From contig PMES01000025.1 of assembly GCA_003154775.1 (NCBI GenBank), positions 1-45,420 of the forward strand: DNA of 45,420 nucleotides. The letters are read 5' to 3'. The notes beneath the pieces are model-generated. The model was not told where the DNA came from and did not search any database. It saw nothing but the letters and a program-made list of their open reading frames with translations. Shown here piece after piece: positions 1 through 45,420 of the stretch; position 1 is the first letter of the stretch; each line of letters begins with the position of its first letter. The DNA comes from Acidobacteriota bacterium. Its GTDB lineage: Bacteria > Acidobacteriota > Terriglobia > Acidiferrales > UBA7541. The position numbers and the translations under genes are program-made.

Positions 1-13
1 GAGGGAAATGTAT

Positions 14-739
14 ATGAGAAAAGGATTGCTGGGAGTGTTGGTGCTGCTGATGGCGGCGTGGGCCGCTGGGGCGCAGGAAGCGAGCTTGGGGGAAGTCTCG
101 GCCAAGGACACGACGAATGTGGCGGCTGGTTTCGCTGAGAGTTCGGCGGCGCAAGTGAATTTGTATGCGCCGGGCGAAGAGGCGCGGAGTTTTGCGCTGG
201 CAACGCCGGCGGCTCCAGCGGCGAGCGCGGCGGCCGCGGAGCCTGCGGCGGCGACGCCCCGGCCGAAGTTCGTGTTTGGCGACCGGGATGATTACCGGTG
301 GCAACTGGGAGTGGGCGTGGAGTTTTTCCGGTTCCAGTCGTCGCGCATCGACGCGAGCCTGGTGGGGCTGAACACGACGCTGACGTACTTCACGAACGGC
401 TGGTTTGCCGTGGAGGGCAACCTGGTGACAGGCTTTGCGCCGGAGATCTACGACCGGGAGCATGTGAAGTATTTTGGAGGTGGCGGGGGCATACGGATTG
501 GCTCGCGGCGGGAGCGTTGGGAGCCTTGGGGACACGCGCTGGTGGGTGGCGGGCACCTGCAACCGCAGACGGAGGACAGCAGCAGGAACGCGTTCATGGT
601 GCAGGCGGGCGGAGGCGTGGACTTCCGGGTGAATGATCGATTGTCCCTGCGGGCCGAAGGCGATTACGTGTTCAACAACTTCTTCAGCCAGCACCAGAAC
701 GACTTCCAAGGCGTCGCCGGCGTCGTCTTCCACTTCTGA
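14..739 (+). CDS. Outer-membrane beta-barrel protein
   Basis: A secreted protein of about 241 residues. It has a hydrophobic signal peptide ending near AGA-QEA, then an Ala/Pro-rich linker to about residue 85. The C-terminal half has alternating aromatic and polar strands and ends in HF, the aromatic C-terminus expected of an OmpA/OmpW-like barrel. The ATG at 14 is preferred over the one at 8 because GAGGGA at 1-6 then has normal spacing. No enzymatic motif is seen. It is probably a small structural or porin-like barrel of the outer membrane. The upstream neighbour lies outside the window, and about 200 bases separate it from the next gene. Confidence 0.75.
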   Translation: MRKGLLGVLVLLMAAWAAGAQEASLGEVSAKDTTNVAAGFAESSAAQVNLYAPGEEARSFALATPAAPAASAAAAEPAAATPRPKFVFGDRDDYRWQLGVGVEFFRFQSSRIDASLVGLNTTLTYFTNGWFAVEGNLVTGFAPEIYDREHVKYFGGGGGIRIGSRRERWEPWGHALVGGGHLQPQTEDSSRNAFMVQAGGGVDFRVNDRLSLRAEGDYVFNNFFSQHQNDFQGVAGVVFHF

Positions 740-935
740 GCGGGTCCCAGTCCGGTTTTCTGGGGTAAATCGCAGGAAAATGGCCGATCTGGGCCACTTC
801 TGGCGGATGTTGCATACTGTACACACATCACAGCCTATTGGTCGGCAGCCGTGATATAGTCCATTTTAGCGACAATTCGGATAGACCAGGCAGTCCACTC
901 ACCTATTCTCTATCCCCAATCGAAAGGGGGATCTC

Positions 936-1376
936 ATGTTGAAAAAGAGCATGATCCTGCTGGGAAGTCTGCTCGTGGCAACGAGCCTCTGTCTGGCACA
1001 AGAGAAAACAGACCCGCAACCCGTGGTCAAGAAGACCCCGATTAAGCAAACGAGTGCCGCGTCTGGTAAAGAGATGTACAGCCAGTACTGCGCTCCGTGT
1101 CATGGAAGCGACGGTAAGGGTGCAGGTCCCGCGGCGTCATCGATGAAGACGATGCCCACCGACCTGACCCAACTGGCCAAGCAACTCGATGGCAAATACC
1201 CAGCCAATTCCGTGGCTTCCGTACTGAAGTTTGGCAGCGGCCCCGCTTCCCACGGCTCGGCCGATATGCCGGTTTGGGGTCCATTGTTCAAGTCATTGGA
1301 CAAGTACCACGAATCCGTTGTGCAGCAAAGAATAAGCAACCTGGTGAGCTATATTGAATCCCTCCAGGGAAAATAA
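936..1376 (+). CDS. Secreted mono-haem cytochrome c
   Basis: A periplasmic electron carrier of 146 residues. A signal peptide (about residues 1-21, LCLAQ-EK) precedes a class I cytochrome c fold. The haem site CAPCH is at residues 52-56, and a probable axial Met lies in MPVW at about 111. The C-terminal helix (SNLVSYIESLQ) is typical of the cytochrome C/CbcF-like family. A GGGGGAT ribosome site lies just upstream of the ATG. The gene stands alone, and a strong hairpin terminator follows it. The redox partner is unknown. Confidence 0.9.
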   Translation: MLKKSMILLGSLLVATSLCLAQEKTDPQPVVKKTPIKQTSAASGKEMYSQYCAPCHGSDGKGAGPAASSMKTMPTDLTQLAKQLDGKYPANSVASVLKFGSGPASHGSADMPVWGPLFKSLDKYHESVVQQRISNLVSYIESLQGK

Positions 1377-1399
1377 GGCTCCCCGGTTTTGAAGTTCCG

Positions 1400-1440
1400 A
1401 GAGGCAGGAAGCTCAACTTCCTGCCTCTTCTGTTCTGTGT
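1400..1440 (+). terminator. Intrinsic terminator after the cytochrome c gene
   Basis: A perfect 12-bp stem (AGAGGCAGGAAG at 1400-1411 paired with CTTCCTGCCTCT at 1417-1428) has a 5-nt loop and is followed by the T-rich run TCTGTTCTGT. It lies 24 bases after the cytochrome stop codon. Confidence 0.8.
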
Positions 1441-1933
1441 ACCAAGGATGGTCGGAAGGCATTCATTCCACTGTGCGCGTGGCACGTTTCAGCGTGATTT
1501 GGGGTGCGGCGGCTTGTTTACCCTGAGCTTCGAAGGGCCGCCGCTTTTACAGCTGCATGCCCCGCTGACAAATCATAGTCTTAAATCCGAGCTTGACCAA
1601 TTGCAGGCGTGCACCTCTCCTTCTGTTTTAGTCCATTGTCGTAGGTGAATCCCTCTGCAACTTCGGATTTCAGACTCACGGTAAGTGTTGCCCTCATGCT
1701 CCCTGCCCTGATGCCCGCGCCACATCACCTGCCAGAGACTCCTCACCCGTTTGCCTCATGGCATCCTGCTCACGCTGTCACGCAGGATTCGCCGGGAACT
1801 TTCTGCCTGCCTTCTCGGAAATACAGAGGTAAAGTTAGAGTCCATCCCCCAGCCTCACGAGTCTGGGTAGCGTAACTTTAGTACCGGGGCCTGCGTCTTT
1901 AAGAATGAGCAGGTTACGAAGGGAAGAACACCT
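1441..1933 (+). promoter_or_regulatory. Intergenic leader with a nested hairpin
   Basis: I see no convincing gene in this stretch. Near its end an 8-bp stem TAAAGTTA (1830-1837) / TAACTTTA (1873-1880) encloses a smaller stem CCCAG (1848-1852) / CTGGG (1863-1867). It ends 53 bases before the start codon of the surface-gene cluster, so it could be a 5' leader structure or an operator. No known riboswitch class is recognised. Confidence 0.35.
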
Positions 1934-2698
1934 ATGCACCATAAGCACTTGTACTTATTTGGTTTCCTGTTTTTGGTCCTCGCCACCCCCAACCCGGCAC
2001 AGAATCCCGATGCTTCGTCCCAGGCTCAAGAGCAGGGCGCATCCCCTCGCGGTAGCCGCGGGCAGGGACGTGGCGGGCCCATGGAGGGGCGCGGTATCGC
2101 CGGAAAGATCACCGCCATTAACAGCGGTTCGCTCGAGATGGCCAAGCCCGACGGAACATCCGTGACCGTCAAGCTCACCGACAAAACCGAATTTCGCAAG
2201 GACCGCCAGCCCGCCAAAATTGCCGACTTCAAGGTCGGCGATCTTGTTTTTGTACGCGGCGATGAAAATGCCGACCACACTGTGACCGCTCAGATGATCG
2301 GGGCGCGCACAGGCAACGCCCCCGGAGGTGGCGGAGGGGGATTCGGTGGTGGTGCAGGCTTCGGTGAAATGGGCAAGGACTTTGTCGCCGGCGAGGTGAA
2401 GTCCATCGACGCACCCAAGCTGACCATCATGCGCACCGACAATGTCACCCAGACCCTCGAACTCACCGAAGACACTTCACTTCGCAAGGGCCGCGACAGC
2501 ATCACCATGGCCGACATTCACCCCGGCGACCACGTGGTGATCCGCGGAGCGCCTCAAAATAATGTTTTCGTCCCCAAAAACGTAATGGTCCTTTCCCCAG
2601 AACAGTGGCAGCGCATGCAGCAGATGGCTGGTGTTAGGGGAGGACCTGCCGGAAATGCACCCCCTAACGCGCCCACGGGCAATTCGCTCCAACATTAG
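1934..2698 (+). CDS. Secreted DUF5666-like protein with two similar domains
   Basis: An exported protein of 254 residues with a signal peptide (about residues 1-22, NPAQ-NP) and a Gly/Arg-rich linker. Two similar beta-rich segments (about 53-125 and 151-222) each read G.I..I....L.......V.LT..T.FRK......D...GD.V.VRG, the pattern of DUF5666/OB-like repeats. A polyglycine tract near residue 130 joins them. The start has an AAGGGAAG ribosome site. Only 19 bases separate it from the TonB-dependent receptor gene, so they are probably co-transcribed. Biochemical function is unknown; a periplasmic or surface ligand-binding role is inference. Confidence 0.7.
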   Translation: MHHKHLYLFGFLFLVLATPNPAQNPDASSQAQEQGASPRGSRGQGRGGPMEGRGIAGKITAINSGSLEMAKPDGTSVTVKLTDKTEFRKDRQPAKIADFKVGDLVFVRGDENADHTVTAQMIGARTGNAPGGGGGGFGGGAGFGEMGKDFVAGEVKSIDAPKLTIMRTDNVTQTLELTEDTSLRKGRDSITMADIHPGDHVVIRGAPQNNVFVPKNVMVLSPEQWQRMQQMAGVRGGPAGNAPPNAPTGNSLQH

Positions 2699-2717
2699 CT
2701 CACCGAGGGAGTGCAGT

Positions 2718-5700
2718 TTGAAGTCAATTCTTCACGGCATATTGGCGATTGCATTGGTGGCGATTCTCTTCGCCTTGCATTTGCAGGCGCAAGAGACTGC
2801 GCCCGTTGCACCTGCACAGGAAACCGTAATCTCCGTTCCGCCGGGCGCCTCTGCACCGTCTTATGAAATCACCGGATCCGCGCGCAGCGGCAAGACTCCT
2901 CTGCCGGGCGCGGCGGTCACAGCCGCAAACACCTTGACCGGCAAGAAATATGCAGCCGTGACCAACGCCGAAGGTAAGTTCTCTTTCTCAGGCATCCTCC
3001 GTGGCCGCTACGTTGTACGCATCGAGTTCATGGGCTTCTCTCTCTTCACCCAGGAACTCGTACTCAATCCGCAGAGTCCCTCCGCGAAAGTGGACGCCGA
3101 ATTGCTCCTCGCCTCTCGACAGCAACAGCAATCGAACAATGCCAGCGCCGGCGTCGCTGCTGGCCGAGGCTTTCAGAGCCTGGCCGTGGACAGCACACTC
3201 TCTTCTCTGGCAGGCGGTGATTCCGGCTTTGGTGCAACGGGCGCACCCGGCGCTGCGCAAAACACCAATGATCTTTCCAGCCTCCCCATGAATGGCGCGG
3301 GCGCGGATGGTCCCACGGAATCTGTCAGCATCAGTGGCGCGCAGGGGCGCACGCAGGACTTCGGCGGCGGCAGTGAAGATGAACTGCAACAGCGCATCCA
3401 GGAATTTCGCGACCGTGTACAAAGTGGCGGCGGCCCCTTCGGTGGCGGACCTGGCTTCGGTGGTCCGGGCGGAGGCGGCGGAGGCGGACCCATCGCTATT
3501 GGTAGGATGGGTGGCCGCGGGTTCAACATCAACCAGCCCCACGGCCTTCTTTATTTCTCGGACGACAACGCCTCGCTCGACGCCACACCCTACTCGATTA
3601 CCGGCGCATCCGCCACCAAACCGCAATACAACCAGGCACGCTTCGGTGCAAACGTCGGGGGCCCCTTGAAGATTCCCAAGATTTACGACGGTGGCAACAA
3701 ATGGTTCTTCTTCGCTGGCTGGAACGGATCGCGAGGAGATTCCCCTTACGTTGCATACTCCAGAGTGCCAACTGGCGACGAACGCGACGGTAATTTTACA
3801 GCGGCAACCTACAACGACGGCGCACCGATCCAGCTTTTCAATCCTGCCACCGGACAGCAGTATCAGTTCAATGGCGTCCCTAACCAGTTGGATCCATCCT
3901 TGATCAGTTCCGCTGCGAAAGCTCTTCTGCAGTTCATCCCCCTGCCAAACATGCCGCCCACTGCGTCCGGTCAGAATTTTCAGTACCTTACTTCGGCCGC
4001 AAGTAGCTCTGACGCCGTGATCCTGCGTCTGGTCCACAATTTCGGATCAACCCCCACCCCCAGTCCGGGTGGACGGGGTGGCGGGGGTAGGGGTGGCGGG
4101 CGACGCCGCCAAAACAACATTAACTTCGGGCTCAATTGGGCGCGCACCTCGACCAATATCGTGAATCCCTTTCCCTCACTTGCAGGAGGCACGGGAACGC
4201 AAGGCTTGAACGCCAGCGCTGGCTGGACTTACGGCAAAAATCGCATGACCAATATCTTCCGCGTGAACTATAACCACAATCACGTTGCCACCACGAATCT
4301 CTATTCCAACGTCACCGACGTTGCAGGCCCGGGCGCCGCCGGAATCAGTGGAATCTCGAACGTTCCGTTTGACTGGGGATTGCCGGGAATCAGTTTCACT
4401 TCATTTGGCGGGCTCAACGATCCCACGCCGCGCCGCGAACTCGATCAAACCTACACCGTCTCCGACACCGTTTCCTGGAATCATGGGAAGCACAATTGGC
4501 GCTTTGGCGGAGACTACCGTCGCATTCTTCAGAGTTTTCACTCCGCCAGAAACGCGGAGGGCAGTTTCGTCTTTACAGGCTTTGCCACCTCTCAATACGC
4601 ACCGGGCAGCACGCAGCCTGTGCCGGATACGGGCTACGATTTTGCGGACTTCCTCCTTGGCTATCCTCAGCAAACATCCTTGCAGTTCGGCACCACTTCC
4701 TACAGTTTTCGCGCCAACTCCTTCGACTTTTTTGCCCAGGACGATTGGCGCATTCTTTCAAAACTCTCGCTGAATCTCGGTCTGCGCTACGAGTACAACG
4801 GCCCCTACACCGAGGCTCAAGATCGTATTGCCAATTTGCAAGTCGGCCCGGGATTTGCCGCCGCAGTACCCGTCGTCCCGGCGGGCGCCGTGCTGCCACC
4901 GGGTTCGGGGACATTCGCCGTCTCCTCCAATCCATCCCTTCTGCAACCCGACCGCAACAATTTTGCCCCTCGCATCGGCATTGCCTGGAAACCTCTCCAG
5001 AAAACCGTGGTCCGCGCCGGCTACGGCATCAACTACAACCTCGCCCAATACAGCACCATGATTCAGAACTTCGCGTTTCAACCTCCCTTTGCCAGCGCGG
5101 CCACGAATGCCACGAATCTCGCCGGCCTGATTGGCCCGGCCCCGCTCACTCTCGTAAACGGTTTCCCCGCCCTTACCCAAGGCACCGTATCCAATAATTT
5201 CGCCGTCGATCCCAACTACGCCCTGGGCTATGTGCAGATCTGGAATCTCGATCTTCAGCGCGAATTGCCCGGCAGCGTCGTCCTCAACGTCGGCTACAAC
5301 GGCGCCAAAGGCACGCGCTTGGACACGGAGCGCGCCCTGGTGGTCGCGGGCAATCAGCCTTTCATTTACGAATCCTCCGAGGGCAACTCGATTCTCCATG
5401 CCGCTTCCGTTCGCGTTCGCAGGCGCATGTCCAAAGGCCTCGGCGTCAGCGCACAGTACGTGTTCTCCAAGTCCATTGATGACGCCTCTTCCATCGGCGG
5501 CGGTGGCGGTGTCGTAGCTCAGAATCCCTTCGATATCTCGGCTGACCGGGGGCTTTCCAGTTTCAATCAGACGCACAAATTCACCGGCAACTGGATGTAC
5601 GATCTTCCCTTCGGCGAGAACCGCCGCTTCGCCCAAAAAGGTGTCTGGTCTCACGCCCTTTCCAACTGGCAATGGAGTGGCGACTTCACCGTCGCTTCGG

Positions 5701-6131
5701 GTCTCTACTTCACTCCCAGCGTGCTCGGCGGCTCCGTGGATATCGCGCGCGGCGTCAGCGGATCGCAGCGTGCCAACCTTGTCCCAGGGCAATCCATTTC
5801 ACTTCCAAATCCAACGGCGCGGGAATGGTTCAATACCGCCGCGTTCTGCACGCCGGGAATCAACTGCACCAACCCGAGCGACTCGCCCTACGGCGATGCC
5901 ACACGCAACTCCATCGAGGGTCCGGGCACAGTTACCTTGGACATGACCATCAATCGCACCATTCCGCTCAAGGAGTCGCGCTCTCTCGATTTGCGCCTGA
6001 CAGCCGGCAATGTCTTCAATCACGTGAACTACACTTCCATCAGCATGGCCGTGAACTCGCTGACCTTTGGTGAAGTCACTGCGGCGGGGGGTATGCGTCG
6101 TGTCACGATGCAAGCCCGTTTTCGCTTTTGA
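2718..6131 (+). CDS. Oar-like TonB-dependent receptor with carboxypeptidase-regulatory domain
   Basis: A predicted outer-membrane transporter of about 1137 residues. The TTG at 2718 is chosen as start: it follows GAGGGAG at 2705-2711 and begins the signal peptide MKSILHGILAI..LHLQAQ. Order of parts: signal peptide; carboxypeptidase-regulatory Ig-like domain (about 45-115, GAAVTAANTLTGKKYA); a poorly conserved plug-like segment with a long Gly-rich tract (about residues 240-260); then a long beta barrel with many aromatic strands, ending in RFRF. This is the architecture of acidobacterial Oar-like receptors, which probably import oligosaccharides or peptides using TonB energy. The substrate cannot be read from the sequence. 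It sits between the DUF5666-like gene and the VWFA gene. A TonB protein is encoded at 39613-40803. Confidence 0.85.
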   Translation: MKSILHGILAIALVAILFALHLQAQETAPVAPAQETVISVPPGASAPSYEITGSARSGKTPLPGAAVTAANTLTGKKYAAVTNAEGKFSFSGILRGRYVVRIEFMGFSLFTQELVLNPQSPSAKVDAELLLASRQQQQSNNASAGVAAGRGFQSLAVDSTLSSLAGGDSGFGATGAPGAAQNTNDLSSLPMNGAGADGPTESVSISGAQGRTQDFGGGSEDELQQRIQEFRDRVQSGGGPFGGGPGFGGPGGGGGGGPIAIGRMGGRGFNINQPHGLLYFSDDNASLDATPYSITGASATKPQYNQARFGANVGGPLKIPKIYDGGNKWFFFAGWNGSRGDSPYVAYSRVPTGDERDGNFTAATYNDGAPIQLFNPATGQQYQFNGVPNQLDPSLISSAAKALLQFIPLPNMPPTASGQNFQYLTSAASSSDAVILRLVHNFGSTPTPSPGGRGGGGRGGGRRRQNNINFGLNWARTSTNIVNPFPSLAGGTGTQGLNASAGWTYGKNRMTNIFRVNYNHNHVATTNLYSNVTDVAGPGAAGISGISNVPFDWGLPGISFTSFGGLNDPTPRRELDQTYTVSDTVSWNHGKHNWRFGGDYRRILQSFHSARNAEGSFVFTGFATSQYAPGSTQPVPDTGYDFADFLLGYPQQTSLQFGTTSYSFRANSFDFFAQDDWRILSKLSLNLGLRYEYNGPYTEAQDRIANLQVGPGFAAAVPVVPAGAVLPPGSGTFAVSSNPSLLQPDRNNFAPRIGIAWKPLQKTVVRAGYGINYNLAQYSTMIQNFAFQPPFASAATNATNLAGLIGPAPLTLVNGFPALTQGTVSNNFAVDPNYALGYVQIWNLDLQRELPGSVVLNVGYNGAKGTRLDTERALVVAGNQPFIYESSEGNSILHAASVRVRRRMSKGLGVSAQYVFSKSIDDASSIGGGGGVVAQNPFDISADRGLSSFNQTHKFTGNWMYDLPFGENRRFAQKGVWSHALSNWQWSGDFTVASGLYFTPSVLGGSVDIARGVSGSQRANLVPGQSISLPNPTAREWFNTAAFCTPGINCTNPSDSPYGDATRNSIEGPGTVTLDMTINRTIPLKESRSLDLRLTAGNVFNHVNYTSISMAVNSLTFGEVTAAGGMRRVTMQARFRF

Positions 6132-6143
6132 GAAATAACACCG

Positions 6144-8342
6144 ATGCTACGCACACGAAACATTCTCTCGATGCTGACCGCCGCGGCGCTGCTCGCGCAG
6201 GGCGCTCCGCTTGTCGCCCAGGAACCCAGCCAGCCCGTCGCCGCGCAGGGCCGCATTCGCGTCACTACCGAACTCGTCCTCGTGAATGTCGTCGCTCGCG
6301 ATAAGAAGGGAAACTTAATCAAAGATCTGAAGAAAGAGGACTTTACTCTTTACGAAGACGGCAAAAAGCAGGCTATCTCCAGCTTCGATTTTGAGGACGT
6401 GGATCAATTGCCGAGCACTGCCGGCCCAACCGTCTCTGGCGCGGCGCCGGGAACGCCGGGCACACTACTGCACTCCAGCAAGAAAGCTCCGCCAACGCTC
6501 GATGCTCGCGATCGCCGCCTGATCCTCCTCTTCTTCGACTTTTCCGCCATGCAACCCGAGGAGATTGACCGCTCGGTGGACGCGGCGAAGAAATTCATTC
6601 ACGAGAAGATGCAGCCCGCGGATCTGATCGCCATCGTTTCGCTTGCCACCAACATGCACGTGGACTGCGATTTCACCGATGATCAGGAGAAGCTCGCCTC
6701 CGTGCTCTCCAGTTACAATTCCGGCGAAGGGCAGGGCTTCGACAACGGCGCCACGGGAAGCTCCGAGGGCGCCGCGGAGACCGGCGGCTCTTTCACCGAA
6801 GACGATACCGATCTCAACACGTTCAACGCCGATTTCAAGCTCCTCGCCATTCAGTCCCTGATGCAGGCGCTCGGCAAGCTCCCGCAAAAAAAGAGCGTCA
6901 TTTATTTCAGCAATGGCATCACGCAGTCCGGCGTGGATAACCAGTCTGCATTGCGCGCCGCAACGGCCGCCGCCGTAAAGGCGAACGCCTCCATTTATTC
7001 CCTCGACGTCCGCGGCCTGCAAGCCTTTCCTCCAGGCGGCCAGGCGCAAAACGCCAGCTTGCACGGGCAATCGGCCTACACGGGCGCGTCCATCATGAAC
7101 GATTTGAACGGCAACGCCGCTTCACAAGACACCCTCGCTACGCTCTCCGCGGACACCGGCGGCAAAGCTTTCTTCGATTCCAACGATTTCAGCGGCATCT
7201 TCTCCCAGGTGCAGAAAGACAGTTCCGTCTATTACGTTCTGGGCTTCACCAGCAACAATCCGGCAAAAGACGGCAGGTTCCGGCATCTGAAAGTCACGGT
7301 GAAGAGGCCTGACTTGAAGCTTGATTTCCGCTCCGGCTATTACGCAGGCCGCGACTTCGAGCACCTGAATCGCGCCGACCGCGAAGAGCAGCTCGAAGAC
7401 GAGCTGGCCGCCCAGTTGCCCCGCGTGGATGTGCCTCTCTATGCCGGCGCCTCTTATTTCCGCAAGGACGATTCCCACTACTATCTCGCCGTTTCCCTGG
7501 TCATCCCCGGCTCGCAAATCCCCTTCGTCACCGAAAAGGACAAGGACAACGCCACCATTGACATCATCGGTGAAGCTCTCGAGAGCGGCAAATTCCCCGT
7601 CGGCCGCTTGCGCGACACCGTGAAACTCGCCGTCGAAAGCACGCGCGAGGTCCGCCGCAAAAACGTTCAGTACAACACCGGCTTCCTCCTGGCTCCCGGC
7701 AGCTACCACCTGAAATTCGTGATCCGTGAAAATCAGACCGGACGCATGGGCTCGTTTGAGACCGATGTGCGCATCCCGGACCTGCGCAAGTCGCCCATGA
7801 AAATGAGCTCCGTGGTGTTGAGCAGCCTGCGCGTCCCGGCCACCGCCAAAAAGACGGGCGTCAATCCGCTGGTGCGCGACCAAATGGAGCTCGTTCCCAA
7901 TATCACGCACGTCTTCACGCCGGATCAGCATCTGTACCTGCAGTACGAGGTCTATGATCCCGCTAAGGGCAAGAACTCCGCGCCAACCGCAGCGGCTCCC
8001 GCCGTCACGGACCAGCAAGAGGCGGCCAAACCGCCCGCAGCCGCAAAGCCTGCGCCTAACTCCGTCCGCGTCCTCACCAGCATCGAATTCATTCAGGGCG
8101 CCACGAAGGTCTATGAATCCAAGCCGGTCGTGGCCAACGAAGTCACCGCGCCCGATCGCAAAGCCGTCATCTTCCAGATGGACTTGCCGCTGCAATCCTT
8201 GAAGCCCGGCCTGTATCTCTGCCAGGTAAACGTGATCGACGACGTCGCCGGCAGTTTTTCCTTCCCTCGGTTTCCGCTGCTCATCCGCGAAGCCGTTCCT
8301 CATCCCGCCCCCGCCATCTCCACCCCAGCCGCCTCCGATTAG
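6144..8342 (+). CDS. VWFA-related protein, acidobacterial type
   Basis: A secreted protein of 732 residues beginning 12 bases after the receptor stop, so probably in the same operon. A signal peptide (about 1-26) is followed by a conserved N-terminal block (RVTTELVLVNVVARDKKGNL, then DFTLYEDGKKQ), the signature of the VWFA-related acidobacterial family. A von Willebrand A domain follows (about 120-400) with a degenerate metal site DFSAM instead of DxSxS and the end motif YYVLGF. The C-terminal third is beta-rich with Pro/Ala linkers. The family is thought to mediate protein or surface interaction. The exact role and partner are unknown. Confidence 0.85.
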   Translation: MLRTRNILSMLTAAALLAQGAPLVAQEPSQPVAAQGRIRVTTELVLVNVVARDKKGNLIKDLKKEDFTLYEDGKKQAISSFDFEDVDQLPSTAGPTVSGAAPGTPGTLLHSSKKAPPTLDARDRRLILLFFDFSAMQPEEIDRSVDAAKKFIHEKMQPADLIAIVSLATNMHVDCDFTDDQEKLASVLSSYNSGEGQGFDNGATGSSEGAAETGGSFTEDDTDLNTFNADFKLLAIQSLMQALGKLPQKKSVIYFSNGITQSGVDNQSALRAATAAAVKANASIYSLDVRGLQAFPPGGQAQNASLHGQSAYTGASIMNDLNGNAASQDTLATLSADTGGKAFFDSNDFSGIFSQVQKDSSVYYVLGFTSNNPAKDGRFRHLKVTVKRPDLKLDFRSGYYAGRDFEHLNRADREEQLEDELAAQLPRVDVPLYAGASYFRKDDSHYYLAVSLVIPGSQIPFVTEKDKDNATIDIIGEALESGKFPVGRLRDTVKLAVESTREVRRKNVQYNTGFLLAPGSYHLKFVIRENQTGRMGSFETDVRIPDLRKSPMKMSSVVLSSLRVPATAKKTGVNPLVRDQMELVPNITHVFTPDQHLYLQYEVYDPAKGKNSAPTAAAPAVTDQQEAAKPPAAAKPAPNSVRVLTSIEFIQGATKVYESKPVVANEVTAPDRKAVIFQMDLPLQSLKPGLYLCQVNVIDDVAGSFSFPRFPLLIREAVPHPAPAISTPAASD

Positions 8343-8359
8343 CCCCACCATCCTTGCCG

Positions 8360-8377
8360 CCGTAGGGGCATGATACA
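8360..8377 (+). repeat. Short interspersed repeat, family A
   Basis: CCGTAGGGGCATGATACA. An inverted copy with 17 of 18 matching bases lies at 13929-13946, on the other side of the defence genes. Confidence 0.7.
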
Positions 8378-8390
8378 TCGTGCCCGCCTC

Positions 8391-8484
8391 TCTCTTTCTT
8401 ATGTAGGGGCCGCCTTCTGAGGCGGGCCGCTCTGCTCCTCTCTTTCTTATGTAGTGGCCGGTCTTCAGACCGGTTCTTGGGTTT
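8391..8484 (+). repeat. Two tandem copies of hairpin repeat, family B
   Basis: Each copy starts TCTTTCTTATGTAG and contains a hairpin: CCGCCTTCTGAGGCGG in the first and CCGGTCTTCAGACCGG at 8458-8473 in the second. The second copy is followed by TTCTTGGGTTT. A third copy lies inverted at 14034-14077. All three sit downstream of a gene and point the same way as that gene, so they may act as 3' end structures. Confidence 0.75.
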
Positions 8485-8524
8485 CTCTTGGCTCTTCTCC
8501 TCGCCGTCATCCCTTTCTTCCCCC

Positions 8525-8593
8525 GGGAACGCCAATCTCCCGATTGGCCTCCTCAGCGTCCTTCAAACCGCCATTCAGGAGAATGGCGTTCCC
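8525..8593. repeat. Inverted pair of a 23-bp hairpin unit, family D
   Basis: Two units in opposite orientation (8525-8547 and 8571-8593) share GGGAACGCC / GGCGTTCCC ends. Each has its own small hairpin: CCAAT-CTCCCG-ATTGG on the left and CCATT-CAGGAG-AATGG on the right. The stem pair changed together between the copies (A-T to T-A). Confidence 0.65.
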
Positions 8594-8630
8594 AGGTCAG
8601 TTCGCGAGATTGCCCCTGCCTTCCCGCTTT

Positions 8631-8655
8631 GTCATCCCGAGCAACGCGAGGGATC
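8631..8655 (+). repeat. Interspersed repeat, family C
   Basis: The repeat starts GTCATCCCGAGC and ends GCGAGGGATC. An inverted copy with 22 of 25 matching bases is at 13837-13861. Related GTCATCCTGAG copies occur at 37648-37762 and 45340-45382. Confidence 0.7.
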
Positions 8656-8756
8656 CCTCTTCCTCCTCGTGTCTCGCCCCGCCACCCCTCCCAATTCGGG
8701 AAGGAACTGTTGCCACCGGAGTAACCTCCTCCCCCCGGGTGTTTTTGTGAAGCATG

Positions 8757-8852
8757 TCAAAACAAAGGGGTTGCAGGCGCAACAGTGCGCAACAATGTGA
8801 AAACAAGGGACTTAAAAACTCACTGTTTTGATTCGCAAACCTTTTGTTTTGA
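8757..8852 (-). other. Inverted-repeat segment downstream of a leftward promoter, possible non-coding RNA
   Basis: TCAAAACAAAGG (8757-8768) is complementary to CCTTTTGTTTTGA (8840-8852) with one bulged base, and shorter AAAACA/TGTTTT complementarity is nested inside. Read leftward from the promoter at 8938-8966, an RNA from about 8931 would fold here. There is no clear terminator and no convincing protein frame. A non-coding RNA is a hypothesis only. Confidence 0.25.
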
Positions 8853-8937
8853 TATGGATGTGCACTGTTGGTGCAGCGAGTGGATGTGCTGGAGATCTGC
8901 GGAGCGCGGGCGGGCTTGTGCCGAGTATTCACAACGC

Positions 8938-8966
8938 ATCATACCACACTATTTACCAACTGTCAA
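8938..8966 (-). promoter_or_regulatory. Near-consensus leftward sigma-70 promoter
   Basis: On the minus strand TTGACA (8966-8961), a 17-base spacer and TATGAT (8943-8938) form an almost perfect sigma-70 promoter directed away from the methyltransferase gene. Predicted start of transcription is near 8931. No protein gene lies downstream of it on that strand before the VWFA gene end. Confidence 0.55.
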
Positions 8967-8986
8967 TAGATATTGTGAGGTAGTAT

Positions 8987-9026
8987 TTCACTCTGAAAAG
9001 GGTTTGGGGTAAGCTCTCAGAGTGAA
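8987..9026. promoter_or_regulatory. Dyad symmetry upstream of the restriction-modification genes
   Basis: A perfect 10-bp inverted repeat TTCACTCTGA (8987-8996) / TCAGAGTGAA (9017-9026) with a 20-base spacer lies 113 bases upstream of the methyltransferase start. It could be an operator or an RNA hairpin of the leader. Confidence 0.4.
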
Positions 9027-9139
9027 GGAAGCCGCCCTGGACAATTCGGAGACCCCAAGTTCCGTCATCAACAACCTCGGTAAAGGCACCCGGGGATTCT
9101 TCTAAGCGAGCGACGAATCGTGGATAATAGGCCAAGCGA

Positions 9140-10153
9140 ATGCAAGTAGCCGCCAAGCGCAAGATTCTGAACGACCAGCCAGCCCTAAAGAATGCTGACC
9201 TTTCTCGATATGTCCCCGAGGAACTTGCGAAATTGGATGACCCCCAGACTGCTATCCCGCGCATAGCGAAGGACGCTCAATCCATCGGTCTGATTGAAAG
9301 GGCAGTCCATCAAGTTCCTACGTCACACTCGATTTATCGCGGAGATGCGCGGGACATGCCGGGTTTGGAGCCACACAGCGTCCACCTGGTGCTGACTTCG
9401 CCACCGTACTGGACGCTCAAAGAGTATCGGGATTCGGAAGGTCAACTCGGTCATGTCGAGGATTACGACCAGTTTCTTCAAGAATTAGATAAGGTCTGGA
9501 AACAGTGTTTCCAGGCGTTGGTTCCCGGCGGTCGGATGATCTGTGTTGTTGGCGATGTATGCCTCTCGAGAAAAGAAAACGGCGGACGACACACAGTTGT
9601 GCCCCTCCATTCGTCAATTCAAGAGCACTGCCGAAAGCTGGGATTTGACAACCTTGCACCCATCATCTGGCACAAGATTTCCAATGCCACTTACGAGGTG
9701 GAAGGTGGATCTACTTTCCTCGGCAAACCTTACGAGCCAAACGCAGTCATAAAAAATGACATAGAATTCATTCTGATGGAGCGGAAGCCCGGGGGCTACC
9801 GTTCCCCCGACATTTCCACGAAAGTCTTGAGTGTAATTTCGACGGAAAACCACAAGAAATGGTTCCAGCAGATCTGGAGCGGTGTCACGGGGGCATCGAC
9901 AAAACAGCATCCCGCGCCATACCCCCTCGAGCTTGCCGAAAGGCTCGTGCGCATGTTCAGTTTCGTCGGTGACACGGTTCTCGATCCCTTTATGGGCACT
10001 GGCACGACCACCGTTGCCGCCGCGAAGTGGGGAAGAAACAGCATCGGATTTGAAATCGACCGCCACTATTACAAGCTGGCCCAAAAGCGCATTTCGGAGG
10101 AGACATCCTCCCTATTCAGTACGGCGACTATCAACTCGATTCATTCTTCTTAG
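9140..10153 (+). CDS. DNA methyltransferase, N6_N4_Mtase family (beta-class order)
   Basis: A protein of 337 residues that methylates an adenine or cytosine amino group in DNA, using S-adenosylmethionine. The catalytic motif IV TSPPYW is at residues 86-91 and the SAM-binding motif I DPFMGTGTT at 282-290; catalytic before SAM motif is the beta-class order. SPPY is commonly linked to N4-cytosine methylation, so m4C is the best guess. The first 60 residues are extra to the core. It is followed after 8 bases by the PaeR7I-family nuclease gene, so it is the likely protecting enzyme of a type II restriction-modification pair. GC content is lower than in the flanking genes, consistent with transfer. 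Confidence 0.9.
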   Translation: MQVAAKRKILNDQPALKNADLSRYVPEELAKLDDPQTAIPRIAKDAQSIGLIERAVHQVPTSHSIYRGDARDMPGLEPHSVHLVLTSPPYWTLKEYRDSEGQLGHVEDYDQFLQELDKVWKQCFQALVPGGRMICVVGDVCLSRKENGGRHTVVPLHSSIQEHCRKLGFDNLAPIIWHKISNATYEVEGGSTFLGKPYEPNAVIKNDIEFILMERKPGGYRSPDISTKVLSVISTENHKKWFQQIWSGVTGASTKQHPAPYPLELAERLVRMFSFVGDTVLDPFMGTGTTTVAAAKWGRNSIGFEIDRHYYKLAQKRISEETSSLFSTATINSIHSS

Positions 10154-10161
10154 CCCAGACT

Positions 10162-10902
10162 ATGGCCCTTCATCCCGAGATTGAAAAGAAACTGCGCCGT
10201 GCCATAAGGCATTTCTGGTCGACCCGTGATTCACAAGCCAAAAAACAGGGTTCCAAGTCAGGCTCGCGCGACGCCGGCGCAAGGACCGCTGTGACGGGCG
10301 GGCATCAGATGGACGGGTTCGTCAACCTGGTCCGGGAGTATTTGTGCGCCAATGGTCTTCCGAGAACACAGGTTTACTGCAACAGAGCAGTGGAGCTGCC
10401 GGGTTGGTATCGACCGGAAAAACAGTGGGATTTACTGGTCGTCGCGGGAGGTGAATTGCTAGCCGGGATCGAGTTCAAATCACAAGTTGGGTCCTTCGGA
10501 AACAACTTCAATAACCGCACCGAAGAGGCCATCGGCAGTGCGACCGATATCTGGGCAGCCTACCGCGAAGGTGCCTTTAAGCCGTCTTCTCGTCCGTGGC
10601 TAGGCTACATGATGCTTCTCGAGGAAGCACCAGGCTCGATGCGACCCGTCAAGGCGAAAGAACCGCACTTCAAGGTCTTCCCTGAGTTTAGTGACGCCTC
10701 CTACGGAAAACGATACGAGATTCTGCTCACCAAGCTGGTGAGGGAGCGCCTGTACGATTCGGCGTGTTTTTTGCTTTCCGATGCGAAGCACGGTGCGAAG
10801 GGCGATTATCGTGAACCAGCTTCCGAACTTACGTTCGAGAAGTTTATTGCATCTCTATTGGCACGCGCCACAGCAATTGCAGGAACTCGAAGGTCGAGCT
10901 AG
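10162..10902 (+). CDS. PaeR7I/XhoI-family type II restriction endonuclease
   Basis: A protein of 246 residues, the same length as I recall for PaeR7I, a family that cuts CTCGAG. Family signatures are visible: VTGGHQMDGF at about 44-53, GWYRPEKQWDLLV at 81-93, and a PD-(D/E)xK-type catalytic set D90 ... E104-F-K106 followed by SQVGSFGNNFNNRTEEAIG. Its position directly after the methyltransferase supports a working restriction-modification system. The family call is from recognised motifs. CTCGAG specificity is inferred from the family and could differ. CTCGAG sites exist in this window, including inside both genes. Confidence 0.9.
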   Translation: MALHPEIEKKLRRAIRHFWSTRDSQAKKQGSKSGSRDAGARTAVTGGHQMDGFVNLVREYLCANGLPRTQVYCNRAVELPGWYRPEKQWDLLVVAGGELLAGIEFKSQVGSFGNNFNNRTEEAIGSATDIWAAYREGAFKPSSRPWLGYMMLLEEAPGSMRPVKAKEPHFKVFPEFSDASYGKRYEILLTKLVRERLYDSACFLLSDAKHGAKGDYREPASELTFEKFIASLLARATAIAGTRRSS

Positions 10903-10937
10903 ACATTTGGGACTGCTGTAAATTTGAATTGCCACAT

Positions 10938-11927
10938 ATGCCACAGCCCATACCAAAGAAAGTTGTGTACTTGTTCGGTGCGGGTGCAACTCACGCAGAA
11001 CTTGCTAACCTTGACACAACTCTAATCGAGAAAGGACGGGGACTCCTAATCAGGCATGTCTCCTCTAGGGTCATTGAAAGAGCCAGGCGCTACCCAGCAT
11101 ACCGCGAGGGCGTGGAATTGGTTTCAGGAACTTCGGGGTCGCTCAACATAGAATTGCTGATAAGCCTAATCGAAAACAGCAAGATCCACGGATGGGAATA
11201 CAAGACTAGGCGTCTAAAACATTTGGTCAAGGAGGATATTGAGAACATCCTAATTGAAGGTCGGACCAGGCGCTTCTACCTTCACAAAGGGCTGCTGGAA
11301 TTTCATGAGCACCCGATAACATCCGAAAACGAGAAATTGATCGGCCTTATTTCCTTGAACTACGATGATGTTCTTGACCAAGCATGCAAAAGGTTCTTTG
11401 GAGACCCAAACTACTGTTTCTCCCTTGAACGAGATGCGCCGTCATTGAAACCCATCCCTTTGCTGAAACTGCATGGGTCATTCAACTGGAGAAGGCAACG
11501 CATACGGGGAAGAATGAGAAATATTGAAATCATTCCCATGGGCTCCAACAAAACCTACCTGCATGCACCCTACATCTTCATTTGGAATCGGGCCCTTGAG
11601 ATTTTGATAGAATGCCATACGCTTCGAGTAATCGGTTGCTCTTTAAGCCAAGATGACGCTCATTTGATCGATCTGCTGTTCAAAGCGCACTTGGAGAGAG
11701 TCGAGGCGTTCGACATAGAAATCATAAGCAGCGACGCAGCGGGCGAAGGAATCCAGAAAAACTATGGGTTTTTCCCTGGAATCAAGACGCTGACGAAAAT
11801 TGAGGGAAACTTAATCCCAGAGGCAGATCCCCTCAACCCTTTCAAGACCTGGCTCAAATATAAGAGCATCGCCATGCTTGAGGGAGGCATAGAAGGGACA
11901 CAGTATCTAAAAAAGGTCGTTAGGTGA
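10938..11927 (+). CDS. SIR2-like domain protein (predicted NAD+-processing defence effector)
   Basis: A protein of about 329 residues with a SIR2_2-type Rossmann fold. The nucleotide loop is VVYLFGAGAT (about 9-18). SLNYDDVLD (about 139-147) carries the conserved Asn, and LLKLHGSFNW (about 175-184) carries the conserved His, so the residues needed for NAD hydrolysis look intact. RVIGCSLSQDDAHL near 230-243 is the usual C-terminal strand of this family. It lacks the zinc cysteines of deacetylase sirtuins. In Thoeris, DSR and related systems such proteins deplete NAD+ on phage infection. An in-frame TTG at 10929 is an alternative start. It lies 35 bases after the nuclease gene and 10 bases before the DUF262 gene. 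Confidence 0.8.
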   Translation: MPQPIPKKVVYLFGAGATHAELANLDTTLIEKGRGLLIRHVSSRVIERARRYPAYREGVELVSGTSGSLNIELLISLIENSKIHGWEYKTRRLKHLVKEDIENILIEGRTRRFYLHKGLLEFHEHPITSENEKLIGLISLNYDDVLDQACKRFFGDPNYCFSLERDAPSLKPIPLLKLHGSFNWRRQRIRGRMRNIEIIPMGSNKTYLHAPYIFIWNRALEILIECHTLRVIGCSLSQDDAHLIDLLFKAHLERVEAFDIEIISSDAAGEGIQKNYGFFPGIKTLTKIEGNLIPEADPLNPFKTWLKYKSIAMLEGGIEGTQYLKKVVR

Positions 11928-11937
11928 GTAAAAAAAC

Positions 11938-13038
11938 ATGCCCACGAAAGCCCCATCGCGAACTACGCGAGAACTGAAATCAATTCCGGTAAAGGAATTC
12001 ATTACTGACTACGTCTATCGCATAGATTTAGACGCTGACTATCAACGGGAAAAGGTGTGGTCAAGGGAAGCTCAAGAAAAACTCGTCGATTCGATTATCA
12101 AGAATATCGACATACCCAAGATTTATCTCGCGCGCGTGAAAGACAGTGAGAATTTCGATTTTGAGTGTATTGATGGAAAGCAAAGGATGGCGACGCTATT
12201 AAATTTCTACAAGCCGGAACCGACTGGGGACAACCCGCTCACGGTGGACATTGCCGCCGAACGCTACACTTATGAACGGCTGAAGAGTGAACTTCCGACG
12301 CTTGCCCGCAAAGTTGACGATTTCGAATTGTCGTTTGTTATCTATCCTGAAGATCTTGAGGAAGAACTTATTCGGGAAATATTTAGACGCCTGCAACTTG
12401 GAGTGAGGCTTAATTCCGGTGAGTTGTTGAAGACTTATTCAGGCACTCTTCGGGACTTCGTCTACAAGGAAATGGGAAAGGACGCTCCTTTCCTTAGGCT
12501 TACGAAACTGTCAGAAAAGCGATTTTCAAGGCAGTTTACCCTTGCACAGATTTGCATCAACTCTTTTGCACGCAGCGAAACCGGGGACTTCGTGAGGGCG
12601 CGATACGATGATCTCGAGGACTTTTTTAAAGAAAAATACAAATTAGACAAGAAGGATGAAAACCTCGTACGAATCAGGGAAGTACTCAAGATAATGGACA
12701 AACATTTCGGAGAAAGAGCTGACTGCATCTCCAGCAGGGCGGTAGCTGTCTCAGCGTACTTGTCTGTCGAGGGTTTATTTGTCCGTAATAAATCCAACCT
12801 GATACCGCGCTTCGTCGAATTCTTCGTCGCTTTGCTCGGCCAGATTAAAGATAATCTAAAACTCTTGCGCGATTTCGAGAAGCCCGCAAATACGACGATC
12901 CTTGAAGAGTTCCACAAGTATATCTCTCAGGCGTCTGTCGAACCATATGCGATCAAAAGAAGAGATCAGTTTCTCGAGAAAGCTTTCGAGCATTATCTCA
13001 ACCCAAGAACGAAAGGCAAAGTAATTGGTAGCAATTAG
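11938..13038 (+). CDS. DUF262 domain protein
   Basis: A protein of 366 residues with the ParB/Srx-like DUF262 fold. The motifs are YQREKVWS (35-42) and DGKQR (79-83), matching the QR..W and DGQQR signatures of GmrS-type N-terminal domains. I see no C-terminal HNH (DUF1524) nuclease motif, so this is a nuclease-less version. The ribosome site AGGTGA overlaps the SIR2 stop codon and only 10 bases separate the genes, implying translational coupling. DUF262 proteins recur in phage-defence islands, where they may bind nucleotides or sense modified DNA. A sensor or regulator role for the SIR2 protein is inference. GC content is low, like the SIR2 gene. Confidence 0.8.
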   Translation: MPTKAPSRTTRELKSIPVKEFITDYVYRIDLDADYQREKVWSREAQEKLVDSIIKNIDIPKIYLARVKDSENFDFECIDGKQRMATLLNFYKPEPTGDNPLTVDIAAERYTYERLKSELPTLARKVDDFELSFVIYPEDLEEELIREIFRRLQLGVRLNSGELLKTYSGTLRDFVYKEMGKDAPFLRLTKLSEKRFSRQFTLAQICINSFARSETGDFVRARYDDLEDFFKEKYKLDKKDENLVRIREVLKIMDKHFGERADCISSRAVAVSAYLSVEGLFVRNKSNLIPRFVEFFVALLGQIKDNLKLLRDFEKPANTTILEEFHKYISQASVEPYAIKRRDQFLEKAFEHYLNPRTKGKVIGSN

Positions 13039-13136
13039 CCCTGGCGGGTAGTGCAGCCTCTATGATCTGGCTGCGATTCACGGTGCGAGGGTACCAATCT
13101 CGAAGGTTAGAGGGCGTGGCGGACGCCGCGGGTGGC

Positions 13137-13604
13137 TCAGCGGGGGACTTGTCCTCGCCAGCGGAGCCAGGCGCACATGCAGCGATGCGCGAAATCAACG
13201 GGCTCACAATACATCAGCGGGCAGCCTCCCACGATGCACGATATGCCAGCGCGCGCGCACTCCTGCGTTGCCGCCGCCGAGACGCTCCCTTGGCCAAAGG
13301 AGCGGTGGAACCAGATACGCCTGACGTTCCGGTCAGCGGCCTGCCGAACGACTTGCTCCGCGACGCCGGGGTGCGTGGCGATGACGAGGCCATCCAGATC
13401 ACCGGGTATGCTGGCAAGGTCCGGATAGCATTTTACGCCTGCGACTTCGGAGGCGTTCGGGTTAACGGGAAACACTTCGTAACCGGAGTTGCGCAGTTTG
13501 CGGAACACGGAGTTCGCGGCGCTATATGGCCCGCGAGATACGCCCGCGACGGCGATACGCTTTCCGCTCAGAAATTCCGCAATGAGCGCGGGCAGTTGTC
13601 GCAT
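13137..13604 (-). CDS. CoA-binding (YccU-like) protein
   Basis: A protein of about 155 residues with a Rossmann-type CoA-binding domain: IAVAGVSR near the N-terminus, GYEVFPVNPN, then IWFHRSFGQGSVS, and the typical end CPLMYCEPVDFAHRCM. The ATG at 13604 is chosen because GAGAAGG precedes it; upstream in-frame codons lack such a site. The family binds CoA or a related nucleotide and its physiological role is unclear. It is convergent with the DUF262 gene and returns to the high-GC codon use of the host, so it probably marks the end of the island. Confidence 0.85.
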   Translation of the reverse strand: MRQLPALIAEFLSGKRIAVAGVSRGPYSAANSVFRKLRNSGYEVFPVNPNASEVAGVKCYPDLASIPGDLDGLVIATHPGVAEQVVRQAADRNVRRIWFHRSFGQGSVSAAATQECARAGISCIVGGCPLMYCEPVDFAHRCMCAWLRWRGQVPR

Positions 13605-13700
13605 CGGCACCTTCTCCGTCAGATTCAACCACAGCGCACGCTCCACAGCAAGCACACCGGCGGGACGGTTGTGGGCGCTGGCGCACCCTGCGGTTGTAGG

Positions 13701-13720
13701 TGTGGGGCTTTAGCCCCGCA
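13701..13720. repeat. Short hairpin repeat
   Basis: GGGGCTTTAGCCCC at 13704-13717 forms a perfect stem with flanking partial pairing. It lies in the hairpin-rich stretch 13656-14091, which holds no gene that I can support. Confidence 0.5.
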
Positions 13721-13763
13721 GGAAGGCACGACTGAGGAGGCTGCAGGGAAAATACACACAATT

Positions 13764-13861
13764 GTCATTCCGAGCCCCGTTCGCTTTTTGAACGGGGTGA
13801 GGAATCTGCTTTTTCCTTGGACTTTTACGAAAAGCAGATCCCTCGCTCCGCTCGGGATGAC
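13764..13861. repeat. Inverted pair of family C repeats (98 bp)
   Basis: The left end is GTCATTCCGAG; the right end, read on the other strand, is GTCATCCCGAG. Both arms continue to a (A/G)ATCTGCTTTT block, so the whole element can fold on itself like a REP doublet. The right arm is the inverted partner of the single copy at 8631-8655. Confidence 0.65.
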
Positions 13862-13928
13862 AAAGGCAAGAAACGGCAAGAGCGGCCTGGGGGGCCGCGG
13901 GCACGATCCCGACGGGAGTCGGGACAGG

Positions 13929-13946
13929 TGTATCGTGCCCCTACGG
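13929..13946 (-). repeat. Short interspersed repeat, family A (inverted copy)
   Basis: TGTATCGTGCCCCTACGG is the reverse complement of the copy at 8360-8377 with one difference. Confidence 0.65.
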
Positions 13947-14033
13947 GCGGGAGAATGGCGGGATGCGGGGCCAAGATCATGGGATTGTGCGGACATGGGG
14001 CGCAGGAGTCCTGCGCGCCTACAAGGATAAGAA

Positions 14034-14077
14034 AAACCCAAGAACCGATCTGAAGATCGGCCACTACAAAAGAAAGA
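14034..14077 (-). repeat. Hairpin repeat, family B (inverted copy)
   Basis: This 44-base copy matches the reverse complement of 8441-8484 at 41 positions. Its hairpin is CCGATCTTCAGATCGG, where the left copy has CCGGTCTTCAGACCGG; two of the three differences preserve one base pair. On the minus strand it lies 14 bases after the SDR stop codon and is followed by TTCTTGGGTTTTTCTT, so it may terminate the leftward directon. Confidence 0.7.
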
Positions 14078-14091
14078 AGGAAGCTGCGCGG

Positions 14092-14958
<867 letters not shown>

Positions 14959-16260
14959 TCACAGAGCGGGTGGTCTGCTGGTGGACGCAATGCGAATCAA
15001 ATGGGTGTCCCCGAGGGTGTTGCCGGCGGGATCGAACGCAATGGCTCCGCTGACGCCGGCGAATCGATTGCCCGCGGCCAAATAGTCTCGCAGGCGGGAA
15101 CGGTTCGCTCCGGCCACGCGCAACGCCTGTGCCACCAGATGCACGGCATCGTACGTTTGCATCGCCGCGAAACTTGGCCAAGCGCCGGTTTTCGCACGAT
15201 AGCGTTCCTGGAACGCCAGCGTGTCGCGGCGCGTTGCGCCCGCGGCCGAAGCCGTTACCCAAGTGCCTTGCGGAAGTCCGCTCGGGGCAGGCGTGCCGCC
15301 ATCGGCAATGTCAAACGCATTGCCTGCAACGGACGCGACCGCCTTACGGCAAAGATAAACCGGCCGGGCGAATTTGTTTGCGCCGAGCAGCGGAAGAAGC
15401 CGTGCGGCCAACGGCGAGCTCATCCAAAGAACAATCGCATCCGGTGCACTCGCCTGGGCTCGCGCGGCAGTCGCTTCCAGGGCCGCGCTTGAGGAAGAAA
15501 TCTCCAAGCGCTCGGGCGGAATTCCGCGCAGATGCTTCGCGGCTTTCTCGAATTCATCTCCGCCGACCCGGCCATCATGATCCGTTTCCACGAGCAACAA
15601 AACCTTCCTCGAGAGTGCGGTTTGATAAATCCGCGAAGCGATGGCGCGCGCTTGATCCTCATCGCTGGGCCCAAGGCGAAAAATCCACGGAATGTTGATT
15701 TGCGTGGTCGTCGCGTCGCTCGCCAGCGTGACAATCGGAATGCCGATCTTGTTCGCGATCTGCTCAGCCTGATGCGCGATATTGCCGTCAGAAGAGGTAA
15801 TCAGCGCCGCAACCCGCTCTTCGGCGATCAACTGGACCATTTCGCTGCTGGCCTGGCCCCATTGTTCCGTCTGGTTGCGTACCGCGAGCGCCAGGTGACG
15901 CCCGTCCGCGAGCGGCCCCGCAGCCTCTTCCTCCGCCAGCGCCATGTTCGCGGCTTCCAGCAAAGATTGGCCTTCCGCCGCATTTGCGCCCTGAAGCGGA
16001 AGGAGCAGTCCGATCTTCACCGTTGCGCCCTGAAGATTGGCAGCGTTTTCCCGGCCGGGCCCGCGATAAGCGACGGCGTTGCGGTCGAGAGTTGCATAGG
16101 GAGTTTGCGGAGTGATTTCATCTTGGGCCGCAGCAGAATTGGGGAGCGAAGCCATGCCCAGAAGCAACAACGCTGCGAATCTCACCAGGAATGCAACCGG
16201 CCGCTGCGCGGAACGGCCGCGTTTGTGGAAGCAGCGGCCCGGCGGTACGACCGCTGTCAT
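14959..16260 (-). CDS. Periplasmic binding protein, type 1 (Leu/Ile/Val family), second copy
   Basis: A protein of 433 residues with a basic N-terminus and a signal peptide ending near AAAQDE. The fold is that of receptor-family ligand-binding proteins: VKIGLLLPLQGANAAEGQSL, VAALITSSDGNIAHQAEQIA, then PIVTLASDATTTQI. Its ATG overlaps the stop codon of the upstream binding-protein gene by one base (TGATG), so the two are translationally coupled. No ABC permease or ATPase gene is present in the window. It could therefore deliver a ligand to an enzyme or sensor, or to a transporter elsewhere. The ligand is unknown. Confidence 0.75.
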   Translation of the reverse strand: MTAVVPPGRCFHKRGRSAQRPVAFLVRFAALLLLGMASLPNSAAAQDEITPQTPYATLDRNAVAYRGPGRENAANLQGATVKIGLLLPLQGANAAEGQSLLEAANMALAEEEAAGPLADGRHLALAVRNQTEQWGQASSEMVQLIAEERVAALITSSDGNIAHQAEQIANKIGIPIVTLASDATTTQINIPWIFRLGPSDEDQARAIASRIYQTALSRKVLLLVETDHDGRVGGDEFEKAAKHLRGIPPERLEISSSSAALEATAARAQASAPDAIVLWMSSPLAARLLPLLGANKFARPVYLCRKAVASVAGNAFDIADGGTPAPSGLPQGTWVTASAAGATRRDTLAFQERYRAKTGAWPSFAAMQTYDAVHLVAQALRVAGANRSRLRDYLAAGNRFAGVSGAIAFDPAGNTLGDTHLIRIASTSRPPAL

Positions 16261-17651
16261 CAGGGCGCTCCAGCCCCCGAGTGCGCGGCGCTGGACTCGC
16301 GGCGTTGCGCCGGCAAATAGACAAACTTTCCGCCATCCACTTTGGCCAGCGCAAGGGGAGCGATGTTGTTCAGGGTGTAGTCGAACTCTTCGCGTTCACC
16401 CACGCCGTCATAGGTCTTGCCATAATACTCGCGGAGGCCGTCCATGATCTTTCCGCGGTTGAGCCCCTTTTTCTCGATCGCGCCGATGAGGATGTTCATT
16501 CCATCGTAGGCGTACGCGGCGTAAGCATCGGGTTCTTCATTGAATTTCGCTTGATACTTTTTCCGGAATTCCTGCCATTGCGGGTCGGTGCGCGTCGGAT
16601 CCAACGGACTGGTCGTAACGACGCCTTCCGCGGCGCTTCCGGCGATCTCGAGCAGCGCGGGATAGGCCATGCGGCTGGAGCCAAAAACCGGCTGCTTCAT
16701 CCCCATGGAACGCATCTGCTTCAGAATGCGCGCGGCATCGGGCGCTTCGCCCCAGATTACCAGTCCCTCGATGTGGGCGTTCTGCAACATGCGGAGCTGC
16801 GTGGAAAAATCCTGGTCGCCGCGCTCGAATTTCACTTCCAGCGGAGGCACGCGGCCCATGCGCTTTGCTTCGTCAAAGAATTTTTCGACGCCGATGCGCG
16901 CATATCGCGAGTGCGTGCGGAACACCCCGATTTTCTTGAGCTTCAACTGTTTGAAGACATAGTCCGCCAACGTGTACCCCTGCTGCCGGTCGTCAGGAAA
17001 CGTGTGCATCAGCCAGGGGACGCGCGTTTCCGTCACCGTCGGGTCGGTGGTGCCAGTGTCCATGATGGGGAATTCCAGCTTCAGAGAGACGCGCAGCATG
17101 ATGTGCGTGGAGGCGCCGTCAATGCTTCCCAGCACCGCAACCACGTGCTCATCGAACAGCATCTTCACTGCTTCGGTGGACGAGGCGCCCCATTGCGCCG
17201 AGTCGTTATGAATTTTCAACGCGTAGGGCCTGCCGCGCGACATCCCGCTTGCTCCATACCCGCCGCGCGCGTTGGCTTCCTCCAATGCCATCTGCGCGCC
17301 GTGCAGCATGGCCTGTCCGTACGGCGCTTCATAGTTGTTTTCCAGCGGACCGAGGAATCCGATGTTCACCGTCTTGGATGTATCGATCTCTTGCACAACG
17401 CGCTCGCGCGCCGCTCCGAAGTAATCGAGCGTGTCGTTGTCGACGTACCATTCCTTGTACGGCTTGCTGAACTTCCCATACGGAACTGCTTCGTCCGGCA
17501 TGTTGGCATAGCGATGTGCGGGCGGGGCTTCAGTGGCAGGTTTCTGCGGCTCAGCCGATTGCGGCAGCGCGGAGCAGGCGAACACAAAGAAGAAGGGAAC
17601 TCCCGCGAACACGATTCTGCGCACGATTTTCCTGGCAACCTTAGACAGCAT
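16260..17651 (-). CDS. Periplasmic binding protein, type 1 (Leu/Ile/Val family), first copy
   Basis: A protein of 463 residues with an N-terminal membrane or signal segment (about 12-27). A Cys in VFAC at about 26 could be a lipid site, although Phe at -2 is unusual. A distinctive charged and aromatic block (about 47-85, KPYKEWYVDNDTLDYFGAAR) comes before the ligand-binding core (VNIGFLGPLENNYEAPYGQAM, then GASTHIMLRVSLKLEFPIMD). The gene overlaps the DAHP synthase gene by 11 bases at its start and the second binding-protein gene by one base at its end. Without a permease nearby, a sensor or carrier role is possible. Confidence 0.75.
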   Translation of the reverse strand: MLSKVARKIVRRIVFAGVPFFFVFACSALPQSAEPQKPATEAPPAHRYANMPDEAVPYGKFSKPYKEWYVDNDTLDYFGAARERVVQEIDTSKTVNIGFLGPLENNYEAPYGQAMLHGAQMALEEANARGGYGASGMSRGRPYALKIHNDSAQWGASSTEAVKMLFDEHVVAVLGSIDGASTHIMLRVSLKLEFPIMDTGTTDPTVTETRVPWLMHTFPDDRQQGYTLADYVFKQLKLKKIGVFRTHSRYARIGVEKFFDEAKRMGRVPPLEVKFERGDQDFSTQLRMLQNAHIEGLVIWGEAPDAARILKQMRSMGMKQPVFGSSRMAYPALLEIAGSAAEGVVTTSPLDPTRTDPQWQEFRKKYQAKFNEEPDAYAAYAYDGMNILIGAIEKKGLNRGKIMDGLREYYGKTYDGVGEREEFDYTLNNIAPLALAKVDGGKFVYLPAQRRESSAAHSGAGAP

Positions 17652-18540
17652 GGGCTTTCTCCTTCAGCGGCTCGACGCTGTGCGCAGCCGCGAATTTGAC
17701 AATCCTTGCCAGTGTCGCCGGACCAATGGCTTGCGCCGCATCGCACTTCGGTTTGGGCGCATCGAGCCGGTCGCTCGCCACTTCGATGATCAATCCGTGG
17801 CACCCGAATTCCACCGCTGCGCGGCTGGCCGGCTCGACCATGGCGGACACACCCGTGGCATGGCTCGGATCCACGATGACCGGCAGGAATGTGTGCTCCT
17901 TCACCGCGGGAATGACGTTCAAGTCAAGGACGTACCGCGAGTATTCGCCCGAGGGATATGCCTTGATTCCCCTCTCACACAGGACAATATTGAAATTTCC
18001 TTCCTTGGCGAGGTATTCCGCCGCGCCGAGCCATTCGCAAAGGTTTGCCGCCATTCCGCGTTTCAACAGCACGGGCTTGCCGCTGCGGCCAGCTTCCACC
18101 AGCAAGGTGTAGTTCTGCATATTGCGCGAACCGATTTGCAGCATATCGGCGTGTTCGGCGACTTGCTCGATCTGCCGGGCGTCCATCACTTCGGTAACTA
18201 CCGGCAGCCCCGTCTCCCGGGACACTTCGCGCAGAATCCGCAGTCCCTCGAGGCCAAGTCCCTGAAAATCGTGCGGCGAAGTTCGCGGCTTAAATGCGCC
18301 GCCACGGAGCATGTCCGCGCCAGCCGTCTTCACCGCGCGGGCCACTTCGAGTGTCTGCTCGAAGCTCTCGACCGAGCACGGACCCGCAATCACCACCGGC
18401 CGCGGGCCGCCGAAACAAACTCGTCCGACCTGCACCGTCCTGGTCTCCGCGTTTTCGCCGGCAAAACTATCGGTCTTGCGGCTGATGAGCGGGCAGATTT
18501 TGGAAATATCTTCTAACCGAACAATTCCTGCGATCTTCAT
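17641..18540 (-). CDS. 3-deoxy-7-phosphoheptulonate (DAHP) synthase, type I beta
   Basis: A protein of 299 residues that joins phosphoenolpyruvate and erythrose 4-phosphate, the first step of the shikimate pathway. Visible family blocks: VVIAGPCSVES (metal Cys), MLRGGAFKPRTSPHDFQG, MLQIGSRNMQNYTLL, PVLLKRGM, and VIVDPSHATG (metal His). There is a short N-terminal extension but no chorismate mutase or ACT regulatory domain. The gene is embedded between RidA (122-base gap) and the binding proteins (11-base overlap), not with other aromatic-pathway genes. That suggests a dedicated isozyme for this cluster, but it could simply be the housekeeping copy. Confidence 0.9.
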   Translation of the reverse strand: MKIAGIVRLEDISKICPLISRKTDSFAGENAETRTVQVGRVCFGGPRPVVIAGPCSVESFEQTLEVARAVKTAGADMLRGGAFKPRTSPHDFQGLGLEGLRILREVSRETGLPVVTEVMDARQIEQVAEHADMLQIGSRNMQNYTLLVEAGRSGKPVLLKRGMAANLCEWLGAAEYLAKEGNFNIVLCERGIKAYPSGEYSRYVLDLNVIPAVKEHTFLPVIVDPSHATGVSAMVEPASRAAVEFGCHGLIIEVASDRLDAPKPKCDAAQAIGPATLARIVKFAAAHSVEPLKEKAHAV

Positions 18541-18662
18541 CGGAATCTACCTTTCCTCGACTTCTCGTTCTCCCGAAACAGGTGGGCCCTTGAGGATTCG
18601 GCTCGCCTGTTCGGCCCGTGGCCCGTGGTTGCCACGGGCAATCCTGAATCCAACGGCCGGTG
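18541..18662 (-). other. Gap with a short hairpin inside the directon
   Basis: The spacer holds an 8-bp stem GCCCGTGG (18621-18628) / CCACGGGC (18632-18639) with a 3-base loop and no T-run on either side. It is therefore not a clear terminator, and could be an mRNA processing or stability hairpin between RidA and DAHP synthase. Confidence 0.4.
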
Positions 18663-19154
18663 TTACCGCTTGCTGGCGTCGAAGATGGCCATCGCTTCCA
18701 TCTCGACGAGCAAATCCGGCCGGCAGAGAATGGCCTGAATGCCTGTGGAAGCCGGCAAGGGATCCAATCCTTGTTCCTTGAAAAACTGCGTGCGGGTTTC
18801 GTTAAAGGCGGCGTAGTCGCGCTCGATGTCCCGCAGGTAGCAGGTGGTGCGGACTACGTCCTTCCAGGTTGCGCCCTCGGCAGCCAGCAGGCCGGTAATG
18901 TTCTGGTAGGTCCGTATGGTCTGCGCCCGGAAATCGCCTTCATGAACGGTCTTGCCGTTCTCATCAATGCTGGCCGTGCCGGAGATCAGGAGGATGGTGA
19001 CTCCCTTGATGTCCAGCCGCAGCCCGCGCGAGAACGAAGACGGCTTGGCGTAATCGAAGGCCTCGTTCAACACGGAGTGGTTGGTGATGGCCTTCTTGGT
19101 GACAACTTCCGTTTCCTTCTCGATTGGTTCAACGGCTAGCTGTGGTGTGCTCAT
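18663..19154 (-). CDS. RidA/YjgF-family protein
   Basis: A protein of 163 residues. The RidA fold is recognised by ILLISGTASIDENGKTVHEG, QNITGLLAAEGATWKDVVRT, and the end block ILCRPDLLVEMEAMAIF, where the Arg and Glu match the active-site pair of imine deaminases. The N-terminus (about 35 residues) is longer than in E. coli RidA. The ATG at 19154 is preferred over 19181 because GGAAGGGAAAG precedes it. The gene starts inside the end of the propeller gene (26-base overlap). RidA proteins hydrolyse reactive enamines and imines; which one here is unknown. Confidence 0.85.
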   Translation of the reverse strand: MSTPQLAVEPIEKETEVVTKKAITNHSVLNEAFDYAKPSSFSRGLRLDIKGVTILLISGTASIDENGKTVHEGDFRAQTIRTYQNITGLLAAEGATWKDVVRTTCYLRDIERDYAAFNETRTQFFKEQGLDPLPASTGIQAILCRPDLLVEMEAMAIFDASKR

Positions 19155-20271
19155 GGACTTTCCCTTCCTTGTTGGATTCACGAGTGGTTTCCCGGATGCC
19201 GTGGCTCAGACCCGTCGCTGTGGCCACCCAGATGTCGTCGCCCTGAAAATCCATATTCAGGATGTAGTTGTGCGCGAGGGAAGTGGACGTTTCCATCGTC
19301 GTCACTTTTTTGTCCGGCGCAGTAATGACGATCTCTCCGCGGCCGGTTTTTGCGTTGGGCCGGTAGGTGACCCAGGTGTTGGTCTTGAAGTTCAAATAAC
19401 TCAGGCCTTTGTCCGTGCAGGCCCAGACTTCATCGCCGCGAGACTTGGGCGCGTTGATGAAGTCGGAGGCCAGACCGCTGTCCATGGACAGGTAGTTGTG
19501 CCAATTCCGTCCGTCATATCCGCTGAGTCCAAAGTAAGTGGACGCCCAGAACATCTGGGTGTCTTTGTTCCAGGCAATGTTGCTGACGATGATGTGAATC
19601 AAACCCTGGTTCTTAAACAGCACAATCTCCATTTCCCCGTCGGGGTCCGTATACGGTTTCCAATAACCGCCAGCAATGTCGTACTCCAGGATTCCGCCGC
19701 CCCAGATGGCCACGTACACTTTTTTCTCGGCGACAGCGATGCCGTAAGACCATGGTTCTTGAATGGGCGCATTTTTCTCGCTGAAGATGGACCATTCCCC
19801 CGTCCGGGTGTTGAACCGGTTGGTGCCGGCCGTCGTTGCCACCCATACGTACTCATCCTGAATAGCCACGCCGTAAGTAATGTCGTTTGCCAATCCGCTG
19901 GTCAGGTTCGTGTAATTGTGGAAGTGCCCTCCCGAAAGGCGGCTCAGCCCGCCGAACGTCGCGAGCCAGACATCACCCGAGGCCGGGTCGACGGCGATAC
20001 CCGTTACCACGCGGTTCGCTAGCCCGTCTTCCGGCTTATAGACTTTCTGGATCTTGCCCTTCTCGATCAGGACCAAGCCATTCTCGGTACCCGCCCAAAC
20101 GCGGTCGCCATCCACTGCAACACTCAGCACTTTTTCGTCGGGCATGCCATTTGCCGTGGTGAAGTTTTCCCAATGGGTATAAAGCGGAGGCTTTTGAGCG
20201 CATGCTGGCCCCAACAGCGCCAAGGATCCGACCACTCCAAGAAACCACCGCCACATCTGTTTGCTCTTCAT
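19129..20271 (-). CDS. Secreted beta-propeller (two-component-regulator propeller repeats)
   Basis: An exported protein of about 380 residues with a signal peptide (LLGPACAQ-K) and repeated blades of the Reg_prop type: VWAGTENGLVLIEKG, VWLATFGGLSRL, VWVATTAGTNRF, FWASTYFGLSGYDG, VWACTDKGLSYL, IWVATATGLSHG. In most homologues such propellers are sensor domains of histidine kinases; here there is no kinase, so it is a free periplasmic propeller. The start at 20271 has a GGAG site. It follows the YVTN/peroxidase fusion by 48 bases and overlaps RidA, supporting one operon. Confidence 0.8.
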   Translation of the reverse strand: MKSKQMWRWFLGVVGSLALLGPACAQKPPLYTHWENFTTANGMPDEKVLSVAVDGDRVWAGTENGLVLIEKGKIQKVYKPEDGLANRVVTGIAVDPASGDVWLATFGGLSRLSGGHFHNYTNLTSGLANDITYGVAIQDEYVWVATTAGTNRFNTRTGEWSIFSEKNAPIQEPWSYGIAVAEKKVYVAIWGGGILEYDIAGGYWKPYTDPDGEMEIVLFKNQGLIHIIVSNIAWNKDTQMFWASTYFGLSGYDGRNWHNYLSMDSGLASDFINAPKSRGDEVWACTDKGLSYLNFKTNTWVTYRPNAKTGRGEIVITAPDKKVTTMETSTSLAHNYILNMDFQGDDIWVATATGLSHGIRETTRESNKEGKVHEHTTASR

Positions 20272-20319
20272 GCTTGACTCCAAAATCACGTGCTTCTCAT
20301 TTCCGCCAAAATCTGCTCT

Positions 20320-22233
20320 CTACAGAGACTTCAAGAACTCGATCAGATCGTTCAACTCTTCCTTGGACATGTCCGAAGTCACACCGTGTTTGTCCTCTGG
20401 GTTGTAAGTAGTCCAGAGTTCCTCGAGCGACTTCGCCTCTCCGCTGTGCATATAAGGAGGCCGCTGCACGATGCGGTCAAGCTGGGGCACGTCAAATAAC
20501 CCCGAGGTGTCGTACTGATTGGCTGTGCCCACGTCAAAGCTCGTTCTTGCCGTGTAATGTGTCGCCGGTGTATGGCAGGTGTCGCAATTCTTCCGGAAAA
20601 AGATCGCTCGGCCGCGCTCCTGCGCCGGCGTCAACTCGCCATTCGCCGCAAGATGGCGACTGGGTGGCAGCGGGATGGATTTGATGAACGCAACCAGGTC
20701 TGCTAATTGCGTGGTGTTGAACCCCTCGGAATGAAACAGGAACTTGGCGATGCGCGGCCCGCACTGCGTTTCCAGGTCGGGATTGTGGCCGTTCCATTTG
20801 TAGGGTGCCGTCTCCGCTATTCCTCGCAACGTGCGATTGGCCACGCGGTCGCGCCCCAGTTGCGGTGTTTCCAGATTCCACGCGACTCCATCGATATGGT
20901 TGTCGGGGTGGCAGGTGGCGCAGGCAAACTGGCCCTGAAAACAAAAGCGCGCGGCATGAAACATCTGCTCGCCCCGGCGCAATTGGGTCAACTGCTTCGG
21001 GCCACCGAGATCAATTGTTCCGCGCACCTGCAAGCGCGGAATGTCCACCACCGTCAAGCTATCGCTCAAGCGGTTTACGACATACGCAGACCGTCCGTCG
21101 GGAGAGATCGCAATCCCCATCGGGTTCGCTCCCGTTTCCAGACGGCGCTCTACAATTTCCCTCGCCGAATCCAGCCGGTTCGCCAACTCCTCGGCGGGCA
21201 CCTGGTGCAGCCGGCGTTCCAGCTTCGCCGTATCGACCGCCGAAACAGTGTCGGCTTCGGATGAGGTCACCAGGGCGTGCCGCCCATCCGGCGTGAACGC
21301 CACACCGTTCGTTCCCGCATAGTAGGAATCCACATCGTCCAGCAAAATTTGGGTCACGCTGGATTTCGTTTGCGTGGCGCCGTTCGTTCCAGCGACCCGC
21401 ACAACCGCCATCCCATGGGTTAATATCCAGCCTTGCGCCACCTGAATCAGCGGGTTCAAATTCTTCGGCCGTATGAACGGCACCAGGAGATACCCACCCT
21501 TGGGTCCCGGCGCCTCGGCGATGTGCCGCAACTCCAGCACTCCCGGAATCTCTATGCGCTCAGCGACCCGCTGCTTTGCGGTGTCAATCACCACCAGTTC
21601 AGAAACCGGCGGCTCATTCGGCGAGCCCAGGTGCCCCAGCAGGTTCGCAACGTACACGCGGCGCCCGTCCAGAGACAACGACAAATGATGCGGCGAACGC
21701 CACGACGCCAGCCGCTTGATTTCCGCGCCGATGGTCAGATCCAGCAGCGACACGTCGTTCCCCATGCTGTTGGCGACGTACAGCACCTTCCCGGAGCGAT
21801 CGGTCGTCACGCCCACCGGACCCCAACCTGTCGCAAACGTTCGCCGCTGCGTAAAGCTCGCGGCATCGATTTCGCTCACGGTGTCGTCCCACTCGTTGGA
21901 AACGTAGAGCGTGCGGCCGTCCGGCGAAACGGCAACGTCTTTCGGCTTGTGGCCCACCTTCACCTTCGCGACCACGCGCCGCGTGCGCACGTCCACGGCC
22001 AGCAACGAATCGTCGTCTTCACAAACAACGTAGAGCTTCGTGCCGTCATGGGAGAATTTCAGTTCCACCGGGGTGAGGTAATTCTCTTGTGAAGCACTTG
22101 CTGCCGACGGTGTCCCCGCCTGTGCGGCATACAGCCGTGAAATTCCGAATGTCGCCACAATGGCGCTGGCGAGAACCAGGGAGCCCGCCAGAGCGCCAAG
22201 CCTCCGCAATCGAGTTGTGAGTTTCGCGCTCAC
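20320..22233 (-). CDS. YVTN beta-propeller fused to a di-haem cytochrome c peroxidase-like domain
   Basis: A periplasmic redox protein of 637 residues. A signal peptide or anchor lies at about 15-37. A seven-bladed-type YVTN propeller follows (about 50-405; repeats LYVVCEDDDSLLAVD, LYVSNEWDDTVSEID, AYVVNRLSDSLTVVD). The last domain is of the MauG/CcpA type with two haem sites, CATCH at 438-442 and CDTCH at 550-554, plus YMHSGEAKSLEELW. A propeller joined to a di-haem peroxidase domain is the arrangement of the fused beta-gamma subunit of hydrazine synthase in some anammox bacteria, as I recall it. GTG is the start, preceded by GGAGG; it overlaps the CRTAC1 stop as GTGA. Substrate unknown. Confidence 0.85.
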   Translation of the reverse strand: MSAKLTTRLRRLGALAGSLVLASAIVATFGISRLYAAQAGTPSAASASQENYLTPVELKFSHDGTKLYVVCEDDDSLLAVDVRTRRVVAKVKVGHKPKDVAVSPDGRTLYVSNEWDDTVSEIDAASFTQRRTFATGWGPVGVTTDRSGKVLYVANSMGNDVSLLDLTIGAEIKRLASWRSPHHLSLSLDGRRVYVANLLGHLGSPNEPPVSELVVIDTAKQRVAERIEIPGVLELRHIAEAPGPKGGYLLVPFIRPKNLNPLIQVAQGWILTHGMAVVRVAGTNGATQTKSSVTQILLDDVDSYYAGTNGVAFTPDGRHALVTSSEADTVSAVDTAKLERRLHQVPAEELANRLDSAREIVERRLETGANPMGIAISPDGRSAYVVNRLSDSLTVVDIPRLQVRGTIDLGGPKQLTQLRRGEQMFHAARFCFQGQFACATCHPDNHIDGVAWNLETPQLGRDRVANRTLRGIAETAPYKWNGHNPDLETQCGPRIAKFLFHSEGFNTTQLADLVAFIKSIPLPPSRHLAANGELTPAQERGRAIFFRKNCDTCHTPATHYTARTSFDVGTANQYDTSGLFDVPQLDRIVQRPPYMHSGEAKSLEELWTTYNPEDKHGVTSDMSKEELNDLIEFLKSL

Positions 22234-23978
22234 CGGCTGGAACCTCCAGGAGTCGCCGCTAGACGTTCACCCGGCTCGGTAATGGGCAGAATCTGGTCTG
22301 CTTTGACGTTTTCCAGTGTTTGCACGGTTCCACTCGGCCAATGGATTGTCAGTCGATCCACTTGCGTATGCGAACCCAAACCAAAATGGGGCCGCGGATC
22401 GTTTTGCGAGAGGTATCCCGATTGCGGCACATTCTCCACCATTTGCCGGAGATCGCCCGCCACCGCTTCGATGCGCGCTCCAAAACCATCGCGATTGCTC
22501 TTCGTTCCTGTCAGCTTCAATGTCAGCCAGTGGTTCCGCGCGCTGCCCGCCGGAGGTTTCGCGTGCAGCAAAATACCTTTGCCGCCCAAAACGACGATGA
22601 ACGCATCAACGTAGCCGTCGTTGTCATAGTCCGCGAAGCATGCGCCCCGTCCGACTTTCTTGGTCCTGAAGTAGCTCCCGGATTCATCGGAAATATCCGT
22701 AAACGTCCCATTGCCGTTATTGTGAAGCAGAGAATCTTCCATCGGGATGAGCCAGTGCAGTCCGCCATTGACGATGAACAGGTCTTTCCAGCCGTCATTG
22801 TCGAAATCCAGGAACCCGTCGCCCCAGCCCACATATTGGCCGGCAACCCGCGCGATGCCTGCATCCGCCGTTGTGTCGATGAAGAATCCTTCCTTGGGGG
22901 AATTCCGGAACAGGCGGTGATAGCGCATGTCGGAGACGAAGAGGTCCAGCGCGCCGTGGTTGTCATAGTCCGCGAAGATGGGTCCCATGGCCGAAGGCGT
23001 ATCGCCATTGGTGCCATACGCCACGTTTTGCTCGAGCGCTACGTTCGTGAAAGTGCCGTCATGATTGTTGTGGTAGAGGTAGCTTTCCATCTGGTCGTTA
23101 GCCACATAGATGTCCGGCCAGCCGTCACCATCAAAATCGCCCACGGTCACGCCCATCGCTCTCCCGGGAGGATTCGCGATTCCCGCGCGTTCGGACACGT
23201 CGGTAAACGTGCCATCGCCATTGTTGTGGAATAGTCGGTTCGAGTCCCCTTCGTAATCCAGCGGGCCGGCAAACGCTTCGGCCGAATAAAAGACCTTTTT
23301 GACTTTCGGATCGAATTTCAGGTAATTGCCGACGAACAGGTCCAACTTGCCGTCACGGTCGTAGTCCACAAACGCCGCGCCGATTCCCCAATGGTTGTTT
23401 TGCACGCCGGCTTTTTCGGTTACATCGGTAAACGTGCCGTCGCCGTTGTTGTGGTAGAGAATCGAGGAGTTCCAATTGGTGACATAGATGTCTTCGTAGC
23501 CGTCGTTGTCGTAATCCCCGACGGTCACGCCCATGGCAAAACCCTTGCCGGCCACGCCCGCTTCTTGCGTGACATCGGTAAAAGTGCCGTCGCCATTGTT
23601 GCGGTAGAGGTGGTTCGTCGCGTCCTTGCCATCCGGCTTGGAATGATCCGTAACGCCTTCGAGGTAGCGGCCGCTGAGAACGTAGAGGTCCAGGAGGCCA
23701 TCATTGTTGTAGTCAAACCAGGCGCAACCTTGTCCCGCGGATTCCAGAACCGAACTCAGTTTCTGCTCGCCAAACGAATTCACAAAGTTCAAGTGCGCTT
23801 TATCGGTCACATCCTCGTAAGTGGGATACTTTGAAACAGCGCTGGCAGGCACGCTTGGCGGTGCAGTGACCTTTTGCGCCAGCGCGAGCGATGCGAATGC
23901 CAGCCCTGCCATCGCCGTCAAGCCAAACAAACAAAGGCGGCGCGAAAACTTAGTGCGCGTGTGCTGCTTCTGCCGCAT
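22230..23978 (-). CDS. CRTAC1-like FG-GAP/VCBS repeat protein with ASPIC/UnbV domain
   Basis: A secreted protein of about 582 residues with a signal peptide (SLALAQ-K). Multiple integrin-like calcium-binding repeats (DYDNDGYEDIYVTNWN, DFDGDGWPDIYVANDQ, DFDNDGWKDLFIVNGG) alternate with HNNGDGTFTDV units. The C-terminal ASPIC/UnbV domain is shown by RDGFGARIEAVAGDLRQM, PHFGLGSHTQVDRLTIHWP and the following VQTLENVKAD. The start at 23978 gives 7 bases to the GGAG site and lies inside the HzsA-related gene end (29-base overlap). Such proteins often sit beside periplasmic redox enzymes; a scaffold or chaperone role is inference. Confidence 0.85.
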   Translation of the reverse strand: MRQKQHTRTKFSRRLCLFGLTAMAGLAFASLALAQKVTAPPSVPASAVSKYPTYEDVTDKAHLNFVNSFGEQKLSSVLESAGQGCAWFDYNNDGLLDLYVLSGRYLEGVTDHSKPDGKDATNHLYRNNGDGTFTDVTQEAGVAGKGFAMGVTVGDYDNDGYEDIYVTNWNSSILYHNNGDGTFTDVTEKAGVQNNHWGIGAAFVDYDRDGKLDLFVGNYLKFDPKVKKVFYSAEAFAGPLDYEGDSNRLFHNNGDGTFTDVSERAGIANPPGRAMGVTVGDFDGDGWPDIYVANDQMESYLYHNNHDGTFTNVALEQNVAYGTNGDTPSAMGPIFADYDNHGALDLFVSDMRYHRLFRNSPKEGFFIDTTADAGIARVAGQYVGWGDGFLDFDNDGWKDLFIVNGGLHWLIPMEDSLLHNNGNGTFTDISDESGSYFRTKKVGRGACFADYDNDGYVDAFIVVLGGKGILLHAKPPAGSARNHWLTLKLTGTKSNRDGFGARIEAVAGDLRQMVENVPQSGYLSQNDPRPHFGLGSHTQVDRLTIHWPSGTVQTLENVKADQILPITEPGERLAATPGGSSR

Positions 23979-25443
23979 CATTCTTCTCCAAAAGCGCAGT
24001 TGGTGTATCAAAACGCTTCAATGTGAGTGGCCAGCGGTTTTCTGGCGCCAGCGCCTTGTCGCCGTGGCATCCGGGGCACCCGTGCTGTTCCCCGGGGCGC
24101 GTCCAGATCCAACTACGTTCCGCCACAATCGTTTGCCCGTTGGCATCCAGGAGCTCGAAACGCACCGGTTGGTTCGCCGGCACTTCCACGTAGAAAGACC
24201 CGTCCTTCTCAACTGGTGCTTCGCCCAGGCTGCGCTCCCGGGCGCCCGTGCTTTGCAACGAAATCACGCGCACGCGCGCAATCGCTGCCGCCAGCCGCCC
24301 CTTTATGCCTTCCGAAGAAACGTAGCTGTTCAACGAAATGAAGTAGCCGGACTTGGACTCCATATTCAGCATGCTCCAGAATCGCTTAGGCACCGGATTG
24401 GCGACGAGCGGCACGGCCTGGATGCTCGATAGCTTTGCGTCGCTGTAGATCAGATCCCCATCCATTTGCTTTTTCAGATCGAAGGTGTACAAGTCGAATT
24501 TCGCTTGCGCTGCCCCTTGCGATGCGCTATTTCGGGAGACAATCAGGCTGCCGGCGGACAAGGGCCGCGGCGATCGATATTTCGCCGCGTGGCTGCCCAC
24601 AGCAGACTCGCCGGGATCACCCTTGCGCACCTCGGCTAAGGCGCCGCCCGAGGTCTGGCCGGCGTTGCTTCTCCTCACAAAGATGACGGAACCGTCTTCG
24701 AGTTCCGCAGCGTCGTCTCTTGTGACTGAAGATTGGTGTTCGCAGCGAAGGGTTTCCAGCGCGGCGCCGTCTGGCAGCAAGGTATAGAGCAAGCGCGTCT
24801 TCCCCGCTGCCTCGCTCTCCTGCAAGGGAGAGGAAGCGGAAGCGAGCACGCGCCCATCGCGCAGAACGGTTTCCAGCCAGAAATTGCCGGGGCCGAAAGT
24901 GATGCGATGCATCTGCGATCCATCCGTTTTGGAAACCGCCAGATAAGACTCGGGCCGCCCGCTCTTCAGGCTCTCCACAGTGAAGACGATTTCCCCGTCC
25001 GGGAGATACGCAGCGCGCAGGCAATCCTCAGTGCAATTCGTGATTTGGCGTTTCTCCGAACCGTCCGCGTTCATCTCCCAGATCTGCCATTTCGCGCCGG
25101 CATTTTTCTGGGCCGAAAAAAGTATCTTCGCGCCGCTGAAATCGATTTGCGGGTCCGCCGCCGCAAAGAACTCAGGTGTCAGTTCGAGGGGCCGTTTGGA
25201 TTCAGAGGGCAGGCGCGCGATTCGGCTTCCGCGCGGGAAACGCTGCGGTGCATTCCCGTCAAGAATTGTCTCCGCTTGGACAAAGAGAAGGTCGGGTCTC
25301 GGTGACAGCCTGGCGGTCCTCTGTGGCTGTGCTGCTTCACCTGTGGACCCGAAGAGCAAGCTCGCGGGGAACAGGCAAAGTGCGACTGCGATCGTTTTAG
25401 GAAGGCAGGCGAAGAACTTCCCTTGGCGCACCCCACGAACCAC
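23950..25443 (-). CDS. HzsA-related periplasmic mono-haem propeller protein
   Basis: A protein of 497 residues starting at a GTG with a signal peptide (about 15-38). The N-terminal two thirds resemble TolB/PD40 propeller blades (ILFSAQKNAGAKWQIWEMN, DGSEKRQITNCTEDCLRAAY, LPDGEIVFTVESLKS). A beta-rich region (RVISLQSTGARERSLGEAPV, then DGSFYVEVPANQPVRFELL) leads to one haem-binding site CPGCH at about 456-460 followed by APENRWP. This combination matches what is usually called HzsA-related, after the alpha subunit of hydrazine synthase. It is shorter than real HzsA and has one haem instead of two. It is the first gene of the directon, divergent from the hydrogenase operon. The reaction is unknown. 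Confidence 0.75.
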   Translation of the reverse strand: MVRGVRQGKFFACLPKTIAVALCLFPASLLFGSTGEAAQPQRTARLSPRPDLLFVQAETILDGNAPQRFPRGSRIARLPSESKRPLELTPEFFAAADPQIDFSGAKILFSAQKNAGAKWQIWEMNADGSEKRQITNCTEDCLRAAYLPDGEIVFTVESLKSGRPESYLAVSKTDGSQMHRITFGPGNFWLETVLRDGRVLASASSPLQESEAAGKTRLLYTLLPDGAALETLRCEHQSSVTRDDAAELEDGSVIFVRRSNAGQTSGGALAEVRKGDPGESAVGSHAAKYRSPRPLSAGSLIVSRNSASQGAAQAKFDLYTFDLKKQMDGDLIYSDAKLSSIQAVPLVANPVPKRFWSMLNMESKSGYFISLNSYVSSEGIKGRLAAAIARVRVISLQSTGARERSLGEAPVEKDGSFYVEVPANQPVRFELLDANGQTIVAERSWIWTRPGEQHGCPGCHGDKALAPENRWPLTLKRFDTPTALLEKNDAAEAAHAH

Positions 25444-25589
25444 CGAAACACCCCGAGTCTGGATTCTTCCTGACCGCTTTCAAAAGTGATGCCACGAAAA
25501 AGCGGATGCGCCGGTTGCCACTTTCCTACCCAAACCAAGTGCGGCGCGACGTTCGATAGCATCCACTTAACGACAGGGGTGGAACGGGA

Positions 25590-25616
25590 ACAATAATGCA
25601 AAAGCATTAGAATCAA
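25590..25616 (-). promoter_or_regulatory. Candidate leftward promoter of the haem/propeller directon
   Basis: On the minus strand TTGATT (25616-25611), a 15-base spacer and TATTGT (25595-25590) give a modest sigma-70-like match with a short spacer. A perfect dyad TAATGC-AAAA-GCATTA (25594-25609) sits between the two elements, where a bound repressor would block transcription. The predicted transcript would start near 25583, about 140 bases before the HzsA-related gene. Confidence 0.4.
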
Positions 25617-25621
25617 GGATT

Positions 25622-25659
25622 TGTGACGATAGTCATAGCGCGCAGTGACCCCCGTCACA
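25622..25659. promoter_or_regulatory. Two CRP-like boxes in tandem
   Basis: TGTGA-CGATAG-TCATA (25622-25637) and AGTGA-CCCCCG-TCACA (25644-25659) each match the CRP consensus TGTGA-N6-TCACA at 9 of 10 positions. Their centres are 22 bases apart, about two helical turns. They lie just upstream of the candidate leftward promoter and far upstream of the hydrogenase start, in the divergent control region. Confidence 0.55.
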
Positions 25660-25781
25660 ATGTCGCCCTCACTGCTGGCCGCCGTCTCACTCTTTTGCAC
25701 TTCTTTTCGAGAATCCGTCTGCCCTTCCACACTAGTTGAGCACCACGACAGAATTCTCATGCGAGACGGTGACGCGTGCCG

Positions 25782-25810
25782 TTGCAATGAAAAGCGGGAA
25801 GGAGTATACG
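25782..25810 (+). promoter_or_regulatory. Candidate promoter of the hydrogenase operon
   Basis: TTGCAA (25782-25787), a 17-base spacer and TATACG (25805-25810) give a 4/6 plus 4/6 match to sigma-70 elements. The transcript would start about 68 bases before the first hydrogenase gene. Confidence 0.35.
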
Positions 25811-25884
25811 AACTGCAGGTGATATTGGTGTGAATTTGCACGAGCGCCGGGCAGCGCTCCAGCCCGGAGCAGTAGGGAGCGAGA

Positions 25885-27036
25885 ATGACTCCCAAGGCTC
25901 CTAGATTTAACAACTGCGCTGTACTGAGCCCGCAGCAATTGGACCAATTGCTTCAGGTTCTGATCAAACGGGATTACGAAGTCCTGGGTCCCACCATCCG
26001 CGAAGGCGCCGTGGTGTACGACCATGTGGGCTCGACGAAGGACCTCCCTGCTGGTTGGACCGACGAACAGGCTGGCGGAAAATACCGGCTGAAGCGCCGC
26101 GAGGACGACGCGCTATTTGGATTCGTCGGCGGAGCACATTCCTGGAAGAAATTTGTTTTCCCGCCGGCCATGCGCTTGTGGCAGGCCCACCGCTCTAACG
26201 GGCTTTTCCAAATCGTGCCGGAGACGCGCAAGGCCACCAAGTTCGCCTTCATCGGCGTGCGCGCGTGTGAACTGCACGCCCTGAGCATCCAGGACAAAGT
26301 ATTTCTGAAGGGTCCCTACGTCGATACTGTCTATAAATTGCATCGCGAAAATATATTCATCGTCGCGGTGGATTGTGTCCAGGCGGGTGGCACGTGCTTC
26401 TGCGCGTCCATGAACACAGGCCCCAAAGCCGGTGCGGGTTTCGACCTGGCGCTCACCGAAGTTCTCCACGAGGGGCGTCACCATTTCATCGTGCGCATCG
26501 GCACAAAGGCAGGGGCCGATCTGCTCTCGCAGGTTGCGCACGAGGAAGCGACGGCGGCCGACGTGGAGTTTGCCGAAAACCTTGTTGCCGAAGCCGCCAA
26601 ACATATGGGCCGCAGCCTCGACGTCAACGGCATCAAGGAAATGCTCTACCGCAATATCGAGCATGTGCGCTGGGATCAAGTGGCGGACCGGTGCTTGAGT
26701 TGCTCCAACTGCACGATGGTGTGCCCGACGTGTTTCTGTTCCACGGTCGAAGATCTCACCGATTTGTCCGGGCAGCAGGCGGAGCGCTGGCGCAAATGGG
26801 ATTCCTGCTTTACGACCGATTTCTCCTATATCCACGGCAGCAGCGTGCGCTCGACGCCGCGATCCAAATATCGCCAGTGGATGATGCATAAGCTGGCTTA
26901 TTGGATCGACCAGTTTGGCATTTCGGGGTGCGTGGGATGCGGACGTTGCATCACCTGGTGCCCTGTGGGGATTGATATCACCGAAGAGGCGCGCGTGATT
27001 CGCGAAGGCGAGACGCCCGCCAGCGCCGCCGGGTGA
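25885..27036 (+). CDS. hydB: Group 3b-like NiFe hydrogenase beta subunit (4Fe-4S protein)
   Basis: A cytosolic iron-sulphur protein of 383 residues. It passes electrons between the hydrogenase core and the flavin subunit. Two C-terminal 4Fe-4S motifs are seen: CLSCSNCTMVCPTC, and CVGCGRCITWCP near the end. FAFIGVRACELHALSIQDKVF and GGTCFCASMNTGP are typical of the sulfhydrogenase beta family. A GGGAGCGAGA site precedes the ATG. It is the first gene of a compact six-gene operon whose order (beta, cyclic-nucleotide-binding, gamma, delta, alpha, protease) fits bacterial group 3b NADP-linked hydrogenases. Confidence 0.9.
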   Translation: MTPKAPRFNNCAVLSPQQLDQLLQVLIKRDYEVLGPTIREGAVVYDHVGSTKDLPAGWTDEQAGGKYRLKRREDDALFGFVGGAHSWKKFVFPPAMRLWQAHRSNGLFQIVPETRKATKFAFIGVRACELHALSIQDKVFLKGPYVDTVYKLHRENIFIVAVDCVQAGGTCFCASMNTGPKAGAGFDLALTEVLHEGRHHFIVRIGTKAGADLLSQVAHEEATAADVEFAENLVAEAAKHMGRSLDVNGIKEMLYRNIEHVRWDQVADRCLSCSNCTMVCPTCFCSTVEDLTDLSGQQAERWRKWDSCFTTDFSYIHGSSVRSTPRSKYRQWMMHKLAYWIDQFGISGCVGCGRCITWCPVGIDITEEARVIREGETPASAAG

Positions 27037-27048
27037 GGAGGAGTGCTA

Positions 27049-27513
27049 ATGATTCACACGCTGGAGACCGTCATCAGGGAACATCCATTCTTCCATGACT
27101 TCCCTGAAGAACATTTGTCGTTCATCACCGGCTGCGCGAAAAATGTCCAGTTCCCGGAAAAGCATTTTATTTTTCTGGAAGGGGATCCCGCCGACGAGTT
27201 CTATTTCATCCGCGAAGGCATGGTTTCGGTCGAGATGGTGATTCCCCACCTTGGCGCAACCACGGTGCAGACCCTCGGCGAAGGCGAGATTCTCGGCTGG
27301 TCGTGGGTTTCGCCGCCATACCGCTGGCATTTTAATGCCAAGACACTGAAGCGCACGCGCGCGCTGGTCTTCGACGCAAAGTGCCTCCGCGCCAAGTGCG
27401 AGGAAGACCATAACCTGGGCTACGAAATGTTGAAGCGTTTTGCCAGCATCATCACGTCGCGGCTCGATGCGACACGCCTGCAGCTATTGGATATTTATGG
27501 CCACAATGATTGA
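27049..27513 (+). CDS. Stand-alone cyclic-nucleotide-binding domain protein
   Basis: A protein of about 154 residues consisting of a single CAP-type beta-roll: [40 protein letters not shown], the phosphate-binding-like [12 protein letters not shown], and a C-terminal helix of the CRP dimerisation type. It ends before any helix-turn-helix, so it should not bind DNA by itself. The ATG at 27049 is chosen over the GTG at 27043 because AGGAGGAG is then 5 bases away. Its place inside the hydrogenase operon suggests that it adjusts the enzyme or its assembly in response to a small ligand; this is inference. Confidence 0.85.
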
Positions 27514-28363
27514 AAATGAAGTCCCCCAGGGACTCAACGCGGACCCCATGATTCCGCAGCTCTACCGCGTTGACCGGGTGCGGGATGAAACGGACGACAC
27601 TTTCACGTTTAGCCTGGTTCCCGAAAACGGTGAGGCTAAGATCTCCTTCCTCCCCGGCCAGTTCAACATGCTTTATGTTTTTGGAACCGGCGAGGTGCCC
27701 ATTTCCATCAGCGGCAATCCCGCGCTGACCTCCGTGCTGGAACACACCACGCGCAGCGTGGGCATCGTCACCAAGGCCATGTGCCTGCTGAAACCCGGGG
27801 ACCAAATCGGCGTTCGCGGGCCGTTCGGCAGCCACTGGCCCCTGAACGAAGAAAATGGCCGCGACTTGGTGATCATATCCGGCGGCATCGGGCTGGCGCC
27901 GTTGCGTCCTGTGCTGTATTTCCTGATGGCGCAGCGCGAAAAATATCGCAAGATCGTTTTGCTGTACGGCGCGCGCGCGCCCGAAGATATTCTCTTCAAG
28001 AAAGAGCTGGAGCGCTGGCGCGGCAAGTTCGACCTGGAGGTACAAGTCACCGTGGATCGCGCCGCCAGCGGCTGGCGCGGAAACGTGGGTGTCGTGACGC
28101 CGCTAGTTGCCCGTGCCCCCTTCGATCCATCCAACACCGTTGCACTCCTCTGCGGCCCCGAGGTGATGATGCGCTTTGCCGTCATGGAGCTGCAGAAGCG
28201 CGGCGTCCCCCACGACCGGATATACCTTTCGATGGAGCGCAATATGAAGTGCGCGCTGGGCTATTGCGGGCACTGCCAGTACGGCCCCGGCTTTGTCTGC
28301 AAGGATGGACCCGTTTACCGCTTTGACCAGATTGTCTCAGTTTTTGGCAAGTCGGAGGTCTGA
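27497..28363 (+). CDS. hydG: Hydrogenase gamma subunit (FAD/NAD(P)-binding diaphorase)
   Basis: A protein of about 288 residues of the ferredoxin-NADP reductase type. It contains the FAD-binding region ([20 protein letters not shown]), the NAD(P)-binding loop ([18 protein letters not shown]), and the C-terminal [13 protein letters not shown]...C set for a 2Fe-2S cluster. It links the iron-sulphur chain to NAD(P)(H). The start at 27497 lies inside the end of the preceding gene (17-base overlap); the ATG at 27506 is possible too. The delta subunit ATG is two bases after its stop codon. Confidence 0.9.
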
Positions 28364-28364
28364 A

Positions 28365-29144
28365 ATGGCTGCCGTGCGCAAACCCAAGATTGCCGTTTGG
28401 AAGTTCGCCTCCTGCGACGGATGCCAGTTGAGCCTGCTGGACTGCGAGGACGAACTTCTTTCCGTCGTCGGCGCCGTCGAAATCGCCAATTTCCCCGAAG
28501 CTACCCGCGCCGTCGTCAAAGGCCCTTACGATATTTCTCTCGTCGAAGGCTCCATCACTACCCCGCACGACGAAGAACGCATTCACACGATTCGCCGCTC
28601 TTCCAAGCTGCTGATCACCATCGGCGCGTGCGCCACTTCCGGCGGCATCCAGGCCTTGCGTAATTTCAAGAACGTCGCCGATTTCATCCCGATGGTGTAC
28701 GCCAAGCCGGAATACATTAAAACGCTCAGCAAATCCACCCCGATCAACGACCACGTCTTCGTCGATTTTCAATTGCGCGGCTGCCCCATCAACAAACTGC
28801 AGCTCGTCGAAGTTCTAAACGCCTTCCTGAACCGCAGGAAACCGGTGACCCCGGCGCATGGCGTGTGCATGGAGTGCAAGCGGCGCGGGACCGTTTGCGT
28901 CATGGTCGCGAACGGCACGCCGTGTCTGGGTCCCGTTACCTTGGCCGGGTGCGGCGCCCTTTGCCCCGCCTACGATCGCGGCTGCTACGGGTGCTTTGGA
29001 CCAAAGGAAACACCCAATACCACTTCGATGAGCGCGGGCTGGACCGCCCTGGGCGTCACCGAGCCGGAACTTATGCGCGCCTTCCGTTCCTTCAATGCTT
29101 ACGCCGAAGCGTTCCGGAAAGAGAGCGAAGCGCATGAACGCTAA
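28365..29144 (+). CDS. hydD: Hydrogenase delta (small, iron-sulphur) subunit
   Basis: A NiFe hydrogenase small subunit of 259 residues carrying the iron-sulphur relay next to the active site. The proximal cluster motif is [19 protein letters not shown] near the N-terminus, with [10 protein letters not shown] and [10 protein letters not shown] completing it. A Cys-rich C-terminal part ([41 protein letters not shown]) binds the other clusters. There is no Tat signal, consistent with a cytosolic enzyme. GGAGGTC precedes the ATG. It overlaps the alpha subunit gene by 11 bases. Confidence 0.92.
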
Positions 29145-30423
29145 GACCATCAAGGTCGATGTCCTTGCACGCGTCGAGGGTGAGGGCGGCTTGTTCGTCC
29201 GGGTGCGCGATCAGCGCGTCACGGAAGTGAAGCTCAACATCTTCGAACCGCCGCGCTTCTTTGAAGCTTTCCTCCGGGGCCGCAAATTCAGCGAAGCTCC
29301 CGATATCACCGCGCGCATCTGCGGCATCTGCCCGGTCGCCTATCAAATGAGTTCCTGCCACGCTGCCGAAGACGCTTTCGGGGTCCACATCGACGGCCCC
29401 ATTCGCGAACTGCGCCGCCTGCTTTACTGCGGCGAGTGGATTGAAAGCCACGCGCTGCACATCTATCTGCTCCATGCCCCGGATTTTCTCGGCTACGAGG
29501 ATGTCATCCAAATGGCCAAGGATCATCCGGACGCCGTGCAGCGTGGGTTGCGCCTGAAGAAAATCGGCAACCAAATCATGACTGTGGTAGGCGGCCGCGA
29601 AATCCATCCCATCAACGTGCGCGTCGGTGGATTCTATAAAGCGCCGTCCAAGCAGCAGCTCAAAGGTCTGACCGAGGATCTGAAGTGGGCGCGTGACGCC
29701 GCCGTGGAAACTTGCCGCTGGGTTTCCACGTTCACGTTTCCCGATTTTCAGCGTGATTACGAATTTGTCGCCTTGCGTCACCCGGATGAGTATCCTTTGA
29801 ACGAAGGGCGCCTCGTTTCCAGCAAGGGGCTCGATATTCCCATCCAGGAATACGAGCAGCACTTCGCCGAAGAGCACCGCAAGCATTCCAACGCCTTGCA
29901 TTCCGTTCTACTCGAGCGCGGCTCCTACTTTGTTGGCCCGCTGGCCCGTTACAATTTGAATTTCGATAAACTCACGCCCCTGGCGCAGAAAGCGGCGCGT
30001 ACCGCAGGTCTGACCGCTACATGCCGCAATCCCTTCCAGGGAATTCTTGTGCGCGCGGTGGAAACCGTGTATGCCTGCGAAGAGGCCTTGCGCATCATCG
30101 CCCATTACGAAGTGCCCGATAAGCCTTACGTGGATGTCACGCCCCGTGTCTCCATTGGACATGGCTGCACCGAAGCGCCTCGCGGGATCCTCTATCACCG
30201 CTATCGTTACGACGATCGCGGCCTCATCTCGAACGCCAAGATCGTTCCTCCGACCTCCCAGAACCTGAAAACCATCGAGGAAGATCTCTCCGAGTTTGTC
30301 AGCGCGCGTCTGCATCTCCCCAACGATCGCCTGCAATGGCAATGCGAACAAGCCATCCGCAACTACGATCCCTGCATCTCCTGCGCTACGCACTTCCTGA
30401 AACTCCGGGTAGAGCGCGAATGA
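29134..30423 (+). CDS. hydA: Hydrogenase alpha (large, NiFe catalytic) subunit
   Basis: The catalytic subunit, 429 residues. The four nickel-binding cysteines are present: [11 protein letters not shown] at about 61-71, and DPCISCATH near the C-terminus. A nine-residue tail (FLKLRVERE) follows the His and is expected to be removed after Ni insertion. Tyr stands where several other NiFe groups have His in the first motif. The protease gene begins within the stop codon (ATGA overlap), matching this maturation step. The group assignment (3b, bidirectional, NADP-linked) rests on the operon and subunit set. The accessory hyp genes are not in the window. Confidence 0.92.
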
Positions 30424-30914
30424 CCGCGCCCCTCAGCAGCGCGCTGCTGATCGGGGTGGGCAACCCCTTCCGCGGCGACGACGGTGTGGGTGGTGTCGTC
30501 ATTCGCCGCCTGCGCGGCCAGAATCTCCCGGGCTTCACGATCGTGGAGGAAACTGGCGACGGCGCCGAATTGCTGGAAGCCTGGAAGGGTGCTTCCGCGG
30601 TCATCCTGGTGGATGCGGTGCAATCCGGTGTCGCTCCCGGCACCATTCACCGGCTCGACGCCGCCACCGAAAAGCTTCCCAAGTGGTTTTCCCATTGTTC
30701 CACGCACGCCTTCGGAGTGGCCGAAGCCATCGAACTTGCGCGCACCATCGGCGAATTGCCTCCTTCTCTCATTGTTTACGGCATCGAAGGCCTCGATTTT
30801 TCCGCTGGGACCTCGTTGTCTCCGGAAGTCGCCGCAAGCGTTCCGGGGGTCGTCTCCAGCATCCTCGCCGAAATCCGCGGGCTTGCCGGCCTCAAGTCCG
30901 CGCGCATCGCCTGA
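30420..30914 (+). CDS. Hydrogenase maturation protease
   Basis: A protein of 164 residues of the HyaD/HycI family, which clips the C-terminal tail of the large subunit after nickel insertion. [19 protein letters not shown] carries the metal-binding Asp or Glu region, and VDAVQSG and [14 protein letters not shown] are further family blocks. The ATG overlaps the alpha-subunit stop codon by four bases, so expression is coupled to its substrate. It is the last gene of the hydrogenase operon. Confidence 0.9.
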
Positions 30915-31000
30915 GCCGGCGATTCCTCCGCACGGAACCTGCTGCGGACCCTAGGGCAATCTGTAGAGTGAGGCGTGCTAGAGTCTCTCTGGTATCGCCT

Positions 31001-31708
31001 ATGCCAAAAGTCGCCATCTCTACCGCAGACCGCGTTTTTGTTCTTACCGGTGCCGGCATCAGCGCCGAAAGCGGTATTCCCACTTTTCGCGATGCCGGCG
31101 GACTCTGGCGTAATTATCGAATCGAAGAAGTTGCTTCCCCTCAAGCCTGGCGGCGTGATCCACGCCTCGTCTGGGATTTCTACTCCATGCGCCGCAAAGT
31201 CGCATCCGCCGCCAAGCCAAATCTCGGCCATATTGCCCTCGCATCTCTCGAACAGGCTCTCCACGACCGCCTTTTTGTCTGCACGCAAAACGTCGACAAT
31301 CTTCACGAGCAGGCGGGCGCGCGGCGCGTTCTCCACATGCACGGCGAACTCTTCAAGAGCCGTTGCGACTCCTGTTCCCTCCCGCCCTTCGCAGACACCT
31401 CACTCCACGAATCACCCGGCGAGCTCCCACGCTGCTCCTGCGGGGGCAAAATCCGCCCGCACATTTGCTGGTTCGGCGAGACTCCTTTTGAGCTCGAGCA
31501 GATCCTTCAAGCACTCGATGATTGTTCCATCTTCATCGCTATTGGTACCTCCGGCAGCGTTGAGCCTGCCGCCAGTTTTGCCGGCCACGTGGCTGGGCGC
31601 GCCAGAACTTTCTATGTAGGTCCCGAAGCGCCCGCCAACCGCTCCTTGTTTGACGAGTGCTTTCTTGGCAAAGCGGGTGAGCTTTTGCCCGGCCTCTTTT
31701 CCTTCTGA
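31001..31708 (+). CDS. cobB: NAD-dependent protein deacylase (sirtuin, CobB type)
   Basis: A protein of 235 residues that removes acyl groups from lysines at the cost of NAD+. Seen: LTGAGISAESGIPTFR, TQNVDNLHEQAG, the catalytic His of LHMHGE, zinc cysteines CDSC and CSC, and IRPHICWFGE. FYSMRR contains the Tyr-x-x-Arg pair that in E. coli CobB and SIRT5 allows succinyl or malonyl lysine as substrate. It follows the hydrogenase protease by 86 bases and could be read with it or from its own promoter. Confidence 0.92.
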   Translation: MPKVAISTADRVFVLTGAGISAESGIPTFRDAGGLWRNYRIEEVASPQAWRRDPRLVWDFYSMRRKVASAAKPNLGHIALASLEQALHDRLFVCTQNVDNLHEQAGARRVLHMHGELFKSRCDSCSLPPFADTSLHESPGELPRCSCGGKIRPHICWFGETPFELEQILQALDDCSIFIAIGTSGSVEPAASFAGHVAGRARTFYVGPEAPANRSLFDECFLGKAGELLPGLFSF

Positions 31709-31849
31709 GGTCGCGCCTTAGTTTCGCTCACGCTCGCGGTCTTCGCGTTCCTTCTCTTCCCTGAATCGAGTACAATAATGTTTACAGTTGCCCGAATCCT
31801 TTCGGAGCAATCATTCCTCCGTCAGGTAGAGATGCACCGGAGGTGTCGA

Positions 31850-32305
31850 ATGGACTCCGATCCACAGATGGAGCGCAAGGCTCATCTAAACAAGCTGCTG
31901 GTTTATGCGGTGATTGGGGTTGTCGTCGTTGTTGTCTATTTCGTTTTCCTTCTGATCTCCCGTCATCAAGCGGCCCGCGAATTCGAGCAGCGCAACACCG
32001 AGATGTTAAACCAGCAGCATCGCGCAGAGGATCAGCTCACCATTCAACAGCTCGGTGGCCCAGGGTTCGGCATCCGCGCTCTTTACGCTAATCCCCCGGT
32101 TATCCGGCGCGGGCAATCCGCACAGGTCTGCTATGACGTCGTCAACGCGAAGACCGTCAGCCTCGATCCGCCTGTGGCGGAAGTTTGGCCATCGCACACG
32201 CGGTGTTTCGGGGTCTCGCCCAAACGGACCACCACCTACACCCTTACCGTCACTGACGCCAATGGGAAGACTGCCACGAACAACGTGGAAGTGAAAGTTC
32301 GTTGA
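31850..32305 (+). CDS. Membrane-anchored protein with Ig-like domain
   Basis: A protein of 151 residues not assigned to a named family. A single membrane helix (about 19-40, LVYAVIGVVVVVVYFVFLLI) is followed by a short charged helix and a C-terminal beta-sandwich-like region (YANPPVIRRGQSAQVCYDVV and TTTYTLTVTDANGKTATNNV), similar to Ig-like domains used for surface interactions. The ATG at 31850 is chosen for its GGAGG site six bases upstream; a longer frame from 31778 has none. Function unknown. Confidence 0.65.
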   Translation: MDSDPQMERKAHLNKLLVYAVIGVVVVVVYFVFLLISRHQAAREFEQRNTEMLNQQHRAEDQLTIQQLGGPGFGIRALYANPPVIRRGQSAQVCYDVVNAKTVSLDPPVAEVWPSHTRCFGVSPKRTTTYTLTVTDANGKTATNNVEVKVR

Positions 32306-32401
32306 CGGCTTGTCTGTTAGATAAACCTTTTATTTACAACACAATACGGGGTCATTCTGACAGGCAGAGCACGCCTCCGGCCCCCTTCCCACCCTACCCC
32401 C

Positions 32402-32431
32402 TTGTTCTCTCATTTCTCTCCCATCTATAAT
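32402..32431 (+). promoter_or_regulatory. greA promoter
   Basis: TTGTTC (32402-32407), an 18-base spacer and a perfect TATAAT (32426-32431). The predicted start of transcription is near 32438, directly at the leader hairpin. Confidence 0.6.
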
Positions 32432-32438
32432 GTGAGGA

Positions 32439-32478
32439 GCGGAGTTCGGCCCGGCCGAGCTCCGCATCGTTTTTCTTT
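32439..32478 (+). terminator. Hairpin and T-run in the greA leader (candidate attenuator)
   Basis: An 11-bp stem (GCGGAGTTCGG at 32439-32449 with CCGAGCTCCGC at 32455-32465, one G-U pair) and a 5-base loop are followed four bases later by TTTTTCTTT. It ends 13 bases before the greA start codon. The four-base gap before the T-run suggests a partial rather than a full terminator. A terminated RNA would be about 40 bases long. Confidence 0.5.
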
Positions 32479-32491
32479 AACCCGGAAAGTT

Positions 32492-32971
32492 ATGTCCGAT
32501 CCGCTTGCAAAAATTAAGAGGAAGCTCCAAACGGAGATTGACACGCTCGAGCGCGAGCTCAACGTCGAACTCCCCAAGGAGATCGCTGTTGCCCGTGCGC
32601 ACGGCGACCTCTCCGAAAACGCGGAATACAAATTCGCCAAGGAGCGCCAGGGGTACGTTAACGCCAAGATTCACCATCTCAAGAAGCGCATGGGCGATCT
32701 TGGCATGCTCAACCTCACGAACATTCCCAGGGACCGTACCGGCTACGGCTCGCGCGTCGTGGTTGTGGATGTGCAGCGCAGCGTCGAGGTCGAGTACAAG
32801 CTGGTTAGCAGCGAGGAAGCCGATGTCGAAAAGGGGCTCATCTCGACCACCTCCCCGATCGGCCGCGCTCTGCTCAATCGCAAGGTGGGGGACGAAGTCC
32901 ACGTCGCCACGCCGGCCGGCGAGAAAGAATTTGAGGTTGTGCGGCTCGTGACCATTCACGAAGAGGATTGA
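32492..32971 (+). CDS. greA: Transcription elongation factor GreA
   Basis: A protein of 159 residues that rescues backtracked RNA polymerase by stimulating RNA cleavage. The N-terminal coiled coil bears the acidic tip motif ARAHGDLSENAEYKFAKE (about 35-52). The C-terminal domain includes ISTTSPIGRALLNRKVGD and ends in a beta-rich part. Length is normal for GreA. The start has GGAAAG upstream. Expression may be tuned by the leader hairpin. Confidence 0.95.
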   Translation: MSDPLAKIKRKLQTEIDTLERELNVELPKEIAVARAHGDLSENAEYKFAKERQGYVNAKIHHLKKRMGDLGMLNLTNIPRDRTGYGSRVVVVDVQRSVEVEYKLVSSEEADVEKGLISTTSPIGRALLNRKVGDEVHVATPAGEKEFEVVRLVTIHEED

Positions 32972-33150
32972 TTCCTTCCGCTTAGGCTGCAGCCAGGGTT
33001 CATATATGATTGGGGTCCAGGTCCCGCTCGCGATTTTCTGAAACTCCGGCTATCGGGTGTCCCGAGTTGGCGCTTTCTGTCTCTGGCGTCATCGCGCAGA
33101 GCTTTTATGCGCGCGCTATCCGTCGCCCGAAAACGGAAGAAAAGGTCACT

Positions 33151-34116
33151 TTGGAAACCGTCGCATGCAATCTGTGCGGATCACGCCGCTACACAACGGT
33201 ATACGAAATGCCGGACGTGCGCCTGTTTCCAGACGAATACTTCACCGTGGTGGAATGTAACGAGTGCGGCCTCGGCTTCGTCAATCCACGGCCGGATCGC
33301 CAGGAAATTCAGAAGTATTATCCGCGGGACTACTACCAAAACGAGGAGTCCGCTAGTTTTGCGCGCTATCTTCGGAAGCGTTTCACGCAACAAGCGCGCT
33401 ATCTGAAAGAGGTGGAAGAGCGGCCCGGCCCCAGGAAGCTGCTGGATGTGGGCTGTTTTAACGGAGAATTTCCACGCTTTATGGCTGCGCGCGGATGGGA
33501 TGTCTCCGGTGTGGAGATTTCCGAGGCCTCGCTACGGATCACCGAATTTCCTGTCTTCACAGAGGAATTCAACGAGATTCCTGTCCATGCGCCTGCCTAT
33601 GACGCGATCACTGCCTGGGCCGTGCTTGAACATGTTCACGATCCCATGGCGTACTTCCAAAAGGCGTCGCAAGTGTTGAAGAAGGGCGGCCTCTTTGTTT
33701 TTCAAATGCCGAATTTTGTAAGCACCGCTTCCCGCTGCCTTTTCTGGGAAGACGTTCCCCGGCACTTGTACTTCTACACGAGAGAAACCGTTGCACAATA
33801 CCTGGAGAAAACGGGGCTCGTTTTGGAGCAAGAAGACAATCGCGGGAATGTTTACCGGTCGTCGCCGGCAAGCTGGTTGCCTTACATGGTCAGGACGCGG
33901 CTGCAGCGAAAGTCGTTTACCTACAAGGATAAACCTCTCAGCAGCAAGGAATTTCGCAAGGTGCATCACTTGCAGCGCGGAATCACGGCTGGCTTGAAAT
34001 ACTTGGCTTATTCTCCGGCGTCGGTGGTGGACCGTATGCTCTGGCCTGCCCTCGAAGCCGTCCAAATTCTTCGCAAAACCTATGGAAGCAGCACCTATGT
34101 GGCCCGCAAGCCGTAA
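33151..34116 (+). CDS. SAM-dependent methyltransferase with N-terminal zinc-ribbon-like cysteines
   Basis: A protein of about 322 residues. Two Cys pairs (CNLCGS at about 5-10 and CNECGLGFVNPRPD about 30 residues later) form a probable zinc knuckle, as in methyltransferases of glycan and natural-product clusters. The SAM-binding loop is LLDVGCFNGEFPRFMAARGW, followed by VEIS, then AVLEHVHDP and KKGGLFVFQMPN. The start is uncertain: TTG at 33151, preceded by AAAAGG, puts the first Cys pair at its usual place. The frame stays open upstream to 33010 without a good ribosome site. Substrate unknown, perhaps a sugar or lipid. Confidence 0.75.
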   Translation: METVACNLCGSRRYTTVYEMPDVRLFPDEYFTVVECNECGLGFVNPRPDRQEIQKYYPRDYYQNEESASFARYLRKRFTQQARYLKEVEERPGPRKLLDVGCFNGEFPRFMAARGWDVSGVEISEASLRITEFPVFTEEFNEIPVHAPAYDAITAWAVLEHVHDPMAYFQKASQVLKKGGLFVFQMPNFVSTASRCLFWEDVPRHLYFYTRETVAQYLEKTGLVLEQEDNRGNVYRSSPASWLPYMVRTRLQRKSFTYKDKPLSSKEFRKVHHLQRGITAGLKYLAYSPASVVDRMLWPALEAVQILRKTYGSSTYVARKP

Positions 34117-34178
34117 CGACTGGCGGTGCCTGCAAACCGGCCTTGTGATGCCAAATCCGCTCGGCTAGGATGTCAACT

Positions 34179-34409
34179 ATGGTTACCCACGACTTCAATG
34201 TCTTTCTCGAACCGGACGCGGAGTATGGCGGCTACGTTGTTGTGTGTCCTCCTCTCCCGGGATGCTACTCCCAGGGAAAGACCGTTTCCGAAGCGCTCGC
34301 CAACATCCGCGAAGCAATCGAACTGGTCCTCGAGGACATGGGAAGCCGCGGCGAGGAAATTCCCGATCCCAGCGAAGTTCTGGTTGGCAGTGTTGTCGTA
34401 ACTCGATGA
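34179..34409 (+). CDS. hicB: HicB-like antitoxin
   Basis: A protein of 76 residues with the HicB/UPF0150 partial RNase-H-like fold: FNVFLEPDAEYGGYVVVCPP, LPGCYSQGKTVSEALANIRE, IELVLEDM. It has no C-terminal DNA-binding helix-turn-helix or ribbon-helix-helix, so it is the short HicB form. The ATG at 34179 has AGGA eight bases upstream; 34170 is an alternative. Its stop codon overlaps the start of the broken hicA reading frame as ATGA. Confidence 0.8.
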   Translation: MVTHDFNVFLEPDAEYGGYVVVCPPLPGCYSQGKTVSEALANIREAIELVLEDMGSRGEEIPDPSEVLVGSVVVTR

Positions 34410-34636
34410 ACCGCCGGCTTCCCGTCATTTCTGGGAACGAGTTGGTCCGCGCTTTGGCCAAGTTCTGATACGAAGCAGTACGGCAGAAGGGCAGTCACGT
34501 TCGCATGCGTCATCCAACGGATACCAAAAAGCTTCCCGTTACAATTCCATTGCACAATGAAATCGCCTTCGGCACCCTCCGGAGGATTTTGCGCGATGCC
34601 GGCATAACCGCCGAGCAATTGATTGCCAGCCTCTGA
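34406..34636 (+). pseudogene. hicA: HicA-like toxin gene interrupted by a TGA codon
   Basis: The frame begins MNRRLPVISGNELVRALAKF, meets TGA at 34466-34468, and continues in the same frame as YEAVRQKGSHVRMRHPTDTK and later IPLHNEIAFGTLRRILRDAG to a TGA at 34634-34636. This is a complete HicA of 76 codons (double-stranded-RNA-binding fold, active-site His in GSH). The internal TGA replaces the conserved Gly before the aromatic residue (GF/GY), consistent with one GGA to TGA change. The toxin is therefore probably dead unless the stop is read through or is a sequencing error. It overlaps hicB by four bases. Confidence 0.85.
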
Positions 34637-34749
34637 TATCACCGCAAGAAGCAGGGCGGAGAATTTGTTGCTGGAGAGGCTCCGGTCTATGCCAAATGCT
34701 GGCATCCTGCGGCCGAGGTGCGTACAATGAGCCCTTCCCAAGGAAGCAT

Positions 34750-35616
34750 ATGAGCGACACCCCACAAACGGTTTTGATTACGGGCGGCACCGACGGACTT
34801 GGCCGGGCCGCCGCCATTTTGCTAGCGGAGCGCGGCTATCGCGTTTTCGCTGCCGGGCGGTCTGCGGAGAAACGCGCTGACGTCGACCGCCTGGCAGCGG
34901 AGAAGAAACTCCCCATTGAAACACTGGAATTGGATGTCTGCGACGACGCTTCCGTCCAGCGCGCCGTGCAAAGCGTTTTGCAGAAGGCCGGCGCCATCGA
35001 CGTGCTCATCAACAACGCCGGTGTCGGCTACATGGCGGTGATTGAAGACTTGCGACTCGATGACCTGCGCCGCCAATTTGAAACCAACGTTTTCGGCGTT
35101 CTGCGCGTTACCCAAGCCGTCCTTCCGCACATGCGCGAGCGCCGCCGCGGCCGCATCCTGATGACGAGCAGCGTCGCCGGCCTCCTTACGCCGCCGACCT
35201 ATGGCGCCTACAGCAGCAGCAAGCACGCCCTCGAAGCGCTCTCCAACGCCCTGCGCCTGGAGATGTTCCCGTTTAACGTCGAAGTTATCCTGATCGAGCC
35301 GGGCTACATCGTTACGAATTTTCAGCAGACGACCAAGGCGCTGGCCGAACCTTACATCGAAGCGGCAAAAGCGGGGCCGTACGCGAAAGTCTATGCGGGA
35401 GCGTGGAACGGGGCGAACAGGGGCCGCGGTGATTCCAAGACCACGCCGGAAGATTGCGCGCGCGTCATCCAGGAAGCCATCGAATCGCCCCATCCCAAGG
35501 CGCGCTATCCGGTCACTCCCTTGGCGAAATGGGCATCCTTCGGCCGGCGCATTCTACCGGATACCCTGCTGGATTCGTTCCTGCGCCGCAAGTACGGCAT
35601 TCTTCGCGATGAGTAG
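34750..35616 (+). CDS. Short-chain dehydrogenase/reductase
   Basis: A protein of 288 residues of the classical SDR type: cofactor loop ITGGTDGLGRAAA (about 10-22), AAGRS, LINNAG, catalytic Ser in MTSSVAGLL, and YGAYSSSK (Tyr and Lys). IEPGYIVTNF and a C-terminal extension (TPEDCARVIQEAIE, then YPVTPLAKWAS) are as in oxidoreductases acting on retinol, sterol or lipid-like substrates. AAGGAAG precedes the ATG at 34750. It is convergent with the Dabb gene, six bases away. Substrate unknown. Confidence 0.85.
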   Translation: MSDTPQTVLITGGTDGLGRAAAILLAERGYRVFAAGRSAEKRADVDRLAAEKKLPIETLELDVCDDASVQRAVQSVLQKAGAIDVLINNAGVGYMAVIEDLRLDDLRRQFETNVFGVLRVTQAVLPHMRERRRGRILMTSSVAGLLTPPTYGAYSSSKHALEALSNALRLEMFPFNVEVILIEPGYIVTNFQQTTKALAEPYIEAAKAGPYAKVYAGAWNGANRGRGDSKTTPEDCARVIQEAIESPHPKARYPVTPLAKWASFGRRILPDTLLDSFLRRKYGILRDE

Positions 35617-35622
35617 CGCGGG

Positions 35623-36036
35623 CTAATTGGAAACCTGAAACGACAGGCTGTTTTCGCGCAACTGTTCCCACTTCTTTCGCCACGCATCGTGAATGAGACT
35701 TTCCGCGTAATCGGCAGCGGCTTCGGGGCTGATGAACTCAAGCACGTAGACGCCGCTGAAATCGCGGAGCTGGTTGCGCTCCGTCTTCAGCCAGATATTC
35801 TTGATGCCCGGAATTTTCGCGGCCATGTCCTTGATTCCGGCAATGGCCTGTTCCTGGTCATTTAAGGAAGTGGCGTCGCGGAATTTGTAAGCCACAACGT
35901 GCACCACCGTTCTGGGCTGGCCAAATTTGTTGATGGCGGAAACGTGGCGCGTCAGCACGCTCCCCACGGCAATTCCCGCAAGAAACAGCAATGCGGCGCA
36001 GAGCATCGGCACGATGCGGCGATTCGCAAAAGGCAT
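35623..36036 (-). CDS. Exported or membrane-anchored Dabb (stress-responsive alpha/beta barrel) protein
   Basis: A protein of 137 residues. An N-terminal hydrophobic helix (about 9-29) is followed by a ferredoxin-like Dabb domain: VVHVVAYKFRDATSLNDQEQ, IKDMAAKIPGIKNIWLKTER, and YVLEFISPEAAADYAES. The family forms dimeric barrels; few members have known functions. It stands alone on the minus strand between two plus-strand genes. Confidence 0.75.
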   Translation of the reverse strand: MPFANRRIVPMLCAALLFLAGIAVGSVLTRHVSAINKFGQPRTVVHVVAYKFRDATSLNDQEQAIAGIKDMAAKIPGIKNIWLKTERNQLRDFSGVYVLEFISPEAAADYAESLIHDAWRKKWEQLRENSLSFQVSN

Positions 36037-36156
36037 GACGTTCCTCCCTGAGAGAAAACCCGTTCAGTCTAAGCGACTCCGCGAGAGGCGGCAACTACGT
36101 GGAATTTGACGCCGCACGCCGGTGCGTTTACTCTCGGAACCATAGAGGAGATACCA

Positions 36157-37584
36157 ATGCATCGAATGCTCGGGTGCGCCATTGCTCTGTGTACCAGCTT
36201 GTTCCTGGGAGATTCTGCCAGCGCCCAGAATCGCGAGGCCGCGAACCAGGAAGCCCGCGCCATCCTCAAAGAGCTCATCGAGATCAACACCACCGATTCC
36301 GTCGGCAACGTCACAACCGCCGCCGAAGCCATGGCTCATCGCCTGCTGGCCGCCGGCTTTCCCCCGCAGGACATCCGCGTTGCTGGCCCAACCGATCGCA
36401 AGAAGAACCTCGTCGCGCGCTACCGCGGAACGGGGCAGAAGAAACCCATCTTATTCATCGGCCACCTGGACGTCGTGGAGGCGCGCCGCGAAGACTGGAC
36501 CATGGATCCATTTCAATTCATCGAGCAGGACGGCTACTTCTACGGCCGTGGCACGCAAGACATGAAGGAAGGCGACGCGCTCCTGGTGACAACCTTTATC
36601 CGCCTGAAGCGCGAAGGATTTGTGCCCGACCGCGACCTGATCCTTGCCCTTACCGCTGACGAAGAGGGCGGCGACTACAACGGCGTGGATTGGCTGCTCA
36701 AAGAGCACAGGGACTGGATCGATGCCGAGTATTGCATCAATCTCGATGGTGGCGAATTTGAAAAGGTGAAAGGGAAGCGGCTGCTTGCCGGCCTGCAGGC
36801 CAGCGAAAAGGTCTACGTTGATTTTCAATTTGAAGCGAACAATCCCGGCGGCCACAGCTCGGTTCCCGGGCCGGAAAACGCCATCTATGAACTAGGCGCT
36901 GCCCTGACGAAGCTCCAGGGCTTTTCGTTCCCCGTCAAACTCAGCGAAATTACACGGAATTATTTCGCGCACACCGCGACGCTCAGCGCAGGCTCGATGG
37001 CCGCCGATCTAAGTGGCGTCTCCAAAGACCCGCCAGACCCGGACACGGTCAAGCGCCTCTCCACGAACCCCTATTACAATTCGCTTCTGCGCACCACCTG
37101 TGTCGCCACCATGCTATCCGGCGGCCATGCCCCCAACGCACTGCCGCAAACGGCCCGCGCCAACGTCAATTGCCGCGTGTTCCCCGGCGAAGATCCCGAG
37201 GAAGTACGAAGGACGTTGGAGCGAGTCGTGGCGGATCCCAAACTCAAAATCACCTTCGTGCCGGAGAAGACCTCCGACGGGAAACTCATCCCCATCGTGG
37301 CCGTGCCCCCTTCCCCTCTTCTGCCGGAATTGCATGCCACGTTGGAGCGCACGCTGGCCACGATGTGGCCGGGGCTGCCGGTGGTGCCCTCGATGTCCAC
37401 GGGAGCCACGGACGGCAAATATCTGCGCATTGCCGGCATACCCACGTATGGCATCGCCTGCATGTTCTTCGATTCAGAGGATGACCGCTCCCACGGCAAA
37501 GACGAACGCGTGGTCGTGGAGGATTTCTACGATGGCGTCGAGTTCACGCACCGCTTCCTGAAGGAACTCGCGACTTCCAAGTAA
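36157..37584 (+). CDS. Secreted M20-family metallopeptidase
   Basis: A zinc-dependent amidohydrolase or peptidase of 475 residues with a signal peptide (SASAQ-N). The two-metal site is visible in order: LFIGHLDVVEA (His), GRGTQDMKEGDALL (Asp), TADEEGGDYNG (Glu-Glu), LDGGEFE (Asp), and SEDDRSHGKDERV (His). The dimerisation domain starts around NNPGGHSSVPGPENAIYELG. The start at 36157 has AGAGGAGAT upstream. It likely cleaves peptides or acyl-amino acids in the periplasm. It stands alone. Confidence 0.9.
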   Translation: MHRMLGCAIALCTSLFLGDSASAQNREAANQEARAILKELIEINTTDSVGNVTTAAEAMAHRLLAAGFPPQDIRVAGPTDRKKNLVARYRGTGQKKPILFIGHLDVVEARREDWTMDPFQFIEQDGYFYGRGTQDMKEGDALLVTTFIRLKREGFVPDRDLILALTADEEGGDYNGVDWLLKEHRDWIDAEYCINLDGGEFEKVKGKRLLAGLQASEKVYVDFQFEANNPGGHSSVPGPENAIYELGAALTKLQGFSFPVKLSEITRNYFAHTATLSAGSMAADLSGVSKDPPDPDTVKRLSTNPYYNSLLRTTCVATMLSGGHAPNALPQTARANVNCRVFPGEDPEEVRRTLERVVADPKLKITFVPEKTSDGKLIPIVAVPPSPLLPELHATLERTLATMWPGLPVVPSMSTGATDGKYLRIAGIPTYGIACMFFDSEDDRSHGKDERVVVEDFYDGVEFTHRFLKELATSK

Positions 37585-37647
37585 TCGAGTCCGCCGGGCT
37601 TTCTCACGTGCCAGATCTGATCCCCTGTTCGAGTTGAGCAATGCACT

Positions 37648-37762
37648 TTCATCCTGAGACGATCCGATGAGGATCGTCGAAGGACCTCAACTTTGGAATC
37701 ATGCGGGGAGTCGTGGTTGAGATCCTTCGGCGCGCAAACGACGCGCCCCTCAGGATGACAGC
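37648..37762. repeat. Inverted pair of family C repeats (115 bp)
   Basis: The left unit begins TCATCCTGAG and runs to GAAGGACCTCAA; the right unit is its inverse, GTTGAGATCCTTC to CTCAGGATGA. The left unit contains its own small hairpin (ACGATCC / GGATCGT). It is the same family as the elements at 8631, 13764 and 45340. The rest of the 37585-37901 spacer holds only the terminator below. Confidence 0.7.
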
Positions 37763-37850
37763 GTGTTCCTGTGTCTGGGTAACGTGCACAATTGTATCTC
37801 ATGAGAAATCCGAGTTTGGCAGGACGCGAAAACCAGCGAGCTGAAAAGTA

Positions 37851-37880
37851 AAAGGCCCCCGACGAGTCCGGGGGCCTTTC
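37851..37880 (-). terminator. Intrinsic terminator of the M48 protease gene (possibly two-way)
   Basis: An 11-bp stem AAAGGCCCCCG (37851-37861) / CGGGGGCCTTT (37869-37879). On the minus strand it is followed by TTTACTTTT and lies 22 bases after the protease stop codon. The stem ends in TTTC on the plus strand, so it may also stop transcripts from the M20 gene. Confidence 0.85.
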
Positions 37881-37901
37881 TGCCGCTGAAATGGAAAACT
37901 G

Positions 37902-39599
37902 TCAGGGTTTTGCCGGGTCCGGTGCGTCACCGGGTTTTACATCGGAGGGTGCCACAGCGCTCGCGGCGACGGGTTTCACGGTGTCGGAGCCGAACCTGGT
38001 CAGGTAGGGCATGAACGGGGTCACTTCAAACGGCATTTTCTCTCGTTCTGCCACCGTTCCCACCGGCTTGCTCTTGATCAAAGAAAGCTGGTCGTTCCAC
38101 GGATCGATCTTGACGCGCCCGCCGAGCGGCAGGGCCGCGATCTTCTGCGGATTCTGCTTGGGATCAAGGGGCGCCGTGGATTTCAGGTCGCTGATCTGCG
38201 GCACGCGATTGCCCAGATGGCCGCTGATCAAATTGGGAATTTCCTTCTGGCGGCTGTCCAACGCTTGCAGAAAGAGTCCGGCATTGCCCAACTGATTCTT
38301 GTACGGCGAATTGTTAAGTATCTGAATGGCCTTTTCGTTGGCCTGGTGCTCCTCGTCGTTGGTACGCGCGAAACCAAAGTGGCGGAAGGTGTCCTTGTCT
38401 TCCACCATCAACTGGTCGAAGAAGGCATACTGGGAATCCATGCGGTGCCCAAGAACCACGTGGCTCAATTCATGCGCCAGGATGGTCGCGAGGCTGGCTT
38501 CATCCGGGAGCACGTCCACCAGACCGCGGCTCAGTATAATGGTGTGTCCCACAGTGAAGGATTCGAGCGTGGAAGTCATCAGGATACGGCAGCGCACTTC
38601 GGGCTCGACGTCAATGTTATTGGTCACTTCCAGGTTATTGATGACCGTTTCCAGAACCTTGTCGACTTCACCCTTTGGCGCAATCAGGCCAATGCGCTCC
38701 AAACGGTCAATGACGTTGTCTTCCGCCTGGTGATCCCACGACCGCTGCGCCTGAATCGGCGAAAGGTCGTTCGCGGTCTTGGTATCGTCCTGCACCGGCG
38801 TTTCCACCAGAATCTTGCTCAACTCCTGTTCCTGGCTGGCGCCGCCCAGGTTGTAGCCCCACAGGCGCGTCTGCGCCTTGAAATCCAGCTTCTTGCTGAT
38901 GGCATAGTGCAGGTCTTTTTCCTCGCTGTACACGAACGTGGGCAGCCAAAGCCCCGGCTGCACATTGGTCCGCCAACTGTCGAAATGGAAGTACCAACTG
39001 GAGTGGCCGTTGCCGTTGTAGGCGCCATTGAAACGCACGATGTGGAAATCCTGGTCTTCCACCCAGATGCGCCCCATGAATCGCCCGCGGTTGTTCTTCC
39101 CCGTCGGCGTCACGTCGAACACCAGGCAGCGCACCTCGCCAAGAAATTCGCGGCGCACATAATCAAACTTGTAGTGCTGCCGGTCGAATCCATTGGTATC
39201 GATGAAAATCATCTGCAGGAAGCCGTCCGGCAGGAACTGCATCGCGAAGCTGAAGAAGTTTCCGACGGAGCCGAAAACTCTCTTGCCCTTGCTCTGGGTT
39301 TCGCTCAGTGGCACCAGGCTGACACCCTTCGCAAAGTTCGCGCGGCCCAGAAAATATTTGTCCCCGGCCGGCACCTGCCCCAGATCCTTGTCGGCCTTGA
39401 GATTCTGAATATAAGTCTCCACGAGCGGGGAGTAGTTGCGAATCTGGGAATAGAGCCGCTGCTCGTTGCTGACCACACGGTCAATCACCTGTTCCGGCGT
39501 GCGCGGCTGATCGGCCGCTGGAGCCGCCGCGGCGATAGCCGGCACAACTGTGCAAGCGCAAAGCGCCAGCACGAGAATTTGGTTCGACAGCTTTCTCAT
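37902..39599 (-). CDS. Secreted M48-family metalloprotease
   Basis: A protein of about 565 residues with a signal peptide (MRKLSNQILVLALCAC, cleaved near AAAA). The N-terminal half is an outer-membrane lipoprotein-sorting-like beta domain (FDYVRREFLGEVRCLVFDV, IWVEDQDFHIVRFNG). The peptidase core has HELSHVVLGH at about 376-385 with the third ligand Glu in NDEEHQANEKA. The start at 39599 gives eight bases to GGGAG. It begins 13 bases after the TonB gene stop and is probably read with it. It may degrade misfolded envelope proteins; this is inference from the family. Confidence 0.85.
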   Translation of the reverse strand: MRKLSNQILVLALCACTVVPAIAAAAPAADQPRTPEQVIDRVVSNEQRLYSQIRNYSPLVETYIQNLKADKDLGQVPAGDKYFLGRANFAKGVSLVPLSETQSKGKRVFGSVGNFFSFAMQFLPDGFLQMIFIDTNGFDRQHYKFDYVRREFLGEVRCLVFDVTPTGKNNRGRFMGRIWVEDQDFHIVRFNGAYNGNGHSSWYFHFDSWRTNVQPGLWLPTFVYSEEKDLHYAISKKLDFKAQTRLWGYNLGGASQEQELSKILVETPVQDDTKTANDLSPIQAQRSWDHQAEDNVIDRLERIGLIAPKGEVDKVLETVINNLEVTNNIDVEPEVRCRILMTSTLESFTVGHTIILSRGLVDVLPDEASLATILAHELSHVVLGHRMDSQYAFFDQLMVEDKDTFRHFGFARTNDEEHQANEKAIQILNNSPYKNQLGNAGLFLQALDSRQKEIPNLISGHLGNRVPQISDLKSTAPLDPKQNPQKIAALPLGGRVKIDPWNDQLSLIKSKPVGTVAEREKMPFEVTPFMPYLTRFGSDTVKPVAASAVAPSDVKPGDAPDPAKP

Positions 39600-39612
39600 G
39601 ATCATCTCTCCC

Positions 39613-40803
39613 TCAATAGGCCAACCGGAACTCAATGCGAACCCGGGCCGGAAAATCCACCGGCTGGCTCTCGCGCTTCGCCGGCTTGAATTTGATTTGT
39701 TGTGCCGCTCGCATCGCCGACTCGTCGAGGCCGTGCCCCAGGCCGCTGACTACACGATTGATTTGAATACTGCCGTTCGCCAGGAATACCAGGTCGATGA
39801 CGACATCGCCTTCCACTCTCAGACTACGCCCCTCCGCCGTATATTCGGGCCGGGGCTTTTCCAAAATGTCCGGGGTAGTATCCGCCGGACCGCCTGCCGC
39901 CACCTTTTTCTTCGGCGCTTCCGCGGTTACCGCAGCGGCATCGCTGAATCCTCCGGAAACTATCGTGCTCTTCTTTGGCGCGGCACTCACTGGTGGAATG
40001 GCTATCCCGTTCCCAAATCCTGTGCTCGCCACCGTGCCGCGAATTCCTTCTTTTCCTCCGGTGCCATTCCCGTAGCCTTCGCCATTCGGGAGCGCCGGAG
40101 AACCCAGACGGTTCACGTTCGCCCCGTGATTCGGGTCACCCTTTCCGGGTAAGCCGTTGGGATCGCCAAACCCGCCGGTCTGCACTTTGTTGAGAGGCGC
40201 AACCACCGTCGCCAGCGCCGCGCTGCCCGAGCCCAGGTTGCCGACCTTTACATCGTCCTTCGGACGCTTCGGGCCGTTTTCCCGGACATCAATCTTGGCG
40301 GCCTCAAACGTCGGCTTCACGTCCGGCGCTTTGACGTCGATCTTTTCCACTTTGGGTGCCACCGGCTTGGGCTTCGCCAGGTTCGCGAAGATATGCGGCT
40401 GTGCCGGGTTGAGCTTGACCGGCTCCACGGGAGTCGGCTTGAGTTCCGCCTTTGGCACCACGGCTTTTACCTTGGGTGGCGGCGGGGGCTCCGGGGCCAC
40501 TGGTATTTCGGTTAGGGGTTGAGCAATCTCCACACTGACGAATTTCAGCCCCGTTTTCATCTGTTCCGGATACATCAGGGGCACCAGGAGCAGGAATAGC
40601 AGAATGGAAACTTGCGCCACCGCGCTCAGACCAACGCGGTCCCAGCGGGGTTCGGCGTCGGGAAGCAGGGCAAGGCGGGCAGGCACCTGCCTGTTGCCCA
40701 TGTGCTGCTTCCAGGCTTCCGAGCTCGCAGTACGCCCGCGGTTTGGGTTAAAGCCTACCCCTAACGAGGTTCTCGGTGGTGGATCAGCAATCATCGTAGT
40801 CAT
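39613..40803 (-). CDS. TonB-family energy transducer
   Basis: A protein of 396 residues. A cytosolic N-terminus of about 55 residues comes before a single membrane helix (about 57-79, VGLSAVAQVSILLFLLLVPL). A Pro-rich periplasmic linker follows (about 93-140), then a Gly-rich region, and a C-terminal TonB domain (about 310-396, KPRPEYTAEGRSLRVEGDVV, then VSGLGHGLDESAMRAAQQIK). It would energise outer-membrane receptors such as the one at 2718-6131. No exbB or exbD genes are in the window. The start may be 40803 or the in-frame ATG at 40794. Confidence 0.88.
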   Translation of the reverse strand: MTTMIADPPPRTSLGVGFNPNRGRTASSEAWKQHMGNRQVPARLALLPDAEPRWDRVGLSAVAQVSILLFLLLVPLMYPEQMKTGLKFVSVEIAQPLTEIPVAPEPPPPPKVKAVVPKAELKPTPVEPVKLNPAQPHIFANLAKPKPVAPKVEKIDVKAPDVKPTFEAAKIDVRENGPKRPKDDVKVGNLGSGSAALATVVAPLNKVQTGGFGDPNGLPGKGDPNHGANVNRLGSPALPNGEGYGNGTGGKEGIRGTVASTGFGNGIAIPPVSAAPKKSTIVSGGFSDAAAVTAEAPKKKVAAGGPADTTPDILEKPRPEYTAEGRSLRVEGDVVIDLVFLANGSIQINRVVSGLGHGLDESAMRAAQQIKFKPAKRESQPVDFPARVRIEFRLAY

Positions 40804-41191
40804 CCGCTGGCCGCCTCGCGCATATGTTTATCCCGACAGCTCTGTTCCAAAGGAACCGAGTTGTTCGAAATCGGGACGTGTGTTGTACCGGTACGAGAGT
40901 ACTTTGGCGGCCAGAGTCGTCCGAATAGGACTTTCGTACTATCGTCGCGTATTCGCTAATGCCTTTGCGAGTGCGCTTTCCACACGCCTTCTTTGCCGGG
41001 TCAAACCCGCCGAGGCGGAATTCGTTGCGGACGGGGGGCGCAACACCCCATAGGATACCGCATCCAGAGACACAGGCTATCGCTGTTTTCTGCACCGGTT
41101 GCTCCCAGGGGGGTAATCCCTTTGATGCACCCAACAGGCTGGCCGTTGGTTGTCACATGGGCATGCTAGGGTATAGAAATAGGGTGGTTAG
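40804..41191 (+). promoter_or_regulatory. Divergent spacer with a candidate sigma-gene promoter
   Basis: No gene is supported here. TTGTCA (41150-41155), a 16-base spacer and TATAGA (41172-41177) form a plausible sigma-70 promoter for the sigma-factor operon. A small dyad GTTGCG (41024-41029) / CGCAAC (41039-41044) is also present. Confidence 0.4.
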
Positions 41192-42175
41192 ATGCAATAC
41201 AGGAGTTCTGTGCCCCATCGTCCCCATGGCCGCCCGGACCCCGAACACCGCGATCCGGCGTACCTCCGCGGGGTTTCCGCAGCGATCCTGGATTCCTTGT
41301 ACCTCGAATCGAGTGCCGAGCAGTGGGGCCTCACCCTGGCACAATTTGCAGCGGCCCTCGAGCGCAGCCTGCGCAAACGCTTCGCGGATATTTCTCCTGC
41401 CAGAGATCACCTGGTCGAGTATCTGCAGACCCTCTACCTTCGGGACTTGGCCCTTGCTGCGGCCTGCCTCGAAGGTTCCGAATCGGCCTGGGAATATTTT
41501 GTGCGCGAATATCGTTCGCCCCTGCGGGCGGCCGCTGGTGCCATAACGAAAGGCAGCCGCGCGGGTGCCAATGCTCAGGAACTCGCCGATTCGTTGTTCG
41601 CGGAACTCTACGGCCTGGTGGATGGCAAGCGCGGTGAACGTTCGCTCTTCCGCTATTTTCACGGGCGGAGTTCGCTGAAAACATGGCTGCGCGCCGTATT
41701 GGCGCAGCGCCACGTTGATCGCCTTCGCGAGAGCCGCCGCTGGGAATCCTTCGATCAGGGCGACGGCGAGGAGCCCAAGCCGCTTCCAGAACGCCATGTA
41801 GCCCCTCCTTCTCTAGACCCGCATCGCGAACGCTACCTGCGGCGATTTGTAGCGGCGCTGCAACTCTCCCTGGCCTCGCTCGATCGCAGTGATCGCCAGC
41901 GCCTGGAGCTGTACTACGCGCGGCAAAAGACCCTGGCGGAAATCGGACGCCAGATTGGCGAACACGAGTCCAGCGTCTCGCGCAATTTGGAACGCATTCG
42001 GCATGAATTGCGCGCGCGCATCGAGGAACATCTGCATAGCGAGCCGGCCCTCAGCGAAGCGGAAATTGCGCTTTGCTTTCAATACGCCGCCGAAGACGCT
42101 CCCATTGATTTCCGGAATCTGTTTCCGGAGAAGCAGCCCGGCAAACCCGGTCTTGGCAGAAAGGAATCGTCGTGA
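41192..42175 (+). CDS. RNA polymerase sigma-70-family factor
   Basis: A protein of 327 residues, longer than ordinary ECF factors. About 90 N-terminal residues of unknown role come first. Region 2 follows (about 105-190, with LFRYFHGRSSLKTWLRAVLA, then QRHVDRLRESRR), then a linker, then region 4 (about 215-290, LSLASLDRSDRQRLELYYAR, KTLAEIGRQIGEHESSVSRN), a good helix-turn-helix. A GTG at 41210 preceded by AGGAG is an alternative start and fits the upstream promoter better. The next gene encodes a zinc-finger membrane protein likely to hold it in check. Confidence 0.85.
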   Translation: MQYRSSVPHRPHGRPDPEHRDPAYLRGVSAAILDSLYLESSAEQWGLTLAQFAAALERSLRKRFADISPARDHLVEYLQTLYLRDLALAAACLEGSESAWEYFVREYRSPLRAAAGAITKGSRAGANAQELADSLFAELYGLVDGKRGERSLFRYFHGRSSLKTWLRAVLAQRHVDRLRESRRWESFDQGDGEEPKPLPERHVAPPSLDPHRERYLRRFVAALQLSLASLDRSDRQRLELYYARQKTLAEIGRQIGEHESSVSRNLERIRHELRARIEEHLHSEPALSEAEIALCFQYAAEDAPIDFRNLFPEKQPGKPGLGRKESS

Positions 42176-42223
42176 GTTCCTGCAAGAAACGGTTCCCGAA
42201 ACGTTCTCAGAAGGGAGAGCGCC

Positions 42224-43720
42224 ATGCCGTCTGACGATCGCGATCAGCAATTCGACCGCGCCCTCGCGCGCCACCTGCGAAGCGCCTCTCCGGATGCGGC
42301 ATGCCCGGACGCGGAAATTCTCGCCGCCTATCACGAGCGCTCCCTCTCGCTGGAAGAGATGGCGCACTGGAAAGCGCACATTGCCTCCTGCTCGCGTTGC
42401 CAGGAGACGCTGGCGCTGCTGGGACAAACCGATTCCGTTGCCGCGAATGACTGGGAAAAAGGGGAAGTGCCGGCGGCGCTGCAGGCCAGCAGATCCTTGT
42501 CAGCGGGGAAAGACATCGCGGAAGAAAAGTCCGGCACGGATATGCTTGCGGCCGGCGCTGCGACTGCTCCTGTCGAAATTCTCGGCGCACCCAGCGGTGC
42601 CGCGCGAACGCGCCGCCGCGTGCCTTGGAGCATTGTTGTCCCCACGGGCGCGTTGGCTGCGGGTCTGCTGGTCTGGGTAGTTGTGCATGAAGGACCTAGA
42701 TTCTCGATGCAGGAGAAGGCCAGGGTTCAGGTTGCCGAAAACCGCGAAACCTCACCGCCCGCCTCGTCGGCTGCTCCGCAATCCGGGAAAGCTGAGCCGC
42801 GCGACGAAGGCTCTTACAGTTTGCAGCCGGGAGATCGTGTGGATCGTAAGCCCTCCGCCGCTCTTACGAGCCCCGCGCTGCACGCACAAGCGCCGCCTAT
42901 GACTCGCCTGGCGGTGCCGCCTCCGGCTCCGCAGGAGTTGCAAAGCGCAGAACAGGACAAACTTGCACAACTCAATGCGGGTGAGCCCTCCGTTTCCTCC
43001 GGCGCCGCCTCTGCTTCGCGGATTGTCGCCGGCAAACGGGCAGTGGCTGCCGCTCCAGTTGTGCCTAAGGCCGCAGCCGGCCGCGCTGGCGGGCCGCTGG
43101 TGGCGAATCAGATGCAGAATCAAATGCAGAATCAGAACGTGACGCAAAACGCGAATCAGGCCCCGAATCCGGCTACGAATCAAGTCACTGATCAGGCCAC
43201 GAACCAGCCTGCCGCCGAGGAAAAGAAAGACTTACGGCAAGCGCAAAAACAAAAGAGCGAAGCTCCCTCTGTCTACTTGACAACGGAGAGTGTCGAGGTC
43301 AGTGCACCAGAGACGCCCATTGCCAGCCGTAACTTTTCTATGTTGCAGGTGCTGGATCGCAATCTCATTGTTTCGCCGAACAAAAAGCAAGCCTGGCGCG
43401 TCGGCCCCGCGGGGAAAATCGAGCGCTCCAACGATGCGGGCAAAACCTGGAAACCGCAAGAAAGCGGCGTGACTGCTGATCTCCTCGTGGGTTCCGCTCC
43501 TTCCGAAAAGGTCTGCTGGATCGCCGGCAAAGCTGGCACTCTGCTTCTGACCACGGACGGCGGCAAACACTGGAAGCAAGTTGCTTCGCCAATCACTGAG
43601 GATCTGGGCGGTGTCCACGCCCTGGACGCGCAACACGCTTCCGTCTGGGACGTCTCCCGGCGCAAAAGCTTTGAAACCAGCGATGGCGGGCTCACATGGA
43701 AGCCGGTTGCTAACCAATAG
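42224..43720 (+). CDS. Membrane zinc-finger (anti-sigma-like) protein with Ycf48/BNR-like C-terminal domain
   Basis: A protein of 498 residues. The N-terminal zinc-binding motif is H52-x3-C56-x2-C59 (AHIASCSRC), as in ZAS anti-sigma domains. One membrane helix lies at about 134-154. An Ala/Pro-rich periplasmic linker and an Asn/Gln-rich tract (about 296-330) lead to propeller-like blades of the Ycf48/BNR type (WRVGPAGKIERSNDAGKTWK, CWIAGKAGTLLLTTDGGKHW, FETSDGGLTWKPV). It follows the sigma gene by 48 bases and has an AGAAGGGAGAG ribosome site. It probably binds the sigma factor and senses an envelope signal outside the membrane. Confidence 0.8.
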   Translation: MPSDDRDQQFDRALARHLRSASPDAACPDAEILAAYHERSLSLEEMAHWKAHIASCSRCQETLALLGQTDSVAANDWEKGEVPAALQASRSLSAGKDIAEEKSGTDMLAAGAATAPVEILGAPSGAARTRRRVPWSIVVPTGALAAGLLVWVVVHEGPRFSMQEKARVQVAENRETSPPASSAAPQSGKAEPRDEGSYSLQPGDRVDRKPSAALTSPALHAQAPPMTRLAVPPPAPQELQSAEQDKLAQLNAGEPSVSSGAASASRIVAGKRAVAAAPVVPKAAAGRAGGPLVANQMQNQMQNQNVTQNANQAPNPATNQVTDQATNQPAAEEKKDLRQAQKQKSEAPSVYLTTESVEVSAPETPIASRNFSMLQVLDRNLIVSPNKKQAWRVGPAGKIERSNDAGKTWKPQESGVTADLLVGSAPSEKVCWIAGKAGTLLLTTDGGKHWKQVASPITEDLGGVHALDAQHASVWDVSRRKSFETSDGGLTWKPVANQ

Positions 43721-43788
43721 AGCCGCCTGCAAGAAATTTCGCTGGCCTCGTTCTAATCGAGAAGGCAAATTCAAGTCGAGGTGAATTC

Positions 43789-45309
43789 ATGAACACTCTG
43801 CCAAACTCCAAGCGAATCTCTTCCCGCTGGGCGGCCATAGGCGCAGCCATCGCTCTCGCTGGCACTGCCGCTTTCGTTCCCTCCTATTACGCGGGGAAGA
43901 AGGCCGATCCACAAGACAAGGAAGCAAGCCGCGTGGCCACGGCCGATCAGACCACCACGCTGAACGACCAGACCGATCTCGCCGTGACCGTTTACAACTC
44001 CAACATCGCCCTGGTCCGCGATGTGCGCCAATTGCAATTGCCTTCCGGCGGATTCCGCCTGAAGTTCATGGATATCGCTGCGACGGTGAATCCCGCCACG
44101 GTGCATTTCCGGTCTCTCACCGATCCGGAAAAACTCGGCGTCATCGAGCAGAATTACGAATACGATTTGCTGGAGCCCGCCAAACTGCTGAACAAATATG
44201 TCGGCAAGGAAGTGACCCTGGTGCGCACCTACATGGACAACAACACCACCAAGCACGAAGAGATCAAGGCCATACTGCTCGCCAATAACAACGGCCCCGT
44301 CTGGCGCATCGGCAATGAGATCGTCACGGGTCTCTCGAGCGACGGCTACCGCTTTCCGGAAGTGCCGGCCAATCTCTACGACCGGCCCACGCTCTTGATG
44401 TCTCTGGAAAATTCCGGTGCGCGCAAGCAGAGCATTGAGACTTCCTACCTGGCCAACAATTTGTCCTGGAATGCCGATTATGTGCTCACCGTTACCCGCG
44501 ACGACAAAGCCGCCGATCTCGACGGCTGGGTCACCCTCGTCAACAATTCCGGCACGGCATTTCACAATGCCAAGCTTCAGCTCGTCGCCGGAGATTTGAA
44601 CCGCCTTCCCGAACGCACCGTGGCCCGCAAAATGGAGGCGATGGCATTGACAGGGGCAGATAAAGGACAAGCGCAATTCCAGCAGGAGAGCTTCAGCGAA
44701 TACCACCTGTATTCGCTGGGCCGGCGTACATCTGTTGAGGACAAGGAGACCAAGCAGATCAGCCTGTTGCAGGGCAGCGGCGTCCCGGTGGAAAAACTCT
44801 TCGTCGTCAATGGCCAGAACTACTACTATCACAACGCCCAGAATCCGGGCGCGCCCCTTAAGGATCCCGTCATGGTCTTCTACAAATTCAAGAATGAAGA
44901 GAAGGCCGGGCTGGGCATCCCGCTACCCGCGGGCAACCTGCGCGTCTATCAGAAAGATTCCAAGGGCGGGGTGCTTTTCATCGGAGAAGATCGCATCGGC
45001 CACACACCCAAGGATGAATTCATCAACGTGAAAATCGGCAACGCGTTCGATGTGGTGTGCGAACGCAAGCAGACCGACTACAAGAGCATTGCCACTCACG
45101 TCTGGGAAATGGAGTTTGAAATCACCCTGCGCAATCACAAGGACACGCCGGTGACCGTTCAGGTGAACGAGCCCATTGGCGGCGACTGGGAGATGCTCAG
45201 TTCTTCTTACAAGTACACGAAAACTTCCGCCTGGGCCGCGCAATTCGACGTTCCGGTGAAGGCCAACGGCGAATCGGTGCTGACGTATCGCATCCGCGCC
45301 AAGTGGTAA
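43789..45309 (+). CDS. DUF4139-like secreted protein
   Basis: A protein of 506 residues with a signal or anchor helix (about 14-36). Beta-rich segments such as LAVTVYNSNIALVRDVRQLQ, YLANNLSWNADYVLTVTRDD and GWVTLVNNSGTAFHNAKLQL, and the C-terminal EMEFEITLRNHKDTPVTVQV, match the DUF4139 family. GAGGTGA precedes the ATG, and the gene lies 68 bases after the zinc-finger protein gene, so it may belong to the same operon. Function unknown; probably an envelope protein controlled by the sigma factor. Confidence 0.75.
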   Translation: MNTLPNSKRISSRWAAIGAAIALAGTAAFVPSYYAGKKADPQDKEASRVATADQTTTLNDQTDLAVTVYNSNIALVRDVRQLQLPSGGFRLKFMDIAATVNPATVHFRSLTDPEKLGVIEQNYEYDLLEPAKLLNKYVGKEVTLVRTYMDNNTTKHEEIKAILLANNNGPVWRIGNEIVTGLSSDGYRFPEVPANLYDRPTLLMSLENSGARKQSIETSYLANNLSWNADYVLTVTRDDKAADLDGWVTLVNNSGTAFHNAKLQLVAGDLNRLPERTVARKMEAMALTGADKGQAQFQQESFSEYHLYSLGRRTSVEDKETKQISLLQGSGVPVEKLFVVNGQNYYYHNAQNPGAPLKDPVMVFYKFKNEEKAGLGIPLPAGNLRVYQKDSKGGVLFIGEDRIGHTPKDEFINVKIGNAFDVVCERKQTDYKSIATHVWEMEFEITLRNHKDTPVTVQVNEPIGGDWEMLSSSYKYTKTSAWAAQFDVPVKANGESVLTYRIRAKW

Positions 45310-45339
45310 TGCAATAGCATCGTAATCATGGTGAGTTTT

Positions 45340-45382
45340 GTCATCCTGAGCCCATGCGTTGTGGATGGGCGAAGGATCTCAG
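45340..45382 (+). repeat. Interspersed repeat, family C
   Basis: GTCATCCTGAG, a small hairpin CCCAT...ATGGG, then GAAGGATCTC. It lies 30 bases after the DUF4139 stop codon; a partner unit may lie beyond the window edge. Confidence 0.7.
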
Positions 45383-45420
45383 CGGAAAGTCCTTGCTTTA
45401 GCCTAACTTCCGCGCTCGTC

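Follow-up and report, generated by a model that had tools for sequence, protein, structure and literature searches.

An eight-gene cassette built around hydrazine synthase homologues in an acidobacterium, with a DAHP synthase and a Rid-family protein

The window analysed here, a 45,420-nt stretch from the genome assembly of a soil-type acidobacterium (contig PMES01000025.1), carries an operon-like run of eight genes on the minus strand, from position 25443 to 14959. A first-pass annotation had placed four of them at 19129-25443, and all four were confirmed there, on that strand and with the expected domains. The same run continues past them, through genes for a Rid-family protein, a DAHP synthase and two Peripla_BP_6 proteins:

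23950..25443, minus strand: HzsA-like protein, 497 aa; TolB/HZS-type N-terminal propeller plus HZS_alpha; CPGCH at residues 456-460
22230..24011, minus strand: CRTAC1-type protein, 593 aa; FG-GAP repeats (FG-GAP_3) plus ASPIC/UnbV (UnbV_ASPIC)
20320..22233, minus strand: HzsB-HzsC-like fusion, 637 aa; YVTN-type propeller (YncE/lactonase-type) plus di-haem MauG/CCP-type half (CCP_MauG)
19129..20289, minus strand: free Reg_prop propeller, 386 aa; conserved alongside the cassette
18663..19181, minus strand: Rid-family protein, 172 aa; motifs SGTAS, HEGD, PASTG and CRPDLLVE
17641..18540, minus strand: extra type-I DAHP synthase, 299 aa; loop PSGEYSRY
16260..17651, minus strand: periplasmic binding protein 1 (Peripla_BP_6), 463 aa
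14959..16260, minus strand: periplasmic binding protein 2 (Peripla_BP_6), 433 aa

The four-gene block had been called overlapping, which holds for its first three genes: the HzsA-like and CRTAC1 frames overlap by 62 nt as called (with a TTG start; an in-frame ATG downstream is possible), and the CRTAC1 and fusion frames by 4 nt, but a 30-nt gap precedes the free propeller. The Reg_prop match of this last protein is weak (24.1 bits versus a cut-off of 20.4), with no single stretch above the cut-off. Six of the cassette proteins have signal-like N-termini. The nearest named record, Candidatus Acidiferrum typicum UBA7541, encodes an HzsA-like protein 90% identical to that of the window and agrees in lineage with the acidobacterial host proposed earlier.

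The HzsA-like (alpha) protein scored 73.9 bits against Pfam HZS_alpha (PF18582; cut-off 26.6) over profile positions 39-97 of 98, and matched hydrazine synthase chain 5c2v_A (E 9e-19; alpha family profile, E 6e-61). Its predicted fold best matched 5c2v_D (Z 35.7, 431 aligned residues, rmsd 3.0), followed by TolB (Z 26.6); we rejected TolB as its true relative because that match covers the propeller only and lies 9 Z units lower. The HzsA-like core therefore stood up to structure prediction, although pLDDT drops below 50 at residues 459-467, where the CPGCH motif ends, so that the haem pocket itself falls outside the resolved part of the model. One haem is indeed missing from this subunit, as had been stated: CPGCH is its only CxxCH motif, the C-terminal end follows 37 residues later, and haem alphaII is absent. 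No Tyr occurs anywhere after H460, and among 95 HzsA-like proteins examined, none of the 89 with the motif pattern has a Tyr among the 8 residues that follow the haem motif. The position of Cys303 in hydrazine synthase is aligned to a His; according to the text of PMC12758564, some anammox bacteria also lack this Cys.

The fusion protein, which carries the haem motifs CATCH and CDTCH, matched 5c2v_B (E 6e-32) and 5c2v_C (E 3e-20); its family profiles gave E 4e-72 for beta and E 1e-37 for gamma, and its predicted propeller was closest to 5c2v_B (Z 46.3; next match, 36.8). By family profiles and predicted folds, the parts likened to HzsA and to an HzsB-HzsC fusion are true homologues, the gamma half on sequence grounds: this di-haem half yielded a low-confidence model, so its haem geometry is taken from alignment. 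Three of its residues, W480, C491 and H596, were noted, and residues were counted after 64 of the 65 complete fusions had been aligned, a count that replaced an earlier one by regular expression (pattern present in 60/85 fusions; Trp 60/60, Cys 34/60). The gammaHis144 position is occupied by W480, a MauG/peroxidase-type Trp found in 63/64 aligned fusions, and gammaAsp168 is lost, its position being I495 when counted on the alignment. GammaCys165, the third thioether position, appears to be kept as C491, with Cys in 37 of the 64 aligned fusions, the window's included.

The cassette shares with Kuenenia stuttgartiensis HzsABC (PDB 5C2V) the alpha fold with HZS_alpha and the alphaI CxxCH, the beta propeller, the di-haem gamma unit and the third thioether cysteine position, and its beta-gamma fusion is as reported for Scalindua hydrazine synthase. 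In gene content it differs: the alpha gene lies upstream, and CRTAC1, the free propeller, the binding proteins, Rid and DAHP synthase are added. In hydrazine synthase, the haem alphaI iron is on Tyr591 and His587 is on zinc with Cys303, whereas the cassette alpha protein has no such Tyr. That the host is a new anammox-like organism with a genuine hydrazine synthase is therefore extremely improbable. The shared fold and subunit types, the kept gammaCys165 and a single match in a general search of this genome for PF13447 multi-haem cytochromes speak for it; against it stand the absence of haem alphaII, the Tyr591-type ligand, gammaHis144 and gammaAsp168, and scores that miss the NCBIfam equivalog/exception cut-offs by far (106.4 of 800 bits for hzsA and 183.6 of 1250 bits for hzsBC). 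The cassette is also present in cultured Maribacter, which are aerobes. Since key catalytic residues of hydrazine synthase are absent, the cassette probably does not make hydrazine and performs a different chemistry, as the first-pass annotation had proposed.

Hydrazine synthase was long believed to be without homologues in other species (PMC12758564). Non-anammox homologues in three clades (I-III), adjoined by CRTAC1 and two binding proteins, were reported by Hagglund et al. in December 2025 and proposed not to make hydrazine (PMC12758564); HZS-like genes outside anammox bacteria, with other substrates proposed, had appeared in 2023 (PMC10732223). As far as the text of PMC12758564 describes them, clades I and II share with the window the order alpha, CRTAC1, fused beta-gamma; clades II and III share the loss of alphaII and of the last ~100 aa; clade III has two substrate-binding proteins downstream, as here; and the homologues share the Trp at gammaHis144, a position that the paper matches to the catalytic Trp in MauG and CCP. 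Since homologues accompanied by CRTAC1 and a pair of binding proteins were already on record, the kind to which this locus belongs is known. The terms 'RidA' and 'DAHP' are both absent from the main text of PMC12758564, and the literature searched yielded no link of either gene to HZS homologues, nor a DAHP synthase and Rid travelling with the cassette, though Fig. 4c of that paper may show them. In PMC10732223, Phycisphaerae UBA1845 and KSB1 have an HzsA-like gene beside a fused HzsBC-like gene outside anammox bacteria, and our matches include three of the seven UBA1845 MAGs of that study (OFTM371, OFTM250 and OFTM174). Its authors considered anammox possible for UBA1845; the residues in the window argue against this.

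We compared 95 unique loci, and our own tree comprised 89 proteins. HZS homologues from several phyla often lie in a conserved multi-gene cassette. Among 49 unique well-flanked loci, the fusion occurs in 48, the free propeller in 45, at least one binding protein in 45 (at least two in 32), CRTAC1 in 37, Rid in 36 and DAHP synthase in 25, against a chance expectation of ~1% for each gene type, calculated from the density of genes in the genome that holds the window. These counts are lower bounds, as the overlap filter drops the Rid gene of locus L053 and genes of L055. The genes thus remain together in many relatives rather than being scattered in all of them, and the extra propellers pointed out from the sequence belong to the pattern. 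On the same lower bounds, DAHP synthase was not seen near the cassette in 24/49 well-flanked loci and Rid in 13/49, so neither gene is indispensable. Besides the window's own genome, 15 genomes have a match of at least 104 bits; a reading of 227/396 genomes as carriers was rejected because most of the matches listed are short propeller or CxxCH stretches.

The binding proteins, which are of amino-acid type, could point to a compound taken from outside: an amine, sugar or aromatic that they capture and the haem complex oxidises, with Rid hydrolysing a reactive imine or enamine product and DAHP synthase meeting a secondary demand. Their presence in so many loci fits this account, as do a GMC oxidoreductase gene that lies downstream, on the cassette strand, in 9 loci, an amidase gene in 6 loci, and the inclusion of imine and aminomuconate deaminases in the Rid family. 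We nonetheless consider it rather unlikely. Flank families found in at least 3 loci numbered 26, of which 12 were Pfam-scanned by representatives (the largest flank family, judged by eye to be a shadow reading frame, was set aside); no ABC permease or ATPase was found among the 12. The window Rid protein, moreover, has no counterpart of the carboxylate-binding arginine of imine-hydrolysing RidA, described as Arg105: the Ser of its PAST is aligned to the Arg of PAR in 2dyy.

Regulatory genes also recur around the cassette. A gene for a Crp/Fnr regulator immediately precedes the cassette, on its strand, in 7/8 loci of that family, and further upstream are a LytTR regulator (4 loci) and histidine kinases (3 + 3 loci), in some Bacteroidota and Verrucomicrobiota loci and one Acidobacteriota locus. 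With Reg_prop domains, which occur in sensors, such neighbours would suit a sensing complex whose propellers and binding proteins recognise a ligand or a redox state and whose haems relay the signal. However, most of the two-component genes lie at a distance of 1-8 kb, frequently on the opposite strand, and no such gene recurs in every locus; the peroxidase-type active-site residues are strictly kept, and a sensing role seems to us quite improbable.

The di-haem half itself matches MauG, MbnH and bacterial di-haem peroxidases, both in family models and in the PDB; unlike MauG and MbnH, it follows a YVTN-type propeller in one polypeptide and has an HzsA-like partner encoded alongside. This kinship, the Trp at the MauG/peroxidase position and the presence of several dedicated partner proteins raise the idea that the half oxidises a Trp or Tyr of a partner (CRTAC1 or a binding protein) to a protein-derived cofactor. 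Such maturation would leave the HzsA-like haem subunit, Rid and DAHP synthase unexplained, and we hold it to be improbable.

The two remaining genes encode the cytoplasmic partners. DAHP synthase is the start of the shikimate pathway, and the genome encodes three further DAHP synthases. The window copy reaches the type I beta cut-offs (TIGR01361, 316.6 bits, cut-off 267.75; NF006421, 360.3 bits, cut-off 335) and lacks the N-terminal ~64 profile positions, which we take to be the regulatory part. The ETxTRN-type loop found in most other aligned DAHP synthases is replaced by PSGEYSRY, and the other motifs compared are kept; with this loop lost in the window lineage, the aldehyde may not be erythrose 4-phosphate. 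A tree of 67 regions reduced to 47 rows (by dropping those with stops, those <250 aa, near-identical ones and L158) put the cassette copies in three groups among other DAHP synthases, with 5 label changes forced. This gives no support to a single origin and suggests that cassette DAHP synthases may have been recruited repeatedly, in a tree that does not separate gain from loss.

The Rid protein shares with the FkbO/Hyg5 chorismatases both SGTAS and C-R-x-D-L-L-x-E, the latter with their catalytic Glu and subfamily Cys. SGTAS occurs in 53/54 Rid copies from cassette loci versus 0/8 ordinary Rid paralogues. Unlike FkbO and Hyg5, the window protein is single-domain (172 aa); it scored higher against TIGR00004 (ordinary Rid, 56.3 bits) than against TIGR04444 (chorismatase, 33.4 bits; cut-off 325) and missed both cut-offs, and its family profile finds single-domain Rid structures ahead of FkbO. 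In relatives, long-form Rid proteins align with both chorismatase halves and score 46-68 bits against TIGR04444, also below its cut-off. Five such longer relatives, four from cassette loci and one from a separate Rid-DAHP synthase pair, match PDB 5ag3 (E 4e-20) and keep the catalytic Glu and subfamily Cys. The 5ag3 record is titled 'putative pteridine-dependent dioxygenase'; we take it to be the Hyg5 chorismatase.

Our preferred reading, held tentatively and at somewhat less than even confidence, is that the block forms the central part of an eight-gene cassette of the kind known for non-anammox HZS homologues, encoding a periplasmic haem complex whose non-hydrazine, peroxidase-like chemistry is tied to a putative chorismate-derived aromatic. 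The six proteins with signal-like N-termini would form or serve this complex. Its gamma-type haem, with the Trp, may carry out a peroxidase- or MauG-like oxidation; the alpha haem would be a second redox or catalytic centre, without the catalase-like ligation by Tyr seen in hydrazine synthase; and a small ligand may be presented or sensed by the binding proteins. That this ligand or substrate is an aromatic acid from chorismate is less certain, and is proposed on account of the two cytoplasmic partners, a DAHP synthase that lacks its N-terminal part and a Rid protein with chorismatase-type motifs. Against this reading, no exporter or aromatic-tailoring enzyme was found among the 12 flank families scanned. 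Of the two substrates first suggested, a nitrogen compound found no support, nothing pointing to one having been seen; a cofactor precursor comes nearer, insofar as these two enzymes indicate chorismate or aromatics as putative compounds.

The frequent company of shikimate- and chorismate-linked enzymes offers a concrete lead to the function of hydrazine synthase relatives, which span several phyla and include cultured, aerobic bacteria. More speculatively, and in our judgement unlikely, hydrazine synthase would be one offshoot of a large, widespread system whose usual members act on a chorismate-derived aromatic. Two enzymes, a DAHP synthase devoid of the N-terminal regulatory part and a chorismatase-type Rid of one domain, would make this compound, to be oxidised or otherwise used by a periplasmic haem complex of the HZS family that has its own binding proteins and propellers. 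If so, the single-domain Rid would be a living model of the ancestor of two-domain chorismatases. The findings also caution against inferring anammox from hzs-like matches in metagenomes.

As to what borders the cassette, a hydrogenase was rejected as a member of the system: among 26 loci it adjoins the block (>45 bits) only in L039, from a near-identical relative. Restriction-modification genes are located beyond position 14496 of the window.

The eight genes of the cassette run in one direction on the minus strand, from position 25443 down to 14959, with no overlap or gap between neighbours exceeding 122 nt.

Products of the gene run, in order
Gene 1, HzsA-like protein, 497 aa
Gene 2, CRTAC1 protein, 593 aa
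Gene 3, HzsB-HzsC-like fusion, 637 aa
Gene 4, Reg_prop propeller, 386 aa
Gene 5, Rid-family protein, 172 aa
Gene 6, DAHP synthase, 299 aa
Genes 7 and 8, two Peripla_BP_6 proteins, 463 aa and 433 aa

Judged by eye, the first four proteins and both Peripla_BP_6 proteins have signal-peptide-like N-termini, and the Rid protein and DAHP synthase do not. The HzsA-like gene is single-copy in its own genome, which also carries cytochrome c assembly genes (PF01578, 3 matches).

The HzsA-like protein matched hydrazine synthase (HZS) alpha (5c2v_A) at E 9e-19 as a single sequence and 6e-61 as a family profile; searched in the same two ways, the fusion matched beta (5c2v_B; E 6e-32 and 4e-72) and gamma (5c2v_C; E 3e-20 and 1e-37). 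The predicted alpha model (pLDDT 79.6, falling below 50 at residues 459-467 beside the haem motif) aligned with 5c2v_D across 431 residues at an rmsd of 3.0 (Z 35.7), and TolB followed 9 Z units lower. The predicted fusion (pLDDT 75.9) aligned with 5c2v_B across 337 residues (Z 46.3; next match, 36.8); its di-haem half was poorly modelled and is assigned by sequence comparison.

We compared active-site residues, using HZS numbering from the available text of PMC12758564 and PMC12607021. The window HzsA-like protein retains the alpha haem motif (H460), lacks the alphaII haem and has no tyrosine anywhere downstream of the motif; a tyrosine within 8 residues after it occurred in 0 of 89 relatives (of 95 examined, those matching the motif pattern). 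HZS Cys303 aligns with the histidine of LRCEHQ, at a position that varies among relatives. On an alignment of the fusion family with HZS gamma, gammaHis144 is W480 in the window (Trp in 63/64 relatives), gammaArg143 is K479, gammaAsp168 is I495, and gammaCys165 is C491 (Cys in 37/64 relatives, Asp in 22/64); H442, H554 and H596 are retained in 64/64. Judged from sequence, these replacements in alpha and gamma indicate that the block encodes an HZS-family complex with a predicted peroxidase/MauG-like gamma site and an alpha haem without Tyr ligation, and not hydrazine synthase as known. The pattern agrees with findings in the available text of PMC12758564 for its clades I-III, save at gammaCys165, whose equivalent is reported there for clade I only. 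That text already describes non-anammox HZS homologues, the CRTAC1 neighbour and the two binding proteins, and lists an acidobacterium, Paludibaculum fermentans; the available part of PMC10732223 proposes that the family is wider and acts on other substrates. The literature searches turned up no passage naming DAHP synthase or Rid alongside HZS-homologue genes, and the words RidA and DAHP are absent from the main text of PMC12758564.

PF18582 was present in 7 of 61 genomes (the window's own and 60 relatives), four of the 7 being among 36 genomes of the window's genus; a phylum-level search of 396 genomes gave matches of at least 104 bits in 15 genomes other than the window's own. A scan of named genomes returned at least 497 relatives, and the best 80, which were kept, belong by record title to Acidobacteriota, Bacteroidota, Verrucomicrobiota, Planctomycetota, Omnitrophota, Gemmatimonadota (HzsA-like gene alone observed) and others, with Maribacter aquimaris, M. 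polysiphoniae DSM 23514, Opitutaceae EW11 and Acidobacteria AB60 as cultured carriers. Some MAG phylum labels are doubtful, because three relatives' loci (L101, L106, L107), each labelled with a different phylum, have DAHP synthases and HzsA-like proteins that are nearly identical to one another.

From 107 sequences (the window and L038-L143), removal of three with no filter-passing HzsA match of at least 50 bits (L056, L125, L135) and of 9 duplicates left 95 unique loci, 49 of them flanked by 3 kb or more upstream and 8 kb or more downstream. Counts in these 49 are lower bounds: the beta-gamma fusion occurred in 48, the free propeller in 45, CRTAC1 in 37, at least one binding protein in 45 and at least two in 32, Rid in 36, DAHP synthase in 25, either in 38 and both in 23. 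Chance expectation per locus, from the gene density of the window's own genome, is about 1.3% for DAHP synthase and 0.9% for Rid. Their position varies between lineages, DAHP synthase standing first in Acidobacteriaceae, between both binding proteins in several Bacteroidota and after Rid in the window's relatives.

The window DAHP synthase aligns from position 65 of a 338-position model and so lacks an N-terminal part, which is presumably regulatory; its ETxTRN loop is replaced by PSGEYSRY, and the other motifs compared are retained. Its genome encodes three other DAHP synthases and one more distant relative. In a tree of 47 DAHP synthases (31 from cassettes, 16 from elsewhere), cassette enzymes formed three groups, and supported branches force all of the 5 label changes needed, gain and loss being indistinguishable from the tree. 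Repeated recruitment of DAHP synthase to the cassette is suggested, and with it a functional need for the enzyme there. In one genome (G007; L043 2071-2607, minus strand), no DAHP synthase was seen in the interval from Rid to the first binding protein, and the best one in that genome is only 47% identical; a close relative (G010) has one in that interval.

The window Rid protein is 37% identical to its nearest own-genome paralogue. Among 54 Rid proteins from cassette loci, 53 contain SGTAS and 37 contain C-R-x-(D/E)-L-L-x-E, with CW instead of CR in Bacteroidota and some Acidobacteriota; neither motif occurs in 8 ordinary Rid paralogues. SGTAS also occurs in four further non-cassette copies, which are either second Rid loci or a copy lying beyond a fetched stretch. 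Five relatives have a long form (375-447 aa), four in cassette loci and one (L206) in a separate Rid-DAHP synthase pair. The long-form profile matched 5ag3, which we take to be Hyg5 (E 4e-20), and FkbO (4bps; E 4e-14). Position 334 of the 5ag3 chain is Glu, matching the numbering of the catalytic Glu of Hyg5 in the available text of PMC7170507, and a Cys stands seven residues upstream, as in Nat-hyg5 of that text; both residues are retained in 5/5 long-form proteins. The short form carries the same motifs within one domain, with Ser in place of RidA Arg105, whose role is described in the available text of PMC4433059. Against a chorismatase reading of Rid count the preference of the short-form profile for single-domain Rid structures and the scores of the window protein and all eight other copies scanned, which fell below the 325-bit chorismatase cutoff (best, 68).

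Second Rid-DAHP synthase pairs away from the cassette occur in two genomes, G091 and G260 (long-form Rid). Rid-DAHP synthase pairs at L204 9536-10938 (plus) and L206 8356-10499 (minus) have no HzsA-like gene within the fetched stretch; one adjoins polyphosphate kinase 2, and the other, with the long-form Rid, has radical-SAM genes nearby.

In the cytoplasm, the extra DAHP synthase and chorismatase-like Rid would raise or divert chorismate flow toward a hydroxybenzoate-like compound. In the periplasm, the alpha/beta-gamma complex may oxidise a small molecule at its Trp-containing gamma haem and would exchange electrons with cytochrome c; CRTAC1 and the free propeller would be its structural partners, and the two binding proteins would present the ligand. 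Extra haem motifs in some relatives (4 or 8 on the fusion, 3 on the alpha protein) fit electron transfer.

Among 26 flank families found in at least three loci, 12 representatives were scanned, and none was a constant neighbour. A Crp/Fnr regulator is encoded 267-472 nt upstream in the same orientation in 7 of the 8 loci of its family (L040-L043, L066, L067, L076; L040 and L067 are one contig, both counted), nine loci have a GMC oxidoreductase gene downstream, likewise on the same strand (L040, L065, L068, L069, L071, L073, L075, L082, L089), and amidase occurs in six, molybdenum hydroxylase subunits in five and two-component genes in a few. Variant HzsA-like proteins include a fusion with a formylglycine-generating (FGE-sulfatase) domain (L038 12569-15322, minus), both parts far above cutoff, and proteins with three extra C-terminal CxxCH motifs in two same-genus genomes (L042 8683-10482, plus; L043 7472-9262, minus), this region being Cytochrome_C7-like in L042.

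Divergent from the block, the window encodes a NiFe hydrogenase set (25885-30423, plus: Fe-S protein, cNMP-binding protein, FAD/NAD protein, small and large subunits), which among 26 loci adjoins the block only in the near-identical relative L039. What looks like a defence island (9140-14496, plus) holds an XhoI-like restriction endonuclease adjoining an N6/N4 DNA methylase, a SIR2_2-like protein slightly below its family cutoff and a GmrSD_N protein. Elsewhere in the genome, a PF13447-type multi-haem cytochrome (G000:C83:25319-25810; L207 998-2286) is read in two frames, 140 and 289 aa long, that adjoin each other.
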